From Planosporangium flavigriseum (GTDB lineage Bacteria; Actinomycetota; Actinomycetes; Mycobacteriales; Micromonosporaceae), in NCBI RefSeq assembly GCF_011947225.1, contig NZ_JAATVW010000027.1, positions 1 to 51,648 of the forward strand: a stretch of DNA of 51,648 nt, given 5' to 3'. The notes under the pieces are model-generated. The model saw only the letters and a program-made list of their open reading frames with translations, did not search any database and was not told where the DNA came from. The stretch's first letter is position 1; every line of letters begins with the position of its first letter. Positions 1-51,648 of the stretch are shown here, in pieces. The position numbers and the translations under genes are program-made.

Positions 1-55
1 GGCAGTCGCCGGTACGAACGGCCGGTTGTCTGCCTATGGATCTTTAGTTGGCGGG

Positions 56-1357
56 CTAGCCACTGTCGCGGAGCTTCCGCAGCCGGGTCTCGGCGCGCGC
101 CTCGAGGCCGGCGTGCCCGGCCCGGCGGGCCGCCTCGCCGGCCTGTGTCAGCAGCGCCTCGGCGTCGGCGGTGGCGAGCCGGCGGGCCGCCTCGTCGCCG
201 GCGCGCAGCCAACCCCGAGCCGCCCGGGACCAGTCGCCGACCGCGGCCGCGTGCGCCGCCATCGCCTCCGGACGGTGATCGAGCAGTTCAGCGGCGCGCA
301 GGTGGTGCACGGCTCGCGCCGGCGCCGGAGTCGTCGCATACACGACCTCGCGCACCAGGTCATGCGCGAAGTCGTAGCCGCCGTCCGCCGCCGTGAGCAG
401 TCCGGCCGACAGAGCGGCCTCGCAGTGCGTCGCGGTCTGCTGTAACGGCAGGTCGACCAGGCGGGCGAGGGTCGCCGGGTCGACGGTCATACCGAGCACT
501 GAGGCAGCGCGCAGAACTCGTTCGGTGTCCGTGCCCAGCCGGCGCAGTCGGCCGAGCAGGGCCGCCTCCAGGGAGTCCGGCACTCCGGTGCCGCCCGCGG
601 CGAGGTCGCGGAGCGTCTCCACGATGAACAGCGGGTGGCCCCCGGTGCGGTCCCGCACCTCACCGGCGAGGTCGGCCCACCCGGCCTCGGTCACCAGCCT
701 GGTCACGGCGGCAGGTGGCAGCGGCCCGAGGTCCAGGCGGTTCGCCACGTCGGCGAGCGCCTCCAGGACCGCCGCGCCCTCCGTCGTGCGTACGGTCGCG
801 ACGACGAGCAGCCGGGTACCCGTACTGCGGGCGACCGCACGCAGTAGTTGAACGGTCGCGTCGCTGGCGTTGTGGAGGTCGTCGAGTACCAGCAGCACGG
901 GTTGGTGCTCGGCCAGAGCGTGCAGGAAACCGGTGACCGCCTCCTGCGCCAGGTGTCGCCGTACCGTGCGGCTGGCCGGGGTGGTGAGGACCGGGCCGAG
1001 CACCGACCCCACGTGGGGCACGAGCGCGGCGAGCGCGGCCGCCCGCTGCCCGGCGAGCCGGCGCAGGACGTCGGGCGGTAGCTGCGCCGCGTGACGTTCG
1101 ATCGCCTCCAGGACCGGCTGCAGCAACAGCGAGCGCTCCGCCTCCTGGCAGCGCGCCGACAGCACCGTGCCGCCGGTGTCATTGGCCAGGCGTACCGTCT
1201 CGGCCGCCACCCGCGTCTTGCCGATGCCGGCCTCGCCGGCGATCACCACGAGGGTCGGCCGGCCGCGGGTGGCCGCGCCCCACGCCGCGCCGAGCCGGAA
1301 CACCTCGGACTCGCGGCCGACGAAAGGGACCGTCGTCGCGGTCGGCGGAGTGGTCAC
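56..1357 (-). CDS. AAA-type ATPase related to LuxR/SARP regulators, no DNA-binding domain
   Basis: A 433-residue protein. The N-terminus has the FVGRESE box typical of AAA_16 ATPases in large LuxR/SARP regulators, then a Walker A motif (GEAGIGKT, about residues 41-48) and a Walker B-like LLVLDDLH near residue 155. The remainder is an alpha-helical STAND-type region rich in Ala, Leu and Arg. Family members usually run to 900 or more residues with TPR-like repeats and a C-terminal LuxR HTH. This one stops at a TAG soon after the ATPase core, and the 55 bases beyond it in the window show no continuation. It could be a naturally short ATPase/signalling protein or the remnant of a broken regulator. 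ATP binding is well supported; the role is unknown. Confidence 0.8.
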   Translation of the reverse strand: MTTPPTATTVPFVGRESEVFRLGAAWGAATRGRPTLVVIAGEAGIGKTRVAAETVRLANDTGGTVLSARCQEAERSLLLQPVLEAIERHAAQLPPDVLRRLAGQRAAALAALVPHVGSVLGPVLTTPASRTVRRHLAQEAVTGFLHALAEHQPVLLVLDDLHNASDATVQLLRAVARSTGTRLLVVATVRTTEGAAVLEALADVANRLDLGPLPPAAVTRLVTEAGWADLAGEVRDRTGGHPLFIVETLRDLAAGGTGVPDSLEAALLGRLRRLGTDTERVLRAASVLGMTVDPATLARLVDLPLQQTATHCEAALSAGLLTAADGGYDFAHDLVREVVYATTPAPARAVHHLRAAELLDHRPEAMAAHAAAVGDWSRAARGWLRAGDEAARRLATADAEALLTQAGEAARRAGHAGLEARAETRLRKLRDSG

Positions 1358-1381
1358 GCAGCCAGCCTAGGGGTGGCCCGG

Positions 1382-1420
1382 CGGGAGGGCTGCCGGACCG
1401 GACAGCCCGCAGCCCTCCCG
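1382..1420 (-). terminator. Hairpin terminator of the TAP-like peptidase gene
   Basis: CGGGAGGGCTGC (1382-1393) and GCAGCCCTCCCG (1409-1420) are perfect complements forming a 12-bp stem with a 15-nt loop. It lies 27 bases past the stop of the minus-strand peptidase gene at 1448 and before the next minus-strand gene. No U-tract follows, which is common for actinobacterial terminators. Confidence 0.8.
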
Positions 1421-1447
1421 TGGTGTCTTGTTTACGACGCGACTCGG

Positions 1448-3070
1448 TTATGGCTGGTGCGGGGTCGTCCAGGTCGGTGTGTCCGTCAGCGGCCAGCGGG
1501 GCCGCGTCGGGCTCTGCGTCCTGAGCTGCGCCTCGGTGGGCGGCTCGACGGCGGGACAGTGGGTGCCCCGGTTGGGCGTCGCGCCGGTGAGGAAGTAGGT
1601 GTCGACCGCTCCGGTGACGCAGCTGCTGCCCTTGAAGTAGGAGCCGTGCCCCCAACCGTCGTAGGTCAGTAGCGCCGCGCCCATCTGCCGGGACGCGTTG
1701 GTGGCCCACTGGTACGGCGTCGCCGGGTCGTACCGGCTGTTGAGCATCAGGATCGGCGGTGCGCTCGCTACCTCGAGCCGGTGTTGTGGGTTGCGTACGC
1801 GGGCCGGCCAGCCGAGGCAGGAGGTCGTCGCACCCCACCCCAGTGGCGAGAGCTTCATGTCCGGCGCGACGAGGGTGAGCGCCCGCCGGTAGGCCTCCAG
1901 CTCGACGAAGTCGTGTACCGGCAGGCGCCAGTCCTGGCAGAAGACCGCCGAGAACGGGTCCGGGACCGGTTCGCCGTGCCCGGCGCGGCGATCACCGATC
2001 CGGCTGCCGGCAGTCCGGCTGCCGGCCAACACCGCCGCGGCGCGCTGGTCGATCGCCGGGTTCGGCTGCCCGGTGCTCAGCTCCTTCAGGAAGTCGGCCA
2101 GGAACTGCCAGCTGGGGCCGTAGAACGAGCCGTTGGTGAAGCTCAACAGCTGGAACTGCTCGATCTTGATGTCGGAGCCGGGAAAGGTGAGTTCCCCGCG
2201 TCCGGCCCGCGCGTACAGGTCCCCAAAGACCTTGCGGACGTCCTGCCCGTGGAGCGCGCACGCCGCGGTACGCCCGCACCAGGTGATGAACTGGTCGAAG
2301 TTCTCCTGCGCGGCGGTCGCCTCGGTCTGCAGGAACTGCCAGGTGGTGCGCAGGCTGTGGTCCATATTGCTGTCGATGACCATGGTGCGGATCCGGCGCG
2401 GGAACAGTTCGGCGTACTGCTGGCCCATCAGCGTGCCGTACGAGACACCGTAATAGTTGAGCTTGTGCTCACCCAGCGCGGCGCGGATGGCGTCCATGTC
2501 CCGGGTGACGCTCGCGGTGTCGACGAAGTCGAACAGCGGCCCGGTGAGCTTGCGGCAACTGTCGCCGAGGGCCTTGTTGTGCGCCACGACCGCGTCGAAC
2601 TCGGCCCGGTCGCGCGGCACCGGCGGCACCGACTCCACCTCGATGTCCAGGTCACACAGCACCGGGTGGCTGCCGCCCACGCCGCGCGGGTCGAAGCCAA
2701 CCACGTCGAACCGGCGGTGCACCTCGGGGGAGAAGATCGGCCCGCCCTTGGCCCAGTCCACTCCGGAGCCGCCGGGGCCGCCCGGGTTGATGAGGATGGA
2801 ACCGATCCGGGCCGCCGGGTCGGTGGCCTTCTGCCTGGCGAGCGCGATGTCGACGGTCTCGCCGTACGGCTTGGACCAGTCGATCGGAACAGTGACCGAG
2901 CCACAGTCGACCTCTGCCAGGTCCGGGCACGGTTTCCAGTCGACCGCCGGGACCTTCACGGTCGGGTCGTGCGGCGGTGCGGCGGATGCCGGAGCGGCCA
3001 CCGCCGGCCCGAGCGCGACCGCCGCCGTCAACGCGCCGACGGCGGCGCGGATCCGGGTAGTTCGCTTCAT
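1448..3070 (-). CDS. Secreted TAP-like alpha/beta-hydrolase (tripeptidyl aminopeptidase family)
   Basis: A 540-residue exported serine hydrolase. A signal peptide spans about residues 1-30 (basic start, long Ala/Val core, cleavage near PASA-APP). The alpha/beta-hydrolase fold is marked by the oxyanion loop NPGGPGGSG (about 95-103), the nucleophile elbow GVSYG with Ser210, an Asp in NSRYDP (Asp448) and a His in GWGHGS (His475), which together form the triad. The C-terminal part matches the TAP-like domain of Streptomyces tripeptidyl and prolyl aminopeptidases. It probably trims peptides from the N-terminus outside the cell. It appears monocistronic, with a palindrome 127 bp upstream of the start and a strong hairpin after the stop. 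Family assignment is firm; substrate specificity cannot be read from the sequence. Confidence 0.9.
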   Translation of the reverse strand: MKRTTRIRAAVGALTAAVALGPAVAAPASAAPPHDPTVKVPAVDWKPCPDLAEVDCGSVTVPIDWSKPYGETVDIALARQKATDPAARIGSILINPGGPGGSGVDWAKGGPIFSPEVHRRFDVVGFDPRGVGGSHPVLCDLDIEVESVPPVPRDRAEFDAVVAHNKALGDSCRKLTGPLFDFVDTASVTRDMDAIRAALGEHKLNYYGVSYGTLMGQQYAELFPRRIRTMVIDSNMDHSLRTTWQFLQTEATAAQENFDQFITWCGRTAACALHGQDVRKVFGDLYARAGRGELTFPGSDIKIEQFQLLSFTNGSFYGPSWQFLADFLKELSTGQPNPAIDQRAAAVLAGSRTAGSRIGDRRAGHGEPVPDPFSAVFCQDWRLPVHDFVELEAYRRALTLVAPDMKLSPLGWGATTSCLGWPARVRNPQHRLEVASAPPILMLNSRYDPATPYQWATNASRQMGAALLTYDGWGHGSYFKGSSCVTGAVDTYFLTGATPNRGTHCPAVEPPTEAQLRTQSPTRPRWPLTDTPTWTTPHQP

Positions 3071-3196
3071 GCCTGCCTCCCCGTTGCGGCCCCAGGATTT
3101 GAGGCCTGTCTATGGGGAGGCTGTCAGAAAGGCGGGCGGACGCGCAGCCCCGCAGGCAATCCGGGGACGGGGTGGCGGACCGGGGCGCACGACCGT

Positions 3197-3210
3197 TGGT
3201 CACGTGACCA
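3197..3210. promoter_or_regulatory. 14-bp perfect palindrome, candidate operator
   Basis: TGGTCACGTGACCA is self-complementary over 14 bp. It lies in the 255-bp gap between the secreted peptidase (start 3070) and the small membrane protein (ends 3326). It is about 127 bp upstream of the peptidase start, so it could be a regulator site for that gene. No matching regulator gene is adjacent. Confidence 0.35.
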
Positions 3211-3325
3211 GCGGTGATCGTGTCGGGGTGCCGGGGCGTGGAAGCGGTCGGATTGCCGTCGGCCATCGCCCGCTGCCGAATTGGGCAACCGGGTCAGGGT
3301 CGGCTGGTCCGGGTTGTACTGCCGG

Positions 3326-3595
3326 CTACTGCGGAGGCGGTGGTGACTGGCGACGGCGCCTGACCAGCAGGACGATGATCACGACGATCAGTACGACGGC
3401 CAGGCAGCAGCAGCCGAACAGGAGCCCGCCGCCGCCGCGCGGCCTGCGGGCCAGTTCGTTACCGACCAGGGCCACCGGCGGCCCGCTCTGCGCCCAGGCC
3501 GCCGCGGGAAGCAGCCACAGGGTCACGGTCGCGGCCATCACACTTGCGGACGCCGTCGCGGTGAACCACCGCCACCATCGCCTGACCGGTTCCAT
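3326..3595 (-). CDS. Small exported protein with C-terminal membrane anchor
   Basis: An 89-residue protein of unknown family. A basic, tryptophan-rich N-terminus precedes a hydrophobic signal-like segment ending near AAAWAQS. A short polar stretch follows, then a glycine run, a CCC cluster and a strongly hydrophobic second segment (VVLIVVIIVLLV), closing with RRRR and a proline run. The predicted topology is an exported N-terminal part with a C-terminal transmembrane anchor. The ATG at 3595 is plausible because it starts the signal-like segment. It lies just downstream of egtD on the same strand, but nothing ties it to ergothioneine. Function unknown. Confidence 0.6.
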   Translation of the reverse strand: MEPVRRWWRWFTATASASVMAATVTLWLLPAAAWAQSGPPVALVGNELARRPRGGGGLLFGCCCLAVVLIVVIIVLLVRRRRQSPPPPQ

Positions 3596-3683
3596 GTCAA
3601 CATCCTTCCGCTGGCCCCGCCTGACCGTACGAGTACCTGGTTACCCGCTCGCCGCCCATCGCTAACGGCCGCCGCAAGACGGC

Positions 3684-4667
3684 TCACCGGGCCTGGGACA
3701 GCGAGACGGCGAAGAGCCCGTCCGGATCGGTCCACCAGTGGCGCAGCGTGAAGTTGGCCCCCTCCAGTTCGCGCTCCAGCCCCTCCCGGCGGAACTTCGC
3801 CGACACCTCCGTGCGTACCTGCTCTCCGGCTGCGAAGTCGACAACAAGATCCAGCTCGGGGATCGGTACGCGCATCGCGGTGCGGGCCGCGAGCCGCATC
3901 TCGATCCATTCGTTGGTCGGGTCCCACCTCGCCACGTGATCGAACGTATCGACGTCGAACGCGGCGCCCAGTTCCCGGTTGACCACGCGCAGCACGTTGC
4001 GGTTGAACTCGGCGGTCACCCCGGCCGCGTCGTCGTACGCGGGCAGCAGCACGCTCTCGTCCTTGACCAGGTCGGTCCCGAGCAACAGCCACTCGCCGGC
4101 ATCAAGGGCGGCGCGCAGGGTGGTCAGGAACTCGTGGCGCTCCGCCGGCAGCAGATTGCCGATCGTACCGCCGAGGAAGGCGACGAGCCGGGTTCCGCCG
4201 CCGGGCAGGAGCCGCAGGTGCCGGGTGAAGTCGCCGACGATGCCGCGCACCGTCAGGCCCGGGTACTCGGCCGTCAGCGCGGCGACGGCCTCGCTCAGCG
4301 CCGCCGCGGACACGTCCAGCGGGATGAACGTTCCCAGCGCGCCGTCGGCGGAGAGCGCGTCCAGCAGCAGCCGGGTCTTCTCCGACGATCCGGAACCCAA
4401 TTCGACCAGCGTCTTCGCCGCGGTGATCCGGGCGATCTCCGGCGCGCGGGCCTGTAAAACCGCCCGCTCGGCGCGGGTCGGGTAGTACTCCGGAAGCCGG
4501 GTTATCTCCTCGAACAGGGCGCTGCCGCGCGCGTCGTAGAACCACTTCGGTGGCAGCCACTTCGCCGTCGCGGTCAGGCCGGTGCGCACGTCGGCGCGCA
4601 GGGACCGCGCGAGGTCGGCGTCGTCGAGGTAAGTCTCCAGGTCCGGCACGTTCACGGGCTTCCCCAT
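3684..4667 (-). CDS. egtD: L-histidine N-alpha-methyltransferase EgtD
   Basis: A 327-residue SAM-dependent methyltransferase that trimethylates the alpha-amino group of histidine to hercynine, the first committed step of ergothioneine synthesis. The N-terminal WLPPKWFYDARGSALFEEIT region and the SAM-binding VELGSGSSEKT segment (about residues 90-100) are diagnostic of EgtD and its fungal counterpart. The C-terminus ends with a DPDGLFAVSL-type strand as in the family. Length matches known EgtD (about 320). It is the last gene of the operon and its ATG overlaps the end of egtC by 16 bases, so translational coupling is likely. The next gene downstream is not egtE. Confidence 0.97.
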   Translation of the reverse strand: MGKPVNVPDLETYLDDADLARSLRADVRTGLTATAKWLPPKWFYDARGSALFEEITRLPEYYPTRAERAVLQARAPEIARITAAKTLVELGSGSSEKTRLLLDALSADGALGTFIPLDVSAAALSEAVAALTAEYPGLTVRGIVGDFTRHLRLLPGGGTRLVAFLGGTIGNLLPAERHEFLTTLRAALDAGEWLLLGTDLVKDESVLLPAYDDAAGVTAEFNRNVLRVVNRELGAAFDVDTFDHVARWDPTNEWIEMRLAARTAMRVPIPELDLVVDFAAGEQVRTEVSAKFRREGLERELEGANFTLRHWWTDPDGLFAVSLSQAR

Positions 4668-5428
4668 TCCGTGGTGTCAACATGTTCCGGGGTGGCGACG
4701 ACGAGCCGCCCCTCGGGTACGGGCTCCCAGCCAGGGTCGTTGTCGAGCGGTTCCGAGCTCACCAGTACGTGGTCGGCGGCATCGCGGCCGGTGGTGCGAC
4801 GGATGGACAGGGCATGGCCGGCGGTGGTGGCGACGATCTGCGAGCCGTCGGTGAGGAGCAGGTTCAGCCGGGAACCCGGTGCCGCCCGGGCGACCTCGGC
4901 GACCACGTGCGCGACGGCGGCGGCGGGTGCGGCGCCGGCACGCAGACTCGCGCGTACCAGCGCCCACAGCAGGGCGGCGTCGGTGGGCGCGTCGAGGGTG
5001 AGCAGATCGCGCGTTGGCAGCCGGTCGGCGAGCTTGGCGACCGAATCCGGCCACCCGGCGATGACGCCGTTGTGGCTGAACAGCCACGGGCCCTCGGCGA
5101 ACGGGGCGATCGCCGTCTCGACCACGGGCATCCCGGTCGTCGCGTTGCGGACCGCCGCCAGGACGCCGCCGGACGTGATCCCGGCAGCGAGGGCGGGCAG
5201 GTTGCCGTCGGACCACATCGGACAGTTGCGCCGGTACCGCAGCGCGGCCGCCGCGCCGCTGGGATAGCCGCCGGGGTACCAGCCGAATCCGTATCCGTCG
5301 GCGTTGATCGTGCCGCCGCCGCGCATGTGCCGCGGTGCCCACGACTGGCGCAGCAGCGAGTGTGCCGGCTCGGTCAGCAGCCGGGCCAGCGGTACCGGCG
5401 GACCGAGGTAGGCCAGGTGACGACACAT
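4652..5428 (-). CDS. egtC: Gamma-glutamyl-hercynylcysteine S-oxide hydrolase EgtC
   Basis: A 258-residue class-II (Ntn-type) glutamine amidotransferase. The catalytic Cys is residue 2 (MCRHLAYLG), exposed after Met removal. The HNGVIAGWPDS segment and the SEPLD segment near the C-terminus are the conserved substrate-binding elements of this fold. EgtC removes the gamma-glutamyl group from the sulfoxide made by EgtB. Its ATG shares one base with the egtB stop (TGATG at 5426-5430) and its end overlaps egtD, so the gene is embedded in a coupled operon. Assignment rests on both the motifs and the gene order. Confidence 0.95.
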   Translation of the reverse strand: MCRHLAYLGPPVPLARLLTEPAHSLLRQSWAPRHMRGGGTINADGYGFGWYPGGYPSGAAAALRYRRNCPMWSDGNLPALAAGITSGGVLAAVRNATTGMPVVETAIAPFAEGPWLFSHNGVIAGWPDSVAKLADRLPTRDLLTLDAPTDAALLWALVRASLRAGAAPAAAVAHVVAEVARAAPGSRLNLLLTDGSQIVATTAGHALSIRRTTGRDAADHVLVSSEPLDNDPGWEPVPEGRLVVATPEHVDTTEWGSP

Positions 5429-6738
5429 CAGACGGGTTCAGCATCCCTTGCACAGCGGAAGCCGCTGAAGATCTGCCGGCGGATCGGGAAGTCCCAGTTG
5501 CGGAACGTCCCCCGGCAGGCGGCCGCGTCGGTGCCGAACGAGCCGCCGCGCAGCACCTTGTACTTCGGACCGAAGAACACCTCCGAATACTCGCGGTACG
5601 GGAACGCCGCGAAGCCGGGGTAGCCGACGAAGTCCGAACTGGTCCACTCCCACACGTCGCCGATGAGCTGGTGTACGCCCAGCGGCGAGGCGCCGTCCGG
5701 GTACGCGCCGGCAGGAGCCGGGGCGAGGTGGCGCTGGCCGAGGTTCGCGCGGTGCGCACTCGGGGACTCGTCGCCCCACGGGTACCGGCGGGAACGTCCG
5801 GTCGCCGGGTCGAACCGGGCGGCCTTCTCCCACTCCGCCTCGGTCGGCAGCCGCTTGCCGGCCCACGCCGCGTACGCCTGCGCCTCGTAGCAGCAGACGT
5901 GCACGACCGGCTCGTCGGGGTTGACGGGTTCGGTTCGACCGAACCGGGTGTACGCCCACCCGTCACCGTCGCGCTGCCAGTGCATCGGCGCGGTCAGGTC
6001 GGCCTCCATCCGGTGCCGCCAGCCGTCCTCGCTCCACCACCGTGGTTGGCTGTAGCCGCCCTCGGCGATGAACCGGGCGTACTCGCGGTTGGTGACGCAG
6101 GCGGCGTCGATGAAGAACGCCGGTACGTCGACGACGTGTGCGGGGCGCTCGTTGTCGAGCGCCCAGGCCTCGGTGGAGGTTCCCATGGTGAACGGGCCGC
6201 CGGGGACCAGCACCTCGCCGGCGACGCGCGCTCCGGCCGGCGGCGGGGGCGGCGCGTTCAGGGCGGCGGGGCCGACCCGGAGTTGGTGGGTGGCGAGCAT
6301 CGTCTCGTCGTGCTGCTGCTCGTGCTGGACGATCATGCCGAACGCGAAGCCGTCCGTGGTGAGCCGGCGACCCTCGAACGGCACGCCGCCGAGCAGGTCG
6401 AGGACCTTGTCGCGCACGGTTGCCACGTACCCGCGGGCCTCTGCCGGGCCGAGCAGCGGCAGTTGCGGGCGGTCGGCGCGGACGTGCTTGAACGCGTCGT
6501 ACAGCTCGTCGATGTCGTGGCGTACCGGGTCGCGCCCGCCCACGTCGCGGACCAGCCACAGCTCTTCCTGGTTGCCGACGTGCGCCAGGTCCCACACGAG
6601 CGGCGACATCAGCGGCGAGTGCTGGCGGATCAGGTCGTCGTCGTCCACGGCGTCGGTCAGGAGCGCCGTCCGCGCCCTGGCGCGCTCCAGCTCGACCGCG
6701 ACCCGTTCGCGCAGCTGTTCGGCCGTTTCGTCGATCAT
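5428..6738 (-). CDS. egtB: Hercynine oxygenase EgtB (iron-dependent sulfoxide synthase)
   Basis: A 436-residue protein joining oxygen, gamma-glutamylcysteine and hercynine to the sulfoxide intermediate. The N-terminal DinB-like domain holds the expected three-histidine iron site: His53 in LAHVGNQEEL and His139/His143 in QHEQQH. The C-terminal half is a formylglycine-generating-enzyme-type sulfatase domain (VCCYEAQAYAAWAGKRLP, GDVWEWTSSDF, LRGGSF, FSGFRCAR). The start is taken at the ATG at 6738, which overlaps the egtA stop as ATGA. A longer open frame upstream is an Arg/Gly-rich shadow of egtA. Having a dedicated egtA next door supports use of gamma-glutamylcysteine, the mycobacterial-type route. 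Confidence 0.97.
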   Translation of the reverse strand: MIDETAEQLRERVAVELERARARTALLTDAVDDDDLIRQHSPLMSPLVWDLAHVGNQEELWLVRDVGGRDPVRHDIDELYDAFKHVRADRPQLPLLGPAEARGYVATVRDKVLDLLGGVPFEGRRLTTDGFAFGMIVQHEQQHDETMLATHQLRVGPAALNAPPPPPAGARVAGEVLVPGGPFTMGTSTEAWALDNERPAHVVDVPAFFIDAACVTNREYARFIAEGGYSQPRWWSEDGWRHRMEADLTAPMHWQRDGDGWAYTRFGRTEPVNPDEPVVHVCCYEAQAYAAWAGKRLPTEAEWEKAARFDPATGRSRRYPWGDESPSAHRANLGQRHLAPAPAGAYPDGASPLGVHQLIGDVWEWTSSDFVGYPGFAAFPYREYSEVFFGPKYKVLRGGSFGTDAAACRGTFRNWDFPIRRQIFSGFRCARDAEPV

Positions 6739-7985
6739 GCTCTCCGCCTCCCGGGCAAGCGTCGGTCGAGGATGTCCAGTACCGCGGCGCGGTCGGCCGC
6801 CGGCAGATCGGTACGGTCGAGCGCGCGTGAAGCCTCCTCGCACACCCGTGCCGCGGCCGTGGCGAGGGCGGGATCGGACAGCCCCAGCCGGGCCGCGTCC
6901 AGCCACCGGCCCTCGACCGGCTCACACGCCGCGCGCGCCGCGTCGAGCGCCCGGTCGTCGTCGAGCAGCGCCGACACGACCGCGACCGGCGCGAACCATT
7001 CGTCGGCGGGCTGGGTGTCGAGGAAGCGCAGCTCCAGGTACCCACGCGGGCGGATCGGCGGGAACAGCGTGCCGAGGTGGTAGTCGAGGTCCTCGGTGGT
7101 CGGCGGAGGCGTGAGCGCGCCGGCGATCCAGTCGGCGAAGGTGACCCCTGGCGGGGCGTCCCAGCGCGGGCCGGGCCGGCGTACGCAGAGCAGGGGAGCG
7201 GTCAGGGCGTACCGTGCCCAGGCCGTCGCTGGATCGACCGCGGGGTCCGTCGCCCGGCCGACCGGGCCGCTGCGCCGGTGGTCGATGCCGAGCCAGGCCC
7301 GCATCCGCGCGGATGCCCAGCCGCTGTCGCGGCCTGCGTGCCGGCGGGCGGTCGCGAACGTCGCGAGGAGGACCGGGCCGAGCGCGTGTACCGCGGCCCA
7401 CCGCCGCACCAGGCGGTGGGGTTCGCCCGCGTCCACACAGACCTGCAGGCCGGCGGTGCTGCACATCATGGTGCGGCCGTGGTCGGAGTGCGAGTCGAAC
7501 GCGCGCTGCATGGCCGCGTACCGGGGGGTGTCGAGCAGCCGGCGGGGGTGCCGGTGCGGATCGATGCCGGATTCACCGAGTCGCAGGCCGGCTGCGGCCA
7601 GGAGCTGGATCAGGTGGGTCCGGTCGCGGTCGACGGACTGGCGTAACGCGGTCAGCGAGGCGGCCGGGGCCGACGAGATCTCCACCTGGCCGCCCGGCTC
7701 GAGCGTCACGATGCCGCCGCCGGGAAGTGGCTGATGGGGGGCTTCGGGGGCCAGGGTGGGGGGAGCATGGGGGCCGAGGGTTCGGCGCAGCAGCGCCGGG
7801 TCGAGCGGATCTCCGGGGGCGTCCTCGTGGTGGACGGTCCACTCCAGCTCCGTGCCGACGAGTGCGGGTGGGCCGGTCTTGAAGCAGATCGAGGCGATGT
7901 ACCCTTCGGCCTCGGTCACTTCGTGCAGGATCGTGGCCCCGGTGCCGCGTTGCCGCGGAACAGCGGCCAAAAGCTCCTCAGCCAT
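6735..7985 (-). CDS. egtA: Glutamate-cysteine ligase EgtA
   Basis: A 416-residue member of the GCS2-like ATP-dependent carboxylate-amine ligases. It makes gamma-glutamylcysteine, the sulfur donor for EgtB. Family signatures include the VGTELEWTV strand near the N-terminus, the MCSTAGLQVCVD segment in the middle and the RGYLELRFLDTQ segment towards the end. The start chosen is the ATG at 7985, preceded by GGGGAG at good spacing. The open frame continues 34 codons further, but without a comparable ribosome site. This is the first gene of the egt operon; the promoter must lie in the 192-bp divergent gap before the plus-strand gene at 8178. Confidence 0.95.
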   Translation of the reverse strand: MAEELLAAVPRQRGTGATILHEVTEAEGYIASICFKTGPPALVGTELEWTVHHEDAPGDPLDPALLRRTLGPHAPPTLAPEAPHQPLPGGGIVTLEPGGQVEISSAPAASLTALRQSVDRDRTHLIQLLAAAGLRLGESGIDPHRHPRRLLDTPRYAAMQRAFDSHSDHGRTMMCSTAGLQVCVDAGEPHRLVRRWAAVHALGPVLLATFATARRHAGRDSGWASARMRAWLGIDHRRSGPVGRATDPAVDPATAWARYALTAPLLCVRRPGPRWDAPPGVTFADWIAGALTPPPTTEDLDYHLGTLFPPIRPRGYLELRFLDTQPADEWFAPVAVVSALLDDDRALDAARAACEPVEGRWLDAARLGLSDPALATAAARVCEEASRALDRTDLPAADRAAVLDILDRRLPGRRRA

Positions 7986-8118
7986 AAGCTCCCCGAGTAA
8001 CCGTGGATGGCTCTCTGTCGAACCTACCGAAGATTCGCCGGCGAGCACAGCGGATCTGATCGGGAACGTCAGGTTCACAGCGCACAACAGGACCCTTTCG
8101 ATCTCCTCGGCAGGCCGG

Positions 8119-8143
8119 CATACCGCCGGTCCGCAGGGGTATG
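8119..8143. promoter_or_regulatory. Inverted repeat in the egtA / 8178 divergent gap
   Basis: CATACC (8119-8124) and GGTATG (8138-8143) form a 6-bp inverted repeat with a 13-nt spacer. It lies in the region that should hold promoters for both the egt operon and the small membrane protein at 8178. It is a weak candidate operator; six-base arms can occur by chance. Confidence 0.2.
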
Positions 8144-8177
8144 GCTCAGGCAGCCCGCGGACGAAGGCGAGGCAACC

Positions 8178-8375
8178 ATGGTGGCGAAGTTGCTTGCGCG
8201 CTGGCTGGTCGTGATCGTCGTGATGCCGCTGATCGTGGCCGCCCTCCGGTGGTTGAGCCGGGCATTGGAGGAGCGTCGCGGGCCGACGACGACGAGCAGG
8301 CTGCTGCGGCAGGCGGCGGACGCTTTGCGGCCGCCGCGATCGGTGTCCACGGGGCGCGTTGGCGGGCGCCGGTGA
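8178..8375 (+). CDS. Small single-pass membrane protein
   Basis: A 65-residue protein starting at the ATG at 8178 after a purine-rich ribosome site (GAAGGCGAGG). Residues 5-25 (LLARWLVVIVVMPLIVAALRW) form one transmembrane segment, followed by a basic tail rich in Arg and Thr. It is read divergently from egtA and ends 88 bases before the next plus-strand gene. No family was recognised. Reality is supported by the ribosome site and the segment's composition, but the small size leaves doubt. Confidence 0.5.
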   Translation: MVAKLLARWLVVIVVMPLIVAALRWLSRALEERRGPTTTSRLLRQAADALRPPRSVSTGRVGGRR

Positions 8376-8406
8376 GCGGGAACCTTCCCCGCATCCTCAA
8401 ACACGC

Positions 8407-8423
8407 CATGACAGCTCGGTCAT
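8407..8423. promoter_or_regulatory. 17-bp element shared with the cupredoxin cluster promoter
   Basis: CATGACAGCTCGGTCAT, an ATGAC/GTCAT inverted repeat with a 6-nt centre, lies about 40 bp upstream of the GTG start at 8464. It matches the site at 11187-11203 at 15 of 17 positions. It is probably the operator for the 8464 gene and part of a regulon with the cupredoxin cluster. Confidence 0.55.
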
Positions 8424-8463
8424 TTTTCTGGCCCCTGGCCGCCGCTCCAGCGACAATTGCCCC

Positions 8464-9240
8464 GTGATCAGGGGGACTCGGGGTGCGCTCGGCGCGCTGG
8501 CGGTACTGGCTGCGATCCTGCTCGGATCGGCCCCGGCCGGCGCCCACGCGCCGGGACCGCAGTTGCCGGACGCCTCGTACTACCGCACCGAGCTAGCCGG
8601 TGGTGTCACTCCGGCCATGGCGGGGGTGACGGCGCGCGTCGACCCGGGCGGGGAATGGGTTGAGCTGGCCAACTCCGGTCCTGCGACGGTCCTGGTGCTC
8701 GGCTACACCGGTGAGCCGTACCTGCGGCTCACCGCCACAGGCGCGGAGGAGAACCAGTTGTCGCAGACGACGTACCTCAACCGCGCCCTGTTCGCCGACA
8801 GTGTGCCTACGGCCGGTGCGGGCGGCAGCAGCGTGGCGCCGGCCTGGAAGCAGCTCGGCGGCACCGGCATCGCGCGCTGGCACGACCACCGCATTCACTG
8901 GATGGGCCGCGATCGGCCGCCCGCCGTCGCGGCGGACCCGACCCACCCGCACCTCGTCGGCGACTGGACGGTGCACGCGACCGCGGACGGTACACCGTTC
9001 GAGGTCCACGGGGTACTGCGGTGGCTGGGCAAGCCGGCCGACGCCGGGCGGGCGACACCGGCGCAGGCGTGGCTGCTGACGCTGCTCGCCGGAATGACCG
9101 TGGTAGTCGGCGTGCTGATCGTCGCCCTGATCCGGGCGCGCCGCCGTCCGCCGGCCGTCGGGGTAGCCGCGAACGGGGGATCCGTTACGGGGCCAGCACG
9201 GTCGCAGGCGTCCGCTGGGCCGGGATCATCGGGGTCGTAG
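8464..9240 (+). CDS. Secreted, C-terminally membrane-anchored protein of unknown function
   Basis: A 258-residue protein started at the GTG at 8464, which places a clean signal peptide (RGALGALAVLAAILLGSAPAGA) at the N-terminus; an upstream ATG would add 35 unlikely residues. The extracellular part (about 30-210) has His-rich patches (ARWHDHRIHWMG and DPTHPHLVGDW) that could bind metal. A transmembrane segment (LLTLLAGMTVVVGVLIVALI) and a basic tail close the protein. It carries the same 17-bp upstream element as the cupredoxin cluster, which suggests a role in extracellular copper handling. Its last 56 bases overlap the convergent kinase gene. No named family was recognised with confidence. 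Confidence 0.8.
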   Translation: MIRGTRGALGALAVLAAILLGSAPAGAHAPGPQLPDASYYRTELAGGVTPAMAGVTARVDPGGEWVELANSGPATVLVLGYTGEPYLRLTATGAEENQLSQTTYLNRALFADSVPTAGAGGSSVAPAWKQLGGTGIARWHDHRIHWMGRDRPPAVAADPTHPHLVGDWTVHATADGTPFEVHGVLRWLGKPADAGRATPAQAWLLTLLAGMTVVVGVLIVALIRARRRPPAVGVAANGGSVTGPARSQASAGPGSSGS

Positions 9241-10264
9241 CGTCGGTCGGGCCGGTGGGGACCGACAGCGTGACCGTCGTGCCGCAGCCCTCCGCTGTCT
9301 CGATCTCGACCTGCCCGCCGAGCGCGTGCACCACCGAGTGGACGATCGCCAGGCCGAGCCCGGTACCCGTGGCGGTGCGCCCGCGCGGGGCCCACGTGCC
9401 GACGGCCGCGGCCTCCTCGGCCGTCATGCCGGTGCCGCCGTCGGCCACCTGTACCTCCCAGCCGGACGCGTCACGCCGACCGACGATCTCGATGCGGTCA
9501 CCGGGGCCGGTGAACTTGACGGAGTTCTCGATGAGGCAGTCCAGGGCCGCCTCCAGCCGTTCGGGGTTCACCATCCCGGTACCGATGTCGGAGCGCACGC
9601 TCCAGCGCCGGTCCGCGGTCGGCTCCCAGCGGTGGGCGATGCGCAGCAGCTCCTGGTCCAGGTCGGTCGAGCACAGCGGGTACGGCTCCTCCAGCTGCAT
9701 GAGGGTGACCAGCCGCTGGGTGATGCGGGTGAGCTTGTCCAGCTCGTCCAGGACCACCTCGGTGTCTTCGAGGGTCGCCGCGTCGTCGTGGGTGGCGCGG
9801 ACGAGCTCGGTGTACCCGCGCGCAACGGTGATCGGGGTACGCAGTTCGTGCGAGGCCAGCCGGACGAAGAGTTGCTGCACCTCCAGCCGTCGGTGCTCGG
9901 CCTCGGCCAGTCGCTTCACCTGGCCGACGGCGAGGTTGCGCCGGTTGACGTGCCAGACCATGACCCCGAACAGGCTCGCCATCAGGGGTACCTCGGCGGT
10001 CTCCTCCCAGCCGATGTAGCCCTGGGCTGCGTGGTGGCACAGGATGTACCCGGTGACCGCGGTGACCAGCACCAGCGCGGTGACCATGCCGGTGAGCCGC
10101 CAGCGGGTGAACCCGTAGACGAGCGCCAGGCCGATCCAGATGAAGTGGAAGGGGACGGTCTCCTGGCCGGGCAGCACGTACATCAGCGCCGACCAGAGCA
10201 CGGCGGCGACGGCCCAGCCGCCGACGAGCAGGCGGTTAGTCGGTGGTGAAGCGGTAGCCCACAT
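9185..10264 (-). CDS. Sensor histidine kinase (partner of the 10236 response regulator)
   Basis: A 359-residue membrane kinase. The first about 108 residues hold roughly four hydrophobic segments with almost no extracellular loop, so sensing is probably within or near the membrane. A Cys-His-His triplet (residues 76-78) in one segment is a possible metal ligand set. Next come a short linker helix, the HisKA dimerisation domain with the phospho-acceptor in LASHELRTP (His139), and an HATPase_c domain with N-box (LIENSVKF), G1 (VADGGTGM) and G2 (TGTGLGLAI) motifs. The ATG overlaps the regulator gene by 29 bases; GTG or TTG starts a few codons later are possible. The pair sits divergent to the cupredoxin cluster. 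Confidence 0.92.
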   Translation of the reverse strand: MWATASPPTNRLLVGGWAVAAVLWSALMYVLPGQETVPFHFIWIGLALVYGFTRWRLTGMVTALVLVTAVTGYILCHHAAQGYIGWEETAEVPLMASLFGVMVWHVNRRNLAVGQVKRLAEAEHRRLEVQQLFVRLASHELRTPITVARGYTELVRATHDDAATLEDTEVVLDELDKLTRITQRLVTLMQLEEPYPLCSTDLDQELLRIAHRWEPTADRRWSVRSDIGTGMVNPERLEAALDCLIENSVKFTGPGDRIEIVGRRDASGWEVQVADGGTGMTAEEAAAVGTWAPRGRTATGTGLGLAIVHSVVHALGGQVEIETAEGCGTTVTLSVPTGPTDATTPMIPAQRTPATVLAP

Positions 10265-10904
10265 TGCGTACCGTCTCGATGCGATCAGACCGGTCCAGCT
10301 TCAGGCGTAACCGGCGGACGCAGACGTCCACGACGTTGCTGCCCGGGTCGAAGGTGAGCCCCCAGACGTCGGAGAGCAGTTCGGTGCGGCTGCACGCCTG
10401 CCCGGCGCGCCGCATCACGTGCTGGAGCAGCAGGAACTCCCGGTACGACAGCTCGACGTGGCTGCCGGCCACCTCGGCGCGGCGTAAGCGCAGGTCGAGA
10501 AGGACCGGGCCGGCGCGAAGCCACCGCGCGGCCGCGCCGGGCGCCGGTACGCGCAGCCGGGCCCGTACCCGCGCGAGCAGTTCGGCGACGGCGAACGGCT
10601 TGCCGAGGAAGTCGGACGCGCCCGCCTCCAGCACGGAGACCCGGGTGCCGATCTCGGGGACTGCCGAGAGCACGAGCACCCGCTGCTCGGGGCGTACCTC
10701 GACGAGCCGCTCCAGTACCTGGGTGCCGAGGATGTCGGGCAGCATCAGATCGAGGACGACCAGATCGAAGTCGCCCGCCAGGGCTTCGTTGAGCCCATCG
10801 TTACCGCGCGCGGCGCGTTCCACGCCGTGCCCGTCGTCCTGGAGCGCGCGGGACACAAGCCGCGCAATCCGATCGTCGTCCTCGATCACTAGAACCCGAC
10901 TCAC
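10236..10904 (-). CDS. OmpR-family response regulator
   Basis: A 222-residue two-domain regulator. The receiver domain has the acidic pocket EDDD near residue 8, phospho-acceptor Asp52 in VVLDLMLP, and Lys102 in GKPF. The C-terminal winged helix (about 125-222) shows LSYREFLLLQHVM, the recognition region SNVVDVCVRRLRLKL and the closing VRNVGYRF. It is co-transcribed with the downstream kinase. It is divergent to the giant secreted protein gene, with repeated ATGACA sites in the gap between them, so control of the cupredoxin cluster and of itself is the natural reading. The signal is unknown; copper is an inference from context. Confidence 0.95.
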   Translation of the reverse strand: MSRVLVIEDDDRIARLVSRALQDDGHGVERAARGNDGLNEALAGDFDLVVLDLMLPDILGTQVLERLVEVRPEQRVLVLSAVPEIGTRVSVLEAGASDFLGKPFAVAELLARVRARLRVPAPGAAARWLRAGPVLLDLRLRRAEVAGSHVELSYREFLLLQHVMRRAGQACSRTELLSDVWGLTFDPGSNVVDVCVRRLRLKLDRSDRIETVRNVGYRFTTD

Positions 10905-10940
10905 GCGTCAGCCTCTCCCGAGCGCTCCGGCTTCGCCGAA

Positions 10941-10962
10941 CATGACAGGCATGGACGTCACC
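10941..10962. promoter_or_regulatory. Candidate autoregulatory site of the response regulator
   Basis: CATGACAG at 10941-10948, followed by GTCAC, resembles the cluster operator but with a longer centre. It lies about 37 bp upstream of the regulator start at 10904 on the minus strand. The 390-bp gap 10905-11294 otherwise holds only the repeat array at 11165-11203 and no gene that I can support. Confidence 0.35.
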
Positions 10963-11164
10963 TCGTCGGCGCACCTATTGCATCCGGAATGTGGGATGAC
11001 CGCCAGATCCGGGTGTGGGGCGGGTACGAGCTGGGTTTTATGTCGGAAACATCCAACGACATGGTTGAGTCCCGGGTCACCGGTCAGCTGACCCCGTCCG
11101 ATCGATCGGATAGCTCCGGCCAGCCGACGGCCCGGCACTGTAACGCATGTGGCCGAGTCGATGG

Positions 11165-11206
11165 ATGACATCGACCATGACAGTCACATGACAGCCCCGT
11201 CATAAA
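11165..11206 (+). promoter_or_regulatory. ATGACA direct-repeat array and promoter of the cupredoxin cluster
   Basis: ATGACA occurs at 11165, 11177 and 11188, spaced 12 and 11 bases, about one helical turn, as expected for head-to-tail OmpR-family dimers. Read on the other strand it is a TGTCAT series resembling the E. coli Pho box layout. The last copy is part of CATGACAGCCCCGTCAT (11187-11203). ATGACA (11177-11182), an 18-nt spacer and CATAAA (11201-11206) could be the -35 and -10. The giant protein's ATG at 11295 follows after a leader ending in GAGGGGG. Confidence 0.55.
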
Positions 11207-11294
11207 ACTCAGCGAACTCCCAGGCAACCCCAAAGATCCGTGCTGATGCCAGTCCGTCCGGGCCGGCAGTCGGAGGACCCGAGGGGGTTACCGC

Positions 11295-14200
11295 ATGTTG
11301 CGTCACCTCTCCCGGCGATGGTTGACCGTCGCGGCGACCGGCCTGTTAGGACTGGCCGGTTTCACCGTGGTGACTGCGCTTCCCGAGGTGGCCGTGGCGG
11401 CTACCACGCCCGGCAGCATCACGCTGCGGGTGGAGAGCGCCCGGACGGTCGGCCCGGCACCGGAAATTCAGAAGGGTGACAAGGTCGCCCATTACAAGTG
11501 GCTCATCACGTCCGACGACGTGGGCAACCCGCACGACGCGCTGGCGAACTGTCTGCCGCCCAGCTCCGGCGTCGCGGGCACCACCGCTGACTTCGCCGAC
11601 AAGTGCCAGTGGCCGTCCGTGCGCGCCACTCCGGGGGCGGTGCCGATCGTCGCTCAGGGCGACGAGACCAAGCTCGACGAAGGCGTCCAGCTGAACGGTC
11701 TGGAGCCCGGCAAGTACCTCATCTCGGTGACCGCCGACGGGTACAAGATCGATGGCCAGCACTTCACCGTCGTGAGTGACCAGTCCAAGCGCGTCCGCGT
11801 CACCATGCAGCCGTACCCGCTGCCGCTGGGCACCGTCCGCCTGCAGGTGTTCAACGACACCAACCCGGTCGACGGCACGTACGAGGTCGACGCCGAGAAG
11901 GGCCTGCCGGGATTCACGGCGTACCTGGCGGACGTCTTCGGACAGGTCAGCGTCGACTACTACGGCAACCCGCTGTGCACCCAGTACGTGCACACGGCGC
12001 CGGACGCCACCCACCCGAGCGGCACGATCGTCTTCGAGGGCGGCAAGCCGAAGGTCGCCCCCGGCTCGGTGGGCAAGTGCGTCAGCGACGCCGAGGGCAG
12101 AATCGTCATCCCCAACCTCGGGCCCAACCGGTACGCGGCCCAGGTGGTGGCGCCCACCGGCCAGGTGTGGGCGCAGACCACCACGCTCGAGGGTAACTTC
12201 GACTGGGACGTCTGGGTGCAGGAGGGCGACACCGGCTTCGACACCGAGCAGACGATCGGTGGCGAGCCGGTGCCGTTCGTCCACTTCGGCTTCGTCGCGC
12301 CGAAGAACCTGACGGACACGACGAAGACCGGCGAGATCAGAGGCACCGCCGTCGTCGGTCGCCCGTACATCGGCGGCGAGGGCGGCGCGACCGTCCCCGA
12401 GACCGGTGTCGCCGGCGCGAAGATCTCCGGCCCGGTCTCCCGGCCGTGGGTGGCCCTGAGCGCCCTCGGCAACGGTGACCAGATGGTCTACATGGGCCGG
12501 GGCGGGACCGACGGCAAGTACGACATCAAGAACGTGCCCGACGGCGACTACCAGCTCACGCTGTGGGACCAGCCGCAGGAGCTGATCCTGGACTCGTTCA
12601 ACGTGACCGTCCGAAACGGACAGCTGGTCGACGTCGGGACCCACATGCTCGTCGGGTGGTTCACCAACATCCATGGCACCGTGTTCATCGACTCGAACGG
12701 CAACGGCAAGCGCGATCCGGGCGAGTCCGGTGTGCCGCAGTTCCCGGTCACGGTCAAGGAGCGGGACAACTCGCTCATGGACCAGGCCACCAACTCGGTG
12801 ACCACCGACAAGAACGGCTACTACGACATCCACCAGGTGTACCCGCTGAGCAAGTGGCTCGTGCTCGAGGCGTTCAACACCCGTTACCAGACCACGGGTA
12901 TCACGTACCAGGCCGACAACGAGCCGACCCCGACGACCCTGAAGGGCGCGGCCGTCGACCTCAACTTCCTGCCGATCATCGGCCTGGGCGGCACGGTCGA
13001 CTGGGGCGTCAAGCCCTACCGAGGTGACGAGAACGGCGGCATCGCCGGCACCATCACCTACGACACCACCCGCAACGAACTCGACGCGGCCAACGCGGCC
13101 ACCGAGACGTACCAGCCGGGTGTCCCCGGAATCAAGGTGCATCTGTACGCGGTGCGCCGCGACGACAACGGCGACCCGATCCGGGACGCCAACGGTCTGG
13201 TCAAGGGGCCGGAGCTGGGCGACGCGTACACGTCCGAGACCTGGCAGGCCGGTCGCGGCTGCACGGCCCGGATGTGGAACGGCACCCCACTGACCGACCA
13301 GCAGGCGCTGTCGGACTTCGGCACGGCCGCCGACAAGATGTGCGTCGAGGCGCCGATGATGGGCGTGCAGTTCGCGCCCAGCGAGAACGATCCGACGAAC
13401 TTCGGCCAGACCGTGAACGGCAACTACGCGTTCACCGACTCGAAGCGCAACCTGTACCCGCCGGGCGACCCGCAGAACCCGGGCGACCCGAACAAGCCCG
13501 CGGGCAATCACGACCTGGCGCTGTACGCACCGCTGCCGAACGGTCAGACGCAGAAGCTGGTGCCGGACGACTACATCGTCTCGGTCGAGATTCCCGACAA
13601 CCCGGTCGGCGGCGGCAAGATGTACCAGGTCACCAGGGAAGAGGACGTCAACGTCTTCACCGGTGACGGCTACCTGCCGCAGGAGAACTTCCCGCCGTCG
13701 CCCGAACAGGCGGCCGACCAGCCGGGCCCTTACCCGGTCAAGGTTCCCGGCAGCAACCCGTCCGGCGGCACCGGCATCACCTCCGGATGCGCCGGCGCCG
13801 ACCACCCGGTGCACGTGACCAACCCGGCGTTCCTCGCCGCCGGTGGCAGCCCGTACGAAGGGCAGAACAAGCCGCTGTGCGACGCCAAGCTGGTGACGGT
13901 CCGCGCCGGCCAGACGGTCGCGCCGAACTTCAACCTGTTCACCGAGGTCCCGCTGCCCACACACTTCTGGGGCCTGACCATCAACGACCTGGGCCTGTCG
14001 CACGACAAGAAGAGCGTGGAGTACGGCGAGGCCGAGGGCCTGCCGAACGTGCCGATGGGTATCTACGACTACCGGGGCCGGCTCGTCGACACCGTGGACA
14101 CCGACTTCAACGGTTTCTACGAGGCGATCGAGCCATCGACCAGCACCTACAACTGCCCGGTGCCCGCGGGGCCGTGTCCGAACATGTACCGGTTCGTCGG

Positions 14201-16526
14201 TAACGACCCCGGCCAACCCGGGCATCTCAACAAGAGCTACAACCCGAGGTACCGCACCATCGCCACGAACTTCCAGGCGTGGCCGGGCCTGTTCACCGTG
14301 ACCGACACGGCGCCGACCCAGGTGGCGATGTCGGCGCTGGCCCCGGGCAGTACCCAGATCGGCGCGGTGCAGTGCAACCCCGCCGGCAACATCCCGCAGC
14401 TGTTTTCGGTGTCCAAGCCGTACCTTCGGCCGACCGACGTCAACCGCCAGATCACCATCAAGGGCGACTCGTTCGGCACGCTGCGTGGCACGGTCAAGGT
14501 GGCCGGCCCGCAGGGCGACGTTCCCGCGCTCGTGACCAGCTGGACGAACCGGCAGATCCAGGTGATCCTCGGGGCCCCTTTGTCGCCCACCGCGGCGACG
14601 CTGTCCATCACCACGGCGGCCGGCAAGCAGACCATCAACGGCCTGTCGCTGCAGTTCCTCGGGATCGGCCAGGGCGCCGGCACGCCGGCCGACCCGAAGC
14701 TCATCCAGGTGAACGCGCCGGCGTCGGCGCTGTCGCCGAACGAGACGAACTACCCGACGGTGCAGTCGGCCCTCGAGGCCGCGGCGGCGGCAGGCGGTGG
14801 CACCAACACCGTGGTGGTGGCGGTCTGGCCGAACAAGCCGGGCACCGACAACCCCGTCGGCGCGTACTTCGAGAACGTGGTCGTCCACTCCTCGGTGCGC
14901 CTGCAGGGTGTCGGCCCCGGTGGCCAGTACCCGGGCGGCGCGTACGTGCCGGGCTCGGTCCTCGACGGCCGCGCGTTCGCCATCGACAACCCCAGTGGCA
15001 CGGCGTGGGTGGCCCTGGTGGGCTCCCTGCAGTACGCCGGACCGACGGCGGTGCCGGACGGCGCGGTGGTCACCGTGCTGGCCAAGCAGGGACAGTTCAA
15101 CGCCGGCAACGCACCGACGATCAACGGATTCAAGATCACCGGCGGCAACCAGTCGGACTTCCCGGCCAACATCAACGAGACCACGGGCGGCATCAAGACG
15201 CCGTACGGGGCCGCGGGCGCGGTCGTGACCCAGGGCGGTGGCGTCCACCTGCACGCCGCTGACAGCTACACCCAGATCACCGACAACGTCATCCAGGGCA
15301 ACAGCGGCTCGTACGGCGGCGCCATCCGCGTCGGCACCCCGTACACCAACAGCCACAACGACAACGTGCGGATCTCCCGCAACCAGATCCGTGACAACGG
15401 CGGCACCAACCTGGCCGGCGGCATCGGGATCTTCACGGGTAGCGACAGCTACTCGATCGATCACAACTCCATCTGCGGCAACTTCTCGGCCGAGTACGGC
15501 GGCGGCATCTCGCAGTACGGACTGTCGCCGAACGGCCGGATCACCAACAACCGGGTGTACCTCAACCAGTCCTACGACGAGGCCGGCGGGATCATGATCG
15601 CCGGTGAGCTGCCGTCGGACCCGAACCAGCTCTCGGCGGGCTCCGGACCGGTGACCATCGACGCCAACTACGTCCAGGCGAATCTTTCCAACGACGACGG
15701 TGGCGGTATCCGGCTGCTGCAGGTAAACAACGCTCCGATCGCGATCACCAACAACGTCATCGCGGGCAACATCTCCACCCACGAGGGTGGGGGCCTGGCG
15801 CTCGACGACGCCACGGACGTGCGGATCGTCAACAACACGGTGATGGACAACATCACCACGGCGACCGCGGTCACGAGCACCGGCAAGCCGGCCCCGGCCG
15901 GCCTGTCCGTCGCCGAGAACAGCGTTCAGCTGCAGGTGACCCTGCCGCCGGATTCCCCGACGTTCAGCGACCCCACGCTGTTCAACAACATCTTCTGGAA
16001 CAACCGGGCGGGTAGCTGGAACGGGCTGTACGTCAGCGGCATCGGCTCGACGGACGCGCCGGCCGGCGATCCCGTCAACTACTGGGACATGGGATCGGCC
16101 GACAACCCGGCCGACCAGCTCGCGCCGACCAACTCGGTGCTGCAGACCAGCACGGGCACCACCGGGGACTCGTCCAACAAGGTCGGCGTCGACCCGCAGG
16201 TGGTCAGGCAGTTCCTCACCAGCGTCACGATCCAGTCCTCCCGGACGTTCCCCTCGTTCCGACAGGCCGTGCTCGTGGTGCAGAACGTGTCAGGCACTGA
16301 CATGGGCAACTACCACCTGCGGGGCACCAGTCCGGCGATCAACGCCGGCGCGGGATCGGTCACCGCCAACGAGGTGACCGTGAACGCTCCGGGTTGGGAC
16401 ATCGACGGCGACGGCCGTAGCTCCACCACCCCCGACATCGGGGCTGACGAGACGGCCGTGACTCCGCTAGCCCAGATAGCCGTAGCTCTGCTGGCCCGGA
16501 TATTGGGGTTCACGACAAGTAGGTGA
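11295..16526 (+). CDS. Giant secreted protein: SdrD-like beta domains, IPT/TIG-like domain, right-handed beta-helix
   Basis: A 1743-residue exported protein. The signal peptide spans about residues 1-35 (ending AVAA). The N-terminal two thirds are carboxypeptidase-regulatory/CNA-B-like beta modules; one near residue 462 has the SdrD_B calcium-loop signature DSNGNGKRDPGESG. An IPT/TIG-like module lies near 1035-1110. From about 1140 a right-handed parallel beta-helix begins. Seven turns between about 1330 and 1515 share the pattern N-x-V/I-x-x-N followed by G-G-G/A-I/L. The C-terminus ends with DIDGDGRSS and PDIGADE, common at the end of such helices. No LPXTG motif or transmembrane anchor is seen. 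It is first in the cupredoxin cluster, separated from the next gene by a perfect hairpin. It may be a scaffold, surface layer or substrate for the oxidase; its function is not known. Confidence 0.9.
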   Translation: MLRHLSRRWLTVAATGLLGLAGFTVVTALPEVAVAATTPGSITLRVESARTVGPAPEIQKGDKVAHYKWLITSDDVGNPHDALANCLPPSSGVAGTTADFADKCQWPSVRATPGAVPIVAQGDETKLDEGVQLNGLEPGKYLISVTADGYKIDGQHFTVVSDQSKRVRVTMQPYPLPLGTVRLQVFNDTNPVDGTYEVDAEKGLPGFTAYLADVFGQVSVDYYGNPLCTQYVHTAPDATHPSGTIVFEGGKPKVAPGSVGKCVSDAEGRIVIPNLGPNRYAAQVVAPTGQVWAQTTTLEGNFDWDVWVQEGDTGFDTEQTIGGEPVPFVHFGFVAPKNLTDTTKTGEIRGTAVVGRPYIGGEGGATVPETGVAGAKISGPVSRPWVALSALGNGDQMVYMGRGGTDGKYDIKNVPDGDYQLTLWDQPQELILDSFNVTVRNGQLVDVGTHMLVGWFTNIHGTVFIDSNGNGKRDPGESGVPQFPVTVKERDNSLMDQATNSVTTDKNGYYDIHQVYPLSKWLVLEAFNTRYQTTGITYQADNEPTPTTLKGAAVDLNFLPIIGLGGTVDWGVKPYRGDENGGIAGTITYDTTRNELDAANAATETYQPGVPGIKVHLYAVRRDDNGDPIRDANGLVKGPELGDAYTSETWQAGRGCTARMWNGTPLTDQQALSDFGTAADKMCVEAPMMGVQFAPSENDPTNFGQTVNGNYAFTDSKRNLYPPGDPQNPGDPNKPAGNHDLALYAPLPNGQTQKLVPDDYIVSVEIPDNPVGGGKMYQVTREEDVNVFTGDGYLPQENFPPSPEQAADQPGPYPVKVPGSNPSGGTGITSGCAGADHPVHVTNPAFLAAGGSPYEGQNKPLCDAKLVTVRAGQTVAPNFNLFTEVPLPTHFWGLTINDLGLSHDKKSVEYGEAEGLPNVPMGIYDYRGRLVDTVDTDFNGFYEAIEPSTSTYNCPVPAGPCPNMYRFVGNDPGQPGHLNKSYNPRYRTIATNFQAWPGLFTVTDTAPTQVAMSALAPGSTQIGAVQCNPAGNIPQLFSVSKPYLRPTDVNRQITIKGDSFGTLRGTVKVAGPQGDVPALVTSWTNRQIQVILGAPLSPTAATLSITTAAGKQTINGLSLQFLGIGQGAGTPADPKLIQVNAPASALSPNETNYPTVQSALEAAAAAGGGTNTVVVAVWPNKPGTDNPVGAYFENVVVHSSVRLQGVGPGGQYPGGAYVPGSVLDGRAFAIDNPSGTAWVALVGSLQYAGPTAVPDGAVVTVLAKQGQFNAGNAPTINGFKITGGNQSDFPANINETTGGIKTPYGAAGAVVTQGGGVHLHAADSYTQITDNVIQGNSGSYGGAIRVGTPYTNSHNDNVRISRNQIRDNGGTNLAGGIGIFTGSDSYSIDHNSICGNFSAEYGGGISQYGLSPNGRITNNRVYLNQSYDEAGGIMIAGELPSDPNQLSAGSGPVTIDANYVQANLSNDDGGGIRLLQVNNAPIAITNNVIAGNISTHEGGGLALDDATDVRIVNNTVMDNITTATAVTSTGKPAPAGLSVAENSVQLQVTLPPDSPTFSDPTLFNNIFWNNRAGSWNGLYVSGIGSTDAPAGDPVNYWDMGSADNPADQLAPTNSVLQTSTGTTGDSSNKVGVDPQVVRQFLTSVTIQSSRTFPSFRQAVLVVQNVSGTDMGNYHLRGTSPAINAGAGSVTANEVTVNAPGWDIDGDGRSSTTPDIGADETAVTPLAQIAVALLARILGFTTSR

Positions 16527-16531
16527 CGCGC

Positions 16532-16577
16532 GTCGCGGGCGGCGGTGGCCTTCAGCATCGGTGCCGCCGCCCGCGAC
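16532..16577 (+). terminator. 14-bp perfect hairpin between the giant gene and the cupredoxin genes
   Basis: GTCGCGGGCGGCGG (16532-16545) pairs perfectly with CCGCCGCCCGCGAC (16564-16577) around an 18-nt loop, starting 5 bases after the giant gene's stop. It is probably a full or partial terminator. The following genes have their own Shine-Dalgarno at 16654 but no obvious promoter in the remaining 88 bases, so partial read-through is likely. Confidence 0.7.
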
Positions 16578-16665
16578 CCGCCGGCCGACCGTCCCGTACC
16601 CCTCGCTCTTCCCGCCGACGGCTCTCGCAGCAGCAGGCCTCGGCGACCGATACAAGGAGGACACC

Positions 16666-17964
16666 TTGTCCGACCGTGCAACCCCACGCGGTCTCAGCCG
16701 CCGGGCCATCCTGGCCGGCGTGGCCGGCGCCGCCGGCTGGGCGATACTGCCCGCCGGCAGTTCCGTCGGCGCATCCGCGCGGCCCCGAGGGCTGGCGGTG
16801 CCCGCCGAGGTACCGAACCCGTCCACCGAGATCCATCTCGCCGGCACCGACGGCTGGGTGTCGATGCCGGGCGACGCGCCGGCGATCCCGCCGTTCTGGC
16901 CCGACCCGCTCGCGCGGGAGAACTCCAACCTGTACGTCTTCGGGTTCCGCGACGTCACCGGGATGTCGCCGGACGAGGTCACCGCGCAGCGCGGGAAGGC
17001 GCAGATCTCGGCGCCGATGCTGAGCTTCGACCAGGAGACCGACGTCAAGATCACCCTGACCAACCTGGGCCTGTCGATGCGGCCCGACCTGACCGACGGG
17101 CACACCGTTCACTGGCACGGCTTCCAGAACGCGATCCCGCTGTTCGACGGCGTCCCGGAACTGTCCATCTCGGTGCCGATCGGCCGGGACTTCACGTACT
17201 TCTACCGCCCGCACGACCCGGGCACGTACATGTACCACTGCCACTTCGAGGACGTCGAGCACGTACAGATGGGCATGACGGGCATGCTGTTCGTGCGCCC
17301 GGTCCAGAACGACGGCACCCACGGCGTGCCGGCCGGCACGTACGCCTACAACTGTGGCGACGGCTCGACCCGGTACGACCGGGAGTTCGCGTTCATGATG
17401 ACTGAGATCTGGGCCGAGTCGCACTACCGCGACGCGCACATCCAGGTCAACGACTGGACCGACTTCGAGCCCTCGTTCTTCGCGCTCAACGGTCGGGTGT
17501 ACCCGGACACGGTCAAGCCCAACGCGCCCGACTTCGACCCGGTGAAGGCGGGAGCGGACGCGCGGTACGACCCGCGCCTGCAGTACCAGCCCATCTCGTC
17601 GCTGATCACCTGCAACAGCGGTGAGCGGGTGCTGCTCCGGCTGGCGAACCTGGGTTACCGCAACCACGCGGTGACCGTCGACGGGATCGATCTGACGGTC
17701 GTCGGCAAGGACGCCGGCCTGCTGCGCGGGCGCGACGGCACGCCCAACTACCAGGTCACGAACACCGTCGAGATCGGACCGGGGGAGAGCCGTGACGTCA
17801 TCTTCGAAGCGCCGGCCGTCGACCGGCCGACCACCTTCCTGCTCTACGACCGCGACTACGTCTCGCTGACCAACAGCGGCGGCCGCGGCTACGGCGGGCA
17901 GATGACCGAGATCCGGGTGTACCCGACCGGGACGCTCGCCCCGCAGGCGGGTGCGAACACATGA
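16666..17964 (+). CDS. Tat-exported two-domain cupredoxin protein with type-1 copper site (subunit A)
   Basis: A 432-residue multicopper-oxidase-type protein. The TTG start at 16666 follows AAGGAGG with 5-nt spacing; the longer upstream frame lacks this. The N-terminus has a twin-arginine signal (LSRRAILAG) and an Ala/Gly core. Domain 1 has a full ligand set: His146-x-x-His149-x-His151-Gly and His191-Cys192-His193, then His199 and Met204. His146, Cys192, His199 and Met204 form a type-1 site; the other four His are half of a trinuclear site. Domain 2 is degenerate: the HxHG position reads NHAVTVDG, and the C-terminal HCH position (near LLYDRDYVS) has no His or Cys. Alone it cannot complete a trinuclear centre. 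The stop overlaps the next start region (ATGA). Confidence 0.92.
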   Translation: MSDRATPRGLSRRAILAGVAGAAGWAILPAGSSVGASARPRGLAVPAEVPNPSTEIHLAGTDGWVSMPGDAPAIPPFWPDPLARENSNLYVFGFRDVTGMSPDEVTAQRGKAQISAPMLSFDQETDVKITLTNLGLSMRPDLTDGHTVHWHGFQNAIPLFDGVPELSISVPIGRDFTYFYRPHDPGTYMYHCHFEDVEHVQMGMTGMLFVRPVQNDGTHGVPAGTYAYNCGDGSTRYDREFAFMMTEIWAESHYRDAHIQVNDWTDFEPSFFALNGRVYPDTVKPNAPDFDPVKAGADARYDPRLQYQPISSLITCNSGERVLLRLANLGYRNHAVTVDGIDLTVVGKDAGLLRGRDGTPNYQVTNTVEIGPGESRDVIFEAPAVDRPTTFLLYDRDYVSLTNSGGRGYGGQMTEIRVYPTGTLAPQAGANT

Positions 17965-17975
17965 GGAGACTGAAC

Positions 17976-19277
17976 ATGCCATCCCTCAACCGCGCCCTGC
18001 GGCGTGTGGCCCCGTTCGCGCTGGTCGCGGCGATCATCGGAGTGCTGGTCGTCCCGGGGCCGCAGAGTTCGGCGGCCGCGCCGACCGACGGACTGGAGTG
18101 CGAGACCTCGCCGAGCAACAGTTTCTCGCTCACCGCGAGCGGCGGCTATATCTCCACCCCGGACGGCAACTCCATTTACATGTGGAGCTACGGCGACACC
18201 GGCGGGTCCTTCCAGTTTCCCGGGCCGACGCTCTGCGTGGAGTCCGGCGCGAACGTGACGGTGGTGCTGCACAACGCGCTGTCCGAGCCGACCTCGATCA
18301 TGTTCCCGGGACAGAACAAGGTCCTCGCGGGCGGCAAGCCCGCCCAGCCCGAGAACGACGCGAACGGCAACCTGTCGTCGCTGACGACGACGGCGGCGGC
18401 CAACAACGGCTCGGTGACCTACACGTTCGTCGCCGGCGCGCCCGGCACGTACCTGTACCAGTCCGGCACCGACGTGCAGAAGCAGCAGCAGATGGGCCTG
18501 TTCGGCGCCCTCGTCGTACGCACCAAGGGCCACCCCGACCAGGAGAACGGCCGGGCCGACTCGACGTTCGACCCGGCGCACGAGTACCTGTACATGCTCA
18601 GCGAGGTCGACCCCGACGCCCACCTCGCCGTGGAGCGTAAGCGTACGTACAACTGGAACAACTACACGCCGCGCTACTTCATGATCAATGGCCGGAGCAT
18701 GCCGGACACCATCGCTCCCAACCACGCGGAGTGGCTGCCCAACCAGCCGTACGGCGCGCTGATCCACATCAGGCCGTACGACGAGCAGACCAACCCGAGG
18801 CCGGCGCTCATCCGGTACCTCAACGCCGGCACCACCAACTACCCGTTCCACCCGCACGGAAGCGACGAGCAGCTCATCGCGCGCGACGGGCACCCGGCGC
18901 AGGCACCGGACGGCAAGGACCTGTCGTACTCGAACTTCCTCATCGACCCGGCGCCCGGCCAGACCGTCGACACGCTGATGACCTGGAAGGACGCCGAGCA
19001 CTGGAACTCCGCGACCAACCCGGTCCCGGTGCCGCTGCCGCAGTTGCAGGACCAGATCGTCGGCCCCGGTACCGAGACCTGGTTCAGCGAGAGCCCGTAC
19101 CTGGGGGAGAGCGACGCGCAGCTGCCGCCCGGCGTGGTCCAGAACAACCAGTGCGGTGAGTACTACCACGTGGCGCACAGCCATGCACTGCAGCAGGCGA
19201 CCAACTTCGGCGCGAGCTTCGGCGGAATGATGACGCTCATCCGCATCGATCCGCCCGCCGGCTGCCCAGGTCAATGA
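17976..19277 (+). CDS. Secreted two-domain cupredoxin protein with complementary trinuclear half-site (subunit B)
   Basis: A 433-residue exported paralogue of the preceding protein. The start at the ATG at 17976 follows GAGGAG at 7 nt; an ATG at 17961 overlapping the upstream stop is an alternative. The signal peptide (PFALVAAIIGVLVVPG) runs to about residue 35. Domain 1 has lost its ligands: the HxHG position reads SIMFPGQ and the HCH position reads YLYQSGTDVQ. Domain 2 keeps His292-Pro-His294-Gly and His401-Ser402-His403, the four histidines a trinuclear site needs from a partner domain. The Ser in place of Cys and the lack of an upstream type-1 His mean it has no type-1 copper. It is the ligand-for-ligand complement of subunit A and probably acts with it. 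Its stop overlaps an ATG of the next gene. Confidence 0.92.
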   Translation: MPSLNRALRRVAPFALVAAIIGVLVVPGPQSSAAAPTDGLECETSPSNSFSLTASGGYISTPDGNSIYMWSYGDTGGSFQFPGPTLCVESGANVTVVLHNALSEPTSIMFPGQNKVLAGGKPAQPENDANGNLSSLTTTAAANNGSVTYTFVAGAPGTYLYQSGTDVQKQQQMGLFGALVVRTKGHPDQENGRADSTFDPAHEYLYMLSEVDPDAHLAVERKRTYNWNNYTPRYFMINGRSMPDTIAPNHAEWLPNQPYGALIHIRPYDEQTNPRPALIRYLNAGTTNYPFHPHGSDEQLIARDGHPAQAPDGKDLSYSNFLIDPAPGQTVDTLMTWKDAEHWNSATNPVPVPLPQLQDQIVGPGTETWFSESPYLGESDAQLPPGVVQNNQCGEYYHVAHSHALQQATNFGASFGGMMTLIRIDPPAGCPGQ

Positions 19278-19291
19278 CGCCGAAGGGACCC

Positions 19292-22200
19292 ATGACGATG
19301 AATCTTCTTCCAGTTGCGCTGCGCGGTACGGCGTTCGCCGCCGTGACGACGCTGGCGTTCGCCGGGCCGGGTGCGGTCGCCTACGCGGCCGCGCCGGCAA
19401 CGACTCCACGCCTTGCCACAGTGGAAGCACATGCCGCACCGCCAGCGGTGGCCTTCCACGCCGGGCGGCCGGTGGTGTTCCCCACGCCGCCGGCCGCCCG
19501 CCCGGCACTGCCCGCGCCGAAGCTGAGTGGAACGCTGCAGTCGAACGCCTGCGTGAACGCGGTGTGTGACCTGTGGGCCCGAGCGGGCACCACCACGGTC
19601 GCGAGCCGGGCGATCCCGATCTGGGGCTTCTCCAGCTCGGCGGATCCGACCGTCGCGGTGACGGCGCCCGGCCCGGTGCTCGTCGTCAACGAGGGCGACG
19701 ACGTCACCATCAACGTCCACAACGAACTCGCCGGCCAGAACCTGTCGCTGGCGATCCCGTCGATGACCGGGCTCGTCCCGGACACCACGGGCGTCGCGAC
19801 GGGCGCCGTGGCGACGTACACGTTCACGGCGGGCCGGCCCGGCACGTACCTGTACGAGGCCGGGCACACCCCGGACGGCGGCCGGCAGGCCGCGATGGGC
19901 CTCGTCGGCGCGCTGGTCGTGAAGGCCGCGGACTCGGGCGGCCGGCCGTCGGAGGACGGCACCGCCGGCACCGGCTACGACGACGAGGCGGTGATGGTGC
20001 TGACGGAGATCGACCCGGCCCTCAACACTCTCGCCGACCCGTTCACCTTCGACATGCGCAGCTATGCGCCGAAGTACCGGCTGATCAACGGCAAGGCGTT
20101 CCCGGAGACCGACCCGGTCGCCACCGACGTCAACCGGACGGTCCTGCTGCGCTACGTCAACGCCGGCCTGCTGGCCCACCCGATGACGACGCTCGGCCTC
20201 GACCAGTCGGTCATCGCGCAGGACACGCGGAACACCGCCGCCCCGGAGGGCGCGGTCACCCTGCCGCTCGCACCGGGCAAGACGGCCGACGCCCTGGTCA
20301 CCATGCCCAAGGACCAGGACGGGCGCCGGTTCATGGTGTTCGAGCCCGGCGGCCAACTCAACAACAACGGCGACAAGGTGCCCGCGACGCCCGGCGGCAG
20401 CCCGCAGCAGGCGTTCGGCGGGATGATGACCTACCTGGACACCAACCCGATCGTGGAGAGCGGTGACCACGTCGGGCCGATCGCCACGAAGGTCGCCGCG
20501 TCGCCGAACCCGGCCTCGGCGCTGCAGGACATCACGGTGACCGCCACCTTCACCGACGATGCCAACGGCGGCTCCACCATCGACAAGGCCGAGGTCGTCA
20601 TCGACGACCTGAGCGTCGCCCCGGGTGAGGGCATTCCGTTCGCCTTGCCGCCAGCCCCCGCGTCCGCCGTCTCCGACGTGCCGGCGACCATCGACAGCAA
20701 GAAGTACCTGCAGACGTTGACGCAGGGCCGGCACATGCTGTGGGTACGCGCCCACGACGTCGCCGGCAACTGGGGCGTGGTCAACTCGACGACCGTGAAC
20801 CTCGCGGTCACCGGAGCGGCGACCACCGGCCTGGCCGTCACCCCGAACCCGACCTCGGGCCAGCGTGACCTGGCTGTGAGCGCCACCGGCGACGACAGCG
20901 CCGTCGGCGGCACGGTCACGGACGCCGAGTACTTCATCGACCGGGACCCCAACGCCCCGCCCACGAACGGCACCGGCACGAAGCTCACCCTCGCCCAGTC
21001 CGGCGCGAAGGTGACCGCCGAGACGGGGACGATTCCGGCGACCACCGTGGCCGCGCTCGCCGAGGGTAAGCACACGGTCTCGGTGCACACCCTGGACGCG
21101 CAGGGACTGTGGGGGCCGATGGCGGAGGTCGCCCTGGTGGTCGACCGTACCGGGCCGACCCTGACCAAGGGCGAGATCCTGCCCGACCTCGTCACCGGCA
21201 GTACGACCGGTTCGCCGTCCGACGCCGGTTACCTGCGGGTCAACGCGGACTTCACCGACCCGGTCACCCCGCCGAGCACCGGCGTCAACACCTCCGTCGC
21301 CGCGGTCGAGGGCTTCATCGACACGGCCGGAACCAACGGCACCGGGATCGCGTTCCAGTCCCTCGACGGCACGTTCAACGCGGCGACCGAGAGCACGTAC
21401 GGGCTCATCCCGCTCACCCAGTTCACCCAGCTCGCCGACGGTCCGCACCAGATCCAGGTGCACGCACAGGACGCGGCCGGCAACTGGGGGCCGCTCGTGT
21501 CACTGCCGTTCACGCTGGACCGCAACGGACCGGTCGTGTCGGCGCTGTCCGGCATTCTCAACGCCACGGGCGGCGTGGACCTGACCGCAAACGCAACCGA
21601 CGCGGTCAGCGCCGTCGCGGCGGCCGAGTGGTTCGAGAACGCGGACCCGGGTCTGGGCAAGGGCAAGCCGGTGACGGTGACCTCGACCGGCGCGACCACG
21701 GCCGGACTGTCGGCCACGATCACCGGCCTGGCCACCGGCGACCACACCATCGCGGTGCGGACCAGGGACGCCAACGGCAACTGGGGCAAGGCGGTGACCA
21801 CCACCGTCACGGTCAACCAGGCGGCGCTGATCTTCGCCAACAACTTCAACGCCGGTGACGCCAACGCCTGGTCGCAGCGCACCGGCACGGTGCGGGTCGC
21901 CGCGTCGCCGGCGTTCAGCAACTCGCCGGCGCTCACCGTCACCGGACGCACCGCGGTGTACGTAACGGACACCCGCCCGACGGCGGAGACGAACCTGCAC
22001 GCGCAGTTCGGGTTCGCCGCGGGCACGTACACCACCAAGGGCACGGTCGTGGACCTGTTCCAGGCGCGTACCTCGGCCGGCACGTCGGTGCTCACCGTCC
22101 AGTACCAGTCGACGGCCACCGACATCAGCCAGCTACGGGTCGGCGTCCAGACCAGCACCGGGTGGAAGTACTCGGCCTGGTCGACGATTCCGCGCACGGC

Positions 22201-22399
22201 CGTGACGGTCAGGGTCGACTGGACATCGGCCACCTCCGGCAAGGCCACGCTGAAGGTCGAGGGTGCCGTCGTCGGCACGGCCACCGGCAACACCTCGGCG
22301 TACAAGATCGAGACCGACGCGCTGGGTGTGGTCGCGGCCAACGGTTCCGGCGCGGTCGCCGGCGCCGCCGCGATCGACAACTTCACCTCCAACCGTTGA
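19292..22399 (+). CDS. Secreted ligand-free cupredoxin protein with Ig-like repeats (subunit C)
   Basis: A 1035-residue exported protein. The start is taken at 19292 after GAAGGGA; ATGs at 19274 (overlapping the upstream stop) and 19298 are alternatives. The signal peptide is followed by a Pro/Ala linker and two cupredoxin domains (about 85-385) aligning with the preceding two proteins: GTYLYEAG matches GTYLYQSG and GTYMYHCH, and QAAMGLVGALVV is conserved. Neither domain has an HxHG or HxH pair, so no trinuclear ligands remain. From about 390 come at least three Ig-like repeats marked by ASPNPAS, VTPNPTS and repeated AGNWG / NGNWG ends, then a C-terminal lectin-like (concanavalin-fold) beta domain from about 835. 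It is probably a structural or wall-/substrate-binding subunit. Confidence 0.88.
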   Translation: MTMNLLPVALRGTAFAAVTTLAFAGPGAVAYAAAPATTPRLATVEAHAAPPAVAFHAGRPVVFPTPPAARPALPAPKLSGTLQSNACVNAVCDLWARAGTTTVASRAIPIWGFSSSADPTVAVTAPGPVLVVNEGDDVTINVHNELAGQNLSLAIPSMTGLVPDTTGVATGAVATYTFTAGRPGTYLYEAGHTPDGGRQAAMGLVGALVVKAADSGGRPSEDGTAGTGYDDEAVMVLTEIDPALNTLADPFTFDMRSYAPKYRLINGKAFPETDPVATDVNRTVLLRYVNAGLLAHPMTTLGLDQSVIAQDTRNTAAPEGAVTLPLAPGKTADALVTMPKDQDGRRFMVFEPGGQLNNNGDKVPATPGGSPQQAFGGMMTYLDTNPIVESGDHVGPIATKVAASPNPASALQDITVTATFTDDANGGSTIDKAEVVIDDLSVAPGEGIPFALPPAPASAVSDVPATIDSKKYLQTLTQGRHMLWVRAHDVAGNWGVVNSTTVNLAVTGAATTGLAVTPNPTSGQRDLAVSATGDDSAVGGTVTDAEYFIDRDPNAPPTNGTGTKLTLAQSGAKVTAETGTIPATTVAALAEGKHTVSVHTLDAQGLWGPMAEVALVVDRTGPTLTKGEILPDLVTGSTTGSPSDAGYLRVNADFTDPVTPPSTGVNTSVAAVEGFIDTAGTNGTGIAFQSLDGTFNAATESTYGLIPLTQFTQLADGPHQIQVHAQDAAGNWGPLVSLPFTLDRNGPVVSALSGILNATGGVDLTANATDAVSAVAAAEWFENADPGLGKGKPVTVTSTGATTAGLSATITGLATGDHTIAVRTRDANGNWGKAVTTTVTVNQAALIFANNFNAGDANAWSQRTGTVRVAASPAFSNSPALTVTGRTAVYVTDTRPTAETNLHAQFGFAAGTYTTKGTVVDLFQARTSAGTSVLTVQYQSTATDISQLRVGVQTSTGWKYSAWSTIPRTAVTVRVDWTSATSGKATLKVEGAVVGTATGNTSAYKIETDALGVVAANGSGAVAGAAAIDNFTSNR

Positions 22400-22415
22400 T
22401 CCGTTCCACCTGACC

Positions 22416-22447
22416 GGCGTGGGGGCCGGCGATCCGGCCCCCACGCC
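22416..22447 (+). terminator. 14-bp perfect hairpin after the third cupredoxin gene
   Basis: GGCGTGGGGGCCGG (22416-22429) pairs perfectly with CCGGCCCCCACGCC (22434-22447) around a 4-nt CGAT loop. It lies 17 bases after the stop and 18 bases before the next start, so it must stop or reduce transcription into the copper-transport genes. No separate promoter fits between it and the Shine-Dalgarno of 22466. Confidence 0.8.
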
Positions 22448-22465
22448 GCCCGAAGAGGAGATCCG

Positions 22466-22939
22466 ATGACCCTCGTGACCCACTGGTCCACGGTGATCCG
22501 GCGACAGGCTGGCCGGATCTTGATCGTGCTGCTCGCCCTCGGCTTCATCGCCGCGGTCGGGTGGCGCTTCGCGGGTAGCGCCGACGCCAAACCCAACTAC
22601 GCCGTTCCGCAGGACGGCAGGCTGGAGAGCAAGCTCGGGGTGCGTATCACCCAGGCGGCTCTGGTCGGCGACGGCGGCCTCGTCGAGATCCGCTACACCG
22701 TCCTCGACAACCAGCGCGCGTCGGCGTTCCAGAACGACGTCAAGCACCCGCCGCTGCTCAAGAACGAGAAGAGCGGCAAGCAGGCCTGGCGGGCGGCGCT
22801 CATGAAGCAGGGCCACGAACTGCGGCCGGGCCAGACCTACTACATCCTGTACCTCAACAACCACAACGCGATCAAGCGCGGCGACAAGATCGAAATCTCG
22901 ACCGGGTCGGGCAAGTTGGCCCACGTACCGGTGCGATGA
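22466..22939 (+). CDS. N-terminally anchored extracytoplasmic protein in the copper cluster
   Basis: A 157-residue protein starting at the ATG at 22466 after GAGGAG. One hydrophobic segment (ILIVLLALGFIAAVGWRF, about residues 18-35) anchors or exports it. The extracytoplasmic domain is beta-rich (VRITQAALVGDGGLVEIRYTV) with scattered His (KHPPLL, KQGHEL, NNHNAI) and no Cys. No family was recognised. The stop overlaps the CopC-CopD start by ATGA, which suggests coupled synthesis and a role in copper delivery or sensing at the membrane. That role is inference from position only. Confidence 0.8.
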   Translation: MTLVTHWSTVIRRQAGRILIVLLALGFIAAVGWRFAGSADAKPNYAVPQDGRLESKLGVRITQAALVGDGGLVEIRYTVLDNQRASAFQNDVKHPPLLKNEKSGKQAWRAALMKQGHELRPGQTYYILYLNNHNAIKRGDKIEISTGSGKLAHVPVR

Positions 22940-24807
22940 CCATGCGACGCTTCTTCTACGGCTGGTTGGCGGCCGTCACCGCCGGAGCGCTCCTGCCCCT
23001 GGCGATGACGCCCACCGCGGCCAGCGCGCACGCGTACCTGGCCCGCAGCACCCCCGGCGACGGGACGGTCCTCGACCGCGCCCCGCAGACGCTGACGCTC
23101 AGCTTCACCGAGAGGGTGGAACTCTCGGCGACCCACGTCGACATCGTTGACGGCGACGGGCGGCACTACACGCCGACCTCCGTCGCGCTGCGCCAGGAAT
23201 CGACCGACGGCGCGGCCCTCGCAAGCGGTACCGAGGCGGCGGCGGACGTCGTCGTCGGCCTGCCGAAGCTGCCGGCCAACATGTACCACATCATGTGGAG
23301 CACGCTGTCCAGCGACGACCTGCACACCACCAGCGGCAACCTGGTCATCGGCGTCCAGCGGACAGTGCCGGCGGCAGCCCGGGCCGCCGGGCCCGGCGGC
23401 CCGGTGCCGCTGGAGACCGCACTGCGCGGACTCGGGCTGGTCGGCCTGTCGGTGCTCCTCGGTGGCGCGACCCTCGCGTTGCTGCTCGCCGCGCGGACGC
23501 CCGACCTGCGCCGGTGGCTGCTCGACGTCGCGGCGTCCGGCGGGGCGCTGGCTCTGGTCAGCACCCCGGTGCAACTGCTGTCCCAGGTGTACGCGGGGGC
23601 CGGCGGCGTTGGTCGGCTGCTTGCCCGCGAAGCGCTCAGCGGCCGGTGGCTCGCGCGCGAACTCGGTCTGCTCGCGTTGACCGTCGCCGTGCTGCGGGCC
23701 CGGACGACCCTCAGGTCGGCAACGGTGCCGAGGCCCGGTGTGCTCGTCCTCGGCTGCGCCGGGGCGCTCGCCGCGGCCGGTGGTACCGCGCTGCTCGGCC
23801 ACCAGGCCGGCACCGCACTCCTCCTCGCGACGGTGGTGCACGTCCTCGCCGCGGGCGCGTGGGCCGGCAGTGTCGTCGCGGCGGCGCTCGCCCTCGTACC
23901 CGTCCTGAGGTCGGGACCTGAACGGGGCGCCCAGGTGGCGGCGCTGCTGCGCACGTTCGCGGCGATCGCCGTCGTCGCGGTCGTGTCCCTGACCATCAGT
24001 GGGCTGCTGCTGACCGGCGTCCAGGTCGCAACGCTCGACGCGCTGCTCACCACGCCGTACGGACTGGTGCTGATCGCCAAGATTGCCGCGATGGTGCTGG
24101 CCGGGCTGCTGGGCCTGCGGACGGCGCGCCGGTTGCGCGGCGGGCAGGGCGCGGTGCCGTTGCGTGGCCTGGTCACCGAGGCGACCGCGCTGGTCGTCGC
24201 CCTCGGGCTGGCGGGTGCGCTCGCGTCGGCCGGCCCGGCGCGGGGGCCGCGCTTCGAGGCGAGCGCCGGGGTGAAGATCACGCCGCAGGTCAGCGGCCAG
24301 GTAGCCGACCTGGTCGACACGGTCACCGTCCGGCCGAACCTTCCCGGACGCAATGTCGTCACCATCACCGTCGCCGACACCCGACGGCCGGCACTCGCCC
24401 CGATCGGCGGCGTCTCGGTGGTCCTGCGGTCACCGGACGGGGTGCAGACGGTGCGCCCGGTGACCCGGGCCGCGGACGGCTCGTGGATGCTGGCGACCGA
24501 CGACATCCGGACGCCGGGCGCGTGGAAGATCTCCGTGACCGTCCTGCGCAACGGGCTCGCCCCGGTCACCGACGTGCACGACTGGGGCGTCGCGGGTGCG
24601 GGCACCGGACCGAACGCTCTTGTGTCGTCGGCGCCGCTGAAGCCGGCCGTGGCGGCGCTCGCGGCCGTGCTCGCGGTTGGGTCGCTGGCCGGCGCGGCGC
24701 TCTGGTACCGCCGTCGGATCAGGGCGCCGCGTGCCCGAGATCGCGTTTGCCCTCCGGTGACCGGGGCAGGATTCCCGGTTGAGCCGAAGGAGGCTGTGCG
24801 GACATGA
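22936..24807 (+). CDS. CopC-CopD fusion copper-resistance/import protein with extra C-terminal domain
   Basis: A 623-residue membrane protein. After a signal peptide, mature CopC begins with His32 (AHAYLARSTP), the usual N-terminal copper ligand. The second ligand loop is SSDDLH, with Asp128 and His130. The CopD part (about 150-440) has around eight transmembrane segments. A further extracytoplasmic beta domain (about 440-560, FixH/YtkA-like: GRNVVTITVAD, PGAWKISVTV) and a final transmembrane helix follow. CopC-CopD fusions are usual in Gram-positives and are thought to bind Cu(II) and move copper across the membrane. Here the protein would serve copper loading of, or protection around, the exported cupredoxin proteins. 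The gene is coupled by overlaps to both neighbours. Confidence 0.92.
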   Translation: MTMRRFFYGWLAAVTAGALLPLAMTPTAASAHAYLARSTPGDGTVLDRAPQTLTLSFTERVELSATHVDIVDGDGRHYTPTSVALRQESTDGAALASGTEAAADVVVGLPKLPANMYHIMWSTLSSDDLHTTSGNLVIGVQRTVPAAARAAGPGGPVPLETALRGLGLVGLSVLLGGATLALLLAARTPDLRRWLLDVAASGGALALVSTPVQLLSQVYAGAGGVGRLLAREALSGRWLARELGLLALTVAVLRARTTLRSATVPRPGVLVLGCAGALAAAGGTALLGHQAGTALLLATVVHVLAAGAWAGSVVAAALALVPVLRSGPERGAQVAALLRTFAAIAVVAVVSLTISGLLLTGVQVATLDALLTTPYGLVLIAKIAAMVLAGLLGLRTARRLRGGQGAVPLRGLVTEATALVVALGLAGALASAGPARGPRFEASAGVKITPQVSGQVADLVDTVTVRPNLPGRNVVTITVADTRRPALAPIGGVSVVLRSPDGVQTVRPVTRAADGSWMLATDDIRTPGAWKISVTVLRNGLAPVTDVHDWGVAGAGTGPNALVSSAPLKPAVAALAAVLAVGSLAGAALWYRRRIRAPRARDRVCPPVTGAGFPVEPKEAVRT

Positions 24808-25007
24808 GTGAAGAGAACAAGGCTGAACGCAAACACCTGTCACCCGTCCAGCAGCAGGTCTGCCGCGGCGAGAATCCGGCGGCGGCGCTGGACGACGAGA
24901 CTCTGGACGAAGGGTACGAGGCGGCGGAGGCGCGGTACGGCGACGACCCCCGCGCGCAGGCGCCGCGCGACTCGGCGGGCCGGCCGTCGAGCGGTCCCCC
25001 CGATTGA
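24804..25007 (+). CDS. Small acidic hydrophilic protein, unknown
   Basis: A 67-residue cytoplasmic protein starting at the ATG at 24804, which overlaps the CopC-CopD stop (ATGA) and has GGAGG about 10 bases upstream. It is rich in Glu, Asp, Ala and Arg, has a single Cys in QQVCRGENP, and has no signal or membrane segment; the C-terminal third is likely disordered. It is the last gene of the copper cluster. It resembles no family that I recognise. The coupling to the upstream gene is the main evidence that it is real. Confidence 0.55.
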   Translation: MSEENKAERKHLSPVQQQVCRGENPAAALDDETLDEGYEAAEARYGDDPRAQAPRDSAGRPSSGPPD

Positions 25008-25060
25008 TCGAGCTTTCCCCGACCGCCCGCCGGAGCCGGTGCCGGGGCCATCGCTTTAAC

Positions 25061-25070
25061 CCAACGTTGG
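25061..25070. promoter_or_regulatory. 10-bp palindrome upstream of the repeat-protein gene
   Basis: CCAACGTTGG is self-complementary and lies 81 bp before the ATG at 25151, in the 143-bp gap after the copper cluster. It is a possible operator; at ten bases, chance cannot be excluded. Confidence 0.2.
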
Positions 25071-25102
25071 CCTTGGCACAGGTACGCGCTATCACCCCGC
25101 GG

Positions 25103-25135
25103 GTGAGTCTCTAGCCCACAGCACAGAGACCTCAC
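25103..25135 (+). other. Leader stem-loop before the repeat-protein gene
   Basis: GTGAGTCTCT (25103-25112) pairs with AGAGACCTCAC (25125-25135) with one bulged base and a 12-nt loop. It ends a few bases before the ribosome site (GGGAGAG) of the gene at 25151. It may be the terminator of the copper cluster or a 5' leader structure; the sequence does not decide. Confidence 0.4.
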
Positions 25136-25150
25136 CTTCAGGGAGAGAAC

Positions 25151-25555
25151 ATGCGTACTCGACTCCGTCTCGCGGGCATCTCGGTAGCCATCGTCGTCGG
25201 CCTGGCCGTCGTCGGCGGGGTGGCGCTCGCCGCCGAAGACAACCCGTCCCGGGGCGGTACGCCGTCTCCGGCCGCCTCGACCGCGGACGACAAGGGTGGC
25301 CTGCGCGGCGGGAACGGCGCCGACGACCCGGCCGGCCATGACGTGAACGACGACAAGGGCGGCCGGCGGGCCGGCGGGTCGGACGATCCCGCCGGTCACG
25401 ACGCGGGCGACGACAAGGGCGGCCAGCGTGCGGGCGACGACAAGGGCGGCCGGCGGGCCGGCGGGTCGGACGATCCCGCCGGTCACGACGCGGGCGACGA
25501 CAAGGGCGGCCAGCGTGCGGGCGACGACAAGGGCGGCCAGCGCAGCGGTCGCTGA
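25151..25555 (+). CDS. Secreted DDKGG-repeat protein
   Basis: A 134-residue exported protein. The signal peptide (LAGISVAIVVGLAVVGGVALA) is cleaved near residue 27. The mature part is hydrophilic and highly charged, built of DDKGG-(R/Q)R-AG and SDDPAGHDAG blocks. Two complete 29-residue units are identical at DNA level, and a partial third unit and a diverged first unit flank them. No Cys or aromatic residues occur in the repeat, so it is probably disordered. The Asp/His-rich blocks might bind cations. It ends 3 bases from the convergent kinase gene. No family was recognised; it lies next to the copper cluster but has its own leader. Confidence 0.7.
   Translation: MRTRLRLAGISVAIVVGLAVVGGVALAAEDNPSRGGTPSPAASTADDKGGLRGGNGADDPAGHDVNDDKGGRRAGGSDDPAGHDAGDDKGGQRAGDDKGGRRAGGSDDPAGHDAGDDKGGQRAGDDKGGQRSGR
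25349..25522 (+). repeat. Perfect 87-bp tandem repeat, two copies
   Basis: 25349-25435 and 25436-25522 appear identical base for base and in frame (29 codons each); a partial third unit starts at 25523. The absence of synonymous differences points to recent duplication or ongoing slippage, so copy number may vary between strains. Confidence 0.85.
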
Positions 25556-25558
25556 TGG

Positions 25559-26848
25559 CTAGGGCGTACCGGGTGGCGGCGGACCGAACTCGACGGTGAC
25601 GGTCGCGCCGCCACCCGGCGTCTGACCGAGGGCCAGCGAACCGCCGGACGCAGCTGCCACCCGGCGCACGATGTCCAGGCCGAGACCGGTCGAGCCGCTG
25701 CCGCTGTGCCCACGCTGCAGGGCCAGCGGACCCTGTAGGCCCGGCCCGTTGTCGGCGACGACGAGCTCGGCCCCGCCGTGCTGTCCCGGCGCGAGGTAGA
25801 TCCACATCCCGCAGCCTTCGGGCGTGTGCGCGAAGACGTTGCCCAGCAGCGCGTCCAGGCAGGCCGCGAGGTCGTCCGCGCCAGCCCGTACCGGCAGGGG
25901 GTCCGGGGGAAGGTCAATCTCGACCGGCCGCTGCTCGTCGGCGGCCAGGGCCGACCAGAACGCCACCCGCTCGGCGACCACCTCCCGGGCCGAGCAGGTG
26001 GCCACGATGTCGTGGCGGACCGGCCGGCGGGCCGTCCGGATGATCGCGTCGACCGTACGCTGGACGGCGTCGAGATCGGCGGTGATGCGCTCGCGGTCGT
26101 CCGGGTCGCGCAGCGACTCCGCGTCGATCCGGAGCGCGGTCAGCGGAGTGCGCAGCCGGTGGGACAGGTCGACGACGTTCTCGCGCTCTCTCGCCAGCAG
26201 CTCGTCGATCCGCCCGGCAAGAAGGTTGAGCCCGGCGCTGACCTGGTGTACCTCGGGCGGACCACTGAGTTCGGCGCGGGCGGCGAGGTCGCCCTGTGCG
26301 ATGCGGTGGGAGACCTCGGCGACCGCGGTCAACGGCCGGGTGAGGTTGCGGGCCAGTTGGTGCGCGACCGCGACGCTGACGATCAGCAGGCCTAGCCCCA
26401 GCACACAGAGGACGAGCCAGGCGCGCCCGACGCCGCGCTGTAGTTCGGCGTCGGAGACGAAGGTACGGATCACCGCCGTGCCGTCGCTGAGCCCGGAGAC
26501 GGCCACCAGGACCTCGCGGCCACCGGTGGCCTCCGCAGTGAGGCTGCGCCCGGTCGAGGCGAGCGTCACCGCGTCCGAGCGCGGCGCGGCGGCTCCGATT
26601 ACGGTGCCGTCGGGCAGGAACACCGTCAGCCGGTGCGGGTTGGCGGCGTTGGTACGGGTGACGGCGAGTTCGAGGGTCCTGCTGTCAACCGTGGACACCA
26701 GGGGGGCGAGCGCCTGGAGTTCGACGATGGCGCTACTGACGGCGCGGTCGGCGGCGGTCGAGCGGACCAGCAGGGCGAGCGGCACCAGGAAGGCGACCAG
26801 CACCAGCGAGGTCGTCGCCGCGACCAGCAGGATGATGCGCGTCCTCAT
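25559..26848 (-). CDS. Sensor histidine kinase (partner of the 26845 regulator)
   Basis: A 429-residue kinase of the classical two-transmembrane type. The first segment is at about 5-29 and the second at about 143-163, enclosing an extracellular sensor domain of about 110 residues. HAMP follows (about 164-216), then HisKA with His230 in DLSHRLRTP. HATPase_c has the N-box LLGNVFAHT, VADNGPGL and GSTGLGLDIV. The start is the ATG at 26848, which overlaps the regulator stop as ATGA; the longer frame upstream is a shadow. Organisation and sequence style resemble the actinobacterial CseC/AfsQ2 class. The signal is unknown. Confidence 0.94.
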   Translation of the reverse strand: MRTRIILLVAATTSLVLVAFLVPLALLVRSTAADRAVSSAIVELQALAPLVSTVDSRTLELAVTRTNAANPHRLTVFLPDGTVIGAAAPRSDAVTLASTGRSLTAEATGGREVLVAVSGLSDGTAVIRTFVSDAELQRGVGRAWLVLCVLGLGLLIVSVAVAHQLARNLTRPLTAVAEVSHRIAQGDLAARAELSGPPEVHQVSAGLNLLAGRIDELLARERENVVDLSHRLRTPLTALRIDAESLRDPDDRERITADLDAVQRTVDAIIRTARRPVRHDIVATCSAREVVAERVAFWSALAADEQRPVEIDLPPDPLPVRAGADDLAACLDALLGNVFAHTPEGCGMWIYLAPGQHGGAELVVADNGPGLQGPLALQRGHSGSGSTGLGLDIVRRVAAASGGSLALGQTPGGGATVTVEFGPPPPGTP

Positions 26849-27534
26849 GCCGGCGGTACCGTCAGTTTGACCCCGACGCCGCGGAGGGTGTGCAGGTAGC
26901 GCGGCTGGGTGGCGGTCTCGCCGAGCTTGCGGCGCAGCCACGACAGGTGCACGTCGACGGTCTTGTCGGCGCCGCCGAACGGCAGGTGCCATACCTCCGC
27001 CAGCAGTTCGCGCTTGGTGACCACCGTGCCCGGCCGCGCGGCGAGGTAGCCGAGCAGGTCGAACTCGCGCGGGGTCAGCTCCAGCGGGACACCGGCGAGG
27101 GACGCCTCCCGGGCCGCCGGGTCCACCCGCAGGTCGCCCACGACCAACGTGGCGGGCGGGTCGCCTCCCTCGGGGCCGGAGCGCCGCAGGACGGCCCGGA
27201 TCCGTGCGTCGAGTTGAGCCGGTCCGAACGGCTTGACCAGGTAGTCGTCGGCGCCACGGTTCAGGATGTCGACCATGCCGCCTTCGTCGTCGCGCGCGGT
27301 GGCGACGATGACCGGCACCTTGCTCACCGACCGCAGCATCCGCAGCGCCTCCCGACCGTCCACGTCGGGCAGGCCGAGGTCGAGAACCACGAGGTCAACC
27401 GGGGCGTTAAGGACGTGCTGCAACCCTGCCATCGCTGTCGGCGCGCTGGACACGACATGGCCGAGATCCGTGAGCGCGCGGATCAACGCGCGCCGGATCT
27501 CGGCATCATCTTCGACCAGGAGTAACTGGGCCAC
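26845..27534 (-). CDS. OmpR-family response regulator
   Basis: A 229-residue regulator. The receiver has EDD near residue 8, Asp52 in VVLDLGLP and Lys101 in LVKPF. The winged-helix DNA-binding domain (about 130-229) has LTPREFDLLGYLA and KTVDVHLSWLRRKL. It precedes and overlaps its kinase and is divergent to the anchored protein gene at 27635, an arrangement like cseA next to cseBC. The 100-bp divergent gap has an AT-richer core with TAAG-TGT-CTTA and TAAC-CTCTC-GTTA inverted repeats (27583-27609) that could be its binding site. Confidence 0.95.
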   Translation of the reverse strand: MAQLLLVEDDAEIRRALIRALTDLGHVVSSAPTAMAGLQHVLNAPVDLVVLDLGLPDVDGREALRMLRSVSKVPVIVATARDDEGGMVDILNRGADDYLVKPFGPAQLDARIRAVLRRSGPEGGDPPATLVVGDLRVDPAAREASLAGVPLELTPREFDLLGYLAARPGTVVTKRELLAEVWHLPFGGADKTVDVHLSWLRRKLGETATQPRYLHTLRGVGVKLTVPPA

Positions 27535-27582
27535 GCGATCACGGTACGGTTCTTCCGGGGTGTCACGGATCGGCGGACGGCT

Positions 27583-27609
27583 TTTTGTAAGTGTCTTAAC
27601 CTCTCGTTA
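27583..27609. promoter_or_regulatory. Divergent regulatory region of the second two-component system
   Basis: In the gap 27535-27634 the run GTAAGTGTCTTAACCTCTCGTTA contains two short overlapping inverted repeats (TAAG/CTTA and TAAC/GTTA). It is the only AT-rich patch between the regulator and the divergent 27635 gene. It is a candidate promoter/operator; the match to any known site is not established. Confidence 0.3.
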
Positions 27610-27634
27610 TCGATGGCTCGTCCATGGTGGTGCG

Positions 27635-28168
27635 GTGAGTGGACTCTTTCGGCGCGTGATCGCCAGCGCGCTTGCCTGGATCGTGGGGGCGTTGGCCGCC
27701 GTGGGGGTCGGCGTGCTCGCGTTGTCGCTGATCGGTGACGGGCTCACCTCCCGTACGGTGCAGCCGTTGACCCCCGAGGTCGTCGCCCGCGAGGCGGCCT
27801 CCGCCCAGCGGTCGCCCGCGGCGGCCTCGGCCATGCCCGAATCGGGCCCGGCCACCGCGCCGGAGTCCGCACCGGCGACGACACCGCCGGCCGTGAAGGC
27901 AGTCGCCCCGGTCGGCACCGAGAAGCTGGTCTCGTCGCCCGGCGGCTCCGCCGTCGCACGATGCGCGGGCGGGCAGGTCTACCTCGTCTCGTGGAGTCCG
28001 GCCCAAGGGTTCCGCGTCGACCATGTGGCGCGCGGACCGGGATCCCAGGCCAGCGTCAAGTTCGAGTCCGACGACGACGTGAAGGTGTTTCTGACGGTCC
28101 GGTGCGTGGGTGGCGAGCCGCAGACGGACATCAGCCAGCGGAGCGACGACCGGGGCGGCAAGGGATGA
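27635..28168 (+). CDS. Membrane-anchored secreted protein divergent to the two-component system
   Basis: A 177-residue protein started at the GTG at 27635. One transmembrane segment (about residues 9-33, AWIVGALAAVGVGVLALSLIG) is followed by an Ala/Pro/Ser/Glu-rich linker (about 60-100). A small C-terminal beta domain with a Cys pair (Cys in ARCAGGQVYLVSW and in TVRCVGGEP) could form a disulfide. It is not a lipoprotein (no lipobox). Position next to an OmpR-type system suggests an accessory or target of that system, like CseA, but it is not recognisably homologous. Function unknown. Confidence 0.8.
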   Translation: MSGLFRRVIASALAWIVGALAAVGVGVLALSLIGDGLTSRTVQPLTPEVVAREAASAQRSPAAASAMPESGPATAPESAPATTPPAVKAVAPVGTEKLVSSPGGSAVARCAGGQVYLVSWSPAQGFRVDHVARGPGSQASVKFESDDDVKVFLTVRCVGGEPQTDISQRSDDRGGKG

Positions 28169-28199
28169 GCCGCGCGGACTCGAACTGGGCCCGCGCGGC
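28169..28199. terminator. Bidirectional hairpin between convergent genes
   Basis: GCCGCGCGG (28169-28177) pairs with CCGCGCGGC (28191-28199) around a 13-nt loop. It fills the gap between the stop of the plus-strand gene (28168) and the stop of the minus-strand pirin gene (28205), so it can serve both. Confidence 0.7.
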
Positions 28200-28204
28200 C
28201 GCGG

Positions 28205-29185
28205 TCAGCTGGTCTCGCCGTGTACGCCCGCGTGGGCGGCGGGGATGGTGCCCAGGCGGCCCTTCTGGTAGTCCTCGAAGGCCTGGACCAGCTCGGCCTT
28301 GGTGTTCATGACGAACGGGCCGTACATGACGACCGGCTCGCGGATCGGCAGGCCGCCCAGGAACAGCACATCCAGGGCGGGGCTGCGGCTGTCCTGGCTC
28401 GCGCCGGCGGCCACGGTCACCGTGTCGCCGTCGCCGAAGACGGCGAGCTGGCCGGCCTCGATGGGGCGCCCTTTCGCGCCGACCGTGCCGCGCCCACCGA
28501 GCACGTACGCGAGGGCGTTGAAGTCGGTGCGCCAGGGCAGGGTCACCGAGGCGCCCGCGTTCACGGTCGCGTGCACCAGCGTGATCGGGGTGTGCGTGGA
28601 GCCGGGGCCGGCGTGCCCGGCGACCTCGCCGGCGATGACCCGCAGCAGCGCGCCGCCGTCCGCCGATGAGAGCAGCGCGACGCTGGAGGCACGGATGTCC
28701 TGGTAGCGCGGGGGCGCGAACTTGAGCGCCTTCGGCAGGTTGACCCACAGCTGGAAGCCGTGGAACAGGCCGCCGCTCATCACCAGGTGCTCGGGCGGCG
28801 TCTCGATGTGGAGCAGGCCGCTGCCCGCTGTCATCCACTGCGTGTCCCCGTTGGTGATCAGGCCACCGCCACCGTTCGAGTCCTGGTGGGCCATCTCGCC
28901 GTCGATCATGTACGTGACGGTCTCGAATCCCCGGTGGGGGTGCCACGGGGTCCCCTTCGGCTCTCCGGGCTGATATTCAACCTCGCCCATCTGGTCCATG
29001 TGGATGAAGGGGTCGAGCGCTCGGAGGTCGACCCCGGCGAACGCGCGCCGCACCGGGAAGCCCTCACCTTCGAAGCCGCGCGGTGCGGTGGTCACGGAGA
29101 CGACGGGGCGTGGGCGCGCCGTGGCCGGGTCGGCCGCCGGCACGCGGGGCAGTACCAGGATGTCTTCGACGGTGACGGCAGGCAT
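28205..29185 (-). CDS. Pirin family protein
   Basis: A 326-residue bicupin. The metal ligands of the pirin N-terminal cupin are visible: His82 and His84 in WHPHRGFET, His126 and Glu128 in LLHIETP. The C-terminal cupin (PIREPVVMYGPFVMNT) is also typical. Bacterial pirins have been linked to quercetin dioxygenase activity, redox-dependent regulation and stress responses; the role here cannot be read. The start is the ATG at 29185 with AGGAGGG upstream; the frame extends 82 codons further without support. A well-formed promoter containing a palindrome lies 50-80 bp upstream. Confidence 0.94.
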   Translation of the reverse strand: MPAVTVEDILVLPRVPAADPATARPRPVVSVTTAPRGFEGEGFPVRRAFAGVDLRALDPFIHMDQMGEVEYQPGEPKGTPWHPHRGFETVTYMIDGEMAHQDSNGGGGLITNGDTQWMTAGSGLLHIETPPEHLVMSGGLFHGFQLWVNLPKALKFAPPRYQDIRASSVALLSSADGGALLRVIAGEVAGHAGPGSTHTPITLVHATVNAGASVTLPWRTDFNALAYVLGGRGTVGAKGRPIEAGQLAVFGDGDTVTVAAGASQDSRSPALDVLFLGGLPIREPVVMYGPFVMNTKAELVQAFEDYQKGRLGTIPAAHAGVHGETS

Positions 29186-29236
29186 GGGAGCCCTCCTGAC
29201 GGTTGACGGCACCGGTCGTCCCGGCTGCCGGGCCCC

Positions 29237-29265
29237 ACTATACTTGCTTAAGCAACATTCCGCAA
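29237..29265 (-). promoter_or_regulatory. Pirin promoter with palindromic operator in its spacer
   Basis: On the minus strand, TTGCGG (complement of 29260-29265), 17 bases and TATAGT (complement of 29237-29242) form a sigma-70-like promoter. The perfect 12-bp palindrome TTGCTTAAGCAA (29244-29255) lies between -35 and -10, ideal for repression. Its form fits MarR-family operators; no MarR gene is in the window. Confidence 0.65.
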
Positions 29266-29348
29266 AGCAACAAATGTGGTCCTGGTCCGGCCGCGCGATC
29301 GAGCGCCGTGGGTTGCCGGCGTACGCGGTGCGAGGTGGACTGGAGCAC

Positions 29349-30254
29349 GTGGGCGAGATCCGGATCGGCACCGCGTCGTGGACCGACAAGACGCTGCTGG
29401 CCTCGGGGTGGTACCCGAGCACGGCGAACACCGCCGAGAAGCGGCTGGCGCACTACGCGCGCCAGTTTCCGATCGTGGAGGTGGACGCCACGTACTATGC
29501 GCCGCCGGCCGAGCAGACCGCCCGGCTGTGGGCGCAGCGCACGCCGGCGGAGTTCACCTTCAACGTCAAGGCGTTCAGCCTGCTGACCGGCCACCCGTCC
29601 AAGCCGACCGCGCTGCCGGTGGACCTGCGTCCGGAGACCGAGAAGAAGAACATCTACCCGAAAGACCTGGCACCTCAGGTGTACGAGGACCTGTGGAGCC
29701 GCTTCCTGTCGGCGCTTGACCCGCTCGCCGACGCGGGCAAGCTCGGCGTCATCCTGTTTCAGTTCCCGCCGTGGTTCACCATCAGCAGGTCCAACAAGCA
29801 GTACATCCTCGAGGTGGCCGAGCGCTGCAAGCCGATGCGGGTGGCGGTGGAGTTCCGGCACGCCTCGTGGTTCGCCGGCGACAACGCCGCGGAGACACTC
29901 GGTTTCCTGCGCGAGCACGACCTGCCGTTCGTCGCCGTCGACATGCCGCAGGGGTACCGGTCGTCGGTGCCTCCGGTGCTGGCGGCGACCTCCGACCTCG
30001 CCGTCGTGCGCTTCCACGGCCACAGCGACGGGTGGGAAAGCCACGACATCCAGGAGAAGTTCGGGTACTTCTACTCCGACGCCGAACTGGGCGACTGGGC
30101 GCCCCGCCTGCGCAGCCTGGCGGCCGCGGTCGACCAGACGCACGTGCTGTTCAACAACTGTGCCGGTGCCAACGCCCAACTCAACGCCGCCGAGATGGCG
30201 CGATTGCTGGGAGCCGGCAGGGGCGAGGTGGCCGCGGTCGGCGGTGCCGAATGA
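29349..30254 (+). CDS. DUF72 family protein
   Basis: A 301-residue TIM-barrel-like protein of the DUF72/YecE family. Signatures are IRIGTASWTD at the start, FNVKAFSLLTGH, LGVILFQFPPWF, VAVEFRHASWF, and the closing VLFNNCAGANAQLNA with Asn and Glu in the family's conserved pocket. The GTG at 29349 fits the family's usual N-terminus; an ATG at 29275 would add 25 residues. The biochemical role of DUF72 is unsettled. It is divergent from pirin, and the palindrome at 29244 could also control it. Confidence 0.92.
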   Translation: MGEIRIGTASWTDKTLLASGWYPSTANTAEKRLAHYARQFPIVEVDATYYAPPAEQTARLWAQRTPAEFTFNVKAFSLLTGHPSKPTALPVDLRPETEKKNIYPKDLAPQVYEDLWSRFLSALDPLADAGKLGVILFQFPPWFTISRSNKQYILEVAERCKPMRVAVEFRHASWFAGDNAAETLGFLREHDLPFVAVDMPQGYRSSVPPVLAATSDLAVVRFHGHSDGWESHDIQEKFGYFYSDAELGDWAPRLRSLAAAVDQTHVLFNNCAGANAQLNAAEMARLLGAGRGEVAAVGGAE

Positions 30255-30292
30255 CGAGAGGGGTGGACCGGTCCGCCGGCCCACCCCTCTCG
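30255..30292. terminator. Bidirectional hairpin between DUF72 and subtilase genes
   Basis: CGAGAGGGGTGG (30255-30266) pairs perfectly with CCACCCCTCTCG (30281-30292) around a 14-nt loop. It fills the gap between the DUF72 stop and the convergent subtilase stop at 30301. Confidence 0.85.
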
Positions 30293-30300
30293 GTGCGACG

Positions 30301-32010
30301 TCAGTCTTCGACGTGCCCGGCGGTCACCGCGGCGTACGCGTCGACGATGCCGTGCCCGTAGAAGCCGTTGAACTCCTCGTCACCGGAGCAGTACGCGTCG
30401 AACTCGGTCGAGCGCCCCTCCGGCAGGTAGCTGCGCAGTCGCGGCTCCGGGCAGGCGCGCTCGGCCGCCGTGTTGATGAGGACGGACTCCACCGCGGACG
30501 GCGACATCGTGATGGTCCTGCCATCCCGGGACGGCTTGCCGAACCTGCTCACGATGAGCGCCGCCACGCCGGCGGCGTGCGGTGAGGCCATTGACGTGCC
30601 CTGCAGGTAGCTGTAGTACCCGCACCGCCCGTTCTTGGTGCACTCCTTGAACACGCTCCCGGCGGCGGCCGGCACGACGTTGCCATCCGCGTCGACGCTG
30701 CCCTCCTCCTGCAGCACCTTCTTCGGGTACGTGGAGAGGATCATGTTGCCGTCGGTGCGGAACGTGGCGGTGCCGACGCCGTCGCGGAACCAGCCGCCCG
30801 GTGCCGACACCGAGATCTGCTCGGTGCCGTAGTTGGAGTAGTCGGCCTTGGTGCCCGACGGTCCGAGCGCGGACACCCCGATCACGTACGGCCCCTCGAC
30901 GGGCAGGTCGAGGCAGCTGCCGTTGTCGATCGGACGGGAGTACTCCGCGCCCTGCGGGTAGTCCGGGCTGCTGGTGTCGGTACGCGGGCTGCCGAGGTCC
31001 TCGTGGTTGTTGCCCAGGGCCCCGACCAGGGTGACGCCGCGGTTGTGGGCGTAGGTCAGCGCCCGGGTCATCGCCCTGATGATGGTGCGCTGCTCGGCCT
31101 GCGCGCCGGGGGAGTCCGCCGGGTTGGCGGTGCAGTTGTACAGCCACGGGTCGACGTAGAACGACATGTTGACCACGTCGATCCCGGCGTCACCGGCGTA
31201 GGTCAGGGCGTTGACCACCGGCTCCAGGAAGAAGTAACCGGAGTCCTGGCCGCCCTTGAGCTCCACCAGGGAGACGTTCGGCGCGACGCCGGAGAGACCG
31301 AAGCCGTTGGCGGCGGCGCCGACGGTCCCGGCGACGTGCGTGCCGTGCCCGCCGTCGTCGGTGCCCACCGGGTCCAGGCACTTCTCGACCTCGCACGGGC
31401 CGTCCACCTCGGGGATGTCCTTGGCGAAGTTCCGGGAGAGCTTCCAGTTGAAGTTGTCGGCGATGTCGGGGTTGCTGGCGTCCACCCCGGTGTCCAGGAT
31501 GCCGACCGTGACCCGCTTGTCGCCAGCGGTCACCTTGCGGGCCTGGTCGGACTTGACCATCCGCAGCCCCCACAGCTTGTCGTCGAGGGGGTCCATGCCG
31601 GAGGTCCGAGCCTGCGTGGCGGCCGTGGAGGCCGCGCCGGCGCCGCGCCCCTCCTTCTCCGCGTCCGGCGTCCGCGTCTTCGGCTTCTGCGCCGGCGCCT
31701 GGCCGATCGAGGTGACGTGCGCGGCGCCGAACAGCTTCGACGACGAGGACACGCGATCGACGAAGCCGCTGTCCGGGCCGACGGCGCGGAACATGCCCAC
31801 GGCGTCGTTGCGCTCCACGACCCGACCGCCGGCCTGCTCGATGGCCGCAATCGCGTCAGCGGCGCTCACGTTGTCTGCGGCGAGCACCGTGTACTCGGTT
31901 GCCCCGCCGTTCTGGGCCGCGGCGGGGGAGGCGCCGGCGCCGACGCCGACGGCGGCCGCGACGAGCGTCGCGGCGGCTAATGCGCGGTTGACGCGTTGAC
32001 GTGTTCGCAC
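30301..32010 (-). CDS. Secreted subtilisin-like serine protease (S8)
   Basis: A 569-residue exported protease. The start is GTG at 32010 with GGAG 6 bases upstream. The signal peptide runs to about residue 32, followed by an inhibitor-like propeptide (TVLAADNVSAADAIAAIEQAGG, about 40-105). The catalytic triad is Asp173 (ILDTGVD), His222 (GHGTHVAG) and Ser473 (GTSMASPHAAG), with oxyanion Asn334 in ALGNN. Acidic patches and several Cys (Cys206/211, 366, 457/463) suggest disulfides in the insertions. No cell-wall anchor is seen. It is probably an extracellular degradative enzyme. The upstream region contains ATGACATCGA, also found at the copper promoter, but only as a single copy. Confidence 0.95.
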   Translation of the reverse strand: MRTRQRVNRALAAATLVAAAVGVGAGASPAAAQNGGATEYTVLAADNVSAADAIAAIEQAGGRVVERNDAVGMFRAVGPDSGFVDRVSSSSKLFGAAHVTSIGQAPAQKPKTRTPDAEKEGRGAGAASTAATQARTSGMDPLDDKLWGLRMVKSDQARKVTAGDKRVTVGILDTGVDASNPDIADNFNWKLSRNFAKDIPEVDGPCEVEKCLDPVGTDDGGHGTHVAGTVGAAANGFGLSGVAPNVSLVELKGGQDSGYFFLEPVVNALTYAGDAGIDVVNMSFYVDPWLYNCTANPADSPGAQAEQRTIIRAMTRALTYAHNRGVTLVGALGNNHEDLGSPRTDTSSPDYPQGAEYSRPIDNGSCLDLPVEGPYVIGVSALGPSGTKADYSNYGTEQISVSAPGGWFRDGVGTATFRTDGNMILSTYPKKVLQEEGSVDADGNVVPAAAGSVFKECTKNGRCGYYSYLQGTSMASPHAAGVAALIVSRFGKPSRDGRTITMSPSAVESVLINTAAERACPEPRLRSYLPEGRSTEFDAYCSGDEEFNGFYGHGIVDAYAAVTAGHVED

Positions 32011-32201
32011 CTGTTACTCCATCTCACTCGGGGGTTCCGATATGACATCGAACTTCGCCCAAGCGCGCCAGATGTAAGAGGCGAGGGCAGCCCTCGCTGT
32101 CACCCTTTCGAGTGCCGGGCAGCGGGCGGCGGCGGAGGTCGCGCGCAGTAGGGGATCGCTATGGAGGTTTGAGGCCGTCGGTTCGGCGGAAGTTGCGACC
32201 C

Positions 32202-32945
32202 GTGAACAGGAATCAGCTGCGGGCCGTCCTCCATGGAGCTCGCTTGGGCCTGCCGTACCTCACCGGCCGGGCCTACAACGAGGCGCGGGACGCGGTCGAG
32301 AACCTGTTCGCCGTGCTAGAACGGCGCGCGCCGCAGATCCGCGACGCCGCCGCGAACTACGTCTCGCTCATGGAGCTGCGCAGCGAGGTGCGCGTGGCGA
32401 TGGAGAGCCGCGGCATGGGCGCGCCGATCCCGGTACGGGCGGTGCTCGCGGAACGGGCGGTCATCTCCGCCTTCCGCGCCGTGGCCCGGGACAGCTGGGA
32501 CGACGCCGCCGAGTCGGAGAACTGCCTGCGCCGGCTCGCGCCGGACCTCATGTTCGACCTCAGCATCGACATCGGACAGCCGGCGCCGGTGAGCTTCACC
32601 GGCCGGTGGCTGCTCGAACCGCGCCCGGCGGCCGCCCGGCGGGAGGGGCAGCCCGACTCGTACTGCGGTGTGGCGCAGACCCGTGGCGGGCGGATCATCG
32701 TCTACCTCGCCGACCTCGACAGCCGGCTGCCGGGGCGGCTCGACGAGTACGACGACCTGGCGGCCGCGGCGAGGGCGCTACCAGCGCACCTCACCAGGCA
32801 GCTCACCGCCTCCGTGGTGTGCGAGTTCAATCGGCAGATGTGGCTTCGTCAGCACGGTGAACGCCGGGAGCTGATGCGGCAGGAGCGGATCCGCATCAGC
32901 CGGGAACGGCCGGAGCGTGACCACGCCCTGAGCGGGCCGGCCTAG
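32202..32945 (+). CDS. Conserved-looking hypothetical protein
   Basis: A 247-residue cytoplasmic protein started at the GTG at 32202 (purine-rich GGCGGAAG upstream); an ATG at 32112 would add 30 Arg-rich residues. The first half is helical (RDAVENLFAVLERRAPQIRDAAANYVSLMELRSEVRVAME). The middle has a beta segment (FDLSIDIGQPAPVSFTGRW), and the C-terminus is again helical and very basic (LMRQERIRISRERPERD). No signal, membrane segment or known motif was seen, and no family was recognised. It precedes an epimerase gene on the same strand by 53 bases. Confidence 0.65.
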   Translation: MNRNQLRAVLHGARLGLPYLTGRAYNEARDAVENLFAVLERRAPQIRDAAANYVSLMELRSEVRVAMESRGMGAPIPVRAVLAERAVISAFRAVARDSWDDAAESENCLRRLAPDLMFDLSIDIGQPAPVSFTGRWLLEPRPAAARREGQPDSYCGVAQTRGGRIIVYLADLDSRLPGRLDEYDDLAAAARALPAHLTRQLTASVVCEFNRQMWLRQHGERRELMRQERIRISRERPERDHALSGPA

Positions 32946-32998
32946 CGACGGTTGGACCGGCGGCGGTTGGCGCGCTGCCGCCCGGGTAACCCGGCGGC

Positions 32999-34081
32999 AT
33001 GCGCATCGTGATCGTCGGAGCCAGCGGCAATGCGGGAACGGCGCTGCTGCGCCGACTGCGCCACGAGTCGGATCTCGACCTCGTCGGCGTGGTGCGGCGC
33101 CCGCCGCCGCCCGACGCCGGGCCGCCGTACGACATCGTGGAGTGGCGAACTCAGGACATCGGCGCCCCGGACGCGCCCGTACGGCTGCGTGAGATCTTCG
33201 CCGGCGCGGCGGCCGTGGTGCACCTGGCCTGGCAGATCCAGCCGAGCCACGACGAGGCGGTGCTGCACCGCACGAACGTCGACGGCAGCCGCGCCGTCAT
33301 CGAGGCCGTGACCGGCGCCGGGGTTCCGGCACTGGTGTACGCGTCGTCGGTGGGCGCCTACGCCCCTGGTCCCAAGGACCGCTTCGTCGACGAGACCTGG
33401 CCGACGACCGGCGTGCGCGAGTCCTCGTACAGCCGGCATAAGGCCGCGGTGGAGCGGCTGCTCGACCGGGCCGAGGCCGACCACCCCGCGCTGCGCGTCG
33501 TGCGCTTACGGCCCGGCCTGAACTTCCAGCGCGACGCCGGCACCGAGATCAGCCGGTACTTCCTCGGCCCGCTGGCGCCGGTCGGGCTGCTGCGCTTCGG
33601 CCGGATTCCGCTGGTACCGCGCAACGACCGGCTGCGGCTGCAGGCCGTGCACACCGACGACGTCGCGGACGCGTACGCCCGGGCGGTGTTCGGTGACGCG
33701 CGGGGCGCCTTCAACATCGCCGCCGACCCCGTCCTCACGCCGGAGCTGGTCGCATCGCGCTTCCACGGCCGTACCGTCCCGGTACCCGCGGCGGTGCTGC
33801 GGGTCGGTGCCGACCTGACCTGGCGGGCCCGCCTGCAGCCGGTCGACCGGGGCTGGGTGGAGCTGGCGCTCAAGGCGCCGCTGATGTCGTACGAGCACGC
33901 CCTCCGGGAGCTCGGCTGGCGACCGTCGGTGGATGCGGTGAGCGCCCTGCGCGAGCTCTTCGGCGGGATGGCGGCACGGGCCCGTACCGACAGCCCGCCG
34001 CTGTCGGCCGCCGGCTCGATGCCCGGCCGGATCGGCGGGCTGGTCCGGGGGCGCCTCCCCGGCCAGGGCAACCCGTACTGA
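32999..34081 (+). CDS. NAD-dependent epimerase/dehydratase (extended SDR)
   Basis: A 360-residue extended short-chain dehydrogenase. The Rossmann motif is GASGNAG (residues 7-13), the active site has Ser116/Ser117 in YASSVGAYAP, and the catalytic pair is Tyr144 and Lys148 (YSRHK). Asp/Arg after strand beta-2 cannot be assigned firmly, so NAD versus NADP preference is open. The C-terminal part (VLRVGADLTWRARLQP, MSYEHALRELGW) is the substrate domain. It is not in a sugar cluster; substrate unknown. It may be co-transcribed with the preceding hypothetical gene. Confidence 0.9.
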   Translation: MRIVIVGASGNAGTALLRRLRHESDLDLVGVVRRPPPPDAGPPYDIVEWRTQDIGAPDAPVRLREIFAGAAAVVHLAWQIQPSHDEAVLHRTNVDGSRAVIEAVTGAGVPALVYASSVGAYAPGPKDRFVDETWPTTGVRESSYSRHKAAVERLLDRAEADHPALRVVRLRPGLNFQRDAGTEISRYFLGPLAPVGLLRFGRIPLVPRNDRLRLQAVHTDDVADAYARAVFGDARGAFNIAADPVLTPELVASRFHGRTVPVPAAVLRVGADLTWRARLQPVDRGWVELALKAPLMSYEHALRELGWRPSVDAVSALRELFGGMAARARTDSPPLSAAGSMPGRIGGLVRGRLPGQGNPY

Positions 34082-34086
34082 CGCCG

Positions 34087-36624
34087 TCAGCGCGCGCGGG
34101 CGAACTGGTCCTGCTGGGACTCCACCGTAAACTGCAGCTGCCCGTCCTTGGCGTCGACCCGTACGTGTTGGCCCGGGTTCAGCCGCCCGTCGAGCAGCAT
34201 CTCCGACAGCTTGTTGTCGACCTCGCGCTGGATCACGCGCCGCAGCGGACGCGCGCCGAACTGCGGCTCGTACCCGTGCTCGGCCAGCCACTCGAGGGCC
34301 TGCGGGGTGACGTCGACGGTGATGCCCTGGGCGTGCAGCCGTCGTCTGGTGTGCTCGAGCAGCAGGTCGGCGATCTGGCGGACCTGCTCGAACTCCAGCC
34401 GCCGGAACACGACGATCTCGTCGATGCGGTTGACGAACTCCGGGCGCATGTGTTCGGTGAGGATCCGCATGAGGCGGTCGCGCAGCGGCGCCTGCTCGTC
34501 GCCGGCCTGCGTGAAGCCGAGCGTGCCGCGCTGCGCGGTGATGAGGTCCGAGCCGAGGTTGCTGGTCATGATGATGATGGTGTTCTTGAAGCTGACCACG
34601 CGACCTTGGGCGTCGGTGAGCCGGCCGTCGTCGAGGATCTGCAGCAGGATGTTGTAGACGTCCGGGTGCGCCTTCTCGATCTCGTCGAGCAGCAGCACCG
34701 AGTACGGGCGGCGGCGCACCGTCTCGGTGAGCTGACCGGCCTGCTCGTACCCGACGTAGCCCGGCGGGGCGCCGACGAGCCGACTGACCGTGTGCCGCTC
34801 CTGATACTCGCTCATGTCCAGGCGGATCATCCGCTCCTCGGAGCCGAACAGCGCCTCGGCCAGCGCGCGGGCGAGTTCGGTCTTGCCGACGCCGGTCGGG
34901 CCAAGGAACAGGAAGCTGCCGATGGGCCGGTTCGGGTCGCCTAGGCCGGCGCGGGCCCGGCGCACCGCCTCGGCGACGACGCGTACCGCCTCGTCCTGGC
35001 CCACGATCCGGCGGTGCAGCCGCTGTTCCAGCTCCATCAGCCGCTGCCGCTCCTCTTCGGTCAGCTGCTGGGCGGGGATGCCGGTAGCGCGGGAGACGAC
35101 TTCGGCGATGTCCTCCGGTGTGACGTCCGGGACGGCGCCGCCACGGCCCTCCGGCGCCTGCGTCTCCTGGTCGATGCCCTGGCGCAGCTGGTTCATCTCG
35201 TCGCGCAGGGCGCTCGCGCGCTCGTACTGCTCGTCGGCGACGGCCTGGTCCTTGTCCCGGGTGAGCTGCTCCAGGCGCAGCTCCGCCTCCCGCACGTCCA
35301 TGGTCGGCACGTGCGCCCGCAGCTGGACCCGGGCCCCGGCCTGGTCGATGAGGTCGATCGCCTTGTCCGGCAGGAACCGGTCGGCGATGTAGCGGTCGGA
35401 CAGCTCGGCGGCCGCTACGAGGGCCTCGTCGGTGTACCGGACGCCGTGGTGGGCCTCGTACCGGTCCCGCAGCCCGCGCAGGATCTCGATCGTGTCGTCG
35501 ACGGTGGGTTCGGGTACGAGGATCGGCTGGAAGCGCCGCTCCAGGGCGGCGTCCTTCTCGATGTGCCGGCGGTACTCGTCGATCGTCGTCGCGCCGATGA
35601 CGTGCAGCTCGCCTCGGGCGAGTGGCGGCTTGAGGATGTTGGACGCGTCGGTCGACCCTTCGCCGCCGCCCGCGCCGACGACCGTGTGGACCTCGTCGAT
35701 GAAGACGATCAGCTCGCCGGAGTGCTCGCGGATCTCGCCGATGACGTTCTTCAGGCGCTCCTCGAAGTCACCGCGGTAGCGGGTGCCGGCCACCAGGCTG
35801 GTCAGGTCGAGCTGGATCAGCCGCTTGCCGGTCAGGGTCCGGGGCACGTCGCCGTCGACGATGCGCTGCGCGAGCCCTTCGACCACCGCGGTCTTGCCGA
35901 CCCCGGCCTCGCCGATGAGTACGGGATTGTTCTTGGTCCGCCGGGCGAGGATCTCGATCATCTGCTCGAGCTCCTGATCGCGGCCCACGACCGGGTCGAT
36001 CTTCTCCTCCCGCGCGAGCGCGGTGAGGTCGCGACCGTACCGGTCGAGCGTCGGGGTGGCGTGGTTGGCCGGCTGCGCCGCCGGGGCGGCGGCCCGTTCG
36101 TTCGCCGCTCGTTGCAGCGACTCCGGGTTCACGTGCCGCTCGTTGAGCATGCGGCCGCCCTCGGACTCCGGGTTGAGCGACAGCGCCAGCAGGATGTGCG
36201 CCGGGCCGAGGTAGGACGCGCCGAGGGCGCGCGCGATCTGGTGCGCCTGCAGCAGCGCGCGCTTGGCCGCGGGGGTCAGCGCGGGTACGACGTTGCGCGG
36301 CGAATCCCGGCGGCCCCGCCGCTCGATGTCCTGGGCGATCTCGTCGGGGTCAGCCCCGGCCCGGGATATCAACTGGCGTAGCGGCTCGCGGTGGGTCGCC
36401 GCCCACAGCAGATGCTCGGTGTCGAGGTCAGAGCTGCCCAGGTCGGCGGCCTTCGCCGCGGCGGTCGCGAGAAGCTCCCGCGCCTCCTGGCTCATCATCC
36501 GGGTGATGTCCACCCGCTGCATGGGCTGTTGACCCCCCTGCCCGGCGCTGCCGAGGAAGCGTGCGAGGAAGTCGTCGAACTGGCCCGACCCGACGTCGCC
36601 GGAGCCCCACATTCCGCCGGTCAC
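34087..36624 (-). CDS. ClpC-like AAA+ unfoldase, second copy type
   Basis: An 845-residue double-AAA+ protein. A Clp N-domain with two repeats follows a Gly-rich start; AAA-1 has Walker A GEAGVGKT. The middle region is short and includes a UVR-like stretch ([17 protein letters not shown]), a ClpC feature rather than ClpB's long coiled coil. AAA-2 has [20 protein letters not shown] and the C-terminal D2-small domain (YGARP-type [11 protein letters not shown]). The GTG at 36624 is chosen because GGGGAGGAA lies 6 bases upstream; the upstream frame is shadow. ClpP-docking residues could not be confirmed. It sits at the end of a stress island, so it is probably a stress-specific paralogue of the housekeeping ClpC. 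Confidence 0.9.
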
Positions 36625-36659
36625 GATCTTCCTCCCCGATAGGGGGTTTCGTTGCGTGT

Positions 36660-37061
36660 TCAGTCGGTCGGTATCGGCGTCGGCATCGGCGCCGGTGCCC
36701 ACCCTCGAGCTGATATTCGGCTGGCCGGTCCGGCCACCGCCCGCCGCACCGGGGTGGGGACGACGAACACGGCGGTTCCGTATGCGCAGATCTCGGTCCA
36801 CATGGCACTGATGTCACGGTGGTCGAAGCGCATGCACACGACCGCGTTCGCTCCCCGTACGAACGCCCGCTGGCTCATCTGGGCGATCGCGTCATCGCGC
36901 CACCTGCCCAGGGCGGTGCCCATCCGCGGGTTCGAGCCGCCGGACAGCAGCTTGACGCCTTCGTTGTAGACGTTGCGGGAGCGGGCGGTGATGCCGTGTA
37001 CCTCGCCCAGGACGTCGCGAATCTCGTACCCGGGCACCCACTCCGTGGTCACAACCATCAT
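36660..37061 (-). CDS. YbjQ/UPF0145 family protein
   Basis: A 133-residue protein of the YbjQ (DUF74) fold. Typical elements are VPGYEIRDVLGEVHGITARSRN at the N-terminus, GTALGRWRDDAIAQM in the middle and GANAVVCMRFDH. These small pentameric proteins have been called heavy-metal-binding, with thin evidence. The ATG at 37061 is followed by a second ATG, and the ribosome site is weak. It is longer than the usual about 105 residues because of a Pro/Ala tail. It lies 35 bases upstream of the ClpC-like gene and after a terminator, so the two probably form one unit. Confidence 0.82.
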   Translation of the reverse strand: MMVVTTEWVPGYEIRDVLGEVHGITARSRNVYNEGVKLLSGGSNPRMGTALGRWRDDAIAQMSQRAFVRGANAVVCMRFDHRDISAMWTEICAYGTAVFVVPTPVRRAVAGPASRISARGWAPAPMPTPIPTD

Positions 37062-37159
37062 GTGAAGGCCATCCTGCGTGCGGTGACGTGGACGTCGAAC
37101 GTGGCGGCCGTGGACGCCTTTCGGCCCCATCCGGCTCACTCCACCGGTTGGGGTTACTT

Positions 37160-37190
37160 CCCGGTGGGGCGGTGGTCAAACCCCACCGGG
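37160..37190 (-). terminator. Terminator after the DsbA-like gene
   Basis: CCCGGTGGGG (37160-37169) pairs perfectly with CCCCACCGGG (37181-37190) around an 11-nt loop, 4 bases beyond the DsbA-like stop. It separates the chaperone/redox operon from the YbjQ-ClpC unit. Confidence 0.8.
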
Positions 37191-37194
37191 CGGC

Positions 37195-37752
37195 TCAGGC
37201 GGGGACCGTCGCGGCCTGGTCCACGGCGACCAGCAACTCCGGCAGCGAGTAGCCGCCCTCGTGGCGCAGGCCGTTGATGAAGAACGTCGGGGTGCCGTTC
37301 ACGCCGCTGCGCGCGCCGCTGACGAAGTCGCGCCGGATGCGGTCCAGGTACACGTGGGCGTTGACCTCCTGGACCACCTCGTCGACGGGCAGGCCGACCT
37401 CCTCCACCCCGGCCGCGAGGTGGACCGGGTCGAACTCGTCCTGGTGTTCGAACAGCCAGTCGTGCATCTGCCAGAAGCGCTGGCGCGCGCCGGCCGCCTC
37501 CGCGGTCTCGGCGGCCACCTCGGCGAACGGGTGGACGTTGGTCAACGGGAAGTGGCGGTACACGAATCGGACCACGTTCGGCCGCTGCCGTAGCAGTTCC
37601 TGAGTTACCGGGTGCGCCATGCCACAGTACGGGCACTGGTAGTCGCCGTACTCGACGAGCGTGACCGGTGCCGTCGCCGGGCCCCGGATGTGGTCGTCGT
37701 CGGTGACCGGCGCTGCGAGCCGGCCGGTCGTGACGCGGAATGGGGTCGTCAT
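37195..37752 (-). CDS. DsbA-family thiol oxidoreductase, cytoplasmic type
   Basis: A 185-residue thioredoxin-fold protein of the DsbA class with active site Cys40-Pro-Tyr-Cys43 (DYQCPYCGMAHPVTQ) and the cis-Pro region NGTPTFFING. No signal peptide is present, so it works in the cytosol, unlike classic DsbA. The helical insertion between the motifs (RQRFWQMHDWLFEHQDEF) is typical of DsbA/FrnE and of the NhaA-linked thioredoxins. It abuts the peroxiredoxin gene (37753) and probably acts in thiol redox repair with it. It is last before the terminator at 37160. Confidence 0.92.
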   Translation of the reverse strand: MTTPFRVTTGRLAAPVTDDDHIRGPATAPVTLVEYGDYQCPYCGMAHPVTQELLRQRPNVVRFVYRHFPLTNVHPFAEVAAETAEAAGARQRFWQMHDWLFEHQDEFDPVHLAAGVEEVGLPVDEVVQEVNAHVYLDRIRRDFVSGARSGVNGTPTFFINGLRHEGGYSLPELLVAVDQAATVPA

Positions 37753-38244
37753 TCAGACCACCGCCTGCCGTTCATGAGTGAGGGCTTCGAGCGCGTGCAG
37801 GATGCCGTCAGCGCCCGGGTTGGTGTGGGGGGGATAGATGTGGCTCCAGGCCACGTAGCCGTCCCGGTCCAGGACGAACAGCGCGCGCTCGGCGACGCCG
37901 TCGGGCAGCCGGTAGGAGTGGTACCTGCGGGCGACCTCGCCCTTGGGTTCGAAGTCGGACAGGAGCGGGAAGCTGATGCCCCGGTCTTCGGCGAACGCCC
38001 GGTGGCACCACACCCCGTCGACCGAGATGCCGAGTACGGTCGCGCCGTAGCGGGTGAACTCCGGCATCACCGCCTGGTACAGCGCCATCTGGTCGCTGCA
38101 GACCGGGCTCCAGTCCGCGGGGTAGAACGCAAGGACGACCGGCGCGCCGTGAAACTGCGCGAGGGTGATGTGCCGGTCGGGACCCGACGGGAGGGAGAAG
38201 TCGGGAGCGCGCTGACCCCGCAGGGCACCCGCCAGGCTCGTCAT
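37753..38244 (-). CDS. Peroxiredoxin (AhpC/TSA, AhpE/Bcp-like)
   Basis: A 163-residue peroxiredoxin. The peroxidatic Cys is Cys49 in FYPADWSPVCSDQ, with the preceding Pro/Ser replacing the more usual Thr-x-x-Cys (here SPVC). Cys80 (GVWCHRAFAE) may be the resolving Cys. The C-terminal FVLDRDGYVAWSHI is conserved in the family. The ATG at 38244 gives the usual family start; 45 extra codons upstream lack support. It is directly followed by the DsbA-like gene, a plausible electron donor. It forms part of the stress operon. Confidence 0.92.
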   Translation of the reverse strand: MTSLAGALRGQRAPDFSLPSGPDRHITLAQFHGAPVVLAFYPADWSPVCSDQMALYQAVMPEFTRYGATVLGISVDGVWCHRAFAEDRGISFPLLSDFEPKGEVARRYHSYRLPDGVAERALFVLDRDGYVAWSHIYPPHTNPGADGILHALEALTHERQAVV

Positions 38245-38318
38245 GGGGCGATCGTCGAAGCGGGCGGGGTGAGTCGCCGTCACCTGCGCCGGATGGTTCG
38301 CCCGCGCGGGGATGAGGC

Positions 38319-38867
38319 TCAGACGCCAGCGGGTGCCATCCGGCCCCGCGGCCCGGCCAGCCTCCGGTGCACGCGCCACGACTCAAGCAGCATGACCACA
38401 CCGGCCGCGATGGCGTACACGCCGATCACCAGCGCGAGCGCGACGGCGCCGGCCGCGGGCCGCATGAGCACCAGCACGCCGGCGATCATCGTCAGGACGC
38501 CGAACAGCAGCGGAAGCCACTGGCCGGGCAGGCGGGTCGCGGCCCAGATCTCCATCGCGCCGGTGACGACCGCCCACGCGCCGAACAGCACGACCAGCGC
38601 GAGCGCGGTGATACCCGGCCAGACGAGCGCGACCAGACCGGCGAGGATGCTCAGCACTCCGGCGATCACCAGCGCGGTGCGGCGGGCGGCATCGCGCGGG
38701 CGGCGGAACGCCGTCACCATCGTGAGCACCCCGTTGACGAGCGCGTACGCGCCGAACAGGATCGCCAGCGCGACCAGCGTGACCCCCGGCAGCAGCACGG
38801 CCAGGATCCCGAACAGGAACGCAGCCGCGCCCCGCAGGGCCAGCAACCACACGTGCCTTCTGTCCAT
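38319..38867 (-). CDS. HdeD/DUF308 family membrane protein
   Basis: A 182-residue integral membrane protein with six predicted helices in three hairpin-like repeats. Each carries the DUF308 pattern LxxGxxxLxxPxxxxxxLxxLFGxYAxVxG, for example LLPGVTLVALAILFGAYALVNG. HdeD is linked to acid and heat tolerance in enterobacteria and occurs in transmissible heat-resistance loci. Here it follows clpB on the same strand with a 28-base gap, so it belongs to the stress operon. Its molecular function is unknown. Confidence 0.9.
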   Translation of the reverse strand: MDRRHVWLLALRGAAAFLFGILAVLLPGVTLVALAILFGAYALVNGVLTMVTAFRRPRDAARRTALVIAGVLSILAGLVALVWPGITALALVVLFGAWAVVTGAMEIWAATRLPGQWLPLLFGVLTMIAGVLVLMRPAAGAVALALVIGVYAIAAGVVMLLESWRVHRRLAGPRGRMAPAGV

Positions 38868-38895
38868 GGCTCCACCTTTCGAGGCCTCGGGAGAC

Positions 38896-41534
<2,639 letters not shown>

Positions 41535-41544
<10 letters not shown>

Positions 41545-41858
41545 GAGGGGTACCTCCGGGAGGGGCGGTGGCCCGACCGCAGCGCCGCCTCCAGCTCGTC
41601 GATGTGAGCGAGCAGGTCGAGTACCACGCCGAGCGCGGCGTAGTTGAGTCCCAGGCCGTCATGCAATCGGCGCGCCCGGGCGAGGGTGGAGAGCTGGGTG
41701 GGGGAGAACCAGAACTGCCCCGCGTCGTCCACGTACGGGTCCAGCAGACCCAGGTTCACCAGGCGGCGCAGCAGTTCTGGATGGATGTCGGCGTCGGCGG
41801 CGAAGGCGTCCAGCGACAGCCGGGCCGGTCTCCTCGACCGGACCATGGTGTACACCAT
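41535..41858 (-). CDS. CbpM-like chaperone modulator (MerR-type helical protein)
   Basis: A 107-residue protein. The segment from about 15 to 90 ([32 protein letters not shown], then [21 protein letters not shown] and a Leu-rich helix) matches the MerR-like HTH fold shared by HspR and CbpM. It sits between dnaJ and clpB, where actinobacteria usually have HspR. The family-typical pairing with a CbpA-type DnaJ favours CbpM, an inhibitor/modulator of the J protein, but an HspR-like repressor cannot be excluded. It overlaps dnaJ (ATGA at 41857-41860) and clpB. Confidence 0.8.
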
Positions 41859-42862
41859 CAGGTCCCCTCTCGCGGGTTGAAGGTCGACGTCCGCGCCAAC
41901 TGCTCGAAGAGGTCGCGCTCCGCCGGGGACAGGCTCGTGGGCACCATGATCCGTACCTCGGCGTAGAAGTCGCCTGGCTGTCCGCGCGGATTGGGCAGTC
42001 CGCGGCCGCGCAGCCGAAGCCGCCGTCCACAGGAGCTACCGGCCGGCACGTTGAGCTGTACGGTGCCGCCGGGCGTCTGGACCGGCACCTTGGCGCCGAG
42101 CGCGGCCTCCCAGGGGGCGACCGGGAGCGTGGAGACGATGTCACGACCGTCGACCCGGTACCGCGGGTGCGGCGCGATGCGGATGTTCAGGTACAGGTCG
42201 CCGGGCGGGCCGCCGTCCGTGCCCGGGCTGCCCTGCCCGGCCAGCCGGATGCGCTGCCCGTCGGTCACCCCGGCCGGGATGTTCACGTCGAGCGTGCGCT
42301 GGTCGCCTTCCGGGGTCTGCAGGGTGACGCGGTGGTGGCCGCCGTGGTAGGCCTCCTCCACGGTGAGCGGAAACTCGACCTCGCTGTCCGCGCCGGGCAC
42401 CGGCCCGCGGCCGAACCCGCCGCGGGCGTACCCGCGCCCGCCGCCGAATCCGCCGCCGAACCCGGCGCCGCGACCGCCCCGGCCCCCGAAGAAGCTGCCG
42501 AACAGGTCCTCGAAGTCGAACCCGCCGCCCTCGGTGAAGTCCTCGACCCGCACCCCGCCGCCCCACGGTCCGCCGGCACCGGCCCCGGCCCGCTGCCGGA
42601 AGCCGGCGCCCGCGGTCTCGAAGTCCTCCGGTACCTGCCGCCACTGGTGGCCGAACTGGTCGTACCGCTTGCGCTTGCTCGGGTCGGACAGGACGTCGTA
42701 CGCCTCGGTGATCTCCTTGAACCGTTCCTCGGCACCGGGATTCTTGTTCACATCCGGGTGGTTACGGCGGGCAAGCTGGCGGTACGCCCGCTGGATGTCG
42801 GACTGGCTGGCGTCGCGAGGGACGCCGAGTATCTCGTAGTAGTCCCGCTCGTCCCTCGCCAT
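41858..42862 (-). CDS. Class-B DnaJ (CbpA-like J protein)
   Basis: A 334-residue Hsp40. The J domain (residues 1-70) has the HPD motif in [10 protein letters not shown] Gly/Phe/Arg-rich linker (about 85-160, [18 protein letters not shown]) and two C-terminal peptide-binding domains follow. The four CxxCxGxG zinc repeats of DnaJ itself are absent, so it is the CbpA/DnaJ-class-B type. It stimulates the ATPase of the DnaK encoded upstream. It starts 1 base after the grpE stop and overlaps the CbpM-like gene. Confidence 0.93.
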
Positions 42863-42863
42863 C

Positions 42864-43510
42864 TCACTCCTGCTTTCCGGCCACCGCCACCACTGCGGGA
42901 CGTAGCAGCACGTCGAGCGCCGCGTACCCGGGCCGGATCACTTCGACGACGGTCCCCGGCACCGCGTCGCGGGCGTCCACGACCCGGACCGCCTCGTGCC
43001 GGCTCGGGTCGAACGGGACCCCCACCTCGTCGAGTCGGTTGAAGCCGAGCCGGCGCAGCACGTCCACGGCCTGCTGGCGGATCGCTTCCACGCCCTGCGC
43101 GATGGCCTGTGGATCGGCCGCGGCGTGCCCCAACGCGAGTTCGAGGTTGTCGAGCACGGGCAGCCACTCGGCAGCCACCCGGGCCCGCTCCGCCCGCCAG
43201 TCGTCGGCGCGCTGGCGCTCGTACCGCTTCCGGGCGTTGTCGATCTCGGCCTCGGCCCGCTGCCAGCGGTCGCGCATCTGGGCGATGGCCTGTTCGGCGG
43301 TCGTCGTCTCGTCAGTAGGGGTCATCCTTCCGGGTCGCTGCCCCTCCTGGGCCCGTTCTGCGGCGGCCGGCGTGCCGGCCGCCTGTCCTGTCTCGGTGCC
43401 CGGAGCGGTCTCCTCGAGGGGGCGTTCGGCCGTGGTCGTGGCCGTCTGCTCCAGCCGCCCGGTCGGCCGATCCTGTCGCTGCTGTGTCGCTGGGTTCGGC
43501 TGTGACTCAC

Positions 43511-43514
<4 letters not shown>
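42864..43514 (-). CDS. grpE: GrpE nucleotide-exchange factor
   Basis: A 216-residue GrpE. A disordered Thr/Glu/Pro/Gln-rich N-terminus (about 1-75) is followed by the coiled coil ([20 protein letters not shown]) and the beta-wing domain with [12 protein letters not shown] and [13 protein letters not shown]. The order dnaK-grpE-dnaJ is that of the actinobacterial heat-shock operon. Its ATG overlaps the dnaK stop (ATGA at 43511-43514). Confidence 0.94.
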
Positions 43515-45514
<2,000 letters not shown>

Positions 45515-45538
45515 GAGTCTCTTACTTCCTTTCAAGAG

Positions 45539-45571
45539 CCCGTCCGCAGCCGGCTTCCGGCCGCGGACGGG
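45539..45571 (-). terminator. Hairpin between hsp20 and dnaK
   Basis: CCCGTCCGC (45539-45547) pairs with GCGGACGGG (45563-45571), and inside it GCCGG pairs with CCGGC past one mismatch. It lies in the 113-bp gap after the hsp20 stop (45628), 25 bases before the dnaK start, just upstream of dnaK's ribosome site. It may be a terminator for hsp20 or a leader structure of dnaK. Confidence 0.55.
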
Positions 45572-45627
45572 ATGAGCAGGGCGGCGCGTCGGCGGAGAAG
45601 TGCATCGAGGTCCGCCCCGGTCTAGCG

Positions 45628-46305
45628 CTACCTCGGCGATGTGCCAGGTCCGCCTCCCGGCGAGACGCGGGTCTGGCGCTGGCCCGTGGCTCCGGGAGGG
45701 CTGCCGGGAGGTGGTGCCGCGGCGCTGCTGACGCCCCCGGTGGTGGCTTCCGCGGTGCCGCCCGCGACGGGAGGGGTCCGGCCCGCGGCTGTACCGTCGC
45801 CTCCGCCGGCCTCGGCGCCGCCACCCTTGACCTCGATGCGCTTGGCCTGGGGCTGCGCCTTGCCCGCGCGTACGGTCAGCACGCCGTACTCCAGCGTGGC
45901 GTCGATCTGGTCGGCGTTGACGTCGCCCGGCAGGATCACGTCGTACTCGAACTCGCCGGTGCGGCGGTTCTGGCGCCTCATCGTGCCGGTGCGCTCGCGC
46001 TCCCCGTACCGGCCGGTGATCCGCAGTTCGTTGCTGTCCCGCAGTTCGATGTTGACGTCTTCCGGCCGTACCCCCGGGAGGTCCATCTCCAGGATGTACG
46101 AGTCATTGGTCTCCTCGATGTCCACCGGCGGCACCCATACGGGAGCGACAGTGGGCGCCAGCGAGGCCGCGAGGAAGGGGTCGGCGAAGAAGCTCGCGAG
46201 GAGATCGCCCATCCGATCCTGGAGGTCGGCCAGCGGGTCACCGCCGCGACGCCCCCCTCGTTGCTCCGTGAGCTGGCGGCCGCGGCGTGGGGCGAGAGAA
46301 GTCAT
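45628..46305 (-). CDS. Hsp20/alpha-crystallin small heat-shock protein with long disordered tail
   Basis: A 225-residue small Hsp. After an N-terminal arm with [22 protein letters not shown], the alpha-crystallin domain spans about 63-150 ([45 protein letters not shown]). An IEV motif after it (RIEVKGG) is the likely IXI-type anchor. The last about 65 residues are Gly/Ala/Pro/Thr-rich, unusual for the family, whose members are about 150 long. The start at 46305 follows AAGGAAG. It is first in the stress island. Confidence 0.93.
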
Positions 46306-46594
46306 AATCCAGTACTTCCTTTCGTGGGCCGCGATTTCGGATAGCTGCACGACTGACTGGCTTTGCACACTCACCCGCCGGCTCGGCCGCGTCCGGCCGG
46401 CCGGCACAGGTGACTCGCGCTCCGCAAGCCCCCACATCAAGACCATGTTTCGAGCGGCGCGGGTGAGCATGCCTCATCCCACCCGGACGAATCCGCACGA
46501 TCCAGTCGCGTCGGCGGGGCAACGATCTGGGCGTCAGCAGGTTTACGCGGCCCGGTCGCGGCTATCGAGGCGACGTGTCCGCCGGGGGATCAGG
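46306..46594. other. Divergent gap between hsp20 and the LuxR-type regulator
   Basis: 289 bases without a gene. It should hold the heat-shock promoter (minus) and the regulator promoter (plus). No HAIR (CTTGAGT-N7-ACTCAAG) or CIRCE element is present. GTTTACGCG occurs at 46541-46549 and again at 46634-46642, and GTGATCGGGT at 46602-46611 and 46626-46635, possible sites for the adjacent regulator. I see no clear -35/-10 pair. Confidence 0.4.
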
Positions 46595-49339
46595 ATGCGC
46601 GGTGATCGGGTGAAGGTCTGCGCGAGTGATCGGGTTTACGCGCCGGTGTTGGAAGATCCGAGCGGCGCGTCGGTAGGAGTGCCGTTGTTGACGTCGAAGC
46701 TGACCGTCCCGGTGCTCCCGAACGGTCTCGTGACCCGCCCCCGGCTGGTCGAGATGCTGGACGCGGGGATCCGCGGCCCGCTCACCGTGCTGTCCGCACC
46801 GGCGGGGTGGGGCAAGACGGCGTTGCTGAACGCCTGGGTACGGGCCGGCGGCCCGGTGCAGCCGGTCACCTGGCTGACCGTGGAGGCCGACGACGCGGGT
46901 GACCGGTTCTGGGCGTACCTGCACTCCGCGCTGAACACGTCGGGGGCGACCAAGGGCGCCGACCACCAGAGCGTGCCCGCGCCGGGGATCGTCGCGCGCG
47001 ACGTCTACCTCGCCCGGCTCGCGAACGCGCTGGCCGGTCTACCGGCGCCGACCGTCGTCGTGTTGGATGACTTCCACCAGGTACCCGACCCCGGTGTTCC
47101 GGAAGGGTTGGAGTTCCTGTTGCGGCACACCGCCGGGCGGCTGCGCCTCGTCATCGCGACCCGGATGGATCCGGCGCTGCCACTGCACCGATGGCGCCTG
47201 TCCGGCGAGCTCACCGAGGTGCAGGCCCGGGACCTGGCGTTCACCGTGGAAGAGACGGCCGAACTGCTCGCCCGGCACGGTGTCGAACTGCCGGACGGCC
47301 ACCTCGCGGCCCTGCGCGCGCACACCGAAGGGTGGCCGGCCGGCCTGCGCCTCGCTGCCCTCGCCATGCGTGAGCACCCGGACCCGCCGCGCTTCGTCGA
47401 CCAGTTCTCCGGCGTCCAGCCGGGCATCGCCGAGTACCTCACCGGGGAGGTGCTCGCCGACCTGTCCGCGGAGATCCGGTACGCCCTCCTGTGCACGTCC
47501 GTCCTCGAGCGGGTCTGCGGTGGGCTGATGGACGCGCTCACCGGACGCTCCGACGGCGCTCGCATCCTGGCCGAACTCGAGCGCCGCAACGCCTTCACCG
47601 TCCCCATACCGGGTCAGTACCCGTGGTACCGCTACCACCGGCTGTTCGCCGAACTGCTGCGCGCCGAGCTGTCGCGGGAGCTGCCGGAGAAGGTGCCGCA
47701 CCTGCACCGGGCCGCGGCCGCCTGGTACGCCGGCCACGGCCTCCCGGCCGACGCGCTGCGCCACGCTCTCGCCGCGGGCGACTGGCGCTACGCCACCGCG
47801 CTGCTGGTCGATCACTGGCCGGAGCTCGTGCTGTGCAAGGGCAACGGAGCGCTGCGGACGCTGGTGCCGCCACCGCCGCCGGACGCCGCCGCTCGGACCG
47901 ATCCGGAGCTGGCGCTCGCGTACGCGGCGGATCGGCTGGACCTGGGCGATCTCGGCGCGGCCGACGCGTACCTGCGGCTCGCCGACGACCAGCGACCCCG
48001 GCTGGCCGCCGCCCGTCGGGAACGGTTCACGCTCATGGCCGCCGCGTTCCAGTTGGCAAGGGCTCAGCTCGCCGGGGACAACGGGAAGGTGTTGTCGTAC
48101 GCCGCGCGACTGATCGCGCTGGCGCCGGTGGCGGATCCGGCCGCGGTGGAGGAGACCGGCGAGGACGCGAGCCTGTGGGCGATCGCGTACGCGGCCCGCG
48201 GCGCGGCTCACCTCAACGACGGTCGACTGGCGGCGGCCGCGGACGCGCTCGGCGCCGGACTCGCCGCGGCGGAACTCGCCGGGCTGCCCTGCGCGCAGTT
48301 GCTGTGCGCCGGCCGGCTCGCCCTCCTACGGGCCCTGCGCGGCGAGTTGCGCCGCGCCGAGGAGTCTGCGCGCGCGGCGCTGGCGCTGCCGCCGTGCGCC
48401 GGTCGCTGCCGGCTGACCGGCAGCGCCTACGCGTACCTGGCGCTCGCGCTCGTGCGCTACGAGTGGGACCGGCTCGACGACGCCGAGCGGTACCTGGAGC
48501 TGGCGGCGGGCACCGGTGACCAGGCCGGGGAGCCGATCCTCACGGCCGGGATCGCCGCCATCCGCGCGGGGGTGCTGCGGGCACGGGGCGAGTTGGCGGC
48601 CGGGTACACCGTCCTCGTGGCGGCCAGGCGCGACCTGGGCGCGAAGCTGACCGGCTATCTGGGCGACTGGCTCACCGCAGCAGAAGCCGACCTGCGCACC
48701 TGCTACGGGGACATCGAGACGGCACGGGAGCTGCTGATTCCGCTGTTGGAGGAGAGCCGGCCGGCCGCGCCCGCTGTCGCGGTGGCCCTGGCACGGGCGT
48801 ACCTGCGCGACGACGATCCCGGTGCTGCGGCCCGGGCGCTACCGGTCTGGGCGGAGGACCAGGACGGAACACCCCTGCCGCTCCGGCTGGAGGCGGGCCT
48901 GCTGGCGGCGGTGACCTCCCGGCTGGCCGGCGAGACCCACCGCGCATCGGCCCTGCTGGAGCGGGTGCTCCAGCTCGCCGAGCCCGAGGGGTTCCGGCGC
49001 TTGTTCACCCACGGTGAGCCGCAGCTGCGCGCTCTGCTGGTCGACCAGCTCGACGCGGGTACCGCGTACTGGTCGATGGTCAGCGAGGCGCTCAAGGCGT
49101 CGGCCGCCGAGCCGCCCCGCGACGACCTTCCGCCGGTGGATCTCGTCGAGCCGCTCAGCGACCGTGAGTTGACGGTGCTGCGGTACCTGCAGGGCGCGCT
49201 GTCCAACCTCGAGATCGCCTCGGACCTGTCGCTGTCGGTCAACACGGTGAAGACCCACGTCCGCAGCATCTACCGCAAGCTGCACGCCGCGCACCGGCGG
49301 GAGGCCGTGCTCAAGGCCCGGCAGCTGCGCCTGCTGTGA
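46595..49339 (+). CDS. MalT-type LuxR-family ATP-dependent transcription regulator
   Basis: A 914-residue STAND regulator. An N-terminal LLTSKLTVPVLPNGLVTRPRL leader is followed by Walker A APAGWGKT (about 68-75), VVVLDDFHQV (Walker B) and MalT-type helical ATPase elements. A long TPR-like region (about 390-820) comes next, and a C-terminal LuxR HTH (about 850-914) with LSDRELTVLRYLQ, the NLEIASDLSLSVNTVKTHVRSI recognition helices and YRKL. The start is uncertain: ATG 46595 is used, but TTG 46685 with GGAG 6 bases before it would fit the usual family start and leave the 46602-46642 repeats outside the gene. It is divergent to the stress island, so control of that operon is a reasonable but untested idea. 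Confidence 0.9.
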   Translation: MRGDRVKVCASDRVYAPVLEDPSGASVGVPLLTSKLTVPVLPNGLVTRPRLVEMLDAGIRGPLTVLSAPAGWGKTALLNAWVRAGGPVQPVTWLTVEADDAGDRFWAYLHSALNTSGATKGADHQSVPAPGIVARDVYLARLANALAGLPAPTVVVLDDFHQVPDPGVPEGLEFLLRHTAGRLRLVIATRMDPALPLHRWRLSGELTEVQARDLAFTVEETAELLARHGVELPDGHLAALRAHTEGWPAGLRLAALAMREHPDPPRFVDQFSGVQPGIAEYLTGEVLADLSAEIRYALLCTSVLERVCGGLMDALTGRSDGARILAELERRNAFTVPIPGQYPWYRYHRLFAELLRAELSRELPEKVPHLHRAAAAWYAGHGLPADALRHALAAGDWRYATALLVDHWPELVLCKGNGALRTLVPPPPPDAAARTDPELALAYAADRLDLGDLGAADAYLRLADDQRPRLAAARRERFTLMAAAFQLARAQLAGDNGKVLSYAARLIALAPVADPAAVEETGEDASLWAIAYAARGAAHLNDGRLAAAADALGAGLAAAELAGLPCAQLLCAGRLALLRALRGELRRAEESARAALALPPCAGRCRLTGSAYAYLALALVRYEWDRLDDAERYLELAAGTGDQAGEPILTAGIAAIRAGVLRARGELAAGYTVLVAARRDLGAKLTGYLGDWLTAAEADLRTCYGDIETARELLIPLLEESRPAAPAVAVALARAYLRDDDPGAAARALPVWAEDQDGTPLPLRLEAGLLAAVTSRLAGETHRASALLERVLQLAEPEGFRRLFTHGEPQLRALLVDQLDAGTAYWSMVSEALKASAAEPPRDDLPPVDLVEPLSDRELTVLRYLQGALSNLEIASDLSLSVNTVKTHVRSIYRKLHAAHRREAVLKARQLRLL

Positions 49340-49433
49340 GGCTGGTTCCCACAGTCTGATGTGGAGTGGGCCGGGTGCCCGGGACGAAGGTCACTTCGTT
49401 ACGTTCGTCCGGTAGTCGGCCGGCCGCGTCGGT

Positions 49434-49463
49434 TCGGACGTTCCGACGTTGTACAAAAGTACA
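49434..49463. promoter_or_regulatory. Paired inverted repeats before the orphan receiver gene
   Basis: TCGGA-CGT-TCCGA (49434-49446) is closely followed by TGTAC-AAAA-GTACA (49450-49463), in the AT-richer patch 25-55 bp upstream of the ATG at 49488. Each is a perfect inverted repeat. They probably form the promoter/operator of the receiver gene; the cognate regulator is unknown. Confidence 0.4.
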
Positions 49464-49487
49464 TGTAGCCGTAGTGGGGAGTAGTCG

Positions 49488-49865
49488 ATGGCGCTGGTCC
49501 TGGTGGCCGATGACAACGAGCGAATTCGCGAGGTCATCACCCGCGTCCTCCAGCGCGCCGGGCACACCGTCGTCGTCGAGTCGGACGGCGAGGCGGCCTG
49601 GGGGAGCGTTCGGGAACACCGGCCGGACCTCGTTCTCATCGACGGCGTCATGCCGGGCACGAGCGGCTTCGACGTGTGCAAGCGCATCCATGGCGATCCG
49701 GCGACCGCCCACCTCCCGGTGATCGTGGTCAGCGGATGGCTGCCCACCGGCTCCGAGGCTTCCTGCGCGACCGCGACGCTGGCCAAGCCGTTCATGCCCA
49801 ACGAACTGATGGAGACGGTGGAGCAGGTGCTCAACGCGCCGCTCCGCTCGGGTGACCGGACCTAG
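49488..49865 (+). CDS. Single-domain CheY-like response regulator
   Basis: A 125-residue receiver without output domain. The acidic pocket is Asp8/Asp9 (VADDNE), the phospho-acceptor is Asp52 (VLIDGVMPG), and Lys100 is in LAKPF. The switch Ser/Thr is Ser82 in VVSGWLP. The start follows GGGGAG. No kinase lies next to it, so the partner is elsewhere. Such stand-alone receivers act by protein contact or as phosphate sinks. Its last 4 bases overlap the convergent chitosanase gene. Confidence 0.92.
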   Translation: MALVLVADDNERIREVITRVLQRAGHTVVVESDGEAAWGSVREHRPDLVLIDGVMPGTSGFDVCKRIHGDPATAHLPVIVVSGWLPTGSEASCATATLAKPFMPNELMETVEQVLNAPLRSGDRT

Positions 49866-50518
49866 CCGCGCACGAACGCGGCGGCGGCAGCCGCGCCGAC
49901 CTGATTGATGGCGCTGGTCCCGGTGTCGTCGGGGAACTGGCCGGGGAAGACGACGTAGGTCACGCCCCCGCTCACTCCGCCGTGGCCGGGGTCGGGGTTG
50001 ATGCCCAGGGCCACGGCGGTGGCGTACGACGCCTCCCCGATGGCCGTTTCGGGGCCCACGTCGGCGAATATCCCGTACACGACCTTGCCGTCGTAGACGA
50101 TCGCGCCGACGTTGCCGGGCGCGATGCCGGCGCTGCGATAGTCGAATCGCGAACTCGGCAGCGGAATCACGAAGTACCGCGCCTCGTCCGCGGTGAGGTA
50201 CCGGCCGTCGGCGCCCCGATACAGCGTCAGCGCCTGGTACGCGGGGTCCGTCCCGGCGTTGCAGCGGGGGGTGGCGACGCCGTCGCAGTCGATGCTCATA
50301 CCCGCGTGCCAGAAGTACGCCGGGCCCGATCGGCACACGGGCACGCGGGCGGTGGGATTGTCGTGCGTCGTGTATCTGCCGGTGGAGACGGCATCGCACG
50401 GCTGCGTCCGGGCGAGCAGTTGGTCGGCGGTGGCCCAGGCCAGGGTGACCGGCTCCAGTGCCACGAAGGACGACGACGCGATGATGAGCGCGATGAACGT
50501 CAGGTGAAGTATGCGCAA
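49862..50518 (-). CDS. Secreted GH75 chitosanase-like glycoside hydrolase
   Basis: A 218-residue exported enzyme. The TTG start at 50518 has GGAGGA 7 bases upstream, giving a signal peptide (LTFIALIIASSSFVAL) to about residue 28. The mature part fits family GH75: SIDCDGVATPRC, YFVIPLPSSRFD, GAIVYDGKVVYGIFADVGP and IGEASYATAVALGINP. Asp153 and Glu162 match the family's catalytic Asp/Glu pair. Cys41, 62, 78 and 86 could form disulfides. It should cleave chitosan outside the cell. A DasR-like site lies in the upstream gap. Confidence 0.9.
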   Translation of the reverse strand: MRILHLTFIALIIASSSFVALEPVTLAWATADQLLARTQPCDAVSTGRYTTHDNPTARVPVCRSGPAYFWHAGMSIDCDGVATPRCNAGTDPAYQALTLYRGADGRYLTADEARYFVIPLPSSRFDYRSAGIAPGNVGAIVYDGKVVYGIFADVGPETAIGEASYATAVALGINPDPGHGGVSGGVTYVVFPGQFPDDTGTSAINQVGAAAAAAFVRG

Positions 50519-50567
50519 GGCGAGTTCCTCCAGACGCGACAGTGCCCTGGGGCGCCAGCTACCCGTC

Positions 50568-50577
50568 CAAACCGGTT
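50568..50577. promoter_or_regulatory. Palindrome near the chitosanase start
   Basis: AAACCGGTTT, a perfect 10-bp palindrome, lies 50 bp upstream of the chitosanase start on the minus strand, within the likely core promoter. It could be an operator. Confidence 0.3.
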
Positions 50578-50643
50578 TATGCGTGGTCGCACCTGAATGT
50601 CTGAACCGGTAGCCGCTCTGTCGCAGCTGGACGGTGACGAGAA

Positions 50644-50677
50644 TCGCACTCCGAGTGCGACCGTTTGGTCGTGACCG
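50644..50677. promoter_or_regulatory. Palindrome cluster including a DasR-like site
   Basis: TCGCACTC-C-GAGTGCGA (50644-50660) is an 8-bp inverted repeat. It is followed by CGACC-GTTT-GGTCG (50658-50671) and TGGTCGTGACCG (50666-50677). The last matches the DasR-responsive consensus TGGTCTAGACCA at 9 of 12 positions. It lies between the divergent chitosanase (148 bp away) and transporter (55 bp away). Confidence 0.35.
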
Positions 50678-50731
50678 AAAGGGCCGACCGGACAGAATCG
50701 GTCCTGTCGTCAGCGATCAATAGGAGAACGA

Positions 50732-51648
50732 GTGACACGGCGCGGTTGGGTCCTGTTCGCGGCGATGTGTCTGATCTGGGGCCTGCCGTACCTGCTCATC
50801 AAGGTCGCGATTGAGACGTTCACCCCCGCCTCGCTCGTGTTCGTGCGCACCACGATCGGCGCGGCCCTGCTGCTCCCGCTGGCCGCGATGCGCGGACAGC
50901 TCCGTCCGCTTTTGCCGCGGTGGAAGCCGCTCCTGGCGTACACGTTCGTAGAGCTCGCCGTGCCGTGGACCATGCTGACCCTGGCCGAGCAGCGACTCAG
51001 CAGTTCGCTGGCCGGCCTGCTCGTCGCCGCCGTTCCGCTGGTCGGCGCGCTCATCGCCCGGATGATGGGCGGCCACGAGCCGCTCGGCGCCCGTCGACTC
51101 ATCGGGCTCCTCGTCGGACTGGCCGGGGTCGGCGCGCTCGTCGGGACCGACTTCGGCGGCGGCAACGCGATCGCGTTCGTTCAGATCGGGCTCGTGGTCA
51201 TCGGGTACGCGCTGGGCCCGTTCATCCTCGCCCGCCGCTTCTCCGACCTGCCGGGGCTCGGGGTGGTCGCGGCGTCGTTCGCGATCGCGGCCGTCGGGTT
51301 CGCCCCCGTCGGGATCGCGCAGTTGCCGACCCGGTGGCCGTCGCCGGACGTCACCGTGGCGGTTCTCCTGCTCGCCCTGGTGTGCACCGTGGCGGCGTTC
51401 CTGATCTTCTTCGCCCTGGTGAACGAGATCGGCCCGGTCCGGACCGGCGTCATCACCTACGTCAATCCGGCCGTCGCCGTGGCGCTGGGCGTCACGTTGC
51501 TCGGCGAGCCGTTCACGGTCGGCATCGCGGCCGGCTTCGCGCTGACCCTGGTCGGGTGCGTACTGGCGACCAGCCGGTCGCGGGCCGAGCGGGACGCCCG
51601 ATCGGACGCGTCCGCGGACGAGCCGACACCGGCCGTCGTAGCGGAGCC
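50732..51648 (+). CDS. EamA/DMT-family transporter, truncated by the window end
   Basis: The open frame from the GTG at 50732 (AGGAG 6 bases upstream) runs to the window edge without a stop; 305 codons are visible. It has ten transmembrane helices in two EamA repeats: MCLIWGLPYLLIK with the family's WG at the start of repeat 1, and AFLIFFALVNEIGPVRTGVITYVNPAVAVALGVTLLGEP ending repeat 2. A charged C-terminal tail (SRSRAERDARSDASADE) has begun, so little is missing. It is probably an exporter of a small metabolite; substrate unknown. Confidence 0.92.
   Translation, partial: MTRRGWVLFAAMCLIWGLPYLLIKVAIETFTPASLVFVRTTIGAALLLPLAAMRGQLRPLLPRWKPLLAYTFVELAVPWTMLTLAEQRLSSSLAGLLVAAVPLVGALIARMMGGHEPLGARRLIGLLVGLAGVGALVGTDFGGGNAIAFVQIGLVVIGYALGPFILARRFSDLPGLGVVAASFAIAAVGFAPVGIAQLPTRWPSPDVTVAVLLLALVCTVAAFLIFFALVNEIGPVRTGVITYVNPAVAVALGVTLLGEPFTVGIAAGFALTLVGCVLATSRSRAERDARSDASADEPTPAVVAE

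Follow-up and report, generated by a model that had tools for sequence, protein, structure and literature searches.

A candidate heterotrimeric multicopper oxidase with its copper ligands divided between two paralogous two-domain subunits

Can three chains, each lacking part of the copper ligand set of a multicopper oxidase, together form one enzyme? The question is raised by three adjacent genes, A, B and C, in a 51,648-nucleotide stretch of DNA from Planosporangium flavigriseum (contig NZ_JAATVW010000027.1, positions 1 to 51,648; hereafter the window). Trinuclear-site histidines number four in A, four in B and none in C, and the complete set is found in no single chain. We consider it probable, at roughly 0.72, that the three products make up an exported multicopper oxidase, an obligate heterotrimer of paralogous two-domain subunits arising from a triplicated type-C gene and keeping one active site of three. 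The features on which this reading draws are given below.

9185 to 10264, minus strand: histidine kinase, transcribed away from U; matched, anywhere in the locus, in 22 of the 37 further loci
10236 to 10904, minus strand: response regulator, transcribed away from U; matched, anywhere in the locus, in 23 of the 37 further loci
11295 to 16526, plus strand: gene U, 1743-aa protein with SdrD_B-like, carboxypeptidase-regulatory-like and weak NosD-type beta-helix matches
16666 to 17964, plus strand: gene A, two-domain cupredoxin subunit (open reading frame, Pfam and motif checks)
17101 to 17121, plus strand: A motif HTVHWHG, with H146 type-1 and H149 and H151 trinuclear; invariant in 37 of 37 rows
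17236 to 17277, plus strand: A motif HCHFEDVEHVQMGM, with H191 and H193 trinuclear and C192, H199 and M204 type-1; H191 in 36 of 37 rows, the others in 37 of 37
17961 to 19277, plus strand: gene B, two-domain cupredoxin subunit with a ligand-free domain 1 (open reading frame, Pfam and motif checks)
18849 to 18860, plus strand: B motif HPHG (H292, H294); 36 of 36 rows covering the stretch
19176 to 19184, plus strand: B motif HSH (H401, H403); 34 of 34 rows covering the stretch
19274 to 22399, plus strand: gene C, two-domain cupredoxin subunit free of ligands, Ig-like repeats in its C-terminal part (open reading frame, Pfam and profile)
19526 to 20470, plus strand: both cupredoxin domains of C (profile match)
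22466 to 22939, plus strand: gene D, 157-aa conserved small cassette protein (conservation across loci)
22936 to 24807, plus strand: CopC-CopD fusion, probably serving copper delivery, with matches in 16 of the 37 further loci

Division of the copper ligands among A, B and C

Each of the three chains has two cupredoxin domains, as recognised by Pfam and profile in A and B and by a profile match over the solved structure 3g5w in C. Gene A (Pfam Cu-oxidase_3, Cu-oxidase_2 and Cu-oxidase) begins with TTG at 16666, which aligns with the starts of several homologues, and longer GTG starts are possible upstream. Its product carries a twin-arginine-like signal, the RR pair of which is invariant in the 17 A proteins compared and absent in two from Burkholderiaceae. 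For gene B (Cu-oxidase_3 and Cu-oxidase_2), an alternative ATG at 17976 lies beyond the stop of A and is preceded by AGGAG; B may therefore start there instead of at the ATGA overlap at 17961-17964. The original prediction had counted on overlaps between the genes to help assembly: the B/C ATGA at 19274-19277 is present, but that between A and B is possibly not the start of B. Its residue numbers are correct given starts at 16666 for A and 17976 for B.

Gene C encodes 1041 aa, with a Cu-oxidase_3 match in the N-terminal part, cupredoxin domains at about residues 85-399 and Ig-like repeats in the rest. In three relatives (L066, L067 and L069) the C frame is just 304-323 aa, and B there is 649-655 aa; the two cupredoxin domains are thus the constant part of C. 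The description of C as a ligand-free two-domain cupredoxin gene holds for both domains, but these occupy only about 85-399 of its 1041 residues. Over L066, L067, L068 and L069, B measures 649-670 aa; in the three with the short C the extra length is on B instead.

Residues of A and B were assigned to the type-1 and trinuclear sites by the usual oxidase motifs, which we take to apply here. On this assignment, A domain 1 would provide the type-1 copper ligands and four trinuclear histidines, half of the trinuclear set, and B domain 2 would provide the other four. Type-1 ligands are found in the N-terminal domain of A only, and B and C are without them. Conservation was counted over 37 rows for A and 38 for B, in each case with that of the window, after removal of seven duplicate loci (L035, L036, L072, L074, L076, L077 and L079). 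Two B rows were left out for all four histidines, L061 with only the end of B present and L062 with B broken by 100 N, and two more, L037 and L060, for H401 and H403 because of contig ends. The count for C comprised 32 rows, without L022, which was too short, and without the two Burkholderiaceae, in which the frame scores highest as U.

Seven of the eight A ligands were invariant in all 37 A proteins; the single exception, at H191, is a Leu in a metagenome-assembled genome (L019). The four B histidines were present in every row covering them (36/36 for H292 and H294, 34/34 for H401 and H403), with HNH replacing HSH in L058 and L059. At a threshold of 97%, only about 14% of the columns of A and B are invariant, and the ligand positions are all fixed bar H191. 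The Paraburkholderia copies are just 33% (A) and 36% (B) identical to those of the window and have the same division of ligands, which for Burkholderiaceae was read in two plasmid loci (L040 and L041). No HxH occurs in the cupredoxin part of C in any of the 32 rows. A conserved hidden ligand set was searched for after A domain 1 and before B domain 2, and none was found: one isolated HxH occurs in each of 4 of 37 A rows (L033, L067, L068 and L069), a single HxH in 2 of 36 B rows (L040 and L041), and all of these lie outside the ligand stretches. The proposed split between A domain 1 and B domain 2, with C free of ligands, was thereby confirmed in its frames and motifs and found to be conserved across relatives, and the expectation that no second HxH set is concealed in A domain 2 or B domain 1 was borne out. 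The description of A domain 2 as ligand-free is right in that it has no conserved HxH, but a lone histidine (H334) is kept in 32 of 37 A rows.

The division of ligands exceeds what chance would give, since the ligand positions are fixed while some 14% of A and B columns are invariant, and since two intact two-domain small laccases, each with the full set in one gene, are encoded on another contig of the same genome (L086). Taken together, the four histidines each of A and B, complementary and fixed in relatives, uphold the claim that neither chain alone supplies the site and support a division under which neither A nor B would be able to furnish a trinuclear site by itself. Acidic residues flank the type-1 Cys of A (E195 and D196 in 35/37, E198 in 37/37), a weak hint that the substrate may be a metal.

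Co-inheritance of A and B and the order of the cassette

A scan of genome contigs found 11 loci, in Dactylosporangium (a metagenome-assembled genome), Planosporangium, Paractinoplanes, six Micromonospora, Amycolatopsis and an actinomycete metagenome-assembled genome. Among whole genomes, B-type matches were present in 17 of 300 from the same family, 6 of 296 from the class and 3 of 396 from the phylum, the own genome being counted in each. Nearly all loci were found with B as the query, and their completeness is partly a matter of selection; searches seeded with A and with U are free of that. Seeding with A gave 18 of 300 family genomes and 6 of 296 class genomes, and B was also found in 17 of those 18 and in all 6. 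In the exception, G029, the contig stops 147 bases past A, and a full B was not found elsewhere in the genome. The expectation that A does not occur without B thus met no convincing counter-case. U matches were found in seven class genomes, six being those with A and B and one a fragmentary genome with U at a contig end. (G029, as locus L085, and G465 are not among the 37 further loci.)

Among the matches listed, 8 of 72,556 plasmid records contain adjacent close homologues of A and B, six from Paraburkholderia and two from Cupriavidus metallidurans, and U matches occur in the same eight. A set of 23 viral stretches fitting a pattern included no relatives. Burkholderiaceae were sampled via plasmid records only, and other phyla via the plasmid and viral collections only. 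Within this sampling, the sequences support co-inheritance of A and B. Genome G052 has three divergent copies of the whole cassette (L030, L031 and L032).

Gene order in the 37 further loci was read with one profile each for U, A, B, C and D. In 28 of these the order is U-A-B-C-D on one strand, counting L062, whose U is matched with 42 bits where the contig ends and whose B contains a run of 100 N. In seven others (L019, L022, L025, L029, L037, L060 and L061) contig ends cut the cassette short, and the genes that remain keep this order; the U region of L022 is moreover spread across three frames. The other two, from Burkholderiaceae, read A-B-(C+U), with C as the N-terminus of a 2698- or 2723-aa chain and U as the remainder (C 85-88 bits beside U 412-433 bits). 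A D homologue follows the Burkholderiaceae cassette, as a profile match in L040 and, by BLASTP in Paraburkholderia, at 33% identity over 36 residues (E 3e-6). A and B adjoin in every locus containing both, and no single-chain fusion of A with B or of B with C occurs in the 37 further loci, where C-U is the sole fusion. All three genes of the predicted set indeed lie in one cassette, but the cassette also includes the genes for the giant, putatively exported protein U and the small protein D.

Several neighbours of the cassette and its homologues were recorded. Near the Paraburkholderia cassette (L042:1-6202 and L042:12184-12990) there are gspE/F/G, a LuxR-type response regulator, SCO1/SenC and a weak LolA-like match, which suggests dedicated copper loading and secretion. 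In the window, a 134-aa open reading frame with tandem DDKGGRRAGGSDDPAGHDAG-like repeats and no Pfam or NCBIfam match (25151-25555) sits between the CopC-CopD fusion and a second two-component system (25559-27534, minus strand). Among the matches listed, plasmid proteins annotated as DUF4396 match B or C (L092:2747-4891; H118-H120, H122, H133 and H136); they come from plasmids of Deinococcus, Afipia, Bradyrhizobium, Rhodopseudomonas, Variovorax and Rhodanobacter, and are possibly oxidases fused to a DUF4396 domain.

Paralogy, proposed assembly and alternatives

Profile-profile alignments connected C with B over 240 columns, B with A over 283 and C with A over 282. Maximum-likelihood analysis of 34 sequences gave a tree in which each of A, B and C formed one side of a branch (support 100/100, 96/92 and 100/97) and B and C were sisters (100/99); the branch separating A, B and C from seven other oxidases had a support of 92/88, which was not starred. 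Because the Paraburkholderia copies fall inside each of the A, B and C clades, the triplication, on this tree, predates the separation of the actinobacterial copies from those of Burkholderiaceae, be it by descent or by transfer.

The best solved match by profile was 2zwn for A and for B, and 3g5w followed by 2zwn for C, the C profile covering both 3g5w domains (E 2.9e-19). These two structures, which we take to be homotrimeric type-C oxidases, have their HxxHxHG and HCH stretches in the first domain. When aligned to 2zwn, A domain 1 and B domain 2 coincide with its ligand stretches; for HSH in B that alignment is very weak. None of the NCBIfam oxidase models reached its cut-off for A, B or C. 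Structure predictions gave a mean pLDDT of 38.7 for B and 49.4 for the cupredoxin part of C, from alignments of 12 and 10 close sequences, values too low for the models to count as structural evidence.

Two-domain oxidases are described, in passages of PMC13151041, as trimers in which the trinuclear site is common to two protomers, formed in a type-B example where domain 1 of a monomer meets domain 2 of its neighbour; type C is described there as having the type-1 copper in the N-terminal domain. By applying this trimer geometry, we infer that A domain 1 pairs with B domain 2. A gene for a two-domain oxidase that formed homotrimers and bound type-1 copper in domain 1 would have been triplicated and the copies specialised, one of three possible interface sites surviving; the ligands of A, B and C would permit exactly one. 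The active site would be composed of A domain 1, with type-1 copper and four histidines, and B domain 2, with four histidines, and the interfaces of B domain 1 with C domain 2 and of C domain 1 with A domain 2 would be dead. Electrons taken up by the type-1 copper of A would reach O2 at the trinuclear cluster that A and B share; candidate substrates are Mn(II), Fe(II), Cu(I) and phenols. C would close the six-domain ring and bind no copper, and the presence of a third two-domain paralogue, as a pseudo-threefold six-domain ring needs, supports this arrangement. U, and probably D, would be part of the same assembly. The A:B:C assembly itself, its stoichiometry, its oxidase activity and the export of the whole are deduced from the genes.

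The place of C in the ring is the weakest part of this proposal, because C is the most diverged subunit (5% invariant columns against 14% in A and B). Could A and B form the active oxidase alone, as a heterodimer or an A/B ring, with C as a scaffold or anchor together with U? The divergence of C and its want of ligands would suit such a role, as would its large extra regions in the window and its fusion to U in Burkholderiaceae. We nevertheless judge this unlikely: wherever the loci cover C it keeps both cupredoxin domains, even when these make up nearly all of a 304-323 aa chain, and its closest solved structures, 3g5w and 2zwn, are those expected of a ring member.

The fixed ligands of A and B speak against two further explanations. 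If A were a type-1 (blue) protein for electron transfer and B a copper protein with a mononuclear site, each would have a chemically plausible partial site of its own and there would be no trinuclear site. The complementary halves, H149 and H193 in A and the two HxH in B, would then be unneeded, yet they are fixed in 37 of 37 A proteins and in all B rows covering them, and A and B are neighbours wherever both occur; we hold such separate roles to be very improbable. A heteromeric copper nitrite reductase appears less credible again. Nitrite reductases are likewise two-domain copper proteins, are frequent among the profile matches, score well with the A, B and C profiles and provide the second-best solved match for B. 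However, copper nitrite reductases have type-1 and type-2 sites only and no trinuclear set. The additional H149 and H193 of A make a full oxidase set with the four ligand histidines of B, and the NCBIfam nitrite reductase model gave A 33 bits against a cut-off of 296. The class was rejected for the cassette, the four ligand histidines in B domain 2 and the HxH and HCH of A being contrary to it.

Comparison with known oxidases and implications

The proposed heterotrimer resembles the type-C two-domain oxidases 2zwn and 3g5w in having two cupredoxin domains per chain, N-terminal type-1 ligands and, as proposed here, a trinuclear site between protomers. It differs in that each chain there holds a complete set, whereas here none does and one cassette encodes three chains that are paralogous but different. 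The type-B small laccases (SLAC), two of which are encoded in the same genome, share the two-domain fold but have the type-1 motif in domain 2 and a full set per chain, and fall on the outgroup side of the tree.

Among six-domain proteins, ceruloplasmin, hephaestin and coagulation factor VIII combine six cupredoxin domains with one of three possible trinuclear sites, as the proposed heterotrimer would; theirs is one chain, whereas here there would be three, with type-1 copper in the first domain of the repeat. According to passages of PMC3600357, the ceruloplasmin kind has type-1 copper in domains 2, 4 and 6 (2 and 6 in factor VIII) and its trinuclear site between domains 1 and 6. The original description of the locus as a dissected ceruloplasmin is therefore apt as an analogy but not as a statement of descent: the likeness of A, B and C is to two-domain oxidases whose first domain carries the type-1 copper. 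MnxG and the six-domain oxidases of Leptothrix, Nitrosomonas and Geobacter are, like the proposed complex, bacterial, with one trinuclear site per six domains; unlike it, they are single chains, and they were set apart from A, B and C by published description, not by sequence. In the same passages of PMC3600357, bacterial six-domain oxidases bind type-1 copper in their second domain and form the trinuclear site where domains 2 and 3 meet. The cassette lacks the even-numbered position that this account gives for the type-1 copper of six-domain oxidases, its own ligands lying in A domain 1. MnxG is described in PMC5622069 as working with accessory proteins as MnxE3F3G. No relatives of MofA or MnxG were recognised among the matches listed in plasmids (queries A, B, C, U and the Paraburkholderia A and B). 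Six cupredoxin domains on one chain did not turn up in the 37 further loci, where no frame exceeded 200 bits with any two of the five cassette profiles.

A search of the open-access literature found no heteromeric multicopper oxidase with a divided site. Nor do the passages found on C. metallidurans describe such a complex; four multicopper oxidases are listed there, and A may be among them. The complex would be, as far as the open-access literature goes, the first multicopper oxidase with an active site common to two different gene products.

A published scheme for six-domain blue copper proteins, outlined in passages of PMC3600357, has a two-domain protein triplicated, with sites lost afterwards. 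Tentatively, and with less than even confidence, we suggest that A:B:C may be a natural unfused intermediate between a homotrimeric two-domain and a single-chain six-domain oxidase, with two of three sites lost, and that with U (and D) it may form a large exported metal-oxidising machine of Actinomycetota and Burkholderiaceae. A conserved three-gene enzyme retaining one site of three would show site loss to be possible without fusion, and in it each of the six domains would be separately changeable or removable. Collectively, these observations draw attention to an unstudied assembly of soil bacteria, among them the widely used laboratory strain Cupriavidus metallidurans CH34.
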